Positions 1-64,000 of a DNA stretch of 64,000 bases are shown here, in pieces. Where the stretch lies: positions 1,550,001 to 1,614,000 of the forward strand of contig NZ_CP035928.1 in assembly GCF_004214795.1 (NCBI RefSeq), in the 5' to 3' direction. How positions within the stretch are numbered: position 1 is the first letter of the stretch; each line of letters opens with the position of its first letter. Source of the stretch: Malaciobacter pacificus (GTDB lineage Bacteria > Campylobacterota > Campylobacteria > Campylobacterales > Arcobacteraceae). A program made the translations under genes and the position numbers. The notes under the pieces are model-generated. The model ran no database searches, had not been told where the DNA came from, and saw only the letters and a list, made by a program, of their open reading frames with translations.

Positions 1-381
1 CATCATCCTAATCTAGAAGAGACTTTAGATAAAGAAGTTTCTTCTTATTTGAAACATTTAGATAATGAAGAAAATGATGTATTAAATAGTACTTTAGAAG
101 ATATTGATAAAGAAGTATTTATTAATAATCTAAAAATCATGAGAGATTATAAAACTCAAAGAGCAAAAAATAAAATATTTTATTTTCATTGTATTCAAAC
201 AATTGCTAAAATTATTATAGAAAATAAAATAAAAAAAATAGAGACACCTTTTAATGAAAGGTTTTGGCATATTTTACAAACACTAGAAGGTGAGCTATCA
301 AAAGATAAAATATCTTCAACTTTAGAATTAGATAACTCTAATGACACTACAAAAGCTGTTTTAAATGTAGCTATATATTAA
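1..381 (+). CDS. Hypothetical protein, 5' end outside the window
   Basis: The reading frame is open from the first base, so the gene starts upstream. 126 residues are visible. An internal TTG at 49 could be mistaken for a start, but it has no ribosome binding site and the frame continues through it. The protein is Asp/Glu/Lys-rich and looks soluble and mostly helical, with an acidic first half and a basic middle. It contains no motif I recognise. Its stop overlaps by four bases the stop of the convergent DUF455 gene. No function is proposed. Confidence 0.6.
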   Translation, partial: HHPNLEETLDKEVSSYLKHLDNEENDVLNSTLEDIDKEVFINNLKIMRDYKTQRAKNKIFYFHCIQTIAKIIIENKIKKIETPFNERFWHILQTLEGELSKDKISSTLELDNSNDTTKAVLNVAIY

Positions 382-1196
382 CTACAGTCAGCTTTTTTAG
401 ATAATATTTTTAATTCATCACAAGAAAAACCTGCTTTTTTTCTATCCTCAAAATTTAAGTCCATCTTTCTTTTTGTAGAACCAGGAAATACATCTTCAAT
501 AATTTCTAAATATGTACTATCATGTGGTAAGTTTTCTAAATCACATGCATATTTAAACCATCTATCACCCTTTGATACATGATCAACTTCTTCAATTAAA
601 ATTGTGTTTAAAGCATCTAATATTTTATCATTAAATTCATCTTTATTTGAATTTAACTTCTCCATAATTTTTGGATTTTGATCCAAGCCATTTGCTTCTA
701 AATATCTTGGAACTGCTGCCATTCTTCTTAAAAACTCAGGTGTTTTTTCCATAGCTTCAAAAAGATTTTTGTGAACATCAAAATCTCCATACTTTCCACC
801 AAGTTCATTTAGTAGTTTCTCCAACATTAAAAAGTGTCTTACTTCATCATTTGCTACTTCTAACCAATCTTCGTAATAATCTTTTGGTAAGTCTTTATAT
901 CTTAATGCTGCATCTAAAGCTAAATCAATTGCAGAATATTCAATATGTAAAATAGTATGTAATAAATACTTTTTACCTTCAATTGAATTGAAATTTTTGA
1001 TTTTTGGTAAAGTTGTAGGTTTTACAATATTTAAAAAAGTTTCATATGATGGGTTTTGCATTTTATATGGAGTGTAGTCATTATTGAAAAAAAAGTTATT
1101 TTCTTTAAAGTTTTTATAAAAAACTTTAAATTTTGCTATTTTATCTTTGGGTTCATTTGATAATATAACCTCTTCTAAATTTGAAAAATAATCCAT
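378..1196 (-). CDS. DUF455 ferritin-like domain protein
   Basis: A 272-residue protein that matches the DUF455 family of ferritin-like four-helix proteins. Carboxylate and histidine ligands of a di-iron-type site are visible: HIEYSAIDLALDA (Glu), ANDEVRHF (Glu and His) and EEVDHVSKGDRWF (Glu and His). The spacing suits a MiaE/ferritin-like bundle. The ATG start is preceded by an AAGG-type ribosome binding site, and transcription diverges from the metallo-hydrolase gene. Members are widespread in Campylobacterota. The substrate is unknown, so only the fold and probable metal binding can be claimed. Confidence 0.85.
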   Translation of the reverse strand: MDYFSNLEEVILSNEPKDKIAKFKVFYKNFKENNFFFNNDYTPYKMQNPSYETFLNIVKPTTLPKIKNFNSIEGKKYLLHTILHIEYSAIDLALDAALRYKDLPKDYYEDWLEVANDEVRHFLMLEKLLNELGGKYGDFDVHKNLFEAMEKTPEFLRRMAAVPRYLEANGLDQNPKIMEKLNSNKDEFNDKILDALNTILIEEVDHVSKGDRWFKYACDLENLPHDSTYLEIIEDVFPGSTKRKMDLNFEDRKKAGFSCDELKILSKKADCS

Positions 1197-1250
1197 TCAT
1201 AACCTTACTATTGATATAATAGTTATTATTTTAGCAAAAAGTAGGTTAAT
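1197..1250. promoter_or_regulatory. Divergent promoter region
   Basis: This 54-base gap separates the minus-strand DUF455 gene from the plus-strand metallo-hydrolase gene. A TATAAT box at 1215-1220 serves the plus strand, with GTAGG near 1241 as ribosome binding site. A TATTAT-like box on the opposite strand overlaps it. The assignment is by motif only. Confidence 0.5.
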
Positions 1251-1850
1251 ATGGATATAAAAGTACAAGCAATGGGTGATTATCAAACTAATTGTTATAT
1301 CGTTACAATTGATGATAAAAATATAATTATAGATCCAGGAGTAGATGCGTTAAGATGGATTAAGAACAATGTAAAAAATCCAATAGCTGTTTTAAATACT
1401 CATGGTCACTTTGATCACGTATGGTCAAATCAAATTGTAAAAGAGACTTATAACATAAAACTTTATACTCCAATTGATGATGAATTTATGCTTGAAAAAG
1501 ATCCTTATGGTATGGGAATGCCCCCTTCAACTCCTGATGTATTAATTCAACCAGACCAAGAAATTGAAATAGAAGGGATTAAAATAAAATTCCATCACTT
1601 CCCAGGTCATACCCCTGGATGTTCAGCCATTCAAATTGGTTCTCATTTGTTCACAGGTGATTTTATTTTTAAAGGAACTATAGGAAGATTTGACTTTCCT
1701 AATTCAAATGCTACGTTAATGAGACGTAGTTTAGATAAAATACTTAAATGGACTGAAGATTTCCACATTTACCCAGGTCATGGGGATAAAACGACTTTAA
1801 AAAGCGAAATTTCTACATTAAAACAGTGGCAATCATATATACAAGGATAA
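1251..1850 (+). CDS. Metallo-beta-lactamase fold hydrolase (glyoxalase II-like)
   Basis: A 199-residue cytoplasmic hydrolase. The metal-binding signature THGHFDH lies near residue 50. It is followed by the later ligand motifs PGHTPGCS, GDFIF (Asp) and YPGHGD (His), giving the full two-metal site of the family. At about 200 residues it is a compact version, like the YcbL/GloB-related hydrolases, without the long C-terminal substrate domain of classical glyoxalase II. A thioester such as S-lactoylglutathione is a plausible substrate, but the sequence does not prove it. The following GGDEF gene begins three bases after the stop, so the two are probably co-transcribed. Confidence 0.85.
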   Translation: MDIKVQAMGDYQTNCYIVTIDDKNIIIDPGVDALRWIKNNVKNPIAVLNTHGHFDHVWSNQIVKETYNIKLYTPIDDEFMLEKDPYGMGMPPSTPDVLIQPDQEIEIEGIKIKFHHFPGHTPGCSAIQIGSHLFTGDFIFKGTIGRFDFPNSNATLMRRSLDKILKWTEDFHIYPGHGDKTTLKSEISTLKQWQSYIQG

Positions 1851-1852
1851 GA

Positions 1853-2752
1853 ATGACTTTAAATTGTGAAAAAATAATTAATGAAAATGAAAAATTAAAA
1901 TTATCAGACTTAGAAAAATCTTGTATAAATACTTTTGAATATCTAAATCTTCATCATAATGTCAATTTTCTAAAAATTAAAGCAGTAAGTAAAGAAAATG
2001 AGTTTATTTTTTTTGATAATATAAGCCATGACTTAAAGTTAATAGATATTTTAAAATTTAAACAAAATTGTGACACTGATATATTATTTGAATTTTATGC
2101 TAGTGATGATGAGAACAACAACATTGTTAAAAGTCATTTAAATAGTATAAAATTTTCATTACAAGTTTTTTCTCAATCTATTTTCAATAAATATATGGAA
2201 AAAACAATTGATGAGCTATCATTAGTAGATCATATAACAGGCGCTTATAATAGATGTTATTTACAAAATTATATCCAGGCAATTTTTAGTTTAGCAAATA
2301 GAGAACAAAAAAAAGTTGCTTTTGTAAAAATAGCAATTGATCAATTCAAAGCAGTTATTGATGAATTTGATTACTCAACAGGAGATAAAGTTTTAAAAAC
2401 ACTTTCTAGTTCTTTAAAGAAATCTGTTAGGGAATCAGACATAGTTATTAAAATTTCTAATGATGAATTTTTAGTAATACTTATGAATATAATTAATGAA
2501 GAAAATGCTACAATTGCGTCACAGAAACTTATTAATAATTTTAGTGAAGAGAAGGTTGTAGTTAATGAAGCTACAAATCAAGTCTTAATGAAAACAATTT
2601 GTACTGGTATATCTATTTATCCAGATGATGCAACAACATTAGATGAAATACTTAAAAAATCAGATATTGCATTATATGAAGCTCAAAATAGAGGAAGAGG
2701 ACAGGTATTTAAATTTACTGAAGAAGAGACTCATACAATAGATTTTTTCTAA
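1853..2752 (+). CDS. GGDEF-domain protein with degenerate active site (first of a pair)
   Basis: A 299-residue protein with an unrecognised N-terminal half (about 1-125) and a GGDEF fold (about 130-299). A GTG at 1826 gives a longer reading frame, but the ATG at 1853 is preceded by AAGGATAAG and is the better start. The signature is SNDEF (near residue 202) instead of GGDEF. The metal-binding first Asp of DxD is Ala (AIDQF), the guanine-contacting Asn is replaced in FKAVID, and the late Lys is Gln (LYEAQNRGR). By known diguanylate cyclase chemistry it should not make c-di-GMP. It may bind nucleotide or partner proteins. It ends in TIDFF, a tail shared with the next gene. Confidence 0.8.
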   Translation: MTLNCEKIINENEKLKLSDLEKSCINTFEYLNLHHNVNFLKIKAVSKENEFIFFDNISHDLKLIDILKFKQNCDTDILFEFYASDDENNNIVKSHLNSIKFSLQVFSQSIFNKYMEKTIDELSLVDHITGAYNRCYLQNYIQAIFSLANREQKKVAFVKIAIDQFKAVIDEFDYSTGDKVLKTLSSSLKKSVRESDIVIKISNDEFLVILMNIINEENATIASQKLINNFSEEKVVVNEATNQVLMKTICTGISIYPDDATTLDEILKKSDIALYEAQNRGRGQVFKFTEEETHTIDFF

Positions 2753-2761
2753 AGGTTTAAA

Positions 2762-3736
2762 ATGAAAAATAATATTATAGAGCTTATAAAGTCATCTGGT
2801 TCAACAGGTGTAGAATTTGAAAGTATTTCTAAAATTTTTAGATTATATGAACAGTTAAAGTATGCAACTAATCTTAAACAAATTGCTCAAGATATTTATT
2901 TTTGGTTACATAATGAATTTAGAATAGATAATATGACTTTTACACTATTTGATATTAATAAAAATGAAAAAGAAAATATTTTAGTAGAAGGTGAAAGCTT
3001 TTATTTAGATGATGATTTTACAAACTTTTTTATTGTAAATACACATACAAGTTTAAATGCTACAATATCATTCAAAGCAATCTCAAAAGTTCATAATAGA
3101 ATACTTCAAGATCAATATCACATAATTGATGGTGCTTTTGATTTAATTTCTCCAATTGTACAAAATGGTATTTTAAAGAAAAACTACGTCGAGTCTTCTT
3201 CAATTGATTCAGTTACAAATGTTTATAATAGAAACTATTTAGTGGAAACTCTTACAAGACATTTAAGCTTATCTAAAAACAAACAATCTCATATCTATTT
3301 TTTAATGATTGGAGTTGATCATTTTAAAGCAGTTATTGATGAGTTTGACCATGATATAGGTGATAAAGTACTAGTAGAGCTTGCTAAAACAATTCACTCA
3401 AATGTAAGTCAGTTTGATTTAGTTGGTAGATTAACAGGGGATGAATTTTTAGTTACTTTACTTAGTACTGAGTATGAGCATGAAGTTACATCACTTGCGC
3501 ATAAAATAATATCTGATTTTGCACAAACTGAAATCCTTGTTAATGAAAATACTAAGCAAATCCTGAAAAAAACTATTTGTATAGGAATGGATAAGCATAT
3601 AGTTAGTGATAAAGAAAGTATTAATGAGACAATAAAAAATGCAGATATAGCTTTATATGAAGCTAAAAATAAAGGTAGAAGTACTTTTTTTAATTATGAG
3701 GATTTAAGAGTAGAAGATACAATAGATTTATTTTAA
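2762..3736 (+). CDS. GGDEF-domain protein with partly degenerate active site (second of a pair)
   Basis: A 324-residue paralogue of the gene before it, nine bases downstream with AAAGG as ribosome binding site. The N-terminal region (about 1-150) resembles a small sensory domain but I cannot name it. The GGDEF domain fills the rest. The signature is TGDEF (near residue 225). The metal Asp of DxD is Gly (GVDHF) and the Asn of FKxIND is again lost (FKAVID), while the late Lys is kept (LYEAKNKGR). Loss of the metal Asp argues against cyclase activity. The C-terminus TIDLF parallels TIDFF of its neighbour. The pair looks like an old tandem duplication. Confidence 0.8.
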   Translation: MKNNIIELIKSSGSTGVEFESISKIFRLYEQLKYATNLKQIAQDIYFWLHNEFRIDNMTFTLFDINKNEKENILVEGESFYLDDDFTNFFIVNTHTSLNATISFKAISKVHNRILQDQYHIIDGAFDLISPIVQNGILKKNYVESSSIDSVTNVYNRNYLVETLTRHLSLSKNKQSHIYFLMIGVDHFKAVIDEFDHDIGDKVLVELAKTIHSNVSQFDLVGRLTGDEFLVTLLSTEYEHEVTSLAHKIISDFAQTEILVNENTKQILKKTICIGMDKHIVSDKESINETIKNADIALYEAKNKGRSTFFNYEDLRVEDTIDLF

Positions 3737-3738
3737 AC

Positions 3739-4653
3739 CTATTGTATTTTTCTAGCTTTCATATAAACTCTTTTTGGTGCTGGATAACCCTCAACCGTTT
3801 TAGTTGGATCATTTGGATCTAAAAAATCTTCCAAACTTTGATCAAATGACCATTTTGTTTTTCTTTGTTCTTCACTAGTTGTTGTTGTAGTTGCAATTAC
3901 TTCAATATTCTCAAATCCTGCTCTAACTAACCAGTTTTTAAGTGCTGGAATTGTTGGAATAAAATAGATATTAGGAATTTTAGAATATCTTTTATTTGGT
4001 GTTAAACAAATCTCTTGATCTCCATCAATCATAAATGTATCAATTAAAATCTCACCTTTAGAGTTCAACCCTCGTGCTAATGATTTTAAAGTTCCAACTG
4101 GATCTGCTCTATGATATAAAACCCCTAACATAAAAATAAAATCAAAACTATGATTATAATATTCTAAATGCTCAACTCCAAGCATTTCATAAGTAATATC
4201 AGATTTTACAAAATGATTTACAAATTCAAATTGATGTAATGTCAAAGGACTTGGATCAAAACCAATTAATCTTTTTGGTTTATCCTCTAGCATTCTAAAC
4301 ATATAATAACCATTATTGCAGCCAATATCAGCAACAACTTTATCTTTTAGATTAAAATGAGGTCTTATAAGATTATATTTAATATTACTTTGCCATTCAC
4401 TGTCGATTTCTAAACCAAATAAGTTAAAAGGACCTTTTCTCCAAGGGATTAATTTTTTTGCAGCATTTTCAAGAATATCAAACTCTTCTTGAGTTAAATC
4501 TTCTCTCTTTCCAATTGTAAACCAATCTCCATAATCAATGAAAAGTTCACCTTTTTTTATGTTACTAATTTTTAGTATTTCATCATACCAAGGTTGAACA
4601 TTTTTCCAAGTTCGGCATTCATATTTCTTTTTTTGTAATTCTTCTAAATTCAT
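3739..4653 (-). CDS. cmoB: tRNA U34 carboxymethyltransferase CmoB
   Basis: A 304-residue SAM-fold enzyme. CmoB uses carboxy-SAM made by CmoA to convert 5-hydroxyuridine at wobble position 34 of tRNA into 5-oxyacetyluridine. The glycine-rich nucleotide site reads VADIGCNNGYY, followed by IGFDPS and FDFIFMLGVLYHRADP, which are typical of CmoB. The N-terminal WFTIGKREDLTQEE and the RKGPFNLFG segment also fit. The frame stays open 34 codons further upstream, but that extension does not fit the family, and the ATG at 4653 gives the normal length. The gene converges on the second GGDEF gene with only two bases between the stops. Confidence 0.92.
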   Translation of the reverse strand: MNLEELQKKKYECRTWKNVQPWYDEILKISNIKKGELFIDYGDWFTIGKREDLTQEEFDILENAAKKLIPWRKGPFNLFGLEIDSEWQSNIKYNLIRPHFNLKDKVVADIGCNNGYYMFRMLEDKPKRLIGFDPSPLTLHQFEFVNHFVKSDITYEMLGVEHLEYYNHSFDFIFMLGVLYHRADPVGTLKSLARGLNSKGEILIDTFMIDGDQEICLTPNKRYSKIPNIYFIPTIPALKNWLVRAGFENIEVIATTTTTSEEQRKTKWSFDQSLEDFLDPNDPTKTVEGYPAPKRVYMKARKIQ

Positions 4654-4787
4654 TTTGCAATTATATGAATATATAATGAAAAAGCATCTTAAATCAAAGA
4701 GATGATAAGTTCTTTTTGATATACTTCCAAAATTCGAATATGAAAAAATTTTCATTTTTCATTAACCAAAGATTAACTTCTTGTTAA

Positions 4788-4812
4788 TATAATCATTAAA
4801 ATTTAAAAAAGG
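4788..4812 (+). promoter_or_regulatory. Promoter and ribosome binding site of ccsBA
   Basis: A TATAAT box at 4788-4793 is followed by AAAAAAGGA ending at 4812. The spacing of seven bases to TTG at 4820 supports that rare start over the ATG at 4835, which lies too far from the ribosome binding site. Confidence 0.6.
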
Positions 4813-4819
4813 ACAATTT

Positions 4820-7576
4820 TTGAAATTAATAAACATGTTTTTTTCTTTTAAAGTAACATTATTATTAATTGTAATACTTGCAGCAGGTGCAGGATATGCT
4901 ACATTCATTGAAAATGATTTTGGTACATCTTCAGCTAGAGTATTAGTTTATAATAATATATGGTATGAAACTGTATTGGTTTTAACTACTTTAAATTTAA
5001 TCGGTATTATTTACAAATTTAAAATGTGGAAAAGTAAAGGTAAATTTTTATTCCACTTTTCATTTGTAGTAATTTTAATTGGTGCTGGAATAACTAGATA
5101 TGCTGGTTATGAAGGAATTATGCAAATCAAAGAAGGTGAGACTTCTAATACTATGATTTCTCTTGAACCTTACTTACAAGTTACAATTGTGGATGGCGAT
5201 AAATCATATTATCAAGAATATCAAAAAGAGTTCACTGCCCTATTCCCTTCTTTAAATAACTTCTCACATACAATAAATTTTGGTGATAATAAATCTATTG
5301 AAATTCATTATGTTGATTATATGTTTGCAAAAAAAGATGCGACTGCTAAAATGGGTCTAACAACTGTAGAAACAGTATATAATGGACAAAAACAACAAGT
5401 AAGACTTCCTGGACTTAGGGGTCAGCAAGGAATGCCAAGGGAATTAGATTTTGGTGATATTAAAGTAATGTTAACTTACGGTTCTAAGCTTTTAGATTTA
5501 CCATTTTCTATTAGATTAAATGACTTCCAATTAGATAGATATCCAGGTAGTATGTCTCCATCTTCATATGCATCAGAAGTTACTGTAATTGAAGAAGATG
5601 GAAAATCTTATGATTATAGAATTTTTATGAACAGAACACTATTTGAGGGTAATTTCTTATTCTTCCAAAGTTCTTATTTCCCAGATGAGTCAGGTACTGT
5701 ATTATCAGTAAATAATGACCCAGGAAAATGGCCAACATATTTAGGATACTTTATCTTAACACTAGGTTTTGTAATTAATTTCTTTGATAAGAAATCAAGA
5801 TTTTGGAAACTTACTAAATATGTAGGAAGCAAAAATTTAGCATCATTACTTGTTGCTTTAACATTAGGATTTACGGGAACTCAATTAAAAGCTGAAACTG
5901 TTACAGACAAAGATCATCAACAAAAAACAGAGAGTATTAAAGAGTATTTAGAAAAATTCAAAAATGAATCAGCACCAACTGCTGAAAAATTCTCAAGATT
6001 AGTTACTCAAAGTTTTGGTGGAAGAATGAAACCTGTTTCAACTTTAAATAAAGAAATCATAAAAAAAGTTAGTGGAAAAGATAGCTGGTTTGGATTAAAC
6101 TCAGACCAAATTATTTTAGGAATGCTAACAAGACCTGATATTTGGGGAGATTTAAAATTAATTAAAATCAAAACTCCAAAACTAAAAAAATTCTTAGGTT
6201 TAAATGATAATGAAAAATATATCGCTTTTTCTGAAGTATTTAAAGATGGTAAATATGCTCTTACTCAAGAAGCAGAAAAAGCACTTCAAACGAAACCAAT
6301 GGAAAGAGGTACTTTTGAAAAAGATATAATTAAAGTTGATGAAAGATTAAATATTATGTATTCAACTTTTAATGCAGGTCTATTTAGTATTTATCCAAAA
6401 GTAATTGAAGGTAATATCAAAGATGACAATAACAAATGGTATGCTCCATTAGAAGCTATTTCATCATTTGAAGGTAAAAATCAACAAGCTGTTGATGCAA
6501 TGACTAGAGGTTTTATAAACTCTGTTATTGATTACAAATGGAATGAAGCAAATAATTTCCTAGATATGATTAAAACTTATCAAGTGAAAGTTGGTAGTGA
6601 AATAAATTTAACTGAATCATATATAGATAATGAAATTTTATTTAATAATTTAGATATTTTCTTCAAATTGACTTTGGCATATGTTTTACTTGGATTAGTA
6701 ATGTTAATATTTTCATTTGCTACAGTATTTAAACCAAGCTTTAAATCTAAAAAACTAACATTTGTTTTCTTCAGTATTTTAGCTATATTATTTGCTATTC
6801 AAACATTTGGTATGGGATTTAGATGGATGTTATCAGGTCATGCACCGTGGTCTGACTTATACGAGTCACTGTTATATATTTCATGGTCAGCAATATTTGC
6901 TGGAGTAATATTTTTCAGAAAATCATTACTTGCATTAAGTGCTGCTGTTATTGTTGCTGGTATATTTATGTTTACTGCACACCTAACAGGAATTGACCCA
7001 CAAATTACAAACTTGGTTCCAGTTCTTAAATCATACTGGCTTACTATTCACGTTTCGATATTAACAGCATCATATGGATTCTTTGGTCTAGGTGCAATAC
7101 TTGGTTTTATGACACTTATCATGTTTATTTTTAGAAAAAATAGACCTCACATTGATGAAAATATCAAAAATATCACAGCAATTAATGAAATTGCATTAAT
7201 TGTTGGATTAGTGATGCTAACTATTGGTAACTTCCTTGGTGGTGTTTGGGCAAATGAATCTTGGGGAAGATATTGGGGATGGGATCCTAAAGAGACATGG
7301 GCTTATGTATCAATCTGTGTTTATGCTTTAGTAATTCACTTAAGATTTGTAAAAGCATTAAATAATCCTTTTGTATTCTCAACAGCATCATTATTGGCAT
7401 TTAGTTCAATTTTAATGACATACTTTGGAGTTAACTTTTATTTATCAGGTATGCACTCATATGCAACTGGTGACCCAGTTCCAGTTCCAACTTGGGTTTA
7501 TGTAACAACAGTGATTGTTATATTCACAATTATTTTAGCTTTTAAAAATAGAAACTTAAAAGAAACAATCAACTAA
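4820..7576 (+). CDS. ccsBA: Fused cytochrome c biogenesis protein CcsBA (ResB-CcsA)
   Basis: A 918-residue System II cytochrome c synthase that carries heme across the inner membrane and ligates it to apocytochromes in the periplasm. The N-terminal third is ResB/CcsB-like: membrane helices near residues 8-28, 45-62 and 70-90, a large periplasmic region, then a helix near 310. The C-terminal part from about 610 is CcsA, with multiple helices and the tryptophan-rich WWD heme motif WGRYWGWDPKETWAY. Conserved His residues flank the motif. The single fused protein is characteristic of Campylobacterota (about 900-1000 residues). The start is TTG. A hairpin terminator follows the stop, so it is probably a single-gene unit. 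Confidence 0.95.
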   Translation: MKLINMFFSFKVTLLLIVILAAGAGYATFIENDFGTSSARVLVYNNIWYETVLVLTTLNLIGIIYKFKMWKSKGKFLFHFSFVVILIGAGITRYAGYEGIMQIKEGETSNTMISLEPYLQVTIVDGDKSYYQEYQKEFTALFPSLNNFSHTINFGDNKSIEIHYVDYMFAKKDATAKMGLTTVETVYNGQKQQVRLPGLRGQQGMPRELDFGDIKVMLTYGSKLLDLPFSIRLNDFQLDRYPGSMSPSSYASEVTVIEEDGKSYDYRIFMNRTLFEGNFLFFQSSYFPDESGTVLSVNNDPGKWPTYLGYFILTLGFVINFFDKKSRFWKLTKYVGSKNLASLLVALTLGFTGTQLKAETVTDKDHQQKTESIKEYLEKFKNESAPTAEKFSRLVTQSFGGRMKPVSTLNKEIIKKVSGKDSWFGLNSDQIILGMLTRPDIWGDLKLIKIKTPKLKKFLGLNDNEKYIAFSEVFKDGKYALTQEAEKALQTKPMERGTFEKDIIKVDERLNIMYSTFNAGLFSIYPKVIEGNIKDDNNKWYAPLEAISSFEGKNQQAVDAMTRGFINSVIDYKWNEANNFLDMIKTYQVKVGSEINLTESYIDNEILFNNLDIFFKLTLAYVLLGLVMLIFSFATVFKPSFKSKKLTFVFFSILAILFAIQTFGMGFRWMLSGHAPWSDLYESLLYISWSAIFAGVIFFRKSLLALSAAVIVAGIFMFTAHLTGIDPQITNLVPVLKSYWLTIHVSILTASYGFFGLGAILGFMTLIMFIFRKNRPHIDENIKNITAINEIALIVGLVMLTIGNFLGGVWANESWGRYWGWDPKETWAYVSICVYALVIHLRFVKALNNPFVFSTASLLAFSSILMTYFGVNFYLSGMHSYATGDPVPVPTWVYVTTVIVIFTIILAFKNRNLKETIN

Positions 7577-7582
7577 CTACCA

Positions 7583-7612
7583 AAATAAAGGAGCTTTTTA
7601 GTTCCTTTATTT
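7583..7612 (+). terminator. Hairpin terminator after ccsBA
   Basis: A perfect 10-bp stem, AAATAAAGGA pairing with TCCTTTATTT, has a ten-base loop and ends in a T-rich arm. It lies six bases after the ccsBA stop. Confidence 0.7.
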
Positions 7613-7687
7613 ATATTAATCTTTATTATTTCCTAAACTTTTAATTTACTTTTGATACAATTAATTTAATTTATATTGGGTAATTAT

Positions 7688-8401
7688 ATGTTAAATGAAA
7701 AAATATTAGATGTAGTTCGATACACAAAAAATTTTGATATTTTATATATCGAAGATAATATTGAAGTTCAAGATCAAACTTATAAAATGTTAAAGTCATT
7801 TTTCAATGATATAACAACTGTAAATAATGGAAAAGAAGCTATAGAATTATTTATCAATAATGAGTTTCATTTAATAATAACTGATTTAGTAATGCCTCAA
7901 ATTGATGGTATATCATTTATTGAGTTTGTTAGAAAAAGTAATAAAAAGATCCCTATTTTAGTAGTTTCAGCCCATGATGATAAAGATTTCTTTTTAAAAA
8001 CTATAAATAGTGGAATTGATGGTTATTTATTAAAACCTTACAATTTAGAACAAATCACATCTATGTTAATTAATATTGTTGAAAAGTATAATACTTTAAA
8101 TGAAAGTAGTTTTATTTATTTAGAAAATGATTTAATATGGGATAAGCAAAACAATAGACTATTAAAAAATAATGAGCCTGTAAAGCTTACAAAAAATGAA
8201 ACTAAGCTTTTTCAACTATTTATAAATACAAATAGTGAAACAAAAACCTATGAAGAGATTGAAGATTTTATATTTGATAATTGTGATGAAAATACAAAAA
8301 AAATTCGAAATCTACTTTCAAGATTAAAATCTAAATTAGGCCATGAGTTATTTGAGACTTTATATTCATATGGCTATTGTATAAAATATAAAAAAGATTA
8401 A
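7688..8401 (+). CDS. OmpR/PhoB-type response regulator
   Basis: A 237-residue regulator. The receiver domain (about 15-130) has the acidic pocket in YIEDN, phospho-acceptor Asp in ITDLVMPQIDG, Thr/Ser-type VVSAHDD and the conserved Lys in LLKPY. The C-terminal winged helix (about 145-237) carries LTKNETKLFQLF and ends in LYSYGYCIKY, typical of Trans_reg_C. A TTG at 7676 would add four residues, but the ATG at 7688 is the more likely start. The sensor kinase gene follows two bases after the stop. The partner kinase is broken by an insertion, so this regulator may now lack its input. Confidence 0.9.
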   Translation: MLNEKILDVVRYTKNFDILYIEDNIEVQDQTYKMLKSFFNDITTVNNGKEAIELFINNEFHLIITDLVMPQIDGISFIEFVRKSNKKIPILVVSAHDDKDFFLKTINSGIDGYLLKPYNLEQITSMLINIVEKYNTLNESSFIYLENDLIWDKQNNRLLKNNEPVKLTKNETKLFQLFINTNSETKTYEEIEDFIFDNCDENTKKIRNLLSRLKSKLGHELFETLYSYGYCIKYKKD

Positions 8402-8403
8402 AA

Positions 8404-9201
8404 ATGCACTTACTTAAACTTATAATTCTTACTTTTTTTGTAATATCTTCATCTTTTTGTAATGAATTAAATCTAACATTAGAAGAGAAAGAGTATCTAA
8501 AAAACAATCAACCTATTAAACTTCATAATGAAATGAATTGGCCTCCATATAATTTCAATGAAAATGGTGTACCAAAAGGTTTTAGTATTGATTATATGAA
8601 TCTTCTTGCAAAAAAAGTTGGTATGGAGATTGAATATATTCATAACAAAACTTGGAATGAGTTTATGGAGATGTTAAAAAATAATGAAATAGATTCAATT
8701 ATTAATATTTCAAAAAATCAAGAAAGAAGTAAATACTTTAACTTTACTAGCGTTTTTCATACAGCTGCAAATGCTATATATGTGCAAAATGGAAATGAAC
8801 ATATAGATACTTTAAAAAAACTAGAAGGTAAAACTATAGTAATGCCTAAAGGTTTTTTCGCACAACAACTTTTAGCTAAACACTATCCTAATATTAAACA
8901 AATTCTTGTAAAAGACTCTTTGGAAGCCCTAAGAATGTTATCTTTAGGTAAAGCAGATGCTACAGTTGGTAAAAAAAATGTTTTAGACTATATAATTTCA
9001 AATAGGAATATTTCAGGAGTGATTGCCACTAATTATGTAGATGATAATAGATTAGTTTCATTAGTTAGAATGGCTACAAATAAAGATAATAAACATCTAA
9101 ATTCTATTTTAGAAAAAGGTCAAAAAGCAATTAGTGATGAAGAAATTTTAACCTTAAAAAGAAAATGGTTTGGATCTAATAACTTAACTTTCGCACGTTA
9201 A
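8404..9201 (+). pseudogene. Sensor kinase gene, 5' part (first substrate-binding-like domain), cut by an IS
   Basis: This is the N-terminal piece of a large sensor kinase. It has a signal peptide (about 1-19, ending SSSFC) and a bacterial extracellular solute-binding type 3 (Venus-flytrap) domain to about residue 260. Key stretches are NWPPYNF, GFSIDYMNLLA, and the closing KRKWFG typical of the end of such a domain. Genuine host sequence ends at 9182. The last codons (to the TAA at 9201) come from the IS end. Joining 9182 to 10754 restores one open frame of about 938 residues with the downstream piece. As it stands the product would be a secreted periplasmic domain with no kinase. Confidence 0.9.
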
Positions 9202-10746
9202 ATTGATTAAAATTGTAGCTAAATCTCCCTAAAACATTACTCCTTTAGTTAATAATCTTATCCTTGTTGACATAAAAATAATTTAGTTGTTTTTCTATGA
9301 TATTTTTCTATTTTGAACTCTCAATAAAGCCCTTAAATAGGCACTTTTAGCTATAATATCTATTATATTAAAGGGTAAGAATGCAGATAGAATCCAAGAT
9401 CATCGGTATTATAAACGATAAGTTAAAAAATCCAATCTATGAAACATTACGTTTGTTAAATATGAAAACTATTTTAACCAAGAGCAATTTTTCTAAAAAA
9501 GAGGGAGTTGCTGTTCATATGGTTGTATTACATTTTGTATATATGCTGGTTATGAATAAAAAAATATCAACCTTTATGGATCAAAGTAATGATAGTTTCA
9601 AAAAAGATGTATATTATCGATTACTTTCCAATACTTCTTATAATTGGAGAAAACTATTATCTCTTAGTTCTTTAAAGATCTTATCACTACTTCATAAAGT
9701 GCAAGATTCAAAGCTAGTAAGAGTTCTTATACTTGATGATACTGTTGAAGATAAAGTTGGTAAAAATATAGAGGGAAGTTGTGACAACCTTTGGAGCAAT
9801 AAAGCAAAGAGAAAAATCAGAGGTGTAAATGTTGTATCACTAAACTATAGTGATGGTTATTCAAATTTTATGTTGGACTTTGCAATTGCTATGAACAGTT
9901 ATGCAAGGGTAAAGATAGAAGAGTTTACAAATATTATTGATCATCGAACCAATGCACATAAGCGAAGATTGGAAAGCTTAAAAGGGAAATCACAAATTGC
10001 TATAGAGATGATTAAAAGAGCAGTAGCTAGTGGTATATATGCAGATTATCTGCTTGTAGATAGCTGGTATTCTAAACCTGTATTTATAGAAACTATGAAT
10101 GAACTTGGATTGCAAGTCATTTCAAGAATGGTAAACAATGACAGGATATGGAATTTTACAGGAGAGAAAAAGACCCTTGATGGCATCTATAACAAATTTA
10201 AAAAGCTTAAATCTATCAAGATGGGTCAATATGGCAAAAAGATAAAGTTTGAGTATTTTTCAACCATAGTTGAACATAAAAAAGCTGGTAAATTAAAAAT
10301 TGTTTTTATAAAAACAAAAGAGAATTTAATACCAATCGTATCAACCAATCTTATACTTAGTGATGAAGAGATTATAGATATTTATAAAAGACGATGGGAT
10401 ATAGAACAAGGGTATAAAGAACTTCGTGAACACTTTGGATTCGGAAAAGAAGAGAATCGAATCTATGAAGCTTTGATAGCCAGAATTACACTATCTTTTT
10501 TTACATACAATGTTGTTAGCTATATAAATCGTATCAGCAATGAACCTAAAACAATTGGTGGATTGTTTAAAGATTTAGAATGTGAACTTCATACTCTAGC
10601 AATAGCTATGCAAGCATTTTTAGCTATTTTAGATGAGATTGCAAAAATTGAAGAAGTTGTCAATAGAAATGAGGATTTTACAGCTATCATTGATCTATTA
10701 AGAGATGTGACTGGAAAATTGCTTGGTTTTAGGTGCGAAAGTTAAG
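9183..10746 (+). mobile_element. IS4-type insertion sequence, intact copy
   Basis: A 1564-bp element bounded by perfect 14-bp inverted repeats, CTTAACTTTCGCAC at 9183-9196 and its complement at 10733-10746. It is flanked by CTAATAA at 9176-9182 and again at 10747-10753, a 7-bp target duplication. The match runs on by four more bases because the IS end resembles the host. It carries one transposase gene and a 198-base leader with a TATAAT box at 9352-9357. It inserted in the same orientation as the kinase gene it splits. A second copy, also 1564 bp once its nested insertion is removed, lies on the opposite strand at the far end of the window. Confidence 0.93.
9381..10745 (+). CDS. IS4-family transposase
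   Basis: A 454-residue DDE transposase, apparently complete. The first catalytic Asp lies in LILDDTVEDKVGK, the second in YLLVDSWYSKP, and the Glu in YKRRWDIEQGYKELR. That last segment fits the Y-(2)-R-(3)-E-(6)-K/R signature of the IS4 group. The ATG is preceded by AAAGGGTAAG. Its stop codon sits in the right inverted repeat and happens to be in the frame of the downstream kinase fragment. The intact reading frame and clean ends suggest a recently active element. Confidence 0.92.
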   Translation: MQIESKIIGIINDKLKNPIYETLRLLNMKTILTKSNFSKKEGVAVHMVVLHFVYMLVMNKKISTFMDQSNDSFKKDVYYRLLSNTSYNWRKLLSLSSLKILSLLHKVQDSKLVRVLILDDTVEDKVGKNIEGSCDNLWSNKAKRKIRGVNVVSLNYSDGYSNFMLDFAIAMNSYARVKIEEFTNIIDHRTNAHKRRLESLKGKSQIAIEMIKRAVASGIYADYLLVDSWYSKPVFIETMNELGLQVISRMVNNDRIWNFTGEKKTLDGIYNKFKKLKSIKMGQYGKKIKFEYFSTIVEHKKAGKLKIVFIKTKENLIPIVSTNLILSDEEIIDIYKRRWDIEQGYKELREHFGFGKEENRIYEALIARITLSFFTYNVVSYINRISNEPKTIGGLFKDLECELHTLAIAMQAFLAILDEIAKIEEVVNRNEDFTAIIDLLRDVTGKLLGFRCES

Positions 10747-10753
10747 CTAATAA

Positions 10754-12791
10754 CTTACATGAATTAAATAATATACTTACATATGATGAAAAAATGTATC
10801 TAAAAAATAAAAATACAATAAAGATGTGTAATATACCTGATTTAATACCTATTGAGTTTTATGAGGATAATAAAATAAAAGGTATCACTATTGATACTTT
10901 AAAATTAGTTGAAAATAGATTAAATACAAAATTTGAATCTATTTTGGTTGAAAATTTTAATGAAGCTATAAAAAATTTGCAAAATGGAACTTGTGATATT
11001 ATTCCTAGCGTATCAAAATCTGATGAACTTGTAGAGTTTTCCACTTTAACTAGCCCTGTATTAAACTATAAATATGCAATTATTACACAAAAAGGTAAAC
11101 CTGTTGTTCAAAATATTGAAGAAGTAATTACAAAAACTATGGCCAAAAAATCTACTGATCAATTACTAAAACTTCTTAAATCAAATTATCCTGATATACA
11201 AATTAAAGAAACAAAAAGTGATTATGAAACATTAGAAGCTGTAAATAGTGGGAAGGTCTATTTTGCAATTGAAGCACTTCCTATTGCGTCTTATTATATG
11301 TCACGTTATGCTTTAAATGATATATTTATTTCAAGATATACAAATATGCCTTTTACAACTAGTATTGCTGTATCAAATAGTGAAAAAAATTTACTAAATA
11401 TTTTAAACAAAGCACTAAGTACAATTAGTGAAGATGAACATACTAAAATTTTCAATAAATGGACAAATATGCCTATAAAAGAGGAATTTGATTACTCTTT
11501 ATTATGGAAAGTATTTGGTGTAGTATTTATAATTTTTTTAATATTATCATATAGACAAGTTATTTTAGATAAACATAATCAAAAACTTCAATTAGCTAAT
11601 AATGAAATTGAAAAAAAGACAAAAGAGTTAGCAAAACAAAAAGAACTATTTGAAAAAATATATAGTAAATCAGCAGATGGTGTTTTACTAATCAAAAATG
11701 AAGTTATTGTTGATTGTAATGAAGCTAGTTTAAATATCTTAAATATAACAAAAAAGAAACTACTTAATAAAAGTTTTGAAGATATATCACCTAAAAAACA
11801 ATCAAATGGTATATACTCAAAAGAGCTATCAAAAATAAGAATCAATGAAGCTTTAAATAAAGGAATATGTAGTTTTGAATGGATTCATCTAGATTCAAAT
11901 AAAAATAAATCTTGGATAGAAGTAGTTTTAACATCTATTGAAATAGATAACGAACCAGTAATTCATGCTGTAATTAGGGATATAAATAAAAGAAAAAAGA
12001 TGGAAAGTGATTTAGAGATACTTACTTTAAAGCTGGAAGATAAAATAAAACAAGAAATGAAAAAGAATCAAGAAAAAACTACTCAATTGATTCAACAATC
12101 AAGACTTGCTCAAATGGGAGAAATGATTTCTATGATTGCTCATCAATGGAGACAACCTCTAACAGCAATTTCTGCAACAACAAATAATTTACTTTTAAAA
12201 CAGTTATTAAATAATCCTATCACAAAAGAAGAGTTAAAAAATGAATTAGAATTAATAAATGATTACTCCCAGCATCTTTCATCAACAATTGATGATTTTA
12301 GAGATTTTTTTAAAAGAGATAAAGAAAAAGAGATTACTACATTAGAGGATTTAATTGGTAAATCTATTAATATAATAAAAACTTCTTTTGACTCAAAAGA
12401 TATAATTTTAACTACAAAATTTAAATACAATAAAAGAATAGAGATTTATGCTACAGAAGTTCAACAAGTTATATTAAACTTACTAAAAAATGCAGAAGAT
12501 ATATTAATTGATAAGAATATAACTGAGAAAAGAGTAAAAATATCTACATATGAAGATAATAAATATGCAATAATCGAAGTTAGTGATAATGGAGGGGGAA
12601 TTGAACCTCAAATTTTAGGAAAAATATTTGATCCATATTTTACGACTAAAAAATCAAAAGAAGGATCAGGCTTAGGTTTATATATGAGTAAAACTATTAT
12701 AAATGAGCATTGTAATGGTTTACTAAAAGTTGAAAACGCTCATGAAGGAGCAATTTTCAAAATCTATTTACCAAAAAAGGATTTTATTTAA
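10754..12791 (+). pseudogene. Sensor kinase gene, 3' part (second binding domain, PAS, kinase core)
   Basis: This is the remainder of the interrupted kinase. An ATG at 10794 could restart translation and give 665 residues. Domains in that numbering: a second solute-binding type 3 domain (about 1-225), a membrane helix (about 237-256, FGVVFIIFLILSY), a coiled coil, a PAS domain (about 280-400), then a kinase core with the phospho-acceptor His in MIAHQWRQPL. ATP-lid motifs are LLKNAEDI, SDNGGGIEP and GSGLGLYMSK. The restart product would lack the signal peptide and the first sensory domain, so normal sensing is unlikely. The kinase core is intact, and unregulated activity is possible. The stop overlaps the next gene by one base. 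Confidence 0.9.
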
Positions 12792-13231
12792 TGAACTATG
12801 AAAATATAAATGAAATAACACAATTATCTAAAAAATTAAATGTCCTTTTCATAGAAGATAATAACGAGGTTAGAGAACAAATTACAAAATTACTATCTAA
12901 CTTTTTTCCAAATATTATAACAGCTCATGATGGGGAACAAGGATATAACTATTATGAAGCATTTAAAAGACAAAACTGTAAAAACTTTGATATTTTAATT
13001 ACTGATTTAAATTTACCTAAAATGGATGGTATTAGTTTATGTAAGAGAGTATTAAAAGATAATCCAAATCAAATTATTATAGTAATATCAGCACATACCG
13101 AATCTTCAAAATTAAACAAACTTAAAGAGTTAGGTATATCTAATTTTATACAAAAACCAATTAATTATAATTTTTTTTTAAATACTATAATACAAACAGT
13201 TAATAATCTAAAAACTAAGGCTAAATTTTGA
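12791..13231 (+). CDS. Single-domain response regulator (receiver only)
   Basis: A 146-residue receiver protein with no output domain. The acidic pocket is in FIEDNNE, the phospho-acceptor Asp in ITDLNLPKMDG, then VISAHTE and the conserved Lys in FIQKPIN. It starts in the stop of the kinase gene (TAATG overlap), which indicates translational coupling and a partner relation. It may act as a phosphate sink or in a phosphorelay with the OmpR-type regulator upstream. The interrupted kinase probably leaves it uncoupled. Confidence 0.88.
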   Translation: MNYENINEITQLSKKLNVLFIEDNNEVREQITKLLSNFFPNIITAHDGEQGYNYYEAFKRQNCKNFDILITDLNLPKMDGISLCKRVLKDNPNQIIIVISAHTESSKLNKLKELGISNFIQKPINYNFFLNTIIQTVNNLKTKAKF

Positions 13232-14523
13232 AAACTATTATTGAAATATTTAAAACAATTACATCTATACCAAGATGTTCTAGAACACATGAACCTTTTA
13301 TATCTTACATGGAAAATCTATCAAAAGAGTTAGGATATCTATGCCTAACAGATAAATACAATAACATTCTATGTAAAAAAGAAAACTCTAATGCAAACTT
13401 AGTATTTCAATCTCACTATGATATTGTATGTTTAGATGATGGATGTATTCCTACTATTATTCAAGAAGATGAAGATACTTTAAGAGCTGACAATACTACA
13501 CTTGGTGCAGATAATGGTATTGGTTGTGCATACATGATAAAACTTATGTATGAACAGTATGATGGAGAATTTTTATTTACTAGTGATGAAGAAATAGGTT
13601 TAATAGGAGCTAATAATTTAGATATTGAATTAAATGCCAAATATATGTTAAACCTTGATAGTGAAGAAGAAGGTGAGATTTGTATTGGATGTGCTGGAGG
13701 AGTTGATATTTTTGGAATTAACTCAAATAAAAAGATTATTCCTAATAATGATAATTTAGACCTTTATGAAATATCAATTTCAAAACTACAAGGTGGACAT
13801 AGTGGTGTTGATATTGATAAGAATATTCCAAATGGAATAAAACTAGTTGCTCAAGCTATAAAAGAGTGTGGAGGTAAGCTTTTAGATATAAATGGAGGAG
13901 AGAGAATAAATTCAATCCCTGTAAACGTAAAAGCAATTATTGCTACAAATACACCCCCTACTTTAACACATGAAAATATGGAAATCAAGAAAATTGATAC
14001 TAAATCAGAGCATTTAAATATTTGGGATGATGGAATAATAGATTTTATATATGAATTTAATAATGGACTTAGAAGTATGAATACAGAGTTAAATGTAGTT
14101 CAAGACTCAATAAATCTAGCGATAATAAAAACTAATTTAGATAATATAAAAATAGAGTTAAGTGCAAGATCTATGGCAAATGAAAATCTAAAAGTTCTAA
14201 AAGAAGAAACAATAGAACTACTAGAAAAATATAACTTCACAGTAACAACTGATGGAAAATATCCAGCATGGAAACCAGATATAAATGAATTTACAAACTC
14301 TGTACTTAAAATCTATAAAGAATTTAATAAAAATGCATCACTAGAAGCAATTCATGCAGGATTAGAATGTGCTATATTTAAAGATAAATATCCACATATA
14401 AAAATAGCTTCAATAGGACCAACTATTAAATTCCCTCACTCTAGAAAAGAGCAAGTTAGTATTAGTTCTGTTGAAAATGTATTCCAAATTGTTAAAAAGA
14501 TAGCAGAAGAATATAGAAATTAA
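13228..14523 (+). CDS. pepD: Aminoacyl-histidine (Xaa-His) dipeptidase, M20 family
   Basis: A 431-residue cytoplasmic metallopeptidase of the PepD group, which cleaves dipeptides such as carnosine and other Xaa-His peptides. Metal and catalytic motifs occur in order: SHYDIVCLDDG (His, Asp), TLGADNGIG (bridging Asp), SDEEIGL (general base Glu and ligand Glu), LDSEEEGEI (Asp), GGHSGVDI, and the C-terminal FPHSRKEQ (His). The start is TTG, overlapping the stop of the receiver gene by four bases. It is slightly shorter than the E. coli enzyme (485 residues) but has all motifs. The coupling to signalling genes is probably positional only. Confidence 0.9.
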   Translation: MKTIIEIFKTITSIPRCSRTHEPFISYMENLSKELGYLCLTDKYNNILCKKENSNANLVFQSHYDIVCLDDGCIPTIIQEDEDTLRADNTTLGADNGIGCAYMIKLMYEQYDGEFLFTSDEEIGLIGANNLDIELNAKYMLNLDSEEEGEICIGCAGGVDIFGINSNKKIIPNNDNLDLYEISISKLQGGHSGVDIDKNIPNGIKLVAQAIKECGGKLLDINGGERINSIPVNVKAIIATNTPPTLTHENMEIKKIDTKSEHLNIWDDGIIDFIYEFNNGLRSMNTELNVVQDSINLAIIKTNLDNIKIELSARSMANENLKVLKEETIELLEKYNFTVTTDGKYPAWKPDINEFTNSVLKIYKEFNKNASLEAIHAGLECAIFKDKYPHIKIASIGPTIKFPHSRKEQVSISSVENVFQIVKKIAEEYRN

Positions 14524-14528
14524 AATAT

Positions 14529-14555
14529 GAAGCTTATATAAAATATATAAGCTTC
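14529..14555. repeat. Perfect 12-bp hairpin after pepD
   Basis: GAAGCTTATATA and its exact complement are separated by AAA. The hairpin starts five bases after the pepD stop. It may act as a terminator or mRNA stabiliser, but no T tract follows it on the plus strand, so it is recorded only as an inverted repeat. Confidence 0.6.
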
Positions 14556-14625
14556 AAAAAATTACTTACACTGGGAGTGTTAGAAATTCTGTGTCAATCA
14601 GATAAAATAATATCAAGGATTGACA

Positions 14626-14980
14626 ATGAAAGAAGAAACACAATTTGATTTTCTCAAAGAGAGTGCAAGCACAAGAATGAAGCAGTACAACAACTTTTAG
14701 CTGGTAAACAAATTAGTGGTAAAGATGGTGTACTTGCTCCTTTAGTAAAACAATTAGTAGAAGCAGCATTAGAAGCTGAAGTAGAATCTCATATTACACA
14801 AGATGTTTTATCTGGAAATAGAAATAGAAAAAATGGTAAAACAAGTAAAACTATAAAATCAACAGATGGTACATTTGAATTAAATACTCCAAGAGATAGA
14901 GCAGGAACATTTGAACCACAACTTGTAAAGAAAAATCAAACAACAATTAGTGATGAAATTGAAGAAAGAATAAAAACTAA
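14626..14980 (+). pseudogene. IS256-family transposase, N-terminal fragment, frameshifted
   Basis: The start ATG at 14626 gives MKEETQFDFLKES and then hits a stop at about 14700. From about 14668 a second frame carries on with KNEAVQQLLAGKQISG, KDGVLAPLVKQLVEAAL, EAEVESHI and NTPRDRAGTFEPQLVKK. These are hallmarks of the N-terminal region of IS256 (mutator) transposases. At least one frameshift lies between. The protein stops being IS256-like after DEIEERI, so the catalytic DDE part is missing. Not functional. Confidence 0.8.
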
Positions 14981-15356
14981 ATTTATAACTGCAAGTGATT
15001 TAATGATTCAACTTGAAAGTGCTCAATCTCAGAATAAACTTGATAGCTATTTTAAAAGAGTTATTGGAATTGCAAAATTACTTGTAATAGATGAGTTTGG
15101 GTATGTAAAATTTAATGGAGCTCAAGCAAATCTATTTTTCCAAATAGTTAATAAAAAATATGAACTTGGTTCAATAATTATAACTTCAAATTTATCATTT
15201 ACAAAATGGAAGGAGGTACTTAATAATGATGAAGCTTTAACAGCAGCTATTTTAGATAGATTAATTCATCATTCACATTTAATAAATGTTACTGGTGAAA
15301 GCTATAGATTAAAGCAAAAAAGGGAAGCTGGATTGTTAGATATTTCTAACAAATAG
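14981..15356 (+). pseudogene. istB: IS21 helper ATPase IstB, C-terminal half
   Basis: From about 14981 the frame continues without a break into an IstB sequence. Visible motifs are FITASDLMIQLESAQ, Walker B LLVIDEFGY, sensor-type IIITSNLSF, and the family's ILDRLIHHSHLINVTGESYRLK tail. An ATG at 15003 would give 117 residues. The Walker A half is absent (IstB is normally about 250 residues) and no IstA is present. It is a remnant. The in-frame junction with the IS256 fragment is by eye. Confidence 0.85.
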
Positions 15357-15775
15357 GTGTTACTAAGTGGTGCACTTTTGCACTGCATATTGGTGCATTT
15401 TTGGTTTGCACTTGACATTTGTACAAATATAAAAAATGTAAAAGATAAAATACTATATAAAATTGACGACATAATTATCATTGAAAATTTAAAATATTTA
15501 AATCTAGAAGAGTTTAAAGAATATTCGATTGGAAATGAAATTTTTTATATTTCACCAACGTTTACTTTAAGAGATATCGATTTATTTATAAGTATATTGA
15601 AAAATACTAATTATACTAATGAAATCTAAACTATATATAATATTATACAAGTGCGATTACTTTAATACTTATCATAAAGAATCACTCAAATAATATATTT
15701 CAAATTGTAATATTTTTAATTACATTTTTTAATTAAAATATAATAAAAAATAGTAAATTCTTTTAAAGGCTTTAG
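15357..15775 (+). other. Region with a doubtful short reading frame (to 15629)
   Basis: A possible frame of 90 codons begins inside the IS21 tail with TTG-type starts and no ribosome binding site. From about 15430 it reads NIKNVKDKILYKIDD and then GNEIFYISPTFTLRDIDLF, which looks protein-like. It may be the 3' end of a host gene whose front was lost when the IS elements fused. From 15630 to 15775 I see only AT-rich spacer with TATAATA-like sequence, which probably holds the promoter of the next gene. No function is proposed. Confidence 0.35.
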
Positions 15776-16515
15776 ATGAATATATTTATGATTTCAGATG
15801 CAAGTTATTGTGATAAAACAAAAAAAGCTGGTATTGGAGTTATAGATACGTTTAGTGGGAACAAATATTCAACTACTTTAGAAAATATAAAAAACATACA
15901 TGAAGCAGAGTTTATTGCTTTAGTTTATAGTGTAAAAATTGCATTAAATAAAGAATATGCAGATGTAGTATTTGTATATGATTGTAAGGGTATTGATATT
16001 TCTAATTTAGAACTATATGTAAAATATAAATTCACATCTGCTCAATTTTTATGGTTAACAAGGAATTTTATAAGTGATGCTGATAAATTAGCAAAAAAAG
16101 CACTTACATTAGCAAGAAGCTTAAAAGCTTTAAAAATGAATCCTCAAAAACTAAAGAAAAAAAACGATTCTAATATTGTAAAAGTTTTTTCATCATATTC
16201 TTATAAAGATATTATAAAAGCTTGTAGTTTTTCAGCAAACGAAATAGAAAAAGAAGCATTAAATATTTTTTTAGGTGGAAAATATGATATATATATAAAT
16301 TACCGGAATTAAAAAGTAATGATGTTCAATTGTATAGATTTATTTATCATATGCTTCCTCAAAATAAAAGAAATAGATTTTATGCTTTTATTATTGCAAT
16401 TAATCCCTCAGTACTTTCAAATAAGAAGTTTAGATCCAGACCATCGAATATAGATATAATTAATAGAATAAATTTAGTTATGGAAAGTGTTAAAAAAAGA
16501 AAATGCGTTGCTTGA
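15776..16515 (+). pseudogene. RNase H-like protein, frameshifted in an AT repeat
   Basis: The first frame (to 16312) encodes 178 residues with an RNase H-type fold. All four acidic residues of the active site can be aligned: Asp8 (ISDASYC), Glu45 (HEAEFIAL), Asp69 (VYDCKG) and Asp103 (SDADKLA). The frame then ends at DIYINYRN. A second frame continues with KLPELKSNDVQLYRF to 16515. Removing one AT unit from the repeat following 16284 (five AT units after a G) joins the two into about 245 residues. So the gene is frameshifted, phase-variable, or carries a sequencing error. The nuclease domain itself lies before the break, so partial function is possible. Confidence 0.7.
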
Positions 16516-16682
16516 CATTTCAGGCCATTATATAGTTTGAAGGAATTGAAGTAAACTCTTTATTAATCACTTCATTTACAGTTTTATAGTTTTTTTCTTC
16601 ATTTAAATAAGATACTGAAAAATCAGCATATAAAAATTACTAAAAAAATTAAAATATATTTAAAAAATTTAATTAACATTAT

Positions 16683-17291
16683 TTAACTTCTATTTCGAAG
16701 ATATTCTTTAACTTTTATACCCAATGATACTCTATCTGAAATATCTAATTTAGAAAAAATAGTACTAATATGAGCTTTCACTGTTCTTTCTGTAATATTT
16801 AAATATTGAGCAATTAGTTTATTTGTGTGACCTTTAGATACTTCTTTGGCTACTTCTAGTTCTCTTGAAGTTAACTCCTCTAATGAAAAATCCTCATTAA
16901 CTAAATTTTGATTTAATGTTGAATTTTTTATGATAAAACTCATTAAATCAGGAGAAATCCAGATCTTGCCTAAAGATACAGTTTTAATAACTTCTGCCAA
17001 ATTCATAGGAGTCATATAGTTATTACCATAAGCTTTTATACCTTTTTTTAAAAGATTAAATCCTTCAATATTATCTAATTTAGAACTAAGACAAACAACT
17101 TTATTACTCAACAAATATGAAAGTTCATTTTCTAAATTATCATAATCAAATATAATTATATCTTTTGAATGAAAAGTAAATTTTTTAATTTCAATAATAC
17201 TATATAAACTTATTACTTCTACTGTGCTATGTATTGCTTTTTTCCATTGTTGATGTAATACTCTATTTATGGAAACTAAAATAATTCTCAT
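16683..17291 (-). CDS. LuxR-type regulator with degenerate receiver, last gene of the secretion operon
   Basis: A 202-residue protein. The N-terminal domain (about 1-125) has a receiver-like fold, but the acidic pocket at the front (MRIILVSINR) is missing, so normal phosphorylation is unlikely. The C-terminal LuxR helix-turn-helix (about 135-200) is clear: LTSRELEVAKEVSKGHTNKLIAQYLNITERTVKAHISTIFSKL. The layout resembles CsgD and VpsT. KIWISPDLM sits where VpsT carries its W[FLM][TS]R c-di-GMP motif, but the Arg is Pro here, so c-di-GMP binding is doubtful. The ATG overlaps the adaptor gene stop by one base. A role in controlling the adhesin locus is inferred from position. Confidence 0.82.
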   Translation of the reverse strand: MRIILVSINRVLHQQWKKAIHSTVEVISLYSIIEIKKFTFHSKDIIIFDYDNLENELSYLLSNKVVCLSSKLDNIEGFNLLKKGIKAYGNNYMTPMNLAEVIKTVSLGKIWISPDLMSFIIKNSTLNQNLVNEDFSLEELTSRELEVAKEVSKGHTNKLIAQYLNITERTVKAHISTIFSKLDISDRVSLGIKVKEYLRNRS

Positions 17292-18601
17292 TAATTCTCC
17301 GTTAAAGCATATTGTTTAGTTTTAATCAATGGTTTTAAAAGATAAGTCATTATTGTTTTTTGTCCCGTTTTTATATCTGCACTTCCTCTCATTCCTGGCA
17401 TTATTTCAAGAGGTTTTGCATCAGTTCCTAAATAGTTTTTATTTGTTTTAATATAAACTAAATAATATGTATTATTCTCTTTATCTGTTACAGAGTCTGG
17501 AGAAATTTTATCTATCTTCCCATCTAAAGAACCGTAAATAGTAAAATCGTATGCAGTAAATTTTAGTGTCACTTTCTGTTCTGGATGTAAAAAAGCGATG
17601 TCTTCTGGTTTAATTTTAGCTTCAATTAATAAATTATCATCTTTTGGAACTATCTCTATTAAATCCATAGCAGGTTGTACAGAACCTCCAATAGTATTTA
17701 CATGCATTTTTTTAATATAACCTGTAACAGGAGAGATTACTAATGTTCTGTTAACTTGATCTTCTAAACCTTGATTTTGTTTTAAAGACTGTTCTATTTT
17801 TGCAATTACTTCATTATATTCTTTATGAGCATTATTTTGAAATTCTATTTTTGCTTCTTTATATCTATTTTTATACTCTTTTACTGATGAACTAATTCTA
17901 GTAAGTGATAATTTAACCGATTCTAATTCATCTTTAATAGTATTAGCTTCTCTTAAAAGTTTTAGATATTCAACTTTTGAAACTATACCTCTTTTTACCA
18001 ATGGATCCATAACTTTTTGTTCTTGAATAATCAAATTGAAACTCTGTTCTAAATGTCTAATTCTTGACCTAATTTCATTTTTTTCTTTTTCTTTTTGAGA
18101 TATTTGCTCATCAAAAACTCTTAGCTTTGAATCAAGTTGAGACAAGTCACTTTTGTACAATTCATACTCTTTTTGATAAATATCATTATTTTTATCAAAT
18201 AAAAATTCTTTATTATTTGCTTCTGCGTAAAGTCTATTGCTTCTTGCTTTTAAAGATTCTATTTCTAAAATATTCTTCTCATATGTTGAAGAATATTGCT
18301 TATTTTTTAATTTTAATAGAACATCACCTTTTTTTACTAAATCACCTTCTTCTACTAAAATATCTGTAATAACTCCACCTTCAAAATTCTGAACTATTTG
18401 ATTCTGACCATAAGGTATAACTTTACTCTCACCTCGTACAAGTTGATCAATTTTTGCAAAATATGCCCAAATTAAAAAAAAGACAACTAATAAAACAATT
18501 ATATATAATAGAACTTTTGTACTATTAGGTACTTTCTCTACTAAAGCTTGAGAAACAGAATTAATATAATCATAATCTGAAGTTTTATCTATTTCTTTCA
18601 T
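17291..18601 (-). CDS. Type I secretion periplasmic adaptor (HlyD/LapC family)
   Basis: A 436-residue membrane fusion protein that links the ABC transporter in the inner membrane to the TolC-type outer membrane channel. A single N-terminal helix (about 28-48, LLYIIVLLVVFFLIWAYF) is followed by a lipoyl half-motif (GGVITDILVEEGDLVKKGD), a long coiled coil (about 100-270), the second lipoyl half (VISPVTGYIKKM) and a beta-barrel domain ending PGMRGSADIKTG. The order is canonical for the family. It lies two bases after the ABC transporter gene and is part of a six-gene minus-strand operon. It exports the giant adhesin, as judged by neighbourhood. Confidence 0.93.
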   Translation of the reverse strand: MKEIDKTSDYDYINSVSQALVEKVPNSTKVLLYIIVLLVVFFLIWAYFAKIDQLVRGESKVIPYGQNQIVQNFEGGVITDILVEEGDLVKKGDVLLKLKNKQYSSTYEKNILEIESLKARSNRLYAEANNKEFLFDKNNDIYQKEYELYKSDLSQLDSKLRVFDEQISQKEKEKNEIRSRIRHLEQSFNLIIQEQKVMDPLVKRGIVSKVEYLKLLREANTIKDELESVKLSLTRISSSVKEYKNRYKEAKIEFQNNAHKEYNEVIAKIEQSLKQNQGLEDQVNRTLVISPVTGYIKKMHVNTIGGSVQPAMDLIEIVPKDDNLLIEAKIKPEDIAFLHPEQKVTLKFTAYDFTIYGSLDGKIDKISPDSVTDKENNTYYLVYIKTNKNYLGTDAKPLEIMPGMRGSADIKTGQKTIMTYLLKPLIKTKQYALTEN

Positions 18602-18603
18602 AG

Positions 18604-20760
18604 CTATTCTTTACTCCTATTTGCCAAAGCATTAATAACATAGTTTTTTTCACCATCTAAAACTATTTTTCCATTATCTACAACTATGATTCGATCCACT
18701 AATTCAAGCATAGAACTTTTATGAGTAGTTAATAAAACTGTTTTGTTTTTTATCTCTTCTTTTAGAGCATTAATCAAATTTCTTTCTGTAGTAATATCCA
18801 TACTGTCTGTTGGTTCATCTAAAAGTAAAACCGAATAATCCCCAACTAAAGCTCGTGCTAAAGAAATTGCTTTCTTTTGACCACCAGATAAAGTATCTCC
18901 TCTTTCTCCAACGTATAAATCAAACCCTGAAGGATGTGCATTTACAAAGTCTATAAGTTGTGCTGTTTTAGTTGCTTTAATTAAAACTTCATCGTTTTCA
19001 TAAGGATATTTATACAAAATATTTTCTTTTAATGTTCCATTAAATAGTAAAGTATCTTGAGATACGTATGCGATATTTTTTCTAACATCTGAAGGTTCTA
19101 TTTGACTTAGTTCTATTCCATCTAAAATAATTTCACCCTCATTTGATTCATAAAGTTTCATAAGAAGCTTCATAATAGTTGATTTACCAGAACCAATTTT
19201 TCCTATAATTGCTACTTTTTCACCTTTTTTAACATTAAAACTTATTGAGTCAAGCACTTTTTTACTTTCATCATAAAAAAAAGAAACATTCTTAAACTCA
19301 AAATCTCCTTCAATATATTCTTTATGGATTGCTGCTTTATTTGATTCTCTTTCCACTGGAATATTCATTATATTATCTAACATATTATATGAAGTTTTTG
19401 CTTGTTCATAATTACTAATAAGTGAAGCTATTTGCCCAATAGGTGCAACAGCTCTTCCTCCTAAAATTACAGCTGCTATTAAACCTCCTAATGTTAATTC
19501 ATTCTCACCAATTGCATAAACACCATAAATAACTATAAAAATAGTAGTTAGTTGTACAAAAAAAGCATTTATATTAGTAATTGAAGTAGTTAACATTTTT
19601 GTTAAAAGAGATTTTGTTGATATATCAGCAGTACTTTCTTCCCATTTCCATCTTAAATGTCCAGATGAACCTAAACTTTTTAAAGTCTCTAAAGCATTTA
19701 AACTTTCAATTAATATACCATTTTTGTAGGATATTGACTCATTTGAAGACTCTATACTTTTCTGTAGTGGGCCTTTTATAAATAATGAATAAAATAAAAT
19801 TAAACTAATAAATATTATAGGAACAACAACGATACTACCTGAAATATAAAAAATTGCAATTAAAAATAGTATTATAAATGGTAAATCAACTAATACTGCA
19901 ATAGTAGAACTCGAAAAAAAGTTTTTAATTAACTCAAAGTCTTTAATATTATTTGCAAATGCTCCAATTGATTTAGGTTTATGCTTTAGCTTAATATTTA
20001 AAATTTTATCAAAAAGTTTTGAAGAGACAATAATATCAATCTTCTTAGAGCTTATATCAATATAGTAAGCTCTAATAAACTTGGTAACTAGATCAAAAAT
20101 ATAAACTACACAAATACCAATAGCCAAAGCCCATAAAGTTTCTATAGCAAAATTAGGTACTACTCTATCATATACATTCATAACAAAAAAAGGTGTTAGT
20201 AAAACAAATATATTAATCAAAATTGAAGCTATAATAACATCTTTGTAAATTGTAATGTTCTTTTTAACAGAACCCCAAAACCAATGTTCATCATTAGCTT
20301 TTAAAATATTCGGTTTTATTTCACTTTCAAAATGTTCTTTTTTTAATAAAAACATTTCACCAGTATATAATTCTTTAATCTTTGATAAATCAATCTCTTC
20401 TTTTGTTTCATCCATATCAAGGACATGAATAATAGCTTTTTTAGTATCTAAATCAATTTTTTCTAATATACAAGAAGTACTATCTTTTAAAATAATTATT
20501 GCTGGTAAATGAAGTTCAGATATATCTGAAAATTTTTTCTTTGTATATTTTGATTTAAAGCCAGACTTTTTTGCTACTGTAATAAATAGTGGTTTATTAT
20601 TATAAATAGAAAGCATATTAGGTATTTTTTCATTAGGTTTTACAGGAAAACCTTCTATTAAAGTATTGAAACTAATTGACTTATGGTAATATTTTAAAAA
20701 ATAGTATAAATTATCTAATAAAGAAGCAGATAATTTATTATTATCTAAATTTTTAAACAT
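18604..20760 (-). CDS. Type I secretion ABC transporter (LapB-like, C39-like N-terminus)
   Basis: A 718-residue permease-ATPase. Residues 1-130 form a C39 peptidase-like domain without the catalytic Cys, as in transporters of RTX and Lap proteins, where it serves as a substrate dock. About 165-440 is the transmembrane domain. The ATPase has Walker A GKIGSGKST, Q-loop AYVSQDTLLF, signature LSGGQKKA, Walker B VLLLDEPTDSMD and the switch His in LLTTHKSS. It overlaps the LapD-like gene by eight bases and precedes the adaptor gene by two, so the subunits are made together. No mature export channel is complete without the TolC-type protein 5' in the operon. Confidence 0.94.
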   Translation of the reverse strand: MFKNLDNNKLSASLLDNLYYFLKYYHKSISFNTLIEGFPVKPNEKIPNMLSIYNNKPLFITVAKKSGFKSKYTKKKFSDISELHLPAIIILKDSTSCILEKIDLDTKKAIIHVLDMDETKEEIDLSKIKELYTGEMFLLKKEHFESEIKPNILKANDEHWFWGSVKKNITIYKDVIIASILINIFVLLTPFFVMNVYDRVVPNFAIETLWALAIGICVVYIFDLVTKFIRAYYIDISSKKIDIIVSSKLFDKILNIKLKHKPKSIGAFANNIKDFELIKNFFSSSTIAVLVDLPFIILFLIAIFYISGSIVVVPIIFISLILFYSLFIKGPLQKSIESSNESISYKNGILIESLNALETLKSLGSSGHLRWKWEESTADISTKSLLTKMLTTSITNINAFFVQLTTIFIVIYGVYAIGENELTLGGLIAAVILGGRAVAPIGQIASLISNYEQAKTSYNMLDNIMNIPVERESNKAAIHKEYIEGDFEFKNVSFFYDESKKVLDSISFNVKKGEKVAIIGKIGSGKSTIMKLLMKLYESNEGEIILDGIELSQIEPSDVRKNIAYVSQDTLLFNGTLKENILYKYPYENDEVLIKATKTAQLIDFVNAHPSGFDLYVGERGDTLSGGQKKAISLARALVGDYSVLLLDEPTDSMDITTERNLINALKEEIKNKTVLLTTHKSSMLELVDRIIVVDNGKIVLDGEKNYVINALANRSKE

Positions 20761-22678
20761 CAGCTACCTCAATTGTATCTACATATCTTCCCTGTAAATA
20801 TTTAATCCCTAAATCTTTTAATAAATCAAATTCTTCTTTTGTTTCAACATGTTTTACTATCAATTGTGCACCAATAGTTGAAGTAATATTAATTAGAATA
20901 CTATCTGTAATTCTATTTTCATTACTTACAATATATGATTTAGATATTTTTATATATTGAGGCTTTAAATCTTTTAAGTAATCTAAATTATCACTGTCAA
21001 AAGTAAAACTTTCAATTGCAAATTTATGTTTTGTAGTTTCCAACTGTTTTGTAAAGTATTTAAAATCATCAATATTACTTAATATATCTGCATTAATACA
21101 CTCAAAATAAAAAGTTATAGGTTTATTAATAAAACTTTTATTTAATTCTTCTATAAGCCATTGAACACTTACTTTATTTGAAATAAAATCAGATGTTAAA
21201 TTAATTACCGCTTTATCTTCTATTGTAGATTCTTTTTTTGTTTGGAAAATCTTTTTAATAGTTTGTTTTTCTAGTTTTCCTAACCATCCCATAGACCCAA
21301 CAATAGACCAAAAGTCACCTGGAGAATAAACATTTCCGTCTTTATCCTTAAGTCTAGTGTAATACTCTTTCATATACAAAGTGTTATTTGTAATATTTAA
21401 AATATTTTGAGAATGGAAAAATAATCCATCATAATCAAACGCCCATTGAAGTAATTCTATCCATTCTTGTTTCGTAAATTTAATATCATCTTCTAAGTAA
21501 TTTAGTTTTAAATCATTTTTTTGCATTGCTATTGATAAAGACTGGTCTGTTTTAGACATAACATCTTTTAGTGATGTATTTTGAACATAGTTAGATATAC
21601 CAACTGCAACTTTTAAATCAAATACTTCATTTAATTTGTTTGTTTTAATATAATCTTGAATATTTTTATAAATATTTTCAAATTTTTTACTAACATCTTC
21701 ATAATGTGTATTTGGTAGTAATATTGCAATTACACCATCATCAAGTTTACATAAAATAAAATCTTTATTTGATTTAAAGCCATTATCTAATTGTTCAATT
21801 ATAAATGTTTTAAATGAAAAATAACTTTTAAATCCAACTGTTTTCTTAAAGGAAATTTCATCTTTAATATCAACAAAACCTAATAAACCATGAGAATTTT
21901 TAAGATATGAATTTAACTTTAGAAGTAAGTAATTTTTATTACCCAACTTAGTATCACTGTCTTTATATAGAAGTTCGTTATATTTATTTAATGTTTCTAC
22001 TTCTTTATTAAAAATAGTCTCCATTTTAGAAATAGTTTTATTCATTGCAAGTGCTACATTCTTGAACTCTACAGTATTTGGAAGCTCTTTTTCAATTATA
22101 AATTCATTATTATCAATAGCTTTGGCCTGAATACTTAATCTATTTAAAGGTCTTAAAATTTTATTTATAAAGAAATAGAATACTATTAACAATAAAATAG
22201 TTGAAAAAAAGAAAATTTTTGCAATTGATTTAAATGTGTTCCACATTTGATTATTAGCATAGTCCTGATGAACTTTTACTTCTAGACTACCAATATTAAT
22301 CCAACCATTCATAATATTTGAATTAAAGTTTGGTGCATTAATAGCAAAAATATTTGAAAACCATTTAGGTGTTTTTTCTAATTCTCTTGGTGATGAAATT
22401 TTTATAACTTCATTATCATCAATATCATAAACAGCAATATACTCATAAAAACCATTATCAATAATTGAATTAATCATCCCTTCCATTGTAGAAGTATCTT
22501 TAAAATCAACATCTCTACTTATAGATAATCCTAAAAAAGATGCACTATTCTTTGCATTTGAACCTAATTGATTTTCAATTAAATTTTTATTGTAGCTTAA
22601 AATAAACCACAAAAGAACTGTTGACATTAAAACTAAAAAAATAGTAATTAAAATTGTTAACTGCTTATATAAACTCAT
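20753..22678 (-). CDS. lapD: LapD-like c-di-GMP receptor (degenerate GGDEF-EAL)
   Basis: A 641-residue inner-membrane protein. Helix 1 (about 7-28) and helix 2 (about 152-174) flank a periplasmic LapD/MoxY-type domain, which includes the GWINIGSLEVKVH stretch. A HAMP region (about 175-225) follows, then a GGDEF fold whose signature position reads LDDGV, and an EAL fold whose EAL motif is lost (KEYYTRL). The late EAL segment reads VKHVETKEEFD. With both catalytic signatures gone it should be a receptor, as LapD is: c-di-GMP in the EAL domain lets the periplasmic part hold LapG. It overlaps the LapG-like gene by four bases. The symbol is by homology of architecture. Confidence 0.88.
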   Translation of the reverse strand: MSLYKQLTILITIFLVLMSTVLLWFILSYNKNLIENQLGSNAKNSASFLGLSISRDVDFKDTSTMEGMINSIIDNGFYEYIAVYDIDDNEVIKISSPRELEKTPKWFSNIFAINAPNFNSNIMNGWINIGSLEVKVHQDYANNQMWNTFKSIAKIFFFSTILLLIVFYFFINKILRPLNRLSIQAKAIDNNEFIIEKELPNTVEFKNVALAMNKTISKMETIFNKEVETLNKYNELLYKDSDTKLGNKNYLLLKLNSYLKNSHGLLGFVDIKDEISFKKTVGFKSYFSFKTFIIEQLDNGFKSNKDFILCKLDDGVIAILLPNTHYEDVSKKFENIYKNIQDYIKTNKLNEVFDLKVAVGISNYVQNTSLKDVMSKTDQSLSIAMQKNDLKLNYLEDDIKFTKQEWIELLQWAFDYDGLFFHSQNILNITNNTLYMKEYYTRLKDKDGNVYSPGDFWSIVGSMGWLGKLEKQTIKKIFQTKKESTIEDKAVINLTSDFISNKVSVQWLIEELNKSFINKPITFYFECINADILSNIDDFKYFTKQLETTKHKFAIESFTFDSDNLDYLKDLKPQYIKISKSYIVSNENRITDSILINITSTIGAQLIVKHVETKEEFDLLKDLGIKYLQGRYVDTIEVADV

Positions 22679-23310
22679 ATTTTTCCTTCATTTATATTTC
22701 TTATTAATTTTCTAAACTTTAAACTTTGAGATGCTTTAAATTTACTTTTTTGATTTTTATTTATACCCGCACTTTTTGCTGAAAAACTGTAAATAGGAAT
22801 TATATCTGGTCTTTTTGTTGCAGGAAGTGCTTTGTAATTAATTGAATCTAATATAATAGGTATTGATTTTTTTGTTTTATAGTATGTTAAAACCATATAA
22901 GATATTTTTTTTTGTTTTGATTTAACATAGGTAAAGAATAATTTACTACTATCAATATTTAATTCATTTACTAATGTAAAATATTTAGCAAAAACAAAAT
23001 CTTCACTATCACCCCTATCTTTTGCTAAAAACTCATATGGTGTTGCCCAATAATCCTTTTTATTCCATATTTTAGAATCAGAATCATATTTTACTTTATT
23101 AAAAAAAGCATTAATTACTTTTAATTTTTCAAAATCTGATTTTTTCTTTACGCTATTAATTTTTTCTTTTAAAAGTAGAAATCTATTTGTAGTAAATTTT
23201 CCATATTTAGCATTTATCTTTTTTAAAATCGTATTCGTGTACAACTCTTTTGAAACAAGAGTTGTGCATACTATAATAACTATAAAAAATAATACAAATG
23301 ATTTTTTCAT
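22675..23310 (-). CDS. lapG: LapG-like transglutaminase-fold protein lacking catalytic Cys and His
   Basis: A 211-residue periplasmic protein with an N-terminal signal segment (about 1-20). It aligns with the LapG family: WATPYEFLAKDRGDSED, then SYMVLTYY, ILDSI and KRPDIIPIYSF. In active LapG the triad is Cys-His-Asp, in GDCED, HMVL and LD. Here residue 102 is Ser (codon AGT at 23005-23007) and residue 138 is Tyr (TAT at 22897-22899), while Asp155 remains. Each change is one base from the ancestral codon. The spacing of the three positions (36 and 17) is like LapG (38 and 17). Without His a Ser nucleophile would not be activated, so proteolysis is unlikely. It may bind LapD or the adhesin without cutting. 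Confidence 0.88.
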   Translation of the reverse strand: MKKSFVLFFIVIIVCTTLVSKELYTNTILKKINAKYGKFTTNRFLLLKEKINSVKKKSDFEKLKVINAFFNKVKYDSDSKIWNKKDYWATPYEFLAKDRGDSEDFVFAKYFTLVNELNIDSSKLFFTYVKSKQKKISYMVLTYYKTKKSIPIILDSINYKALPATKRPDIIPIYSFSAKSAGINKNQKSKFKASQSLKFRKLIRNINEGKI

Positions 23311-23317
23311 TTATTTT

Positions 23318-25162
23318 CTACTTTACACCCCATAAATTTTGAACTTCACTTGTATCAAGTTGTTCTTTAGTATCTTTTATTTTTGTATTAAACTGAATTT
23401 CATCAACTTCAACACAAGTAATTCCTTGACATCCATATATATTAGTTTCTGTTTTAGCAGAATTATCACATTGATCTTCACAATCTAAAATCTTATCATT
23501 ATCTTGGTCAACATAAGCTAATAACTTATCTTCTTTATACTCTTCTTTAAACTCATGCCCAAATGATTTATATAGCTCTCCCATTGCATCCAATACTCTA
23601 TACTTGGCAAAAATTAAATCATACTTATTATGTATAACTTTTATCTTAATATTATTTACCTCGTCTTGAACATCAAGTAAATCAATAAGGGTTCTTCTTC
23701 CTAACTGAAACTCTTCATCATAAGCAATTTTTGTTTTTGCAGTTAAGTCTCTATAATCAATTTGATACTTATATTGTTCTTGTATCATTTTATATGCACT
23801 CCAAGACAAGCCTAAAGATTCAATAACATCTCTTTTTAATTTATTTTTATGTGCGTACTCATAGTTTAATAAACTTATATATTTTTGTTTTTCAGCTTTA
23901 TGAGCACCACCACTATATAAATTATAATTTAAAACTAGCATAGCACTTAAATCATCTTCTCTACCAACTGATGAACCAGTTAAATTATTATACCTTGACC
24001 CTTGCAATTCTAAATCTAATGTAGGATAATCATTCTTCTGAACGTACTGTAATGATTCTTGAATAGCTTTTATATCATAATTAGCTACTAAAATAGATGG
24101 GTTATTGTGAATTGCAATATCGTTAGCATGTTCTAAAGTCTTAGGTAAAGTACCATTAAAAGTTGGAGGAACTAAACTATTCTCATCCACATATCTACCT
24201 AATGCTTTATGAAAGTTGAATTTTGCATCAATTAAATTATTAGTTTCCGATACATAATTTGATTTAGATAAAGCTAGTCTACCTTTAACTCTCTCAACTT
24301 CACTTAATGTGCTAAACCCTTTTTCATATCTATCTTGGATTTTTAGAAGTGTTTCTTCATGTACTTTCACATTATCTTTTGCAATATTAAGAACTTCATT
24401 ATATCTTACAACTTTAATATATGATTCAATTGCTCTATACATTTTATCTTGAGCAACTTCTATGTATTTATTAAAAGCAGCTTTTGCTCTTGCTTCATCT
24501 CTATTTACTGCAGCTTTTGTTCCAAAACCATTAAATAGATTTTGAACAAGTTTAAGAGTGATTTCAGATGTATCATATCTATCTCTTTCACTACCTTCTT
24601 TTTTAGTTTCTTTTATTCCTGTTTTACCTATTAAGTCTATTGTAGGGTAGTTACCAGCATCTGAAATATTTATATCTTCTACAATTGAATTATATTGAAA
24701 TAACTTTTCTTTAATTTCTGGATCAGTATAAATAATCTCTTTTAGCATATCTTCAAGAGTAAAGGTATTTACTATTAACACCTCTTTATCTTTATTTAAA
24801 TCTTTTTTATCTATCAGTTCATTTTTATCAAAAGTCTCTGCATTGCTATTGATATAAGCGGTTGGAAAATCATTTTTTAGCTTTGATAAAACTATTTTAG
24901 CTTCAGATAGATATTTAAATGGTTCTATTGCTAAAATATGATAGTTTCCTGACGGTCTTACTACAACATTGAAAGGATATTTATCTTTTTCTGCGCTTAT
25001 TTTCCCATTAATGTCTTTTAATAACAAATCATATTTAGCCTGAGCTTTACTACTATCTTGAAAGCTTTCTAAAACTATTTTTTTATAATTCTCTGCAACT
25101 GCTACCTGTCCTAAAATCAAACAACTCAATAAAACTTTTTTTGATAAAAAAACCTCTTTCAC
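23318..25162 (-). CDS. TolC-family outer membrane channel with SPOR-like and calcium-motif ends
   Basis: A 614-residue protein with a signal peptide (about 1-23, ending QVAVA). Residues 25-105 resemble a SPOR peptidoglycan-binding domain. The outer membrane efflux domain (about 125-545) shows the usual two-fold repeat, with the repeated RYEKGFSTLSEVERVKGRL and DEEFQLGRRTLIDLLDVQDEV segments. The C-terminus (about 555-590) carries a thrombospondin type 3-like motif, DQDNDKILDCEDQCDN, like those of the nearby OmpA-like protein. The start is GTG behind GGGAGAG. It is the first gene of the secretion operon and ends seven bases before the LapG-like gene. The role is the outer-membrane exit channel (LapE-type). 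Confidence 0.9.
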   Translation of the reverse strand: MKEVFLSKKVLLSCLILGQVAVAENYKKIVLESFQDSSKAQAKYDLLLKDINGKISAEKDKYPFNVVVRPSGNYHILAIEPFKYLSEAKIVLSKLKNDFPTAYINSNAETFDKNELIDKKDLNKDKEVLIVNTFTLEDMLKEIIYTDPEIKEKLFQYNSIVEDINISDAGNYPTIDLIGKTGIKETKKEGSERDRYDTSEITLKLVQNLFNGFGTKAAVNRDEARAKAAFNKYIEVAQDKMYRAIESYIKVVRYNEVLNIAKDNVKVHEETLLKIQDRYEKGFSTLSEVERVKGRLALSKSNYVSETNNLIDAKFNFHKALGRYVDENSLVPPTFNGTLPKTLEHANDIAIHNNPSILVANYDIKAIQESLQYVQKNDYPTLDLELQGSRYNNLTGSSVGREDDLSAMLVLNYNLYSGGAHKAEKQKYISLLNYEYAHKNKLKRDVIESLGLSWSAYKMIQEQYKYQIDYRDLTAKTKIAYDEEFQLGRRTLIDLLDVQDEVNNIKIKVIHNKYDLIFAKYRVLDAMGELYKSFGHEFKEEYKEDKLLAYVDQDNDKILDCEDQCDNSAKTETNIYGCQGITCVEVDEIQFNTKIKDTKEQLDTSEVQNLWGVK

Positions 25163-25215
25163 CCTCTCTCCCTATAATATTTTTCTAAATAAAAAATTTT
25201 TATTATTATAGCATA
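25163..25215 (-). promoter_or_regulatory. Promoter and ribosome binding site of the secretion operon
   Basis: On the minus strand, TATAAT occupies 25210-25205. GGGAGAG lies just before the GTG start. The promoter is outside the downstream IS, so the operon does not depend on it. Confidence 0.5.
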
Positions 25216-25291
25216 TAAAAGTGAGTAAATAATGAGGAAATTGTAATAATTACATTAATTTATAACTTTTTTACAAAAATAATTTATTATT

Positions 25292-26784
25292 GAGCCGCTT
25301 GCAAATTCCACCATCATAAACTAGTGAATTTGTAAACCTACTAAACTTATCAAGCAGATCTTTTAAACTTTTAATCATTTTACCGCTTTATGAGTCAATT
25401 TTAGATAAAAAACTATTATTGGGTGCGTGCTTGATGGTTGAGTTTTAAAAATGGCTAATTTTTAGTGTTTTTAGCTAAAAGTTATGTTACCAGTTTCAAA
25501 CTCTGATGAATACAAACTGATAAAATACCAAATGCTAAAACAGAAGCTACTTTTGTAGCTCCTTTATAATAAATATTACTGCATCCAAAGTCTTCTTTGA
25601 GGTATTTATTGACTCTCTCAACCATACTTCTTTGATTATAGTGATGGGTATCTAAACTTTGAGTAAGGTTTAGAATTTTAAATTTCTTTTTTTCATCTTT
25701 TATAAGTTGAATTTTTTCTTTTAACTCTTTGGAGTTCTTCGGATTGATATCAATAAGCGGTCTATGATTTAGTTTTTTGGAAAAATCTCTGATAATATTG
25801 CTGTCGTATCCTGCATCTTGTAAGTCATAAAGATATGATACTTTTTTGCTTGTCTCGTTTATAAGAGGAAGTGCTACTGAGCTATCATGAACATTTGCCC
25901 CTGAATAAATAGCAGTAATAGGGATATCTCCATCTACTACACTGATATGGAGTTTCCCTCCTATCCATGTTTCAAAGTTGCCTTTGGAATTCTGTTTTCT
26001 TCCAACTCCACACTGCGTTGATACCAAAGATAGCATCTGCTTTGTGGTTTTCATATCTTCTTGTTGCTGCAAGATACTGGGTGTTTTAGGCTCTCTTGTT
26101 TCACCTTTTTTAGGTCGTCCTCTTCTTTTTGGTTTAAACTTTTCTTTTTCTACTTTTACAGGTTTTTCTCTCAGTGGTATTTTTGTTGCATCACTTGCAT
26201 TATAAAAAAAGAGTGTATCCCTTAGATACTCCTTCACAAACTGCTCATGCGTCTTTTGTGCAATTTTAAGCTCACTGAGCTCCTTAAAGACTCTACTAAA
26301 TTTAGACTCACTTGGAATATCGTTTTTATATCTCCACCCACACAAGATCCTCAGCGTTCTATCACTATGAAGTCTATCGATAAGGTCTCTGGTTGTTTGG
26401 ATATTGTAAACACTCTTTGCAATAAATGCTCGTGCAATCTCTTCTCTATGCTTTGGAGTGTTTGTAATAGATACGACAGTGATATTTTTTTCAATCGCAG
26501 CAAAGTCTAATATCTTAATAAGCTTTTGCTCTTTATTTGACAACTCTTCTAATTGAAGCTCTCTTTTCAAAGAAGGAAAAAGTGAATTTTCAAGATTTAA
26601 AACCTTAGTCCACATTTTAGATAGACTTGAAGATATTTTTGGTAGAATAATTTCCATAAGTTGAATCGCTCTTCTGTTAAATTTTTGTAGTAAAAAATTA
26701 TAACTTATCTGAAGTTTGATTCAACTTTTTAAAATTTAAATCAGCTTAAATTACGGGTTGTTTTTTATAATCTGCAAGTGGCTC
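25292..26784 (-). mobile_element. IS5/IS1182-like insertion sequence
   Basis: A 1493-bp element. Imperfect 16-bp ends GAGCCGCTTGCAAATT (25292) and the complement of GAGCCACTTGCAGATT (ending 26784) match at 14 of 16. TATT is present on both sides (25288-25291 and 26785-26788), a 4-bp target duplication. Between the left end and the transposase stop lie about 190 bases with no gene. It sits between the decayed two-component genes and the secretion operon and may have separated a once longer transcription unit. Confidence 0.88.
25482..26657 (-). CDS. DDE transposase (IS5/IS1182-like)
   Basis: A 391-residue transposase, apparently complete. The N-terminal part has the helical IPSESKFSRVFKEL segment common to this group. 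The first catalytic Asp is in YNASDATKIPL, then a basic KPKRRGRPKKG insertion, the second Asp in LQDAGYDSNIIRD, and the Glu in YNQRSMVERVNKYLK. It ends about 190 bases from the left inverted repeat. The precise family (IS5 or IS1182) cannot be settled by eye. Confidence 0.85.
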   Translation of the reverse strand: MEIILPKISSSLSKMWTKVLNLENSLFPSLKRELQLEELSNKEQKLIKILDFAAIEKNITVVSITNTPKHREEIARAFIAKSVYNIQTTRDLIDRLHSDRTLRILCGWRYKNDIPSESKFSRVFKELSELKIAQKTHEQFVKEYLRDTLFFYNASDATKIPLREKPVKVEKEKFKPKRRGRPKKGETREPKTPSILQQQEDMKTTKQMLSLVSTQCGVGRKQNSKGNFETWIGGKLHISVVDGDIPITAIYSGANVHDSSVALPLINETSKKVSYLYDLQDAGYDSNIIRDFSKKLNHRPLIDINPKNSKELKEKIQLIKDEKKKFKILNLTQSLDTHHYNQRSMVERVNKYLKEDFGCSNIYYKGATKVASVLAFGILSVCIHQSLKLVT

Positions 26785-26830
26785 TATTAAAATAAATTAT
26801 TTTAAGCTACCAACAAGCAAAGGAAAAAAA

Positions 26831-27512
26831 TTATTGCTTAATTAGCATTTTATAGCCAATACCATATACATTGACTATAATCCCTTTTAATAGCTTCTTT
26901 CTTAAGTTTTTAAAGCATCAACTTTGTTAAATTCGTAATCAAACCATATCTCTTCTATAATAGTTTCATATGACAATACTTTACCAATATTTTCAATAAA
27001 TAATTTCAAAATTTTATTTTCTTGAGGAGTTAAAATACTGATACTTTTTGATTATATAATTCATTAAGTTCAAGATTCCAAATAAAATCATCATCTAAAA
27101 CCACATATTTTTTCATTTTAGTTTCAAACATTTGTATTTCTTCATTTACAATATTTAAAGCATCTTTTATTTCATTTCTAGTAATAGGTTTTACAAGATA
27201 TTTTGTTAACTTAAGTTCTGTAGCTTCTAATAAATAATCAACCTCTGAGTGAGCAGTTAAAATAATAGCTCTTGTTGAATGATCAGTCTTTCTTATCTTT
27301 TTTAGTAGTTCCAAACCTGTCATTTTAGGTAAATTAATATCTACAATTAAAATATCTGGATTAAGTTTTTTATAAAGGTCATAGGCTTCTATTCCATCTC
27401 TTGCTTCATAAACATTTTTATAATATTGACTTAAGTATCTAACATAGTTTTTTCTAATTATATCTTCATCTTCAATGAATAGCATTGAATATAACTTCTT
27501 TTCAGTATTCAC
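26831..27512 (-). pseudogene. OmpR-type response regulator, broken by two frameshifts
   Basis: The first frame gives an intact receiver (about 1-130): FIEDED, phospho-acceptor in IVDINLPKMTG, ILTAHSE, and Lys in YLVKPI. It then stops at VSVF. A second frame continues the winged helix (ILTPQENKILKLF, YETIIEEIWFDYEF, ending LKT). A third frame supplies its end (LKNLRKKLLKG, VNVYGIGYKM) up to a TAA at 26831. So two indels, near 27040 and 26910, disrupt the DNA-binding domain. The receiver can still be made, but DNA binding should be lost. The ATG overlaps the kinase stop by four bases. Confidence 0.85.
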
Positions 27513-29066
27513 TTTTCATCTTCCTCTTTTAATGTTATAATAAAATTTGCACTTTGATTTCTATTAACAACTTTAATACTTCCATTCATTGTTTTCTCTA
27601 AAAGTTTTCTAGATATATATAGTCCTAAACCTGTACCAACATTTGGATGTTTAGTTGTAAAATAAGGTTCAAATATTTTATCTTTTATTTTCTCATCAAT
27701 TCCACCTGTATTATCTGAAATACTTATTATACATTCTTTATTTATCTTTGTAACTTCTATCACAACTACACCTTTTTTTATTTTTCTTAAATTAAATGCA
27801 TCTTTTGCATTATTAAGAACTACTAGTAATACTTGCTGCAAATTATTAGGGAATCCTTTATAAATTATATTTTCTTTATTGTATTTTAATATTAAATCTA
27901 TATTTTCATATATAAAAGCAGCATCTACTATCTCAATAGATTTTTCAATAGTTTTTATTATATTAAACTTTGTTTTAGTTTTATCAACTGATACAAAATT
28001 TTTAAAATCATCAATTGTATGTGACATATATTTTGTCATTGTTTCAATTTCATTTAGTTTTGTATTAACTTCAAGATTATTAAAATTAGATTCACTTAAA
28101 ATTTCATCTATAACTAAAATCGAAGAATTGATTTGAGATAAAGGTTGTCTCCATTGATGTGCAATATTTTCTAGCATCTGCCCATTGAAACCATTTTATT
28201 TTGCTGGAACAATAGCTTATCTTTATCTCTAGATTTTTCTAACTCTATTTCAACCATTTCTTTTAATTTCATAATGTCTATAAATAAAAAATATTGATAT
28301 CACTAAGACTATAAATACAATCATGTATAATAAATTATTAACAATTTTATCTTTTTCTTTTTTTGTAATCGAAGTTACAGCTTTAGATAATATTGAATGT
28401 AAAACAAGTTCATTTTTAACTATACCCATTTTATAAGAGTTTTCAATACCAATTTTTAACGCAATTTTTATGTTTGGCAAATTTAATTCTTTCATTTTGT
28501 CAACTGTTCCTAAAAAAGAACCTATTGTTGCAAATATTTTTCCTTCAGATACCATTTCTAAAGCTTCATTCATAGATGAAACATATTTTATTTCAACATT
28601 TATATCTAAGTTTTCTTCCTGTTCAGGAGTTATAAATATATTGAACATCATTTTTTGTGACTATTACATCTGGTTCTGTATACAAGGTAGGTGTAAAATT
28701 TAGGAACTCTTTTCTCTTAGTTGTTTCATTTAAAAATGGCAAAACTTGACATTTTTTATTTTTGATAAACTCTAAACTTTCTATCCAACTTTCTGTAACT
28801 ATTAATTCAAATTTTTTATTAATTTTCTTTTCTATTAATTTAATAAATTCTGATACTAATCCTTCATATTTATTATTTTTTATTACTTCATAGGGTTCCC
28901 AATTTGGATCAACACACATTTTAATTGTCTTCAAACTATCTAGATATTTTAACTCATCATAATTAAAAGAAATAAACTGTTTTTCGTCTTTAGTCAAATC
29001 AAGTTCACTAGAAAGTACTTGTAGTGGGATTATTAAAAAGAATAAGATATTTTTCAGTAAGTTCAT
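27509..29066 (-). pseudogene. Sensor kinase with solute-binding domain, broken by three frameshifts
   Basis: Four consecutive frames reconstruct one kinase. Part 1 (29066-28623): signal peptide and the first half of a type 3 solute-binding domain (CVDPNWEPYEV). Part 2 (28651-28250): the second half (EGKIFATIGSFLG), and a membrane helix (LLYMIVFIVLVISIFFIY). Part 3 (about 28270-28180): the linker KLKEMVEIELEKSRDKDK and QQNKMVSMG. Part 4 (28177-27509): histidine box NIAHQWRQPLS and ATPase motifs (VLNNAKDAF, GTGLGLYISR). Breaks lie near 28640, 28260 (an A tract) and 28180. It resembles the IS-interrupted kinase at 8.4-12.8 kb but with one binding domain. Its place inside the adhesin locus suggests it once regulated it. 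Confidence 0.85.
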
Positions 29067-29081
29067 ATTTTTCTTTATTTT

Positions 29082-29111
29082 GTAAGATATCTAATTTTAT
29101 AGATATCTTAC
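29082..29111. repeat. Perfect 12-bp hairpin between the OmpA-like gene and the kinase pseudogene
   Basis: GTAAGATATCTA and its complement flank a 6-base loop. On the minus strand it lies just after the OmpA-like gene. It may separate the two genes by termination or processing. A canonical U tract is absent. Confidence 0.6.
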
Positions 29112-29121
29112 TTATATATAA

Positions 29122-29790
29122 CTATTTTTTTAAAACAGCAACAACTCTTCTGTTATTTGCTCTTCCCTCTGCCGTATCATTTGTATCTATTGGACTTAAC
29201 TCTCCAAATCCTACTGAATTTAATCTCTCTTCTTCAATTCCATTTTCGATTAAATATGCTTTTACTGAGTCTGCTCTATTTTGTGATAGTACTTCATTAT
29301 ACTTCTCACTTGCTCTACTATCTGTATGTCCTTGAATCTCTGCGTTATATTTTGGATGTTTTTTCATAAATTCTATAAATGTATCTAGTCTTTGTGTAAA
29401 GTTTGAGTCTACTATATAACTATCTCTCTCAAACAATACTTTTAAATCAACTAACTTACTACATCCTAATTCATCTACTTCAAATCCTGCTGGCGTATTT
29501 GGACATTGGTCTATATTATTTAATACTCCATCTTTATCATCATCACCTATTACAACTGGTTTAGGCTCTTCTTTTTTCTGGCAACCTTCTTCTTTACAAG
29601 GAATTGTTTCTAAACAATCATCTTCTGTATCAATAATACCATCACCATCTACATCTTGATTTACAATAATTCCCCTCTCCTTATTCTCATACTCATTCTC
29701 AGATGTATTTGGTCCACTTACTGCTGATACCATTCCTGCGTTTAAACTTACCATTGCCCCTAAAGCTAATACTACTAATAATTTTTTCAT
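29122..29790 (-). CDS. OmpA-family protein with calcium-type thrombospondin repeats
   Basis: A 222-residue exported protein. The signal peptide spans about 1-19. Residues 45-105 hold two thrombospondin type 3-like motifs, DVDGDGIIDTEDDC and DDDKDGVLNNIDQCPN, that normally bind calcium. The C-terminal OmpA/MotB domain (about 110-222) shows the peptidoglycan-binding signature: IQGHTDSRASEKYNEVLSQ, then RVVAVLKK after GRANNRR. There is no N-terminal beta barrel, so it is probably a periplasmic or lipid-free linker to peptidoglycan. It begins 20 bases after the adhesin stop, with a GAGG ribosome binding site, so it is likely co-transcribed and may anchor or gate adhesin export. Confidence 0.9.
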   Translation of the reverse strand: MKKLLVVLALGAMVSLNAGMVSAVSGPNTSENEYENKERGIIVNQDVDGDGIIDTEDDCLETIPCKEEGCQKKEEPKPVVIGDDDKDGVLNNIDQCPNTPAGFEVDELGCSKLVDLKVLFERDSYIVDSNFTQRLDTFIEFMKKHPKYNAEIQGHTDSRASEKYNEVLSQNRADSVKAYLIENGIEEERLNSVGFGELSPIDTNDTAEGRANNRRVVAVLKK

Positions 29791-29810
29791 GTTTTATTTT
29801 CCTCTACCTT

Positions 29811-32800
29811 TTATATTATGTTTATGTTTATATCTTGATCTATTTTTAACGTAACACTAGCATCACCTATATTTGTATAAGTTTTATTACCATCACCATC
29901 TACAACGTTATTAGTTGACCATGTTTTACCAGCTTCATTTACTAACTGAACATTATCAGAAGCATCTCCAAGTATCTCCAAATCATTATCACTATCTGTC
30001 ATATCAATAACATCTTGTAATGAAAGTCCTGTAATATCATGATCTCCATTTTGAGTTAAATCTATTTTTTCTATGTTAGAAATATTTGATACATCTGATA
30101 AGTCTATACCACTATCTAAAACTAAAGTATCAGTTCCAGTTCCACCATCAACAGTATCACTTCCATCAAAGTTTATAGTATCATTTCCACCATCACCGTT
30201 TATAATATCAGCTCCTGCTCCACCATCAATAGTATCAACTCCATTTCCACCATTTAAAACATCATTTCCTGAACCACCATTGATTTCATCATCTCCACCT
30301 TGACCATTTATAGTGTCAGCATTACTGCTACCTTGAATAATATCATTATTTGCTGTTCCATCCATATCTTCTGTTGTATCAACAGTAGTATTTAAAGCAA
30401 CATTTGAAACTGTTGTTTCACTTGATTTACTTCCATCATCAAGTTCAGAATATGCACTTACATTAATTGTATTAACTGTACCACTTGTAGTTGTAGAAAC
30501 TAGTTTTAAATTTCCATTTGAAAGTGCTGTAATCGCATCAGCGTAATGGCTATCAGTTGCACTTCCAATATCTACTATCCAATCACTTCCAACTTTTGTA
30601 GCTGTTACTCCTGTCAAGTTTGAAGCATCTACATCAAAAGAATTCCCTAATCCAGATAGTTTTACAAATAAAGACTCACTTCCATCTTTATCTAATAAAT
30701 CTAAACTATCTATAGTTAAAGATATTTCATATCCAGAACTTACAACATTTTTACCACTTATTGTAGTATTTACTTCATTTCCAACTGTACTTGTAAATGA
30801 AGTTACCCCACTTGCTTTTGATTCAAGTTCTATGTCAAAAGTTTTCCCTGTTATTTTTGTACTAGTGTCATTATTTGAGCTTTCCACAGTCCATGCGTCT
30901 ACTGTAATTGTACCACCTTTATATCCTGTAGGTGTTTGAATATAAAGTGAGTTTATTTGATCATATGGAATATTAGCAACTGTATATTTTCCTGTATCAC
31001 TATCATAACTAATATTACTAGCTGCTATTGTCGTACTACCATTATCTAAACTAAATGTAGTTCCATCAGGAAGGTTAGTAAACTCTACATAAACTGTCTC
31101 ACTTCCATCTACATCTTTAACATTAGTATTTAGGTTTATTTTAGTCCAAGGAGAACTACTATCTACATACTCATCACCTAAGGCATCAGTAGGATTAAAA
31201 GAAATCAACTCATCTGCAACAGGGTTGAATACAATATCAAAATTCTCAGTTACTGTATTATTAGGAATACCTGTTTCTCCATAACTTATACTCAATTTTG
31301 CATCTGAAATTGTTCCATTAAAATTCTCAACACCAACTTTTTCAATACCAATTTTTGCAATATCTGTCGTTATGTCACTAATACCAAGAAAACTATACTC
31401 ATAAATATAATCACCATTAGCATCTACACCAACAGGAGTTCCTGTAACTTCAGCTCCATCATAAGTAACTTTATATCCAAAAGGTATATCTTTTAGTATA
31501 ACACTTGTTATTGACTCTGTATTATCATTTAATTCAACTGTGTTAGGTAAAGAGATGTTTACAACTTCATCTTCATTTCCATTGGCACTTGGATTAAAAT
31601 CTGTAATATCATCATTGACAGCTTTTATATCATAAGTAGCTGTTTGACTTGATAATAAAGTTTGCGTTGTATAAGGGCTTGATTCTGGGTCTTCTTTAGA
31701 TATAGTGTAGGCTTTTATGTCTATTACATCTTGAGCAATCACATTTGTATTAGGTGTGTATTTTATACTTAAAGAGTCTGTATAATCAACATTTTCTATT
31801 ACATAATAATCTCCCGCAGGTAAAGAGTTGCCTTGATCATCACTCACACTATTTGCAGCTATTGTTGTAACACTTGGTAGGGTGAAGTTATCTCCTACAA
31901 ATGTACCACCATTACCATTATCAGAAAGTTGTAAATAAACTTTTCCATCTATTATTTGAGTTCTTGTTCCATCTGCATCATTACTTAATGATATTGTGAA
32001 TACATTATCACTACTATTTTCATCAACATCTGAACCTGATATATTTATAACTGTTTCATCTGTAACAGGGGCTATTTGTTTATCTAAAGATAAATCATAT
32101 GTATTTGTATTATTTGTTCCTATAGTTTCTATAGAAAAATCAAAAGTTACATTTGAAAGCGTGTTTATATTTTCATTAGAATTTGGTGTTATAGTTATTG
32201 ATTCTAATGCTGTTTGAATATCTGTATACGTTCCATCTCCAGGAAGAGAGTAAAAACTATTACCATTTTGTGTGATTAATTGCATACCAGAAATTGTTGC
32301 TCCATTTAAGTTTGAAACTAAAATAACGAAATCACCAGTGTCATTACCCACTATCCCATCTGCTACTTCTACTAAATCACTCAATGGTGTTCCTCTATCT
32401 TCAGTAAGATTTGTTGGTATTTTTTCACTCACTTCTAAATCAATAGGTGTAATATCCCCTGTATCAGTATTGCTAAAAGTATCTCCATCTATTACTAAAG
32501 TAAATGTTTGTGTATTTGTTAGAACATCTGCTCCTACATCTTGGTGGGAAATATTAATTGTAATTTCTTGATTTATATTAGGATAATTTGTATTTCCAAC
32601 TTCAAATGATATTTTATTTACCTCACCTAAAACTTGATCCAATGTTAAATCATCGCTTATCTCAACACTCCAGATACCATTTCCATAATATGTACCATCA
32701 TTTACATAAATTCCACTTGGTACATTATAAAGAGTAACGGTATTACTTATTGTTTCACTATCTAAATCTTGTCCATTTGAACTTTCACTTGCCATATCAT

Positions 32801-35800
32801 CAGCTGTTAAATGAAGTGGCACTTGGAATTTTGTATTTGCATTTACTGTAACTGTTTGAGTTCCACTATTATAAGTAATATCATTAGTACCGTCACCGTC
32901 AATATCTGTAAATTCATCTAAAGTAAATGTTGCTGTATCAGTTACGGCATTTACTGTTACATTATATGTAGCTGTTGTGTAGTTTGTATTTGTTGAATCA
33001 TAAGTACTATCACCAATTGTTGTATCAGTATAAGAAGAGCTATCATTTGTTGTATCACTCATAGTGTATCTAATTGGGAAACTATAATCTGTATCTAAAT
33101 CAGCAGGTATTGAAGCTGTGATAACATCACTATCAACATCTACATTTACCCATCCATTACCAGTAATATCTATTCCATTTTTAAATAGGCTAACTCCAGT
33201 TAAACTAATACTATCAGTATCGATTTGAAGAGAAGTTAGAGCTTCATTTGAATCACCACCATTGTTAAAAGCAAAAGCTAATGTTTGTATTGTATCTTCA
33301 TTTTGAGTTGTATTTTTATTGATACTTCCATCAATTTCTGGAGTTACTAAAATCGAAGTATCTACTGTAGTAATTGTTGATTTGTTTCCATCATCTTCAA
33401 TTGTTTGAAGTTTTAATTTTATACTATTTACTTCTCCACTATAATTTTCAGGAATTACTAAAGTCACACTATCAAAGTTATCTTTTTCAACTAACCACTC
33501 TCTTGATGTACCACTACCACTTAATAAAACAGCAGGAGATGAGATATCAAATCCTGCAGGCACTCCTGTAATAGTTACAAACAATGACTCAGAACCATCT
33601 GTATCAACTGAAGTAAAGTTTGGAGTACTTGAGTCAAATAAATCTTTTAATAAAATAGAATCTGTATCTTCTGCAACAATTTTATTGTAAGTATTTGAGT
33701 TGCTATTTGTATCAGTTATTGTTTCTGTTGCAAGAGTAGCATGAGTAGGCTTATCTCCTACACCTTTAACATTTACTAAAACATCTAATCCATCTGCAGG
33801 AATAAAAGATGTATCATCTGTGATATCATTTCCATCCACAGTAACAGCATCTGTTGATTTTGCTTGTACATTTAATGTGATATTTTCATTTGAATTTTCT
33901 TCTGGAACATATCTAAGATCTCCTGCATTATCAAATGATTCAATATCTAATGTCCAAGTTGAACCAGGACTTGGGTTAGTATATAAAGTACCATTATAAT
34001 ATATCTGTGCTCCATCTGGAATATCATTTAATCTTAAATCATATGTTTCAGAATCATCTGCTGATGTAATTCCTATATTTAAAGGAATCCCACTTGCTCC
34101 ATTATCATTTCTACCTGCATCTTCATTTCCAAATGACTGTTTTATTGCAACAGTTACAGTATCAGCAACAGGTTCAACAATGATAGTCAAAGTATCTCCT
34201 GAGCTTGTTTGAGTATTAGCAGTTTCTTTTCCAGAAGCATCATCATCATAATCAATTGATTTAACTTCAGTAGTCAATACTAGTTTTCCACTGTATTCAG
34301 CTGGTGCTTTTACTTCTAAGTTAGAAAGTTCAGATACTGGTATCTCTATTGCTGTTCCATTATATGTTAGTTCTGTAGTTCCATACTTAAATATAGTACC
34401 ATCTAATTCATTTCCACTTCCATCTTTTGGAGTAAATAGTACAGTTGTTGTTTCTACACTATCTTCATTTGTTAAAGATAGAGAAAAGCCACTATCTGCT
34501 GTATTTAAATCAAAAAATTCATCTTCATTTGCTTTAGTTGTATAAGTATGATTACCTTGAGTAATAATATCTTTTCCAACTGTTCCAGCAGTATCACTAT
34601 CTGTTCTTTCTGCAACTGGAGTAACTATAATATCAAAGGTATTTGTTTTAGTATTTGTTTGAGCATTAAGATCTTCATCTGTTACATCTTCTATAGTTAA
34701 ACTAAATACTAAATCTTCTAAATCTGCACTTGAATGAGCTGGCGGTAGAATTTGAAGACCTTCAATTAATGCCTCTTTTTGGGATTCATTTAAACCACTA
34801 AAGTCTAAGATAAACTCTGTGTTTCCATTATCAGCACCTGTACTTGTATTATCAAATAGTAAATTATCACTTGAATCATATATCTTTACATCTGATGGTA
34901 AACTCGATATCTTAGCACTTGATATTGTTTCACTTCCATCATCATCCCTATTCATATCTATACTAATATTCATATCTATTTTTGTATCTTCAGAACCAGT
35001 GTTTCCTGCACTATTTATCCTAGAATCATTTGCATCTGGTGTGAAAGATATGCTTACAGTACTTTTAGACTCATCATATCCCAATTCAGATATTGACTCG
35101 TGAGTGGAAGGTAATATTCCAGTAGGTATATTTGACCAATCATCTTCATAAGATATAGCAAACACATCAATATCAACACTTCCACTATAATCTGAAGGCA
35201 TCTTAATTTGAGCAGATGTAAATTTATCTTCTGGTATCTCAGCAACATATTTTCCATCTTGAAGTGTAAAGTTAGTACTTGATTTTCCACTATATTTAAA
35301 TGTAGGAATATCTCCATCTGGGAATTCAGTTTTTGCTATTTCAAGTCTTATTATATGAGTTTCACTACCATCACTACTATCTCCAAAACTTTTTGAAGTA
35401 ATAAATGAATCTATATCTAACCAAGTATCTTCATCTCCAGTTTGACTAGTAGTTCCAATTGTAGTATCATCTGCAACACCACTTATATTTATATCTTGAT
35501 AAAGAGTAAACTCTTTTGTATCAAGTAAGTCTGTAGTACCATCATGTTCTTTATCAGTTGTAGAATCATTGTTATTATCAGGAGCATCTGTAACTGTAAA
35601 AGTATATTTTAAAGTATTATCTACATTTGTATCTGCTACAGGTATATATTTTACGTTTGTTGAATTATTTGCAACAAGAATAGTTACAGATGTATTTCCT
35701 GAACTTGCAGTAAATGAAACATCTGCATTGCTACCATCTTTATATTCAATAGTTGCACCAATAGCTATATCGCTTATAGTAATTTGTGAAACATCTACAT

Positions 35801-38800
35801 TCTCTTCACTTCCATCACTTTCTCCAAGGTGTGCATTTGGATTTGGTATTGAAAGGTCAAGCTTAACTGTACTATCTTCTTGCCCATCGCTATTACCATC
35901 AATTAAATTATCTTCATTTATATCTAAATCAGTTAATTTATATTTCCCACTCTCTAATGTTGCACCAATACCAACATAATCTATATCATCAACTATTGGT
36001 AAAACATTTATATCTACTGTACCACTTGCTGTATCACCATCATTATCTGTTACAGTATAATTAAAACTAGGTGTTCCACTATAATCAGCTGTTGGAGTAA
36101 AAGTTAAAGAACCATCACCATTATTTGTTAAAGTACCTATAGTCTGACTTGTTGCATTTTCTATATTTCCAGAAAGAGTAATACTTCCTCCTGATGTAAT
36201 AGTTGTTGCACTAACCGTTACTGCATTACCATTTTGATCAGTTGAATTACCTACAGTTATACCTCCATTAAATGCTTCATCTGATAAAAAGAAAGTAACT
36301 GCAGTATCTTCATTAGTACTTATTATTGCAGGACTTGCTTCTGGAGTTGAATCCACAATAGTTACATCAAAATTTGATGTTGCTACATCTCCATCACTAT
36401 CAGTAACCTTATATCCAAATGTAATTGTTTTATTTACATCATCAGCTCCACTATGATCAATTTCATTATAAAGTTTAAAATCATAATTGGCACTAGCACT
36501 TGTAGTATCATTTAAATTTAAAACAAAAACTGTGTTAGCATTAGTTATAGCAGTATCATCATTTGTAGTTGCTGCAGTTAGTGTATCTCCATTTAAATGA
36601 TAATACACCGTATCTCCAGAACTTGTTAAGCCACTATTTTGTTTATCAGTTATTCCATCAAATGTAACAACTATACTATCTTGAAGTTTTGTTATTCCAA
36701 GACTTCCTGTAGTATCCGTTCCATCTGTAGTTGCATCAACTATAACAGAATTTCCTGTAAGCCCTTGTAAATCATTTTCACTAACACTCATATCTTCATT
36801 TGCACCAATACTTGGTGCTGTATCCATGATAGTAATATTTTGAGAACCAGTTACACTAGCTTCATCACCTTCAACATCTTTTACAACATATGTGAAATTC
36901 AAATCATCTAATATATCATCACTTCCACTGGTACCTGGATGTGAGAAACTTGATGGAGGTGTATACTCCCAATTTCCATTATAATAAACTTTAAGTGTTC
37001 CATCTGCTGCTGAAGTAACTGTATTTGAACCATCTTCTAAAATAGTTTTAGTAGTTCCTGCAAAAGTAAACTCTACTATTCCAGCTTTATCTGTTCCTTG
37101 TGTAAAGTTAAGTATGTGTTCATTGGCTGTAGTTGAAAAAGGTATAGTTTCACTGTAACCTGATGTGTTATATGTTGTATATGTTTGAGTGGTATTATCA
37201 AATACTATTTTACTATCACCCTCTTTTACTACAATATCTGGATTATTTATATTATTTACAACTGGATCAGCACCATCTAAAATATCTATATATTGAGTAG
37301 CAGAACTCTCATCACCATCATAATCTTCAATAGTATAATCGAAGTTAGCATTAACATTTCCAGAACTATTATCTACACTTGCATTTGGAGTAAATAACCA
37401 ATCTCCATTTTCCCAAACTTTTAATGTTCCATTAGCTGTAGTAACTTTTTTATAAGCTCCATTAGCATCTGTACCATCATCACTTGTTCCAAAAGTATAT
37501 GTTTGGTTTGTGTCATATGTAAAGTCAACTAGTTTTAAATTACTATCAGCTCCTCCAACATCAGCCCCATCATCATTTATGTTTGTTATGACATTACCAC
37601 TTATAGCACTTGCATTTTCTACCACTGTTTTAGGAGTTGATTGATTATCATTTTTAGCTTCTGGAATATCATCTATTATATTTACAATAAAACTTCCATC
37701 TGCTTTACTTCCATCTATATCTATAACATCATAATTAAACGTTAAAGGTTTTGTATTTTGTCCATCTGCATTGTCATGGTCTATTACACCACTTAATACA
37801 AAAGTGTGTTTAGCTGACGCTGCTGTAGTAGTACTTAAAGTATCAGTAAATATTGTATTCCCTGAGTTTACTCCACTTTCAGTAGATGATGTTGATGCGG
37901 TTAAAACTTTACTAGTACTATCTAACCAATAATATATTTGACTTCCATTACTTGTAAGTCCACTAACAGCACCTTCTGTAATATCAAAGATAGTATCAAA
38001 AGCATCTTGACCTGCAGTTATCTCTAATGATGATTCAACAGTTAATGCGTTATTATCTGGAGAAGTTCCAATTGTAGGTAAATCATCTTCATCTACACTT
38101 ACGGTTGCTACTGTACCTACTTTAGGTGTAGTGTCCGTAACTGTTATAGTGTTTGTAGCACTATTTGAAATATCGCCATCACCATCTATAAGCGTGTAAG
38201 TAAAACTTCCTAGTGTTCCTGAATCATCATGGTCTACAGAACTAATTGGTGTAAATTCCCATGAACCGTCTTGATTTACTTTTAAAGTACCAGTTGGAGT
38301 TGTCAAATCAATCCCAAAGTTAATAGAATTAGAAACTGTAGCACCAGTACCATCGGTATAAGTAAAATCTTTTAATACAGCTCCATCAGCACCTTGTGTA
38401 TCATTAGTAATTACATTTCCAGTAACTTTTACAGCACCTTCTTCTACTGATTTACTATCATTTACTGCTGTTGGTCCATCATCTAAGAACTCGATATCCA
38501 ATGCATTTGTACTTGTTGTTGTTACACTATCATTATCTTGATCTGTGATTGTTTGTACTACTTTGATTCCTGCAGCATCTAGGTTTAACTCATCATTATG
38601 ATTACTTCCTTCTAAAGGATGATCTAACTCCTCTTTTTGGATAACTATAATCTCACCTGTTGTTGCATTGATTGCTACACTAAATGCTTCTGTAGTCCCA
38701 GCTTTACCTATATATCCACCATTCCCATCTGATTCTAATACTATCTCATTTGCATGGGCTTGATCACTTACTAGGAATAAACCTGTATTTACTGTTGTTG

Positions 38801-41800
38801 CATTTAAACTATATCTTGTTGTCCCTTCTCCATCTTGTCCATATGATCCATCACTATTAAATAATCCTGTTACATCATTAGCTATTATTGTTACTGTATC
38901 TAATCCACCTGTCTCATCTAACTCTGCTACTGCTGTATTTGCTGTTGCTGTTGATGCTGTTGGTCCATCATCTAAGAACTCGATATCCAATGCATTTGTA
39001 CTTGTTGTTGTTACACTATCATTATCTTGATCTGTGATTGTTTGTACTACTTTGATTCCTGCAGCATCTAGGTTTAACTCATCATTATGATTACTTCCTT
39101 CTAAAGGATGATCTAACTCCTCTTTTTGGATAACTATAATCTCACCTGTTGTTGCATTGATTGCTACACTAAATGCTTCTGTAGTCCCAGCTTTACCTAT
39201 ATATCCACCATTCCCATCTGATTCTAATACTATCTCATTTGCATGGGCTTGATCACTTACTAGGAATAAACCTGTATTTACTGTTGTTGCATTTAAACTA
39301 TATCTTGTTGTCCCTTCTCCATCTTGTCCATATGATCCATCACTATTAAATAATCCTGTTACATCATTAGCTATTATTGTTACTGTATCTAATCCACCTG
39401 TCTCATCTAACTCTGCTACTGCTGTATTTGCTGTTGCTGTTGATGCTGTTGGTCCATCATCTAAGAACTCGATATCCAATGCATTTGTACTTGTTGTTGT
39501 TACACTATCATTATCTTGATCTGTGATTGTTTGTACTACTTTGATTCCTGCAGCATCTAGGTTTAACTCATCATTATGATTACTTCCTTCTAAAGGATGA
39601 TCTAACTCCTCTTTTTGGATAACTATAATCTCACCTGTTGTTGCATTGATTGCTACACTAAATGCTTCTGTAGTCCCAGCTTTACCTATATATCCACCAT
39701 TCCCATCTGATTCTAATACTATCTCATTTGCATGGGCTTGATCACTTACTAGGAATAAACCTGTATTTACTGTTGTTGCATTTAAACTATATCTTGTTGT
39801 CCCTTCTCCATCTTGTCCATATGATCCATCACTATTAAATAATCCTGTTACATCATTAGCTATTATTGTTACTGTATCTAATCCACCTGTCTCATCTAAC
39901 TCTGCTACTGCTGTATTTGCTGTTGCTGTTGATGCTGTTGGTCCATCATCTAAGAACTCGATATCCAATGCATTTGTACTTGTTGTTGTTACACTATCAT
40001 TATCTTGATCTGTGATTGTTTGTACTACTTTGATTCCTGCAGCATCTAGGTTTAACTCATCATTATGATTACTTCCTTCTAAAGGATGATCTAACTCCTC
40101 TTTTTGGATAACTATAATCTCACCTGTTGTTGCATTGATTGCTACACTAAATGCTTCTGTAGTCCCAGCTTTACCTATATATCCACCATTCCCATCTGAT
40201 TCTAATACTATCTCATTTGCATGGGCTTGATCACTTACTAGGAATAAACCTGTATTTACTGTTGTTGCATTTAAACTATATCTTGTTGTCCCTTCTCCAT
40301 CTTGTCCATATGATCCATCACTATTAAATAATCCTGTTACATCATTAGCTATTATTGTTACTGTATCTAATCCACCTGTCTCATCTAACTCTGCTACTGC
40401 TGTATTTGCTGTTGCTGTTGATGCTGTTGGTCCATCATCTAAGAACTCGATATCCAATGCATTTGTACTTGTTGTTGTTACACTATCATTATCTTGATCT
40501 GTGATTGTTTGTACTACTTTGATTCCTGCAGCATCTAGGTTTAACTCATCATTATGATTACTTCCTTCTAAAGGATGATCTAACTCCTCTTTTTGGATAA
40601 CTATAATCTCACCTGTTGTTGCATTGATTGCTACACTAAATGCTTCTGTAGTCCCAGCTTTACCTATATATCCACCATTCCCATCTGATTCTAATACTAT
40701 CTCATTTGCATGGGCTTGATCACTTACTAGGAATAAACCTGTATTTACTGTTGTTGCATTTAAACTATATCTTGTTGTCCCTTCTCCATCTTGTCCATAT
40801 GATCCATCACTATTAAATAATCCTGTTACATCATTAGCTATTATTGTTACTGTATCTAATCCACCTGTCTCATCTAACTCTGCTACTGCTGTATTTGCTG
40901 TTGCTGTTGATGCTGTTGGTCCATCATCTAAGAACTCGATATCCAATGCATTTGTACTTGTTGTTGTTACACTATCATTATCTTGATCTGTGATTGTTTG
41001 TACTACTTTGATTCCTGCAGCATCTAGGTTTAACTCATCATTATGATTACTTCCTTCTAAAGGATGATCTAACTCCTCTTTTTGGATAACTATAATCTCA
41101 CCTGTTGTTGCATTGATTGCTACACTAAATGCTTCTGTAGTCCCAGCTTTACCTATATATCCACCATTCCCATCTGATTCTAATACTATCTCATTTGCAT
41201 GGGCTTGATCACTTACTAGGAATAAACCTGTATTTACTGTTGTTGCATTTAAACTATATCTTGTTGTCCCTTCTCCATCTTGTCCATATGATCCATCACT
41301 ATTAAATAATCCTGTTACATCATTAGCTATTATTGTTACTGTATCTAATCCACCTGTCTCATCTAACTCTGCTACTGCTGTATTTGCTGTTGCTGTTGAT
41401 GCTGTTGGTCCATCATCTAAGAACTCGATATCCAATGCATTTGTACTTGTTGTTGTTACACTATCATTATCTTGATCTGTGATTGTTTGTACTACTTTGA
41501 TTCCTGCAGCATCTAGGTTTAACTCATCATTATGATTACTTCCTTCTAAAGGATGATCTAACTCCTCTTTTTGGATAACTATAATCTCACCTGTTGTTGC
41601 ATTGATTGCTACACTAAATGCTTCTGTAGTCCCAGCTTTACCTATATATCCACCATTCCCATCTGATTCTAATACTATCTCATTTGCATGGGCTTGATCA
41701 CTTACTAGGAATAAACCTGTATTTACTGTTGTTGCATTTAAACTATATCTTGTTGTCCCTTCTCCATCTTGTCCATATGATCCATCACTATTAAATAATC

Positions 41801-44800
41801 CTGTTACATCATTAGCTATTATTGTTACTGTATCTAATCCACCTGTCTCATCTAACTCTGCTACTGCTGTATTTGCTGTTGCTGTTGATGCTGTTGGTCC
41901 ATCATCTAAGAACTCGATATCCAATGCATTTGTACTTGTTGTTGTTACACTATCATTATCTTGATCTGTGATTGTTTGTACTACTTTGATTCCTGCAGCA
42001 TCTAGGTTTAACTCATCATTATGATTACTTCCTTCTAAAGGATGATCTAACTCCTCTTTTTGGATAACTATAATCTCACCTGTTGTTGCATTGATTGCTA
42101 CACTAAATGCTTCTGTAGTCCCAGCTTTACCTATATATCCACCATTCCCATCTGATTCTAATACTATCTCATTTGCATGGGCTTGATCACTTACTAGGAA
42201 TAAACCTGTATTTACTGTTGTTGCATTTAAACTATATCTTGTTGTCCCTTCTCCATCTTGTCCATATGATCCATCACTATTAAATAATCCTGTTACATCA
42301 TTAGCTATTATTGTTACTGTATCTAATCCACCTGTCTCATCTAACTCTGCTACTGCTGTATTTGCTGTTGCTGTTGATGCTGTTGGTCCATCATCTAAGA
42401 ACTCGATATCCAATGCATTTGTACTTGTTGTTGTTACACTATCATTATCTTGATCTGTGATTGTTTGTACTACTTTGATTCCTGCAGCATCTAGGTTTAA
42501 CTCATCATTATGATTACTTCCTTCTAAAGGATGATCTAACTCCTCTTTTTGGATAACTATAATCTCACCTGTTGTTGCATTGATTGCTACACTAAATGCT
42601 TCTGTAGTCCCAGCTTTACCTATATATCCACCATTCCCATCTGATTCTAATACTATCTCATTTGCATGGGCTTGATCACTTACTAGGAATAAACCTGTAT
42701 TTACTGTTGTTGCATTTAAACTATATCTTGTTGTCCCTTCTCCATCTTGTCCATATGATCCATCACTATTAAATAATCCTGTTACATCATTAGCTATTAT
42801 TGTTACTGTATCTAATCCACCTGTCTCATCTAACTCTGCTACTGCTGTATTTGCTGTTGCTGTTGATGCTGTTGGTCCATCATCTAAGAACTCGATATCC
42901 AATGCATTTGTACTTGTTGTTGTTACACTATCATTATCTTGATCTGTGATTGTTTGTACTACTTTGATTCCTGCAGCATCTAGGTTTAACTCATCATTAT
43001 GATTACTTCCTTCTAAAGGATGATCTAACTCCTCTTTTTGGATAACTATAATCTCACCTGTTGTTGCATTGATTGCTACACTAAATGCTTCTGTAGTCCC
43101 AGCTTTACCTATATATCCACCATTCCCATCTGATTCTAATACTATCTCATTTGCATGGGCTTGATCACTTACTAGGAATAAACCTGTATTTACTGTTGTT
43201 GCATTTAAACTATATCTTGTTGTCCCTTCTCCATCTTGTCCATATGATCCATCACTATTAAATAATCCTGTTACATCATTAGCTATTATTGTTACTGTAT
43301 CTAATCCACCTGTCTCATCTAACTCTGCTACTGCTGTATTTGCTGTTGCTGTTGATGCTGTTGGTCCATCATCTAAGAACTCGATATCCAATGCATTTGT
43401 ACTTGTTGTTGTTACACTATCATTATCTTGATCTGTGATTGTTTGTACTACTTTGATTCCTGCAGCATCTAGGTTTAACTCATCATTATGATTACTTCCT
43501 TCTAAAGGATGATCTAACTCCTCTTTTTGGATAACTATAATCTCACCTGTTGTTGCATTGATTGCTACACTAAATGCTTCTGTAGTCCCAGCTTTACCTA
43601 TATATCCACCATTCCCATCTGATTCTAATACTATCTCATTTGCATGGGCTTGATCACTTACTAGGAATAAACCTGTATTTACTGTTGTTGCATTTAAACT
43701 ATATCTTGTTGTCCCTTCTCCATCTTGTCCATATGATCCATCACTATTAAATAATCCTGTTACATCATTAGCTATTATTGTTACTGTATCTAATCCACCT
43801 GTCTCATCTAACTCTGCTACTGCTGTATTTGCTGTTGCTGTTGATGCTGTTGGTCCATCATCTAAGAACTCGATATCCAATGCATTTGTACTTGTTGTTG
43901 TTACACTATCATTATCTTGATCTGTGATTGTTTGTACTACTTTGATTCCTGCAGCATCTAGGTTTAACTCATCATTATGATTACTTCCTTCTAAAGGATG
44001 ATCTAACTCCTCTTTTTGGATAACTATAATCTCACCTGTTGTTGCATTGATTGCTACACTAAATGCTTCTGTAGTCCCAGCTTTACCTATATATCCACCA
44101 TTCCCATCTGATTCTAATACTATCTCATTTGCATGGGCTTGATCACTTACTAGGAATAAACCTGTATTTACTGTTGTTGCATTTAAACTATATCTTGTTG
44201 TCCCTTCTCCATCTTGTCCATATGATCCATCACTATTAAATAATCCTGTTACATCATTAGCTATTATTGTTACTGTATCTAATCCACCTGTCTCATCTAA
44301 CTCTGCTACTGCTGTATTTGCTGTTGCTGTTGATGCTGTTGGTCCATCATCTAAGAACTCGATATCCAATGCATTTGTACTTGTTGTTGTTACACTATCA
44401 TTATCTTGATCTGTGATTGTTTGTACTACTTTGATTCCTGCAGCATCTAGGTTTAACTCATCATTATGATTACTTCCTTCTAAAGGATGATCTAACTCCT
44501 CTTTTTGGATAACTATAATCTCACCTGTTGTTGCATTGATTGCTACACTAAATGCTTCTGTAGTCCCAGCTTTACCTATATATCCACCATTCCCATCTGA
44601 TTCTAATACTATCTCATTTGCATGGGCTTGATCACTTACTAGGAATAAACCTGTATTTACTGTTGTTGCATTTAAACTATATCTTGTTGTCCCTTCTCCA
44701 TCTTGTCCATATGATCCATCACTATTAAATAATCCTGTTACATCATTAGCTATTATTGTTACTGTATCTAATCCACCTGTCTCATCTAACTCTGCTACTG

Positions 44801-47800
44801 CTGTATTTGCTGTTGCTGTTGATGCTGTTGGTCCATCATCTAAGAACTCGATATCCAATGCATTTGTACTTGTTGTTGTTACACTATCATTATCTTGATC
44901 TGTGATTGTTTGTACTACTTTGATTCCTGCAGCATCTAGGTTTAACTCATCATTATGATTACTTCCTTCTAAAGGATGATCTAACTCCTCTTTTTGGATA
45001 ACTATAATCTCACCTGTTGTTGCATTGATTGCTACACTAAATGCTTCTGTAGTCCCAGCTTTACCTATATATCCACCATTCCCATCTGATTCTAATACTA
45101 TCTCATTTGCATGGGCTTGATCACTTACTAGGAATAAACCTGTATTTACTGTTGTTGCATTTAAACTATATCTTGTTGTCCCTTCTCCATCTTGTCCATA
45201 TGATCCATCACTATTAAATAATCCTGTTACATCATTAGCTATTATTGTTACTGTATCTAATCCACCTGTCTCATCTAACTCTGCTACTGCTGTATTTGCT
45301 GTTGCTGTTGATGCTGTTGGTCCATCATCTAAGAACTCGATATCCAATGCATTTGTACTTGTTGTTGTTACACTATCATTATCTTGATCTGTGATTGTTT
45401 GTACTACTTTGATTCCTGCAGCATCTAGGTTTAACTCATCATTATGATTACTTCCTTCTAAAGGATGATCTAACTCCTCTTTTTGGATAACTATAATCTC
45501 ACCTGTTGTTGCATTGATTGCTACACTAAATGCTTCTGTAGTCCCAGCTTTACCTATATATCCACCATTCCCATCTGATTCTAATACTATCTCATTTGCA
45601 TGGGCTTGATCACTTACTAGGAATAAACCTGTATTTACTGTTGTTGCATTTAAACTATATCTTGTTGTCCCTTCTCCATCTTGTCCATATGATCCATCAC
45701 TATTAAATAATCCTGTTACATCATTAGCTATTATTGTTACTGTATCTAATCCACCTGTCTCATCTAACTCTGCTACTGCTGTATTTGCTGTTGCTGTTGA
45801 TGCTGTTGGTCCATCATCTAAGAACTCGATATCCAATGCATTTGTACTTGTTGTTGTTACACTATCATTATCTTGATCTGTGATTGTTTGTACTACTTTG
45901 ATTCCTGCAGCATCTAGGTTTAACTCATCATTATGATTACTTCCTTCTAAAGGATGATCTAACTCCTCTTTTTGGATAACTATAATCTCACCTGTTGTTG
46001 CATTGATTGCTACACTAAATGCTTCTGTAGTCCCAGCTTTACCTATATATCCACCATTCCCATCTGATTCTAATACTATCTCATTTGCATGGGCTTGATC
46101 ACTTACTAGGAATAAACCTGTATTTACTGTTGTTGCATTTAAACTATATCTTGTTGTCCCTTCTCCATCTTGTCCATATGATCCATCACTATTAAATAAT
46201 CCTGTTACATCATTAGCTATTATTGTTACTGTATCTAATCCACCTGTCTCATCTAACTCTGCTACTGCTGTATTTGCTGTTGCTGTTGATGCTGTTGGTC
46301 CATCATCTAAGAACTCGATATCCAATGCATTTGTACTTGTTGTTGTTACACTATCATTATCTTGATCTGTGATTGTTTGTACTACTTTGATTCCTGCAGC
46401 ATCTAGGTTTAACTCATCATTATGATTACTTCCTTCTAAAGGATGATCTAACTCCTCTTTTTGGATAACTATAATCTCACCTGTTGTTGCATTGATTGCT
46501 ACACTAAATGCTTCTGTAGTCCCAGCTTTACCTATATATCCACCATTCCCATCTGATTCTAATACTATCTCATTTGCATGGGCTTGATCACTTACTAGGA
46601 ATAAACCTGTATTTACTGTTGTTGCATTTAAACTATATCTTGTTGTCCCTTCTCCATCTTGTCCATATGATCCATCACTATTAAATAATCCTGTTACATC
46701 ATTAGCTATTATTGTTACTGTATCTAATCCACCTGTCTCATCTAACTCTGCTACTGCTGTATTTGCTGTTGCTGTTGATGCTGTTGGTCCATCATCTAAG
46801 AACTCGATATCCAATGCATTTGTACTTGTTGTTGTTACACTATCATTATCTTGATCTGTGATTGTTTGTACTACTTTGATTCCTGCAGCATCTAGGTTTA
46901 ACTCATCATTATGATTACTTCCTTCTAAAGGATGATCTAACTCCTCTTTTTGGATAACTATAATCTCACCTGTTGTTGCATTGATTGCTACACTAAATGC
47001 TTCTGTAGTCCCAGCTTTACCTATATATCCACCATTCCCATCTGATTCTAATACTATCTCATTTGCATGGGCTTGATCACTTACTAGGAATAAACCTGTA
47101 TTTACTGTTGTTGCATTTAAACTATATCTTGTTGTCCCTTCTCCATCTTGTCCATATGATCCATCACTATTAAATAATCCTGTTACATCATTAGCTATTA
47201 TTGTTACTGTATCTAATCCACCTGTCTCATCTAACTCTGCTACTGCTGTATTTGCTGTTGCTGTTGATGCTGTTGGTCCATCATCTAAGAACTCGATATC
47301 CAATGCATTTGTACTTGTTGTTGTTACACTATCATTATCTTGATCTGTGATTGTTTGTACTACTTTGATTCCTGCAGCATCTAGGTTTAACTCATCATTA
47401 TGATTACTTCCTTCTAAAGGATGATCTAACTCCTCTTTTTGGATAACTATAATCTCACCTGTTGTTGCATTGATTGCTACACTAAATGCTTCTGTAGTCC
47501 CAGCTTTACCTATATATCCACCATTCCCATCTGATTCTAATACTATCTCATTTGCATGGGCTTGATCACTTACTAGGAATAAACCTGTATTTACTGTTGT
47601 TGCATTTAAACTATATCTTGTTGTCCCTTCTCCATCTTGTCCATATGATCCATCACTATTAAATAATCCTGTTACATCATTAGCTATTATTGTTACTGTA
47701 TCTAATCCACCTGTCTCATCTAACTCTGCTACTGCTGTATTTGCTGTTGCTGTTGATGCTGTTGGTCCATCATCTAAGAACTCGATATCCAATGCATTTG

Positions 47801-50800
47801 TACTTGTTGTTGTTACACTATCATTATCTTGATCTGTGATTGTTTGTACTACTTTGATTCCTGCAGCATCTAGGTTTAACTCATCATTATGATTACTTCC
47901 TTCTAAAGGATGATCTAACTCCTCTTTTTGGATAACTATAATCTCACCTGTTGTTGCATTGATTGCTACACTAAATGCTTCTGTAGTCCCAGCTTTACCT
48001 ATATATCCACCATTCCCATCTGATTCTAATACTATCTCATTTGCATGGGCTTGATCACTTACTAGGAATAAACCTGTATTTACTGTTGTTGCATTTAAAC
48101 TATATCTTGTTGTCCCTTCTCCATCTTGTCCATATGATCCATCACTATTAAATAATCCTGTTACATCATTAGCTATTATTGTTACTGTATCTAATCCACC
48201 TGTCTCATCTAACTCTGCTACTGCTGTATTTGCTGTTGCTGTTGATGCTGTTGGTCCATCATCTAAGAACTCGATATCCAATGCATTTGTACTTGTTGTT
48301 GTTACACTATCATTATCTTGATCTGTGATTGTTTGTACTACTTTGATTCCTGCAGCATCTAGGTTTAACTCATCATTATGATTACTTCCTTCTAAAGGAT
48401 GATCTAACTCCTCTTTTTGGATAACTATAATCTCACCTGTTGTTGCATTGATTGCTACACTAAATGCTTCTGTAGTCCCAGCTTTACCTATATATCCACC
48501 ATTCCCATCTGATTCTAATACTATCTCATTTGCATGGGCTTGATCACTTACTAGGAATAAACCTGTATTTACTGTTGTTGCATTTAAACTATATCTTGTT
48601 GTCCCTTCTCCATCTTGTCCATATGATCCATCACTATTAAATAATCCTGTTACATCATTAGCTATTATTGTTACTGTATCTAATCCACCTGTCTCATCTA
48701 ACTCTGCTACTGCTGTATTTGCTGTTGCTGTTGATGCTGTTGGTCCATCATCTACAATTGCTATACTTAATATTGATGTTTGAGTATCTGCTGTTGTATC
48801 TGTATCTTTTACAGTTATACTTATATCATCTTTTGTGATTGTTGTTGAATCCACATTATCTTTTAATGTATATACATAATCTATTGTTACTGTTCCATCT
48901 GCTGCTTTTGAGTAACCATTAAGTACTAATGTACCTTCACCTGTATCTATAGTAGTAGTATTACTTGAAGTAATCGCTTCTACTTGCGTTTTACTAAGTG
49001 TTGTTCCACCTACTACAAGTTCTAATAAACCATCTAGAGTTTTAAAAGTAAAGCTTGAATCTACTATATCACTATCATTTGGATTACTTCCATCTGCTAA
49101 TCCACTCTCATTTACACTTTGTCCTGTTGGAACTGTAAGCTCAACTCCATCATCTTCACCATTTATTGTTATTGTTAATGTGGTTGTACTTATATCTCCA
49201 TCACTATCTGTAATCGTATAAGTAAATGTATCTGTTAATGTTTCACCTGTTGTTAAATCTTGTACATCTAAGTTTGTATTATCTAAGGTATATGTATAAG
49301 ATCCATCACTTGCTATATTTACTTTACCATAAGTCCCTATTACATCACTTGCTACATTTGAAGTTGCATCTGCAGAGGTATCTGAACCTGCTTTTACTCC
49401 TGTTACTGGAGTACTTGTTGTATCTGCTCCTATTGTATCATTTGTAAATACATTATCTGTCACACTAGCAACATCTTCTTTTATTGAGTTTGTATCTAGA
49501 GTTGCTGTTGGTGTGTCATCTACAATTGCTATACTTAATATTGATGTTTGAGTATCTGCTGTTGTATCTGTATCTTTTACAGTTATACTTATATCATCTT
49601 TTGTGATTGTTGTTGAATCCACATTATCTTTTAATGTATATACATAATCTATTGTTACTGTTCCATCTGCTGCTTTTGAGTAACCATTAAGTACTAATGT
49701 ACCTTCACCTGTATCTATAGTAGTAGTATTACTTGAAGTAATCGCTTCTACTTGCGTTTTACTAAGTGTTGTTCCACCTACTACAAGTTCTAATAAACCA
49801 TCTAGAGTTTTAAAAGTAAAGCTTGAATCTACTATATCACTATCATTTGGATTACTTCCATCTGCTAATCCACTCTCATTTACACTTTGTCCTGTTGGAA
49901 CTGTAAGCTCAACTCCATCATCTGCACCATTAATTGTAATAGTTAATGTTGTTGTACTTATATCTCCATCACTATCTGTAATCGTATAAGTAAATGTATC
50001 TGTTAAGCTTTCACCTGTTGTTAAATCTTGAACATTTAGGTTTGCATTATCTAATGTATATGTATAAGCTCCAGTACTATCTAAAACAATTGATCCATAA
50101 ATTCCACTTAATGAAGAACCAACTGTTCCAGCTGTATCAGCTGAATTTTTAATAGCTGTTACAGTTGCGCCATCTGCACCTACTATATCATCTTGAGAAT
50201 CATCTGTTGTATTATTTATAACATTAGCACTTACTGTATTTGGACTTGCATCTTCTGTAATAGCATTTGTATCTGCTACTGCTGTTGGCACATCATCTAC
50301 TATTGTGATTTTTAGTGTTGAAGTAATCGTATCTGTATCTGTATCTGTATCATTTACTACTATTACTATATCATCTGTATACTCTGCATTTGTATGTGTT
50401 TGATTATCTTTTAGAGTATATTTATAACCTATTGTAATTGTTCCATCTGCTGCTTTACTATATCCATTAAGTACTAGTGTACCTTCACTTGTATCTATAG
50501 TAGTAGTATTACTTGAAGTAATCGCTTCTACTTGCGTTTTACTAAGTGTTGTTCCACCTACTGTTATATCTTTTAAGCCATCTAATGCTTTTAGTGTAAA
50601 GCTTGAATCTACTTTTAAATCATTTACATCTGGTGCACTTCCATCACTTAATCCACTCTCATATACTACATGATCAGTTATAAGTCCTTTTGTTCCTGTT
50701 GTATCATTTGGAACAGTTACAGTTACACCATCATCTTCACCATTTATTGTTATTGTTAATGTGGTTGTACTTATATCTCCATCACTATCTGTAATCGTAT

Positions 50801-53800
50801 AAGTAAATGTATCTGTTAATGTTTCACCTGTTGTTAAATCTTGTACATCTAAGTTTGTATTATCTAAGGTATATGTATAAGATCCATCACTTGCTATATT
50901 TACTTTACCATAAGTCCCTATTACATCACTTGCTACATTTGAAGTTGCATCTGCAGAGGTATCTGAACCTGCTTTTACTCCTGTTACTGGAGTACTTGTT
51001 GTATCTGCTCCTATTGTATCATTTGTAAATACATTATCTGTCACACTAGCAACATCTTCTTTTATTGAGTTTGTATCTAGAGTTGCTGTTGGTGTGTCAT
51101 CTACAATTGCTATACTTAATATTGATGTTTGAGTATCTGCTGTTGTATCTGTATCTTTTACAGTTATACTTATATCATCTTTTGTGATTGTTGTTGAATC
51201 CACATTATCTTTTAATGTATATTCATAATCTATTGTGATTGTTCCATCTGCTGCTTTACTATATCCATTAAGTACTAGTGTACCTTCACCTGTATCTATA
51301 GTAGTAGTATTACTTGAAGTAATCGCTTCTACTTGCGTTTTACTAAGTGTTGTTCCACCTACTACAAGTTCTAATAAACCATCTAGAGTTTTAAAAGTAA
51401 AGCTTGAATCTACTATATCACTATCATTTGGATTACTTCCATCTGCTAATCCACTCTCATTTACACTTTGTCCTGTTGGAACTGTAAGCTCAACTCCATC
51501 ATCTGCACCATTAATTGTAATAGTTAATGTTGTTGTACTTATATCTCCATCACTATCTGTAATCGTATAAGTAAATGTATCTGTTAAGCTTTCACCTGTT
51601 GTTAAATCTTGAACATTTAGGTTTGCATTATCTAATGTATATGTATAAGATCCATCACTTGCTATATTTACTTTACCATAAGTCCCTATTACATCACTTG
51701 CTACATTTGAAGTTGCATCTGCAGAGGTATCTGAACCTGCTTTTACTCCTGTTACTGGAGTACTTGTTGTATCTGCTCCTATTACATCATCTTGTGAATT
51801 ATTTGAGCTATCAAATACATTATCACTTACACTTATTTCATCTTCTATGATAGATTTTGTATCTACTACTGCTGTTGGTGTGTCATCTGTTACAGTAATA
51901 GTTAAAGTTGATGTTTCAGTTAATGTTCCATCACTAAGTGTATAAGTAATAATATCACTTAAATCACCTGAAGAATGATCTTCTTTTGGATCTGAAGTAA
52001 ATGTGTATGAACCATTTTCATTTACTGTTATATTTCCATATATTGTATCAACAGAAGCTGTTCCTCCAATTAAAGTTGCTGTCTGTGTATTTCCACTTTC
52101 ATCTGTATAATCAAATTGTGTAATTTTACCATTAATACCAATTTCATCATTTGTTAAGATATTGCCAGTGATAGTATTCGAACCTTCTTTAACTGTTGAA
52201 GTATCAGGATTAGGTTCAACATCATCATAAATAATACCGATAACATTATCGTTAGTTGGCAATATATTTTCATATGTAGAATTATTATCTAGAATACTTA
52301 AAATTTTTAATTTATAACTTTCACTTCCTTCAACTAATATATCATCAAAAGCACTATTTGAAATAGTTGCTGTACCTGAACTGCCAATTGTCACTTGAAT
52401 CGTTCTTGTTGGATTAAAATCAACGTTTTCTGTTTCATCAGTTGAAGTAGGATATTCAAGATTAACTGTAATTGATGTATTTGAAGCAGGACTTATTGGA
52501 TCCCCATTTAAATCTACAAGAGTAACAGTATGAGTTAAATTTTCACCTTCGTATACTGTTGAATCTTGTGTTAATTTTACATAAACTGTATCATTATCAT
52601 CTATTATTGTTGTTACTACTGCTGTTGTATCATGAATTACATTTTCATAAGCAGTTGCGTTTGTATATGTATCATCTGTTATTTGCACATTAAATGTTTC
52701 ACCAGAATCTGCTACATAATCATCTAAGGCATTTGCAGAGAATACTGTATTTAATGCTACTGTTTGGTTTGTTCCTGCAAAGTCTAAATCACTATTAGCT
52801 GCTGTTCCTGTTCTTTTTGCACTATCATCAGTGAATGTAATATCTACATTACCTGATGCTCCAACTATTTGATTTCCTGAAGGATCTACTAATATTGCTT
52901 TATAGTATGCTGTCTCACCCTCTGCTATTGTTGCTGGTGCTATCTCATTTCCATTTATATCTGTTGATACTAATTTTACTGTTACACTATCTAATGTTCC
53001 TGGCTCTTCTGGATCACTTGGGTCATTTGGTGTATTTGGTTTTGAATCATCTATAATTGTTGTTGTTACTCTATCTGCCTGACTATCAATAAATAAATTA
53101 TCAAATCCACCACCTACAGCATCTATAATTACAATAGTATAAGGCTCGTTATTATCTGAGATATAATCATCAATAGTTTCAATTATAAAGGTTGTTTCTT
53201 TTTCTCCTGCTGGAATAGTTACTTCTTTAATAGATGTGTAATCTGTACCATCAATTGCTACACCACTATAAGATAAAGTCACTAACATATCAGTCGAGGC
53301 AGTTTCAGTAAGTGACAATGTATATATTGTTTCATTACCTTCATAAACAATAGAAGCTCCACTTATTGATAATGTAGCTTGTGTAAATAAAATATCATCA
53401 CCAAAAATATTTTCATCTTCTTCTCTAAAATTTAAAACAGGTTCTCTTAAGTCAGCAATTACATTTGCCACATCAGCATTTCTATCTAATTCTCTAGCTT
53501 TTGATGAATCTGATTGAATTTGCTCTTCTTCATTATTTTCATTATTATCATTATCGTTTTCAACAACTAAATTTTCTTCATTAACTAAATCATTTTCTAA
53601 CGAATCTAATGTATCATTATCTATAACTGTATCTTGAAAATCAACTGGAGCATTATTTGTAACAGTTTGATCTAATAGTAAATTATTTTGATTATTTACT
53701 ATCACTTCTTGCCCATTATTTAATTCAATAGTCGTATTCTGATTAGCATTAACTGTAGTTTCATCTAAAGTATTTAGAGTTTGTCCATCAATAAGCTCTA

Positions 53801-53978
53801 GAATATTTCCAGACTCATCAACAAGTTGTATTTGTCCATTAACTACTTCAACAACTCCTTGTATTTGATCACCTATTTTAACTTCTAAACCTTCTTGTAA
53901 TTGAACAGCATTACCATTTTCATCTACTATTTGAAAATTTCCATTTACTTCTTGTACTTTTCCTATTGTTTCTGCCAT
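29811..53978 (-). CDS. Giant Lap/RTX-type surface adhesin, 8055 residues
   Basis: A single uninterrupted frame for a secreted adhesin of about 0.8 MDa. Residues 1-130 look like the Lap retention module (IGKVQEVNGNFQIVDENG, with a second GVVEVVNGQIQLVDESG unit), which plugs the outer membrane channel. An acidic Asn/Asp/Glu-rich linker follows to about 190. Calx-beta-like domains occupy about 195-590, VCBS-type repeats about 700-1744, and 21 identical 163-residue repeats about 1747-5169. These last resemble the DUF5801 T1SS repeat. Varied cadherin/Ig-like domains run to about 7850, then RTX nonapeptides (GGDDEINGG, GGSGNDVLNGG) near 7870-7970 and a type I secretion C-terminus. No Cys-based crosslinks are apparent. 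RBS AGGGA lies six bases before the ATG. Notably, the first 230 residues contain no Ala-Ala pair, the site LapG cuts. Confidence 0.95.
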   Translation of the reverse strand: MAETIGKVQEVNGNFQIVDENGNAVQLQEGLEVKIGDQIQGVVEVVNGQIQLVDESGNILELIDGQTLNTLDETTVNANQNTTIELNNGQEVIVNNQNNLLLDQTVTNNAPVDFQDTVIDNDTLDSLENDLVNEENLVVENDNDNNENNEEEQIQSDSSKARELDRNADVANVIADLREPVLNFREEDENIFGDDILFTQATLSISGASIVYEGNETIYTLSLTETASTDMLVTLSYSGVAIDGTDYTSIKEVTIPAGEKETTFIIETIDDYISDNNEPYTIVIIDAVGGGFDNLFIDSQADRVTTTIIDDSKPNTPNDPSDPEEPGTLDSVTVKLVSTDINGNEIAPATIAEGETAYYKAILVDPSGNQIVGASGNVDITFTDDSAKRTGTAANSDLDFAGTNQTVALNTVFSANALDDYVADSGETFNVQITDDTYTNATAYENVIHDTTAVVTTIIDDNDTVYVKLTQDSTVYEGENLTHTVTLVDLNGDPISPASNTSITVNLEYPTSTDETENVDFNPTRTIQVTIGSSGTATISNSAFDDILVEGSESYKLKILSILDNNSTYENILPTNDNVIGIIYDDVEPNPDTSTVKEGSNTITGNILTNDEIGINGKITQFDYTDESGNTQTATLIGGTASVDTIYGNITVNENGSYTFTSDPKEDHSSGDLSDIITYTLSDGTLTETSTLTITVTDDTPTAVVDTKSIIEDEISVSDNVFDSSNNSQDDVIGADTTSTPVTGVKAGSDTSADATSNVASDVIGTYGKVNIASDGSYTYTLDNANLNVQDLTTGESLTDTFTYTITDSDGDISTTTLTITINGADDGVELTVPTGQSVNESGLADGSNPNDSDIVDSSFTFKTLDGLLELVVGGTTLSKTQVEAITSSNTTTIDTGEGTLVLNGYSKAADGTITIDYEYTLKDNVDSTTITKDDISITVKDTDTTADTQTSILSIAIVDDTPTATLDTNSIKEDVASVTDNVFTNDTIGADTTSTPVTGVKAGSDTSADATSNVASDVIGTYGKVNIASDGSYTYTLDNTNLDVQDLTTGETLTDTFTYTITDSDGDISTTTLTITINGEDDGVTVTVPNDTTGTKGLITDHVVYESGLSDGSAPDVNDLKVDSSFTLKALDGLKDITVGGTTLSKTQVEAITSSNTTTIDTSEGTLVLNGYSKAADGTITIGYKYTLKDNQTHTNAEYTDDIVIVVNDTDTDTDTITSTLKITIVDDVPTAVADTNAITEDASPNTVSANVINNTTDDSQDDIVGADGATVTAIKNSADTAGTVGSSLSGIYGSIVLDSTGAYTYTLDNANLNVQDLTTGESLTDTFTYTITDSDGDISTTTLTITINGADDGVELTVPTGQSVNESGLADGSNPNDSDIVDSSFTFKTLDGLLELVVGGTTLSKTQVEAITSSNTTTIDTGEGTLVLNGYSKAADGTVTIDYVYTLKDNVDSTTITKDDISITVKDTDTTADTQTSILSIAIVDDTPTATLDTNSIKEDVASVTDNVFTNDTIGADTTSTPVTGVKAGSDTSADATSNVASDVIGTYGKVNIASDGSYTYTLDNTNLDVQDLTTGETLTDTFTYTITDSDGDISTTTLTITINGEDDGVELTVPTGQSVNESGLADGSNPNDSDIVDSSFTFKTLDGLLELVVGGTTLSKTQVEAITSSNTTTIDTGEGTLVLNGYSKAADGTVTIDYVYTLKDNVDSTTITKDDISITVKDTDTTADTQTSILSIAIVDDGPTASTATANTAVAELDETGGLDTVTIIANDVTGLFNSDGSYGQDGEGTTRYSLNATTVNTGLFLVSDQAHANEIVLESDGNGGYIGKAGTTEAFSVAINATTGEIIVIQKEELDHPLEGSNHNDELNLDAAGIKVVQTITDQDNDSVTTTSTNALDIEFLDDGPTASTATANTAVAELDETGGLDTVTIIANDVTGLFNSDGSYGQDGEGTTRYSLNATTVNTGLFLVSDQAHANEIVLESDGNGGYIGKAGTTEAFSVAINATTGEIIVIQKEELDHPLEGSNHNDELNLDAAGIKVVQTITDQDNDSVTTTSTNALDIEFLDDGPTASTATANTAVAELDETGGLDTVTIIANDVTGLFNSDGSYGQDGEGTTRYSLNATTVNTGLFLVSDQAHANEIVLESDGNGGYIGKAGTTEAFSVAINATTGEIIVIQKEELDHPLEGSNHNDELNLDAAGIKVVQTITDQDNDSVTTTSTNALDIEFLDDGPTASTATANTAVAELDETGGLDTVTIIANDVTGLFNSDGSYGQDGEGTTRYSLNATTVNTGLFLVSDQAHANEIVLESDGNGGYIGKAGTTEAFSVAINATTGEIIVIQKEELDHPLEGSNHNDELNLDAAGIKVVQTITDQDNDSVTTTSTNALDIEFLDDGPTASTATANTAVAELDETGGLDTVTIIANDVTGLFNSDGSYGQDGEGTTRYSLNATTVNTGLFLVSDQAHANEIVLESDGNGGYIGKAGTTEAFSVAINATTGEIIVIQKEELDHPLEGSNHNDELNLDAAGIKVVQTITDQDNDSVTTTSTNALDIEFLDDGPTASTATANTAVAELDETGGLDTVTIIANDVTGLFNSDGSYGQDGEGTTRYSLNATTVNTGLFLVSDQAHANEIVLESDGNGGYIGKAGTTEAFSVAINATTGEIIVIQKEELDHPLEGSNHNDELNLDAAGIKVVQTITDQDNDSVTTTSTNALDIEFLDDGPTASTATANTAVAELDETGGLDTVTIIANDVTGLFNSDGSYGQDGEGTTRYSLNATTVNTGLFLVSDQAHANEIVLESDGNGGYIGKAGTTEAFSVAINATTGEIIVIQKEELDHPLEGSNHNDELNLDAAGIKVVQTITDQDNDSVTTTSTNALDIEFLDDGPTASTATANTAVAELDETGGLDTVTIIANDVTGLFNSDGSYGQDGEGTTRYSLNATTVNTGLFLVSDQAHANEIVLESDGNGGYIGKAGTTEAFSVAINATTGEIIVIQKEELDHPLEGSNHNDELNLDAAGIKVVQTITDQDNDSVTTTSTNALDIEFLDDGPTASTATANTAVAELDETGGLDTVTIIANDVTGLFNSDGSYGQDGEGTTRYSLNATTVNTGLFLVSDQAHANEIVLESDGNGGYIGKAGTTEAFSVAINATTGEIIVIQKEELDHPLEGSNHNDELNLDAAGIKVVQTITDQDNDSVTTTSTNALDIEFLDDGPTASTATANTAVAELDETGGLDTVTIIANDVTGLFNSDGSYGQDGEGTTRYSLNATTVNTGLFLVSDQAHANEIVLESDGNGGYIGKAGTTEAFSVAINATTGEIIVIQKEELDHPLEGSNHNDELNLDAAGIKVVQTITDQDNDSVTTTSTNALDIEFLDDGPTASTATANTAVAELDETGGLDTVTIIANDVTGLFNSDGSYGQDGEGTTRYSLNATTVNTGLFLVSDQAHANEIVLESDGNGGYIGKAGTTEAFSVAINATTGEIIVIQKEELDHPLEGSNHNDELNLDAAGIKVVQTITDQDNDSVTTTSTNALDIEFLDDGPTASTATANTAVAELDETGGLDTVTIIANDVTGLFNSDGSYGQDGEGTTRYSLNATTVNTGLFLVSDQAHANEIVLESDGNGGYIGKAGTTEAFSVAINATTGEIIVIQKEELDHPLEGSNHNDELNLDAAGIKVVQTITDQDNDSVTTTSTNALDIEFLDDGPTASTATANTAVAELDETGGLDTVTIIANDVTGLFNSDGSYGQDGEGTTRYSLNATTVNTGLFLVSDQAHANEIVLESDGNGGYIGKAGTTEAFSVAINATTGEIIVIQKEELDHPLEGSNHNDELNLDAAGIKVVQTITDQDNDSVTTTSTNALDIEFLDDGPTASTATANTAVAELDETGGLDTVTIIANDVTGLFNSDGSYGQDGEGTTRYSLNATTVNTGLFLVSDQAHANEIVLESDGNGGYIGKAGTTEAFSVAINATTGEIIVIQKEELDHPLEGSNHNDELNLDAAGIKVVQTITDQDNDSVTTTSTNALDIEFLDDGPTASTATANTAVAELDETGGLDTVTIIANDVTGLFNSDGSYGQDGEGTTRYSLNATTVNTGLFLVSDQAHANEIVLESDGNGGYIGKAGTTEAFSVAINATTGEIIVIQKEELDHPLEGSNHNDELNLDAAGIKVVQTITDQDNDSVTTTSTNALDIEFLDDGPTASTATANTAVAELDETGGLDTVTIIANDVTGLFNSDGSYGQDGEGTTRYSLNATTVNTGLFLVSDQAHANEIVLESDGNGGYIGKAGTTEAFSVAINATTGEIIVIQKEELDHPLEGSNHNDELNLDAAGIKVVQTITDQDNDSVTTTSTNALDIEFLDDGPTASTATANTAVAELDETGGLDTVTIIANDVTGLFNSDGSYGQDGEGTTRYSLNATTVNTGLFLVSDQAHANEIVLESDGNGGYIGKAGTTEAFSVAINATTGEIIVIQKEELDHPLEGSNHNDELNLDAAGIKVVQTITDQDNDSVTTTSTNALDIEFLDDGPTASTATANTAVAELDETGGLDTVTIIANDVTGLFNSDGSYGQDGEGTTRYSLNATTVNTGLFLVSDQAHANEIVLESDGNGGYIGKAGTTEAFSVAINATTGEIIVIQKEELDHPLEGSNHNDELNLDAAGIKVVQTITDQDNDSVTTTSTNALDIEFLDDGPTASTATANTAVAELDETGGLDTVTIIANDVTGLFNSDGSYGQDGEGTTRYSLNATTVNTGLFLVSDQAHANEIVLESDGNGGYIGKAGTTEAFSVAINATTGEIIVIQKEELDHPLEGSNHNDELNLDAAGIKVVQTITDQDNDSVTTTSTNALDIEFLDDGPTASTATANTAVAELDETGGLDTVTIIANDVTGLFNSDGSYGQDGEGTTRYSLNATTVNTGLFLVSDQAHANEIVLESDGNGGYIGKAGTTEAFSVAINATTGEIIVIQKEELDHPLEGSNHNDELNLDAAGIKVVQTITDQDNDSVTTTSTNALDIEFLDDGPTASTATANTAVAELDETGGLDTVTIIANDVTGLFNSDGSYGQDGEGTTRYSLNATTVNTGLFLVSDQAHANEIVLESDGNGGYIGKAGTTEAFSVAINATTGEIIVIQKEELDHPLEGSNHNDELNLDAAGIKVVQTITDQDNDSVTTTSTNALDIEFLDDGPTAVNDSKSVEEGAVKVTGNVITNDTQGADGAVLKDFTYTDGTGATVSNSINFGIDLTTPTGTLKVNQDGSWEFTPISSVDHDDSGTLGSFTYTLIDGDGDISNSATNTITVTDTTPKVGTVATVSVDEDDLPTIGTSPDNNALTVESSLEITAGQDAFDTIFDITEGAVSGLTSNGSQIYYWLDSTSKVLTASTSSTESGVNSGNTIFTDTLSTTTAASAKHTFVLSGVIDHDNADGQNTKPLTFNYDVIDIDGSKADGSFIVNIIDDIPEAKNDNQSTPKTVVENASAISGNVITNINDDGADVGGADSNLKLVDFTYDTNQTYTFGTSDDGTDANGAYKKVTTANGTLKVWENGDWLFTPNASVDNSSGNVNANFDYTIEDYDGDESSATQYIDILDGADPVVNNINNPDIVVKEGDSKIVFDNTTQTYTTYNTSGYSETIPFSTTANEHILNFTQGTDKAGIVEFTFAGTTKTILEDGSNTVTSAADGTLKVYYNGNWEYTPPSSFSHPGTSGSDDILDDLNFTYVVKDVEGDEASVTGSQNITIMDTAPSIGANEDMSVSENDLQGLTGNSVIVDATTDGTDTTGSLGITKLQDSIVVTFDGITDKQNSGLTSSGDTVYYHLNGDTLTAATTNDDTAITNANTVFVLNLNDTTSASANYDFKLYNEIDHSGADDVNKTITFGYKVTDSDGDVATSNFDVTIVDSTPEASPAIISTNEDTAVTFFLSDEAFNGGITVGNSTDQNGNAVTVSATTITSGGSITLSGNIENATSQTIGTLTNNGDGSLTFTPTADYSGTPSFNYTVTDNDGDTASGTVDINVLPIVDDIDYVGIGATLESGKYKLTDLDINEDNLIDGNSDGQEDSTVKLDLSIPNPNAHLGESDGSEENVDVSQITISDIAIGATIEYKDGSNADVSFTASSGNTSVTILVANNSTNVKYIPVADTNVDNTLKYTFTVTDAPDNNNDSTTDKEHDGTTDLLDTKEFTLYQDINISGVADDTTIGTTSQTGDEDTWLDIDSFITSKSFGDSSDGSETHIIRLEIAKTEFPDGDIPTFKYSGKSSTNFTLQDGKYVAEIPEDKFTSAQIKMPSDYSGSVDIDVFAISYEDDWSNIPTGILPSTHESISELGYDESKSTVSISFTPDANDSRINSAGNTGSEDTKIDMNISIDMNRDDDGSETISSAKISSLPSDVKIYDSSDNLLFDNTSTGADNGNTEFILDFSGLNESQKEALIEGLQILPPAHSSADLEDLVFSLTIEDVTDEDLNAQTNTKTNTFDIIVTPVAERTDSDTAGTVGKDIITQGNHTYTTKANEDEFFDLNTADSGFSLSLTNEDSVETTTVLFTPKDGSGNELDGTIFKYGTTELTYNGTAIEIPVSELSNLEVKAPAEYSGKLVLTTEVKSIDYDDDASGKETANTQTSSGDTLTIIVEPVADTVTVAIKQSFGNEDAGRNDNGASGIPLNIGITSADDSETYDLRLNDIPDGAQIYYNGTLYTNPSPGSTWTLDIESFDNAGDLRYVPEENSNENITLNVQAKSTDAVTVDGNDITDDTSFIPADGLDVLVNVKGVGDKPTHATLATETITDTNSNSNTYNKIVAEDTDSILLKDLFDSSTPNFTSVDTDGSESLFVTITGVPAGFDISSPAVLLSGSGTSREWLVEKDNFDSVTLVIPENYSGEVNSIKLKLQTIEDDGNKSTITTVDTSILVTPEIDGSINKNTTQNEDTIQTLAFAFNNGGDSNEALTSLQIDTDSISLTGVSLFKNGIDITGNGWVNVDVDSDVITASIPADLDTDYSFPIRYTMSDTTNDSSSYTDTTIGDSTYDSTNTNYTTATYNVTVNAVTDTATFTLDEFTDIDGDGTNDITYNSGTQTVTVNANTKFQVPLHLTADDMASESSNGQDLDSETISNTVTLYNVPSGIYVNDGTYYGNGIWSVEISDDLTLDQVLGEVNKISFEVGNTNYPNINQEITINISHQDVGADVLTNTQTFTLVIDGDTFSNTDTGDITPIDLEVSEKIPTNLTEDRGTPLSDLVEVADGIVGNDTGDFVILVSNLNGATISGMQLITQNGNSFYSLPGDGTYTDIQTALESITITPNSNENINTLSNVTFDFSIETIGTNNTNTYDLSLDKQIAPVTDETVINISGSDVDENSSDNVFTISLSNDADGTRTQIIDGKVYLQLSDNGNGGTFVGDNFTLPSVTTIAANSVSDDQGNSLPAGDYYVIENVDYTDSLSIKYTPNTNVIAQDVIDIKAYTISKEDPESSPYTTQTLLSSQTATYDIKAVNDDITDFNPSANGNEDEVVNISLPNTVELNDNTESITSVILKDIPFGYKVTYDGAEVTGTPVGVDANGDYIYEYSFLGISDITTDIAKIGIEKVGVENFNGTISDAKLSISYGETGIPNNTVTENFDIVFNPVADELISFNPTDALGDEYVDSSSPWTKINLNTNVKDVDGSETVYVEFTNLPDGTTFSLDNGSTTIAASNISYDSDTGKYTVANIPYDQINSLYIQTPTGYKGGTITVDAWTVESSNNDTSTKITGKTFDIELESKASGVTSFTSTVGNEVNTTISGKNVVSSGYEISLTIDSLDLLDKDGSESLFVKLSGLGNSFDVDASNLTGVTATKVGSDWIVDIGSATDSHYADAITALSNGNLKLVSTTTSGTVNTINVSAYSELDDGSKSSETTVSNVALNTTVDTTEDMDGTANNDIIQGSSNADTINGQGGDDEINGGSGNDVLNGGNGVDTIDGGAGADIINGDGGNDTINFDGSDTVDGGTGTDTLVLDSGIDLSDVSNISNIEKIDLTQNGDHDITGLSLQDVIDMTDSDNDLEILGDASDNVQLVNEAGKTWSTNNVVDGDGNKTYTNIGDASVTLKIDQDININII
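38472..48740 (-). repeat. 21 tandem copies of a 489-bp unit inside the adhesin
   Basis: The boundary motif tggtccatcatct recurs exactly every 489 bp from 38472, and the last boundary is at 48741, which gives 21 units and 10,269 bp. Each encodes 163 residues running from the DDGPTAS segment to ALDIEFL. Reading several first, middle and last units I saw no base difference. The block keeps frame because 489 is divisible by three. Confidence 0.95.
48748..51882 (-). repeat. Four imperfect VCBS-type repeats of 768-804 bp
   Basis: The recurring boundary tcatctac/tcatctg falls at 48748, 49516, 50293, 51097 and 51883. Units are 768, 777, 804 and 786 bp. Each encodes a GSYTYTLDN/TDTFTYTITDSDGD core typical of VCBS repeats and a second half ending in ISITVKDTD or a variant. 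Unlike the 489-bp array they have diverged in patches. Confidence 0.85.
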
Positions 53979-53984
53979 AGTATG

Positions 53985-54050
53985 TCCCTAGTAAAATTTT
54001 ATATACTATAATAGCAATTTTTAGTCATTTACTAATTGTACTATAGTACA
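53985..54050 (-). promoter_or_regulatory. Adhesin upstream region with a 14-bp palindrome
   Basis: TGTACTATAGTACA at 54037-54050 is a perfect palindrome about 60 bases before the adhesin ATG. Between it and the ATG lie TATTATAG/TATAAAAT-type boxes, then AGGGA (53985-53989). The palindrome would sit near the -35 region, a place for an activator or repressor. The protein that binds it is unknown. The operon's LuxR-type regulator is one candidate. Confidence 0.5.
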
Positions 54051-54433
54051 GTATTAGAAAATTTAGAAGTTTATAATACTCTGGATTTAGATCTTTGAAG
54101 CAAACAAAAGTTTGGCATTAAAACACAAACTTTTTGCTAATACTCTTGGAATGAGTCTCATCGCTTAATTTAGTACTTTTACATGCTCATACTAAAAAGG
54201 CTTCATGGTGGGTAATGCAATACCATATAGAAGATATGGAAACAATATTACAACTTGAATCTCTGCACAAGAATATTCGTGAGTTGATAGAACAAAGAAT
54301 TTGAAAGGATTGATATATCAATAAAAAATAGAATATAAACTCTATATAGTCTTTTTCATAACCTCTAGAGACTGTGAAAGAACTAACTCCTATGTAAGTA
54401 AAAAGAATCGAGTTAAAGAATATTTTTCAATAT
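54051..54433. other. Gene-poor remnant region
   Basis: No complete gene is visible. Plus-strand frames carry short protein-like pieces: KSLALKHKLFANTLGMSLIA, then in a neighbouring frame LVLLHAHTKKASWWVMQY to LIEQRI (stop near 54303). These could be one decayed protein with a frameshift, perhaps of mobile-element origin, but I do not recognise it. The segment GAGACTGTGAAAGAACT near 54367 could be the end of the transposase remnant that follows. That is a guess. Confidence 0.3.
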
Positions 54434-54892
54434 TTAAATGTATAAACTCATTTTTCGATGATAAAAAGCTTTAAAAAAGACTAGAACTGCAATGTACTCT
54501 GCTATTTCTTGTTTTATATCTTCAATATTGCCACTTTTACTGGCTTTTATCAGCTTTTTAAACAGTGTAATACCAATTAGATTTAATAATCTTCTAAAAT
54601 TATAGGTAAGCATAATAAGAGCATTTTCTCCAGCAACTTTTATTTTACCCCGTACTAGAAAATGACTCCAGCCAAGCTTTTGTTTGATTGTCCCAAATGG
54701 ATGTTCAACTAATTCTGTACGCTGTTGAATCATCACTTTAGCTTCTTGTGTATTCATCTTTGCACGGTGTGCAATGACAACTTCTTCATGTTCCCAACGC
54801 CATAGACGTTTTGCAGGAGTTTTTTCAGGAATACATTGTGAACGTATGGGACAAACTTTACATACAGAACCAGATTGTCCCCTCTTTTGTCC
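54434..54892 (-). pseudogene. IS1182-type transposase, C-terminal fragment
   Basis: The frame is open from 54892, just after an in-frame TAG, to the stop at 54434: about 152 residues. The upper part has a Cys cluster (SVCKVCPIRSQCIP) followed by RLWRWEHEEVV. The lower part contains the terminal helix region with catalytic Glu, TELVEHPFGTIKQKLGWSHF, then NALIMLTYNFRRLLNLIG. A start at 54757 would be artificial. The N-terminal two thirds with the Asp residues are missing, so it is inactive. It abuts the small membrane-protein gene upstream, showing an IS-related break at about 54893. Confidence 0.85.
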
Positions 54893-54911
54893 CTAAACTC
54901 TCACAAAACTC

Positions 54912-55259
54912 TTAACTAACTCGATTTTTAGCCTTGTTAATCTCATTTGTATATTTATATACCATGTAATCAAACATTCTTGCTTGAGTGTTTTTTTGAA
55001 AGAAAAAAAACATTTCAAGCAATCTAAAACTCATTCTTAAAAATGCTGTAAAAGGTACAATATAACTTATTATAGTGCTTTGTGTTCTATAAGGATAGTA
55101 TTTTTCTAACTCCTCTTTTAACTCTTTTAATACTTGGCTCTCTTCCATTAAATTTTCTCTATTTACACCTGAAATAGATTTTATTGCAATTAAAAAATTT
55201 ACTACAAACATAAATGCATTTAAATTCCATCCAACTATACAAATATCTAAATAACTCAT
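54912..55259 (-). CDS. Small membrane protein of unknown function
   Basis: A 115-residue protein with two hydrophobic stretches (about 10-27, and 66-92 with FFFF) separated by an acidic, helical loop (MEESQVLKELKEELEKY). It begins 19 bases after the chemoreceptor stop and is probably co-transcribed with it. No family is recognised. The 3' side borders a transposase remnant, so the original C-terminus could have been altered. Confidence 0.6.
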   Translation of the reverse strand: MSYLDICIVGWNLNAFMFVVNFLIAIKSISGVNRENLMEESQVLKELKEELEKYYPYRTQSTIISYIVPFTAFLRMSFRLLEMFFFFQKNTQARMFDYMVYKYTNEINKAKNRVS

Positions 55260-55278
55260 ATTACCTACTTTTTAATAA

Positions 55279-57198
55279 TTATGAAAACTGTTTTGTAACT
55301 TCATCTTTGCCTTCAAACTCTTTAGAATCTGTATTTGAAACTATATTTAATGCAATTTCAGAAGTGTTTTTTGCAATATCATTCGTTTGAACAGCAACGG
55401 AAGCATTAGCTTGTGTTTGAGCATCCAAAGAGTTTATTGCATTATTAATTTGAACAATTCCCATTTCTTGTTCTTTAAATGATAACGAAATATCATTAAT
55501 TAAATCAATAGTTTCTTTAATATTTGTATTTAAACTTTCATAACCTTTAATCATTGTATCAGATATTTTTTTACCATTATTTGCTTTTTGAGTAGCATCT
55601 TCCACTAAATCTTTTATCTCTTTTGCTGCTTCGGCACTTCTTGAAGCTAAATTCCTAACCTCTTGAGCAACAACAGCGAAACCTTTTCCTGCCTCACCTG
55701 CAGTTGCTGCTTCAACAGCTGCGTTTAGTGATAGAATATTTGTTTGGAAAGCAATTTGATCAATTACTGAAATTGCTTCATTAATTGCTGTTACTTTATC
55801 ATTTATTTCATCCATTGATTGAGTTGTTTCATTAGCAAGTGTCTCACCATTTTCTGCTGAACTTGTAACTAAACTAGTAATATTTGACATCTCAATGATT
55901 TTTGTACTTGAGTTTTTTATACCACTAGTAACCTCTTCTAATGCAGCAGCTGTTTCCTCTAATTTTGCTGCAGCATCATTTGATGATTTATTTAAAGTAT
56001 TAACATTTCCAAGTAATTGACTGGCAGATTTATTTAATATTAAACCATTTTTTCTATTCTCTTTTAACATCTCATTAGTTGTGTCTCTTACATTATTTAT
56101 TGAATTAATTAATGTTTCAAAAACTCCACCTTTTTCTATCCCATTTAATGCTAGTTTATTTGTATAATTATAATTTGAATATTCAATAAGAACTTTATTA
56201 ACATCTAGAAAGTGCTCTTTGGTAGCATCAATCATATTATTAATTCCTTCTTTTAAAGTATTCAATGTTGGATCACTTGTATCTACTTCTATTTTTTGAG
56301 AATACCAACCACTCTTAACCCTATTAATAACTACCGATGCATCATCAATTAAAAGTTTATCCTCATCAAGAGATTTTTTTACTATATCAATTTCACTATT
56401 AATTAAAGCAGCCATTTGTGAAAACTCATCTTTAGAATTAATATTAATATACTCAACTTTGTCAGTTTTCTTATTTAAAAAATCGAAAAATGATGATAAG
56501 CCTGTTCTGAATTCTTCTAATGATTTTGAAATATTTTTAATCAATAAGAACAAATATGTAAATATTAAAGAGACTAAAACAAAAAATTCTACAATCATAA
56601 AAGTAACTAAACTATCGAGTTCTTCGTTCAACATTTTTGTTCTTTTTTCTAAACCTTTAGTCTTAACATCTTTAATTTTATTTAATGCTTCCCTTGATCC
56701 ATTTGCTAAAGGAGTAGCATCTTTTTTATAATTTTGATATGTTTTTTGTAAAACTTCAGTTGTTCTATCTATATTTTCTAAAGCTTTTACTTTAGAAAAT
56801 CCATCATCAATAAAAGCTAAAGTATTATTTTTTGAGATTTCAGTATCTGCAATCTTTTTCTTTTCATTAGGTGTATTAACAACACTTTGTTTTAAAGTAT
56901 CAAAATGTTTTATTATTTCATTTCTACTATTTTCTATTTTTGTAATATTTTTATTATATTCATTACCTAACATAATATCTCTAGTACATCTACTTATATA
57001 GTTTAATTCTTTTTCTATTTCTATAACTGCAAATTTACCAACCATAGCTTTTTTAGCATATATTTCAAAGTTATTCTTTGCATTACTAACATGATTATAT
57101 TTAACAATTGAAGAAACAACTAAAATAATAAAAACAACAATTCCAAAAAGCACCATCTTTCTCGCGATAGTTAGCGCGATAGTTAGATTAAAATCCAT
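55279..57198 (-). CDS. Methyl-accepting chemotaxis protein
   Basis: A 639-residue transmembrane chemoreceptor. Helix 1 is at about 12-31 and helix 2 at about 197-218, flanking a periplasmic helical-bundle ligand domain of about 165 residues. A HAMP-like/linker region (about 220-380) follows, then the signalling domain. The hairpin tip is highly conserved: [20 protein letters not shown] then [15 protein letters not shown]. The ATG is preceded by AAAGGTAATCAA. The ligand cannot be deduced. The C-terminus lacks a CheR-binding pentapeptide. Confidence 0.93.
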
Positions 57199-57369
57199 TT
57201 GATTACCTTTTATTAAAAAAAATTATATTATTTTAGCTAAATAACTTTTAATAGTCCATTCTTTAAGCTTTTTAATCCATAATTAAATATTTATAATCTT
57301 TTTGTTTTAAACTATTTAGTATAAAAAATATTTATATATAAGCTAATCTTATTAATAAGCAAATTTCAA

Positions 57370-59363
<1,994 letters not shown>

Positions 59364-59380
59364 TTCATTGCATTCATTTT

Positions 59381-60394
59381 TTATGAAGTTACTTTAGAAA
59401 TAAACTCCTCTTTATTTATAGGCATAATAAAAACTTCTGATGATAAATCTAATAGATTCTTGTCAATTTTAATGTCACTTTTTGATAATAAATATAGTTT
59501 TTTAAACTCAATACCTCTCAAAGAATCATGTATTATAAATTGAGAAAAGTTTTCAATATTTATAATTATAACATCAAACTTATTTTTTGTTAAGTTTTTT
59601 ATAAATTGTGTAATTTCATCAACTTGAACTAGAGAATTTGCTTCTCTTTTTAATTCTATTGTATACTTCATAAAACTTATAACATCATCATTTAAAAGAA
59701 GTATATTATATTTCTTTTCACATTTTATATCTTGATTTAATTCATCATTTTTTAAACTATCTTTTTCAATAACTTTATTAAAACTCGATTCATCTAAATT
59801 TTTATCAATTGTAACAACAAATTCACTACCCAAACCTAATTCACTTTTTACATTTATATTTCCACCTAATAATCTTGCTAAATCTTTACATATTGCTAAA
59901 CCTAAACCTGTACCGCCATATTTTCTTGAAATACCGTCATCCACTTGTTTAAATCTTTCAAAAATAAGTTTTTGTTTATCTTTTGGAATTCCAATTCCAT
60001 CATCTTTAACAGATATATTTATTTTTTCACCACTTAAATATACACAAAGAGTTATTTTCCCATTTTGAGTAAATTTAATTGAATTTCCTATAAGGTTTAC
60101 AATAATTTGTTTTATTCTTACTTCATCATTGTAAATAAAATTTAAGTTTTCATCTTTTTCATAAATAAACTCTAAGCCTTTTTCATTTGTTGCTAATAAA
60201 AACATATCTACTATTTCATCAAATAATTTATTAAAATCAAATTTTGATGGGCTAATCTTTACTTGACCTGATTCAAGTCTTGAAACGTCTAAAATATCAT
60301 TTATTAAAGTTAATAAATCTTTACCACAGCTGTTTATAATCTTAATATTTCTTAATTCATTGTCATCTAAATTACCGCTTTTATTTTTAAGCAT
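59381..60394 (-). pseudogene. Hybrid histidine kinase, N-terminus lost at an IS junction
   Basis: From ATG at 60394 the product would have 337 residues: the second half of the dimerisation domain (GKDLLTLINDILDVSRLESG), the ATPase domain (NLIGNSIKFT, KDDGIGIPKDKQ, YGGTGLGLAICKDL) and a divergent receiver-like tail (about 225-337). The histidine box normally lying just before the start is absent because the IS inverted repeat begins at 60397. No matching N-terminal part lies beyond the other end of that IS. Without the phospho-acceptor His the fragment cannot autophosphorylate. Confidence 0.85.
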
Positions 60395-61079
60395 AACTTA
60401 ACTTTCGCACCTAAAACCAAGCAATTTTCCAGTCACATCTCTTAATAGATCAATGATAGCTGTAAAATCCTCATTTCTATTGACAACTTCTTCAATTTTT
60501 GCAATCTCATCTAAAATAGCTAAAAATGCTTGCATAGCTATTGCTAGAGTATGAAGTTCACATTCTAAATCTTTAAACAATCCACCAATTGTTTTAGGTT
60601 CATTGCTGATACGATTTATATAGCTAACAACATTGTATGTAAAAAAAGATAGTGTAATTCTGGCTATCAAAGCTTCATAGATTCGATTCTCTTCTTTTCC
60701 GAATCCAAAGTGTTCACGAAGTTCTTTATACCCTTGTTCTATATCCCATCGTCTTTTATAAATATCTATAATCTCTTCATCACTAAGTATAAGATTGGTT
60801 GATACGATTGGTATTAAATTCTCTTTTGTTTTTATAAAAACAATTTTTAATTTACCAGCTTTTTTATGTTCAACTATGGTTGAAAAATACTCAAACTTTA
60901 TCTTTTTGCCATATTGACCCATCTTGATAGATTTAAGCTTTTTAAATTTGTTATAGATGCCATCAAGGGTCTTTTTCTCTCCTGTAAAATTCCATATCCT
61001 GTCATTGTTTACCATTCTTGAAATGACTTGCAATCCAAGTTGGAGTGGTAACTTAAAATAAGACACTTTTTTTATAATT

Positions 61080-61910
61080 CTATGCAGCTATTTCATTTTG
61101 TAACATCAAATTGATTTCTTCAAATCTAACAGGTGATAAATTTCCAAGATAACTATGTGATCTTGTTCTATTATAATAAAACTCAATATACTCAAAAATC
61201 TCTTGTTTTGCTTGTTTTTTAGTATAGAAATATTTCTGATAAATTAACTCATTTTTTAATGATTTAAAAAAACTCTCTGCTACTGCATTATCCCAACAAT
61301 TTCCTTTCCTACTCATACTTTGAATTATTCCATATTTTTGCAATAAATCTTTATGACTATAAGAAGCATATTGACTTCCTCGATCTGTATGCCAAATAAG
61401 TCCTTTAGGTGGATTTCTATGTTTAATTGCCATATCTAAAGCATCATTTACAAGTGATACTTTCATACTATCATCAATAGACCATCCAACAACTTTTCTT
61501 GAATATAAATCAATTACAGTTGCAAGATACAACCATCCCTCTCCAGTAGGAATATAAGTAATATCACCAACATATTTCTCATTAGGATTTGAAGCATAAA
61601 AATCTCTATTTAAAATATTTGGTGCTATTGGTAGATTATGATTTGAATCTGTAGTATTTTTATATCTTCTTTTAATATTCACTTTTAGATTCAAATCTTT
61701 CATAATAGTAGAAATACGTCTTCTTGATACAATAAGCCCATAGAGTTCTTTTAGTTTATCTTGAATTCTTCTACTGCCATAATTATTTCTACCAAAAACA
61801 AATATAGATTTTACAAGTTCATTAAGTTGAATATCTACTTTTTTTACAATACAACCAGCTTTTACCCAATGATAATATGAAGCTCTATTTACTTTTAGAA
61901 TTTTACACAT
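61080..61910 (-). CDS. IS3-family transposase, orfB (catalytic part)
   Basis: 276 residues from its own ATG. Motifs: HTH_21-like ILKVNRASYYHWV, DDE integrase core with Asp in VGDITYIPT, Asp in WHTDRGSQYAS and Glu in WDNAVAESFFKSLK. The frame is open upstream of the ATG as far as the slippery run at 61991-61997. A minus-one shift from orfA therefore gives one continuous OrfAB transposase of about 390 residues. The protein appears complete. Confidence 0.93.
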   Translation of the reverse strand: MCKILKVNRASYYHWVKAGCIVKKVDIQLNELVKSIFVFGRNNYGSRRIQDKLKELYGLIVSRRRISTIMKDLNLKVNIKRRYKNTTDSNHNLPIAPNILNRDFYASNPNEKYVGDITYIPTGEGWLYLATVIDLYSRKVVGWSIDDSMKVSLVNDALDMAIKHRNPPKGLIWHTDRGSQYASYSHKDLLQKYGIIQSMSRKGNCWDNAVAESFFKSLKNELIYQKYFYTKKQAKQEIFEYIEFYYNRTRSHSYLGNLSPVRFEEINLMLQNEIAA

Positions 61911-61957
61911 TTTATTGATATTGAAACTCTTTGTATGTTTTTGTATCCAGGCATACT

Positions 61958-62254
61958 TTATAGAGTTTCTTTTGCGAAGTATGCTGTTGCTTTTTTTAAT
62001 ATATCCCTTTCTTGCTTTAAAATCTTATTCTCTTTACGTAAGCGTTTAAGCTCTTCAGCTTCACTCTCTTTGAGTGTACTTTTTATTTCAATATTCCTCA
62101 TTGGAATATTATGTTCTTTTTTATATGCAGTAACCCATGCATATAATGTTTTTGGATTTAAATCTAAATCTTTTGCTATATCTTTTACATTTTCATTATT
62201 GTTAATAATTAATTGTACTGTTGAGTCTTTAAACTCTTGACTATATTTTCTCAT
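61958..62254 (-). CDS. IS3-family transposase, orfA (DNA-binding part)
   Basis: 98 residues: a helix-turn-helix (YSQEFKDSTVQLIIN to DLNPKTLYAWVT) followed by a leucine-zipper-like coiled coil (EAEELKRLRKENKILKQERD). OrfA alone usually regulates transposition, and with orfB it forms the transposase. Its stop lies about 48 bases before the orfB ATG. The frames differ by minus one. Confidence 0.92.
   Translation of the reverse strand: MRKYSQEFKDSTVQLIINNNENVKDIAKDLDLNPKTLYAWVTAYKKEHNIPMRNIEIKSTLKESEAEELKRLRKENKILKQERDILKKATAYFAKETL
61990..61997 (-). promoter_or_regulatory. Predicted minus-one ribosomal frameshift site
   Basis: On the minus strand AAAAAAAG lies in orfA codons TTA AAA AAA GCA. 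Slipping back one base opens a frame reading KSNSILRKRNSIKYAW, which runs directly into orfB. This is the standard mechanism of the family. Confidence 0.8.
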
Positions 62255-63338
62255 GGTAACCCTTATTCATTTTTTATTTTAACGCAGAATCTCTAAAATT
62301 CTTTGTCTGAATTTATGTTACCTCTCCAAGTTCATTCATAGTTTCTATAAATACAGGTTTAGAATACCAGCTATCTACAAGCAGATAATCTGCATATATA
62401 CCACTAGCTACTGCTCTTTTAATCATCTCTATAGCAATTTGTGATTTCCCTTTTAAGCTTTCCAATCTTCGCTTATGTGCATTGGTTCGATGATCAATAA
62501 TATTTGTAAACTCTTCTATCTTTACCCTTGCATAACTGTTCATAGCAATTGCAAAGTCCAACATAAAATTTGAATAACCATCACTATAGTTTAGTGATAC
62601 AACATTTACACCTCTGATTTTTCTCTTTGCTTTATTGCTCCAAAGGTTGTCACAACTTCCCTCTATATTTTTACCAACTTTATCTTCAACAGTATCATCA
62701 AGTATAAGAACTCTTACTAGCTTTGAATCTTGCACTTTATGAAGTAGTGATAAGATCTTTAAAGAACTAAGAGATAATAGTTTTCTCCAATTATAAGAAG
62801 TATTGGAAAGTAATCGATAATATACATCTTTTTTGAAACTATCATTACTTTGATCCATAAAGGTTGATATTTTTTTATTCATAACCAGCATATATACAAA
62901 ATGTAATACAACCATATGAACAGCAACTCCCTCTTTTTTAGAAAAATTGCTCTTGGTTAAAATAGTTTTCATATTTAACAAACGTAATGTTTCATAGATT
63001 GGATTTTTTAACTTATCGTTTATAATACCGATGATCTTGGATTCTATCTGCATTCTTACCCTTTAATATAATAGATATTATAGCTAAAAGTGCCTATTTA
63101 AGGGCTTTATTGAGAGTTCAAAATAGAAAAATATCATAGAAAAACAACTAAATTATTTTTATGTCAACAAGGATAAGATTATTAACTAAAGGAGTAATGT
63201 TTTAGGGAGATTTAGCTACAATTTTAATCAATTTAACGTGCGAAAGTTAAGTTACATAATTAAATATAAATATAGCTTCTAAATTAGACAAAGAAATGTC
63301 TACTTAATAAATTATGATAAAGATTACAAGGAGCATAA

Positions 63339-64000
63339 ATGGAGACTTTAATTAATCTATCAGAATTACTATTTAAAAAATATCCAAATAGTGCAAATAA
63401 ATTAGTAACTATTTTTAAAAAGTATAATATTAAGTATAAGGTATTAGAAAATACTAATGATATATGGGTAAGGGATTTTATGCCTTTTTGTTTAGATAAT
63501 GGGCAGTTAGTATCATATATTTATAATCCTGATTATCTTCAAGATCAATTTTATAAAAAAACTATTACTAAAATACATTATAAAAAGAATCACTTAAATT
63601 TAGTTTTAGATGGTGGAAATTTTGTAAGATATAGAAATAAAGCTATTATGACTGATAAAATTTTTAAAGAAAATCCTAAAAAATCAAAAGACGAAATAAT
63701 AAATGAAATAAAATCAATTTGTATGTTAGATGAATTAATTATAATACCTAAGCAGCCATATGATTATTTAGGTCATAGCGATAGTATGGTTAGATTTATA
63801 GATGAAAACAGTGTTTTAATAAATGACTTTTCTATTGAGTCAACTACTTTTAATACAATGCTAAAAAAAGCTCTTAATAATTCAAATTTGAGAATCTTAT
63901 CTATGAAATACAGTGATAATTTTTTTAATGAAAACAGAAACTGGGGAGCATATTTAAACTTTTTAAAAATTGATAACTTGATTATCCTTCCAATTTATGG
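63339..64000 (+). CDS. Agmatine deiminase-family protein, 3' end outside the window
   Basis: 220 residues are visible and the frame is still open at the window end (typical length 330-370). AAGGAG lies six bases before the ATG. Motifs of the family: NDIWVRDFMPF near residue 42, LDGGNFV (Asp, Gly-Gly) near 95, and GHSDSMVRFID (catalytic His) near 150. The Cys nucleophile lies further on, beyond the end. Such enzymes convert agmatine to N-carbamoylputrescine, or deiminate peptidyl-arginine. Substrate cannot be decided here. The IS end lies 87 bases upstream. Confidence 0.85.
   Translation, partial: METLINLSELLFKKYPNSANKLVTIFKKYNIKYKVLENTNDIWVRDFMPFCLDNGQLVSYIYNPDYLQDQFYKKTITKIHYKKNHLNLVLDGGNFVRYRNKAIMTDKIFKENPKKSKDEIINEIKSICMLDELIIIPKQPYDYLGHSDSMVRFIDENSVLINDFSIESTTFNTMLKKALNNSNLRILSMKYSDNFFNENRNWGAYLNFLKIDNLIILPIY

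Follow-up and report, generated by a model that had tools for sequence, protein, structure and literature searches.

The window, a 64,000-nucleotide stretch of the Malaciobacter pacificus genome, carries on its minus strand between 26831 and 29066 the remains of a sensor kinase gene and an OmpR-type regulator gene, both split between frames in a three-frame translation and both lying within a locus for a giant RTX adhesin and its T1SS. From the comparisons set out below we conclude that this is probably a true pseudogene pair and that its loss is real, local and fairly young, a reading to which we give a probability of about 0.85.

Anatomy of the broken pair

The two pseudogenes and their lesions are:
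27512..29066, minus strand: sensor histidine kinase pseudogene in four frame pieces, delimited by translation, Pfam and frame-aware alignment
26831..27512, minus strand: OmpR-type response regulator pseudogene in three frame pieces, with the receiver intact and the wHTH broken
28582..28660, minus strand: kinase lesion 1, with about 32-50 nt (net) missing from the sensor domain and a change of frame, from piece coordinates compared with G091, G068 and others
28174..28270, minus strand: the second and third kinase lesions, both small frame changes lying between the TM segment and the H-box
26905..27051, minus strand: regulator lesions 4 and 5, a small frame change before the wHTH and a 13-nt deletion within it

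The kinase pseudogene reads, in order, as a signal peptide-like start, one SBP_bac_3 (venus-flytrap) domain, a TM segment, an H-box and HATPase_c. SBP_bac_3 (PF00497) was found at 47.7 bits in the N-terminal piece, as in a periplasmic sensor domain, and Pfam placed HATPase_c in the last piece; three frame changes part it from the start of the sensor, and no single frame holds both domains. In the regulator, Pfam found the receiver domain in the first piece, the wHTH is spread over the two other frames, and the OmpR/PhoB combination of receiver and Trans_reg_C in one frame is missing.

Frame-aware alignment to the intact orthologue in a related genome, G091, located five frame changes in 2.2 kb (2236 nt), three in the kinase at about 28.58-28.66, 28.25-28.27 and 28.18 kb and two in the regulator at about 27.03-27.05 and 26.91 kb, which together with the translation confirms the five frameshifts that an initial annotation of this DNA had described. 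No further nonsense codons were found in the parts of the pair that align to G091. In the window, 46 nt separate the first kinase piece from the second, compared with 96 in G091 and 78 in G068 by piece coordinates, and the size range of lesion 1 reflects this variation between the relatives taken as reference. The 13-nt stretch missing from the DNA-binding wHTH is bounded in G091 by near-repeated short words at both ends, a short direct repeat of the kind that usually marks a deletion by slippage, which may be how it was lost. The other three frame changes are of single-base scale. Two of the five lesions are multi-base deletions and so not homopolymer miscalls. The initial annotation had put some of the indels in A or T runs, and such runs do lie at some of the places, but the two multi-base deletions are not run slippages. 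By eye, the catalytic motifs are kept in the fragments (H-box, N- and G-boxes of the kinase; Asp and Lys of the receiver), so that either the decay is young or some fragment could still act.

The adhesin locus and its relatives

The locus around the pair is made up as follows:
29811..53978, minus strand: RTX adhesin of 8055 aa in an uninterrupted 24-kb frame
29122..29790, minus strand: OmpA-family protein, intact
25292..26784, minus strand: insertion sequence B, with a 391-aa DDE transposase, imperfect terminal inverted repeats and the 4-bp direct repeat TATT
23318..25162, minus strand: OEP/TolC-type outer-membrane gene, intact
22675..23310, minus strand: LapG homologue (Peptidase_C93), an open frame with catalytic Cys replaced by Ser, His by Tyr, and Asp kept
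20753..22678, minus strand: LapD homologue (LapD_MoxY_N, GGDEF, EAL), intact, periplasmic Trp kept
18604..20760, minus strand: T1SS ABC transporter, intact
17291..18601, minus strand: HlyD-type adaptor, intact
16683..17291, minus strand: LuxR-type (GerE) regulator, intact, found in most related loci

The surrounding genes are indeed intact, as had been claimed: the eight adhesin-locus neighbours (33 kb; 33321 nt in total, including the 8055-codon adhesin) hold no break, and set against five breaks in the 2236 nt of the pair this gives p = 9.8e-7 under uniform placement.

When 104 genomes of the family were searched at the DNA level (E <= 1e-40), 13 matched the pair, the window's own among them. 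In 11 of the 12 others kinase and regulator are both open and adjoin the OEP, ABC and HlyD genes, and in the twelfth, G069, the match is a kinase located elsewhere. Intact orthologues, which the initial annotation had proposed looking for, are thus present in related genomes, for example in G091, where the gene order is that of the window (adhesin, OmpA, kinase, regulator, OEP, LapG, LapD, ABC, HlyD, LuxR) and where the intact pair consists of a kinase of 1037 aa with three SBP_bac_3 domains and a regulator of 229 aa. The intact regulator orthologue has Response_reg and Trans_reg_C by Pfam. The same place in G091 also bears out the assignment of the pair to the adhesin locus.

We further compared 53 related T1SS loci besides the window's, 40 taken by ABC protein score and 13 chosen earlier (11 of these for a match to the pair). 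An orthologous regulator, at 50% identity or more, is present in 16 of the 53, a lower bound in a sample that is not random, with several loci clipped by contig ends; the kinase is present and open in 15 of these 16, the contig of the other (L116) stopping before it. The pair is absent from the LapG/LapD locus of G094, where OEP comes directly after OmpA, and from that on contig 2 of G092, where the adhesin is followed by OEP, and the window's genome has another T1SS locus (L117, among the 53) in which there is no such pair either. Presence in 16 of 53 loci and absence from G094 and G092 indicate that the pair is an optional module, and since these two genomes have the same LapG/LapD locus and no two-component system, its loss is tolerated and not exceptional. 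As a pseudogene the pair is ordinary. That it was lost while the adhesin, the secretion genes and LapD stayed intact suggests a dispensable layer of giant-adhesin control, and the broken copy here set against the intact one in G091 is a natural experiment on what this layer does.

We propose that the remnant is very probably a former two-component system that served the adhesin locus. On binding a small ligand in the periplasm, the SBP_bac_3 kinase would have phosphorylated the OmpR-type regulator, and the latter, judging by its position, most likely governed the transcription of the adhesin/T1SS operon. In this strain both genes have lost function through the five frame-changing indels, two of them multi-base, which leaves kinase fragments that cannot join sensor and catalytic core and a regulator with no intact DNA-binding domain; insertion sequence B now also stands between the remnant and the secretion genes. 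Control of the locus would then remain with LapD, the c-di-GMP receptor, and with the regulator of LuxR type, both encoded by intact genes. As an optional module of these loci, the pair is one whose loss is tolerated, and this loss is a different event from the clade-wide change of the LapG catalytic residues, which came first.

BvgS and EvgS are sensor kinases with SBP_bac_3 (venus-flytrap) domains, and the kinase described here is like them in joining one or more periplasmic SBP_bac_3 domains to a histidine kinase core. Unlike BvgS, it is a classical kinase that has no receiver or HPt (Pfam found none in the G091 or G054 orthologues). Unlike BvgS and EvgS, it is paired with an OmpR-type and not a LuxR-type regulator, it is here a pseudogene, and its relatives carry anywhere from zero to three SBP_bac_3 domains. 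BvgAS also governs adhesins, according to the available portion of PMC11537037.

Other explanations for the loss

It is possible, though we think it unlikely, that a general erosion of the genome driven by a burst of insertion sequences broke the pair, with nothing specific to the adhesin. Beside insertion sequence B, separated by 46 bp from the regulator remnant and by 129 bp from the OEP gene that follows, the features concerned are:
9183..10746, plus strand: insertion sequence A, with perfect 14-bp terminal inverted repeats and a 7-bp target duplication
8404..12791, plus strand: paralogous SBP-SBP-PAS-HisKA-HATPase kinase, interrupted by insertion sequence A

Insertion sequences A and B are two recent expansions, with 29 genomic copies of A, most at 99-100% identity, and 14 near-identical copies of B (two adjoining pieces being counted as one in both cases). 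The flanks of the 8404-12791 kinase agree in frame and when joined give a frame of 939 codons with no internal stop. The initial annotation had called this related kinase broken, which it is, the cause being an insertion sequence rather than indels, and its statement that two similar sensors were lost holds. A further kinase at 59381-60394 (minus strand), of which only the last part of HisKA is left, abuts another copy of A, and the kinase at G000:2436.8k, in the window's genome, contains one. Of 43 copies, 18 have a kinase or receiver domain no more than 3 kb away, against 9.0 expected (p about 0.002-0.003, post hoc); A alone accounts for 10 of 29 (p about 0.06) and B alone for 8 of 14 (p 0.0025-0.005). 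The pair itself, however, was broken through indels and not by insertion, and neither coding density nor frameshift counts backed general erosion as the whole cause. Mean coding fraction in a sample of this genome was 0.904, similar to 0.892 in G091. The sample comprised 20 stretches of 20 kb each from both genomes, in which frameshifts were sought with a coding-frame hidden Markov model; as the model scores many overlapping genes as events, only events with no nearby start codon were counted, a filter that would also discard some true frameshifts. This genome gave 10 candidates and G091 gave 6, each over 400 kb, indicating no genome-wide excess in the sample, and 5 of the 10 show the two-frame layout of IS3-type transposases and look like programmed shifts of that type. 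Run on the window, the model recovered four of the five breaks.

A second alternative, which we regard as improbable, is that the pair still works in truncated form, a kinase core of 222 aa (27509-28177) and a receiver fragment (27030-27512) being made and acting as a split relay with no sensor. Both pieces are open and have start codons, and they hold the catalytic motifs named above, but the core begins barely ahead of the H-box, the output domain is gone, and conserved columns are changing faster than in the sister copy. For this comparison we took columns with at least 70% agreement among ten outgroup sequences and counted departures unique to the window and those unique to G091. These were, respectively, 15 and 8 in the kinase core, 15 and 4 in the receiver, and 6 and 1 in the wHTH, compared with 9 and 9 in OEP, 17 and 27 in ABC, and 12 and 15 in HlyD as controls. 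Pooled, the pair has 36 and 13 against 38 and 51 in the controls (Fisher p = 6.6e-4). The receiver is significant alone (p = 0.019), and the kinase core (p = 0.21) and wHTH (p = 0.125) alone are not. On this alignment evidence, the broken pair is changing conserved residues faster than its sister copy in G091.

That the breaks are assembly or sequencing errors and the frames are whole in the living strain strikes us as very improbable. The DNA is AT-rich, and with one genome of the species compared, the three changes on the scale of a single base might in principle be errors. Against this reading speak the sizes of the other two lesions (13 nt and about 32-50 nt deleted), an unbroken 24-kb frame alongside, the faster protein change in the pair and the lack of frameshift excess in 400 kb. 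The genome also has 63 matches to HATPase_c and 63 to the receiver domain, nearly all of which lie in long frames and few in unusually short ones. Genome-wide assembly noise is ruled out by these long signalling-domain frames, the frameshift counts and the coding density, and short reads would be unlikely to restore the frames at the two multi-base deletions. Phase-variable or programmed frameshifting can be dismissed for practical purposes, the A/T runs at some lesion places being all that favors it against five separate changes, two of them multi-base, and no long mononucleotide tract seen at these sites.

Apart from the pair, the copy of insertion sequence A beside the 59381-60394 kinase carries an rve (IS3-type) transposase gene at 61080-61910, and 15003-16312 on the plus strand holds what is left of an IstB gene of IS21 type, together with an RVT_3 (RNase H-like) fragment. 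A response regulator frame of only 185-189 aa, possibly truncated, lies near a copy of B at G000:C1:1170727-1171062 (L099 3542-4099).

LapG, LapD and the adhesin in the clade

The LapG homologue shares 77-80% identity with those of three relatives. Aligned to the solved structures 4u65 and 4fgo, it has Ser for Cys and Tyr for His at positions that we take to be catalytic and retains the Asp, leaving the triad incomplete. Among 54 LapG sequences, a subset of the family matches made up of the window's, those of three relatives and 50 from 51 loci (one has no LapG frame), C-H-D is found in 50 and S-Y-D in the four of this clade:
22675-23310, minus strand: LapG of the window
L025 12623-13258: LapG of a related locus
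L037 18916-19545: LapG of a related locus
L039 10475-11098: LapG of a related locus

LapD keeps the periplasmic Trp that presumably contacts LapG and has the expected domains, LapD_MoxY_N and EAL above their Pfam cut-offs and GGDEF at 21.7 bits, below its cut-off of 23.8. The first 260 aa of the window's adhesin lack the cleavage motif [TPA]A[AE][GV] (TAEG/AAAG-like). At the adhesin start this motif was found in 0 of 3 clade members against 6 of 9 from other loci, a contrast that is suggestive only, with few sequences and with one of the three motif-negative adhesins from other loci ending inside the region examined.

The initial annotation had joined the loss of the pair to the changes in LapG as a rewiring of adhesin control. 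The pair does appear dead, but the two changes are not one strain-specific event: S-Y-D is present in all four clade loci, that of G091 included, so the LapG change is older, and since G091 combines it with an intact pair, it preceded the loss of the pair. One could tentatively suppose, although we consider it somewhat doubtful, that the Lap system of this clade dropped adhesin proteolysis, with LapD sensing c-di-GMP and binding a dead LapG as a non-cutting clamp or plug on a motif-less adhesin, and with attachment set by binding and transcription; this strain would then have lost the transcriptional sensor pair as well. In the limited literature searched, no paper described a LapG without catalytic activity or, in Arcobacter, a two-component system within an adhesin locus. 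The protease-dead LapG found throughout the clade, next to an intact LapD, is of greater interest than the loss of the pair and merits its own study, as a LapG that is highly conserved yet without its catalytic residues would test whether c-di-GMP can control an adhesin without cutting.

The locus resembles the LapA/LapD/LapG system of Pseudomonas fluorescens in its giant RTX adhesin, T1SS, LapD with LapD_MoxY_N and GGDEF-EAL, and LapG-family protein. It differs in that the clade LapG lacks the catalytic Cys and His, the adhesin start lacks the canonical cleavage motif, and genes for the two-component system, OmpA and LuxR lie within the locus. The related T1SS loci cannot be described as lacking LapG/LapD, since in several of them this pair of genes lies about 10-13 kb away. 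The Dvh system of Desulfovibrio vulgaris is likewise a variant of Lap-like adhesin control outside the gammaproteobacteria, and as far as the available portion of PMC13090378 describes it, DvhG keeps the C-H-D triad, which that source names and which is altered in the LapG here, and DvhD differs in its domains from LapD, which here is canonical. The acidic residues flanking the Cys position are kept in the window's LapG; in the related DvhG the corresponding residues bind calcium, according to the same portion of PMC13090378.
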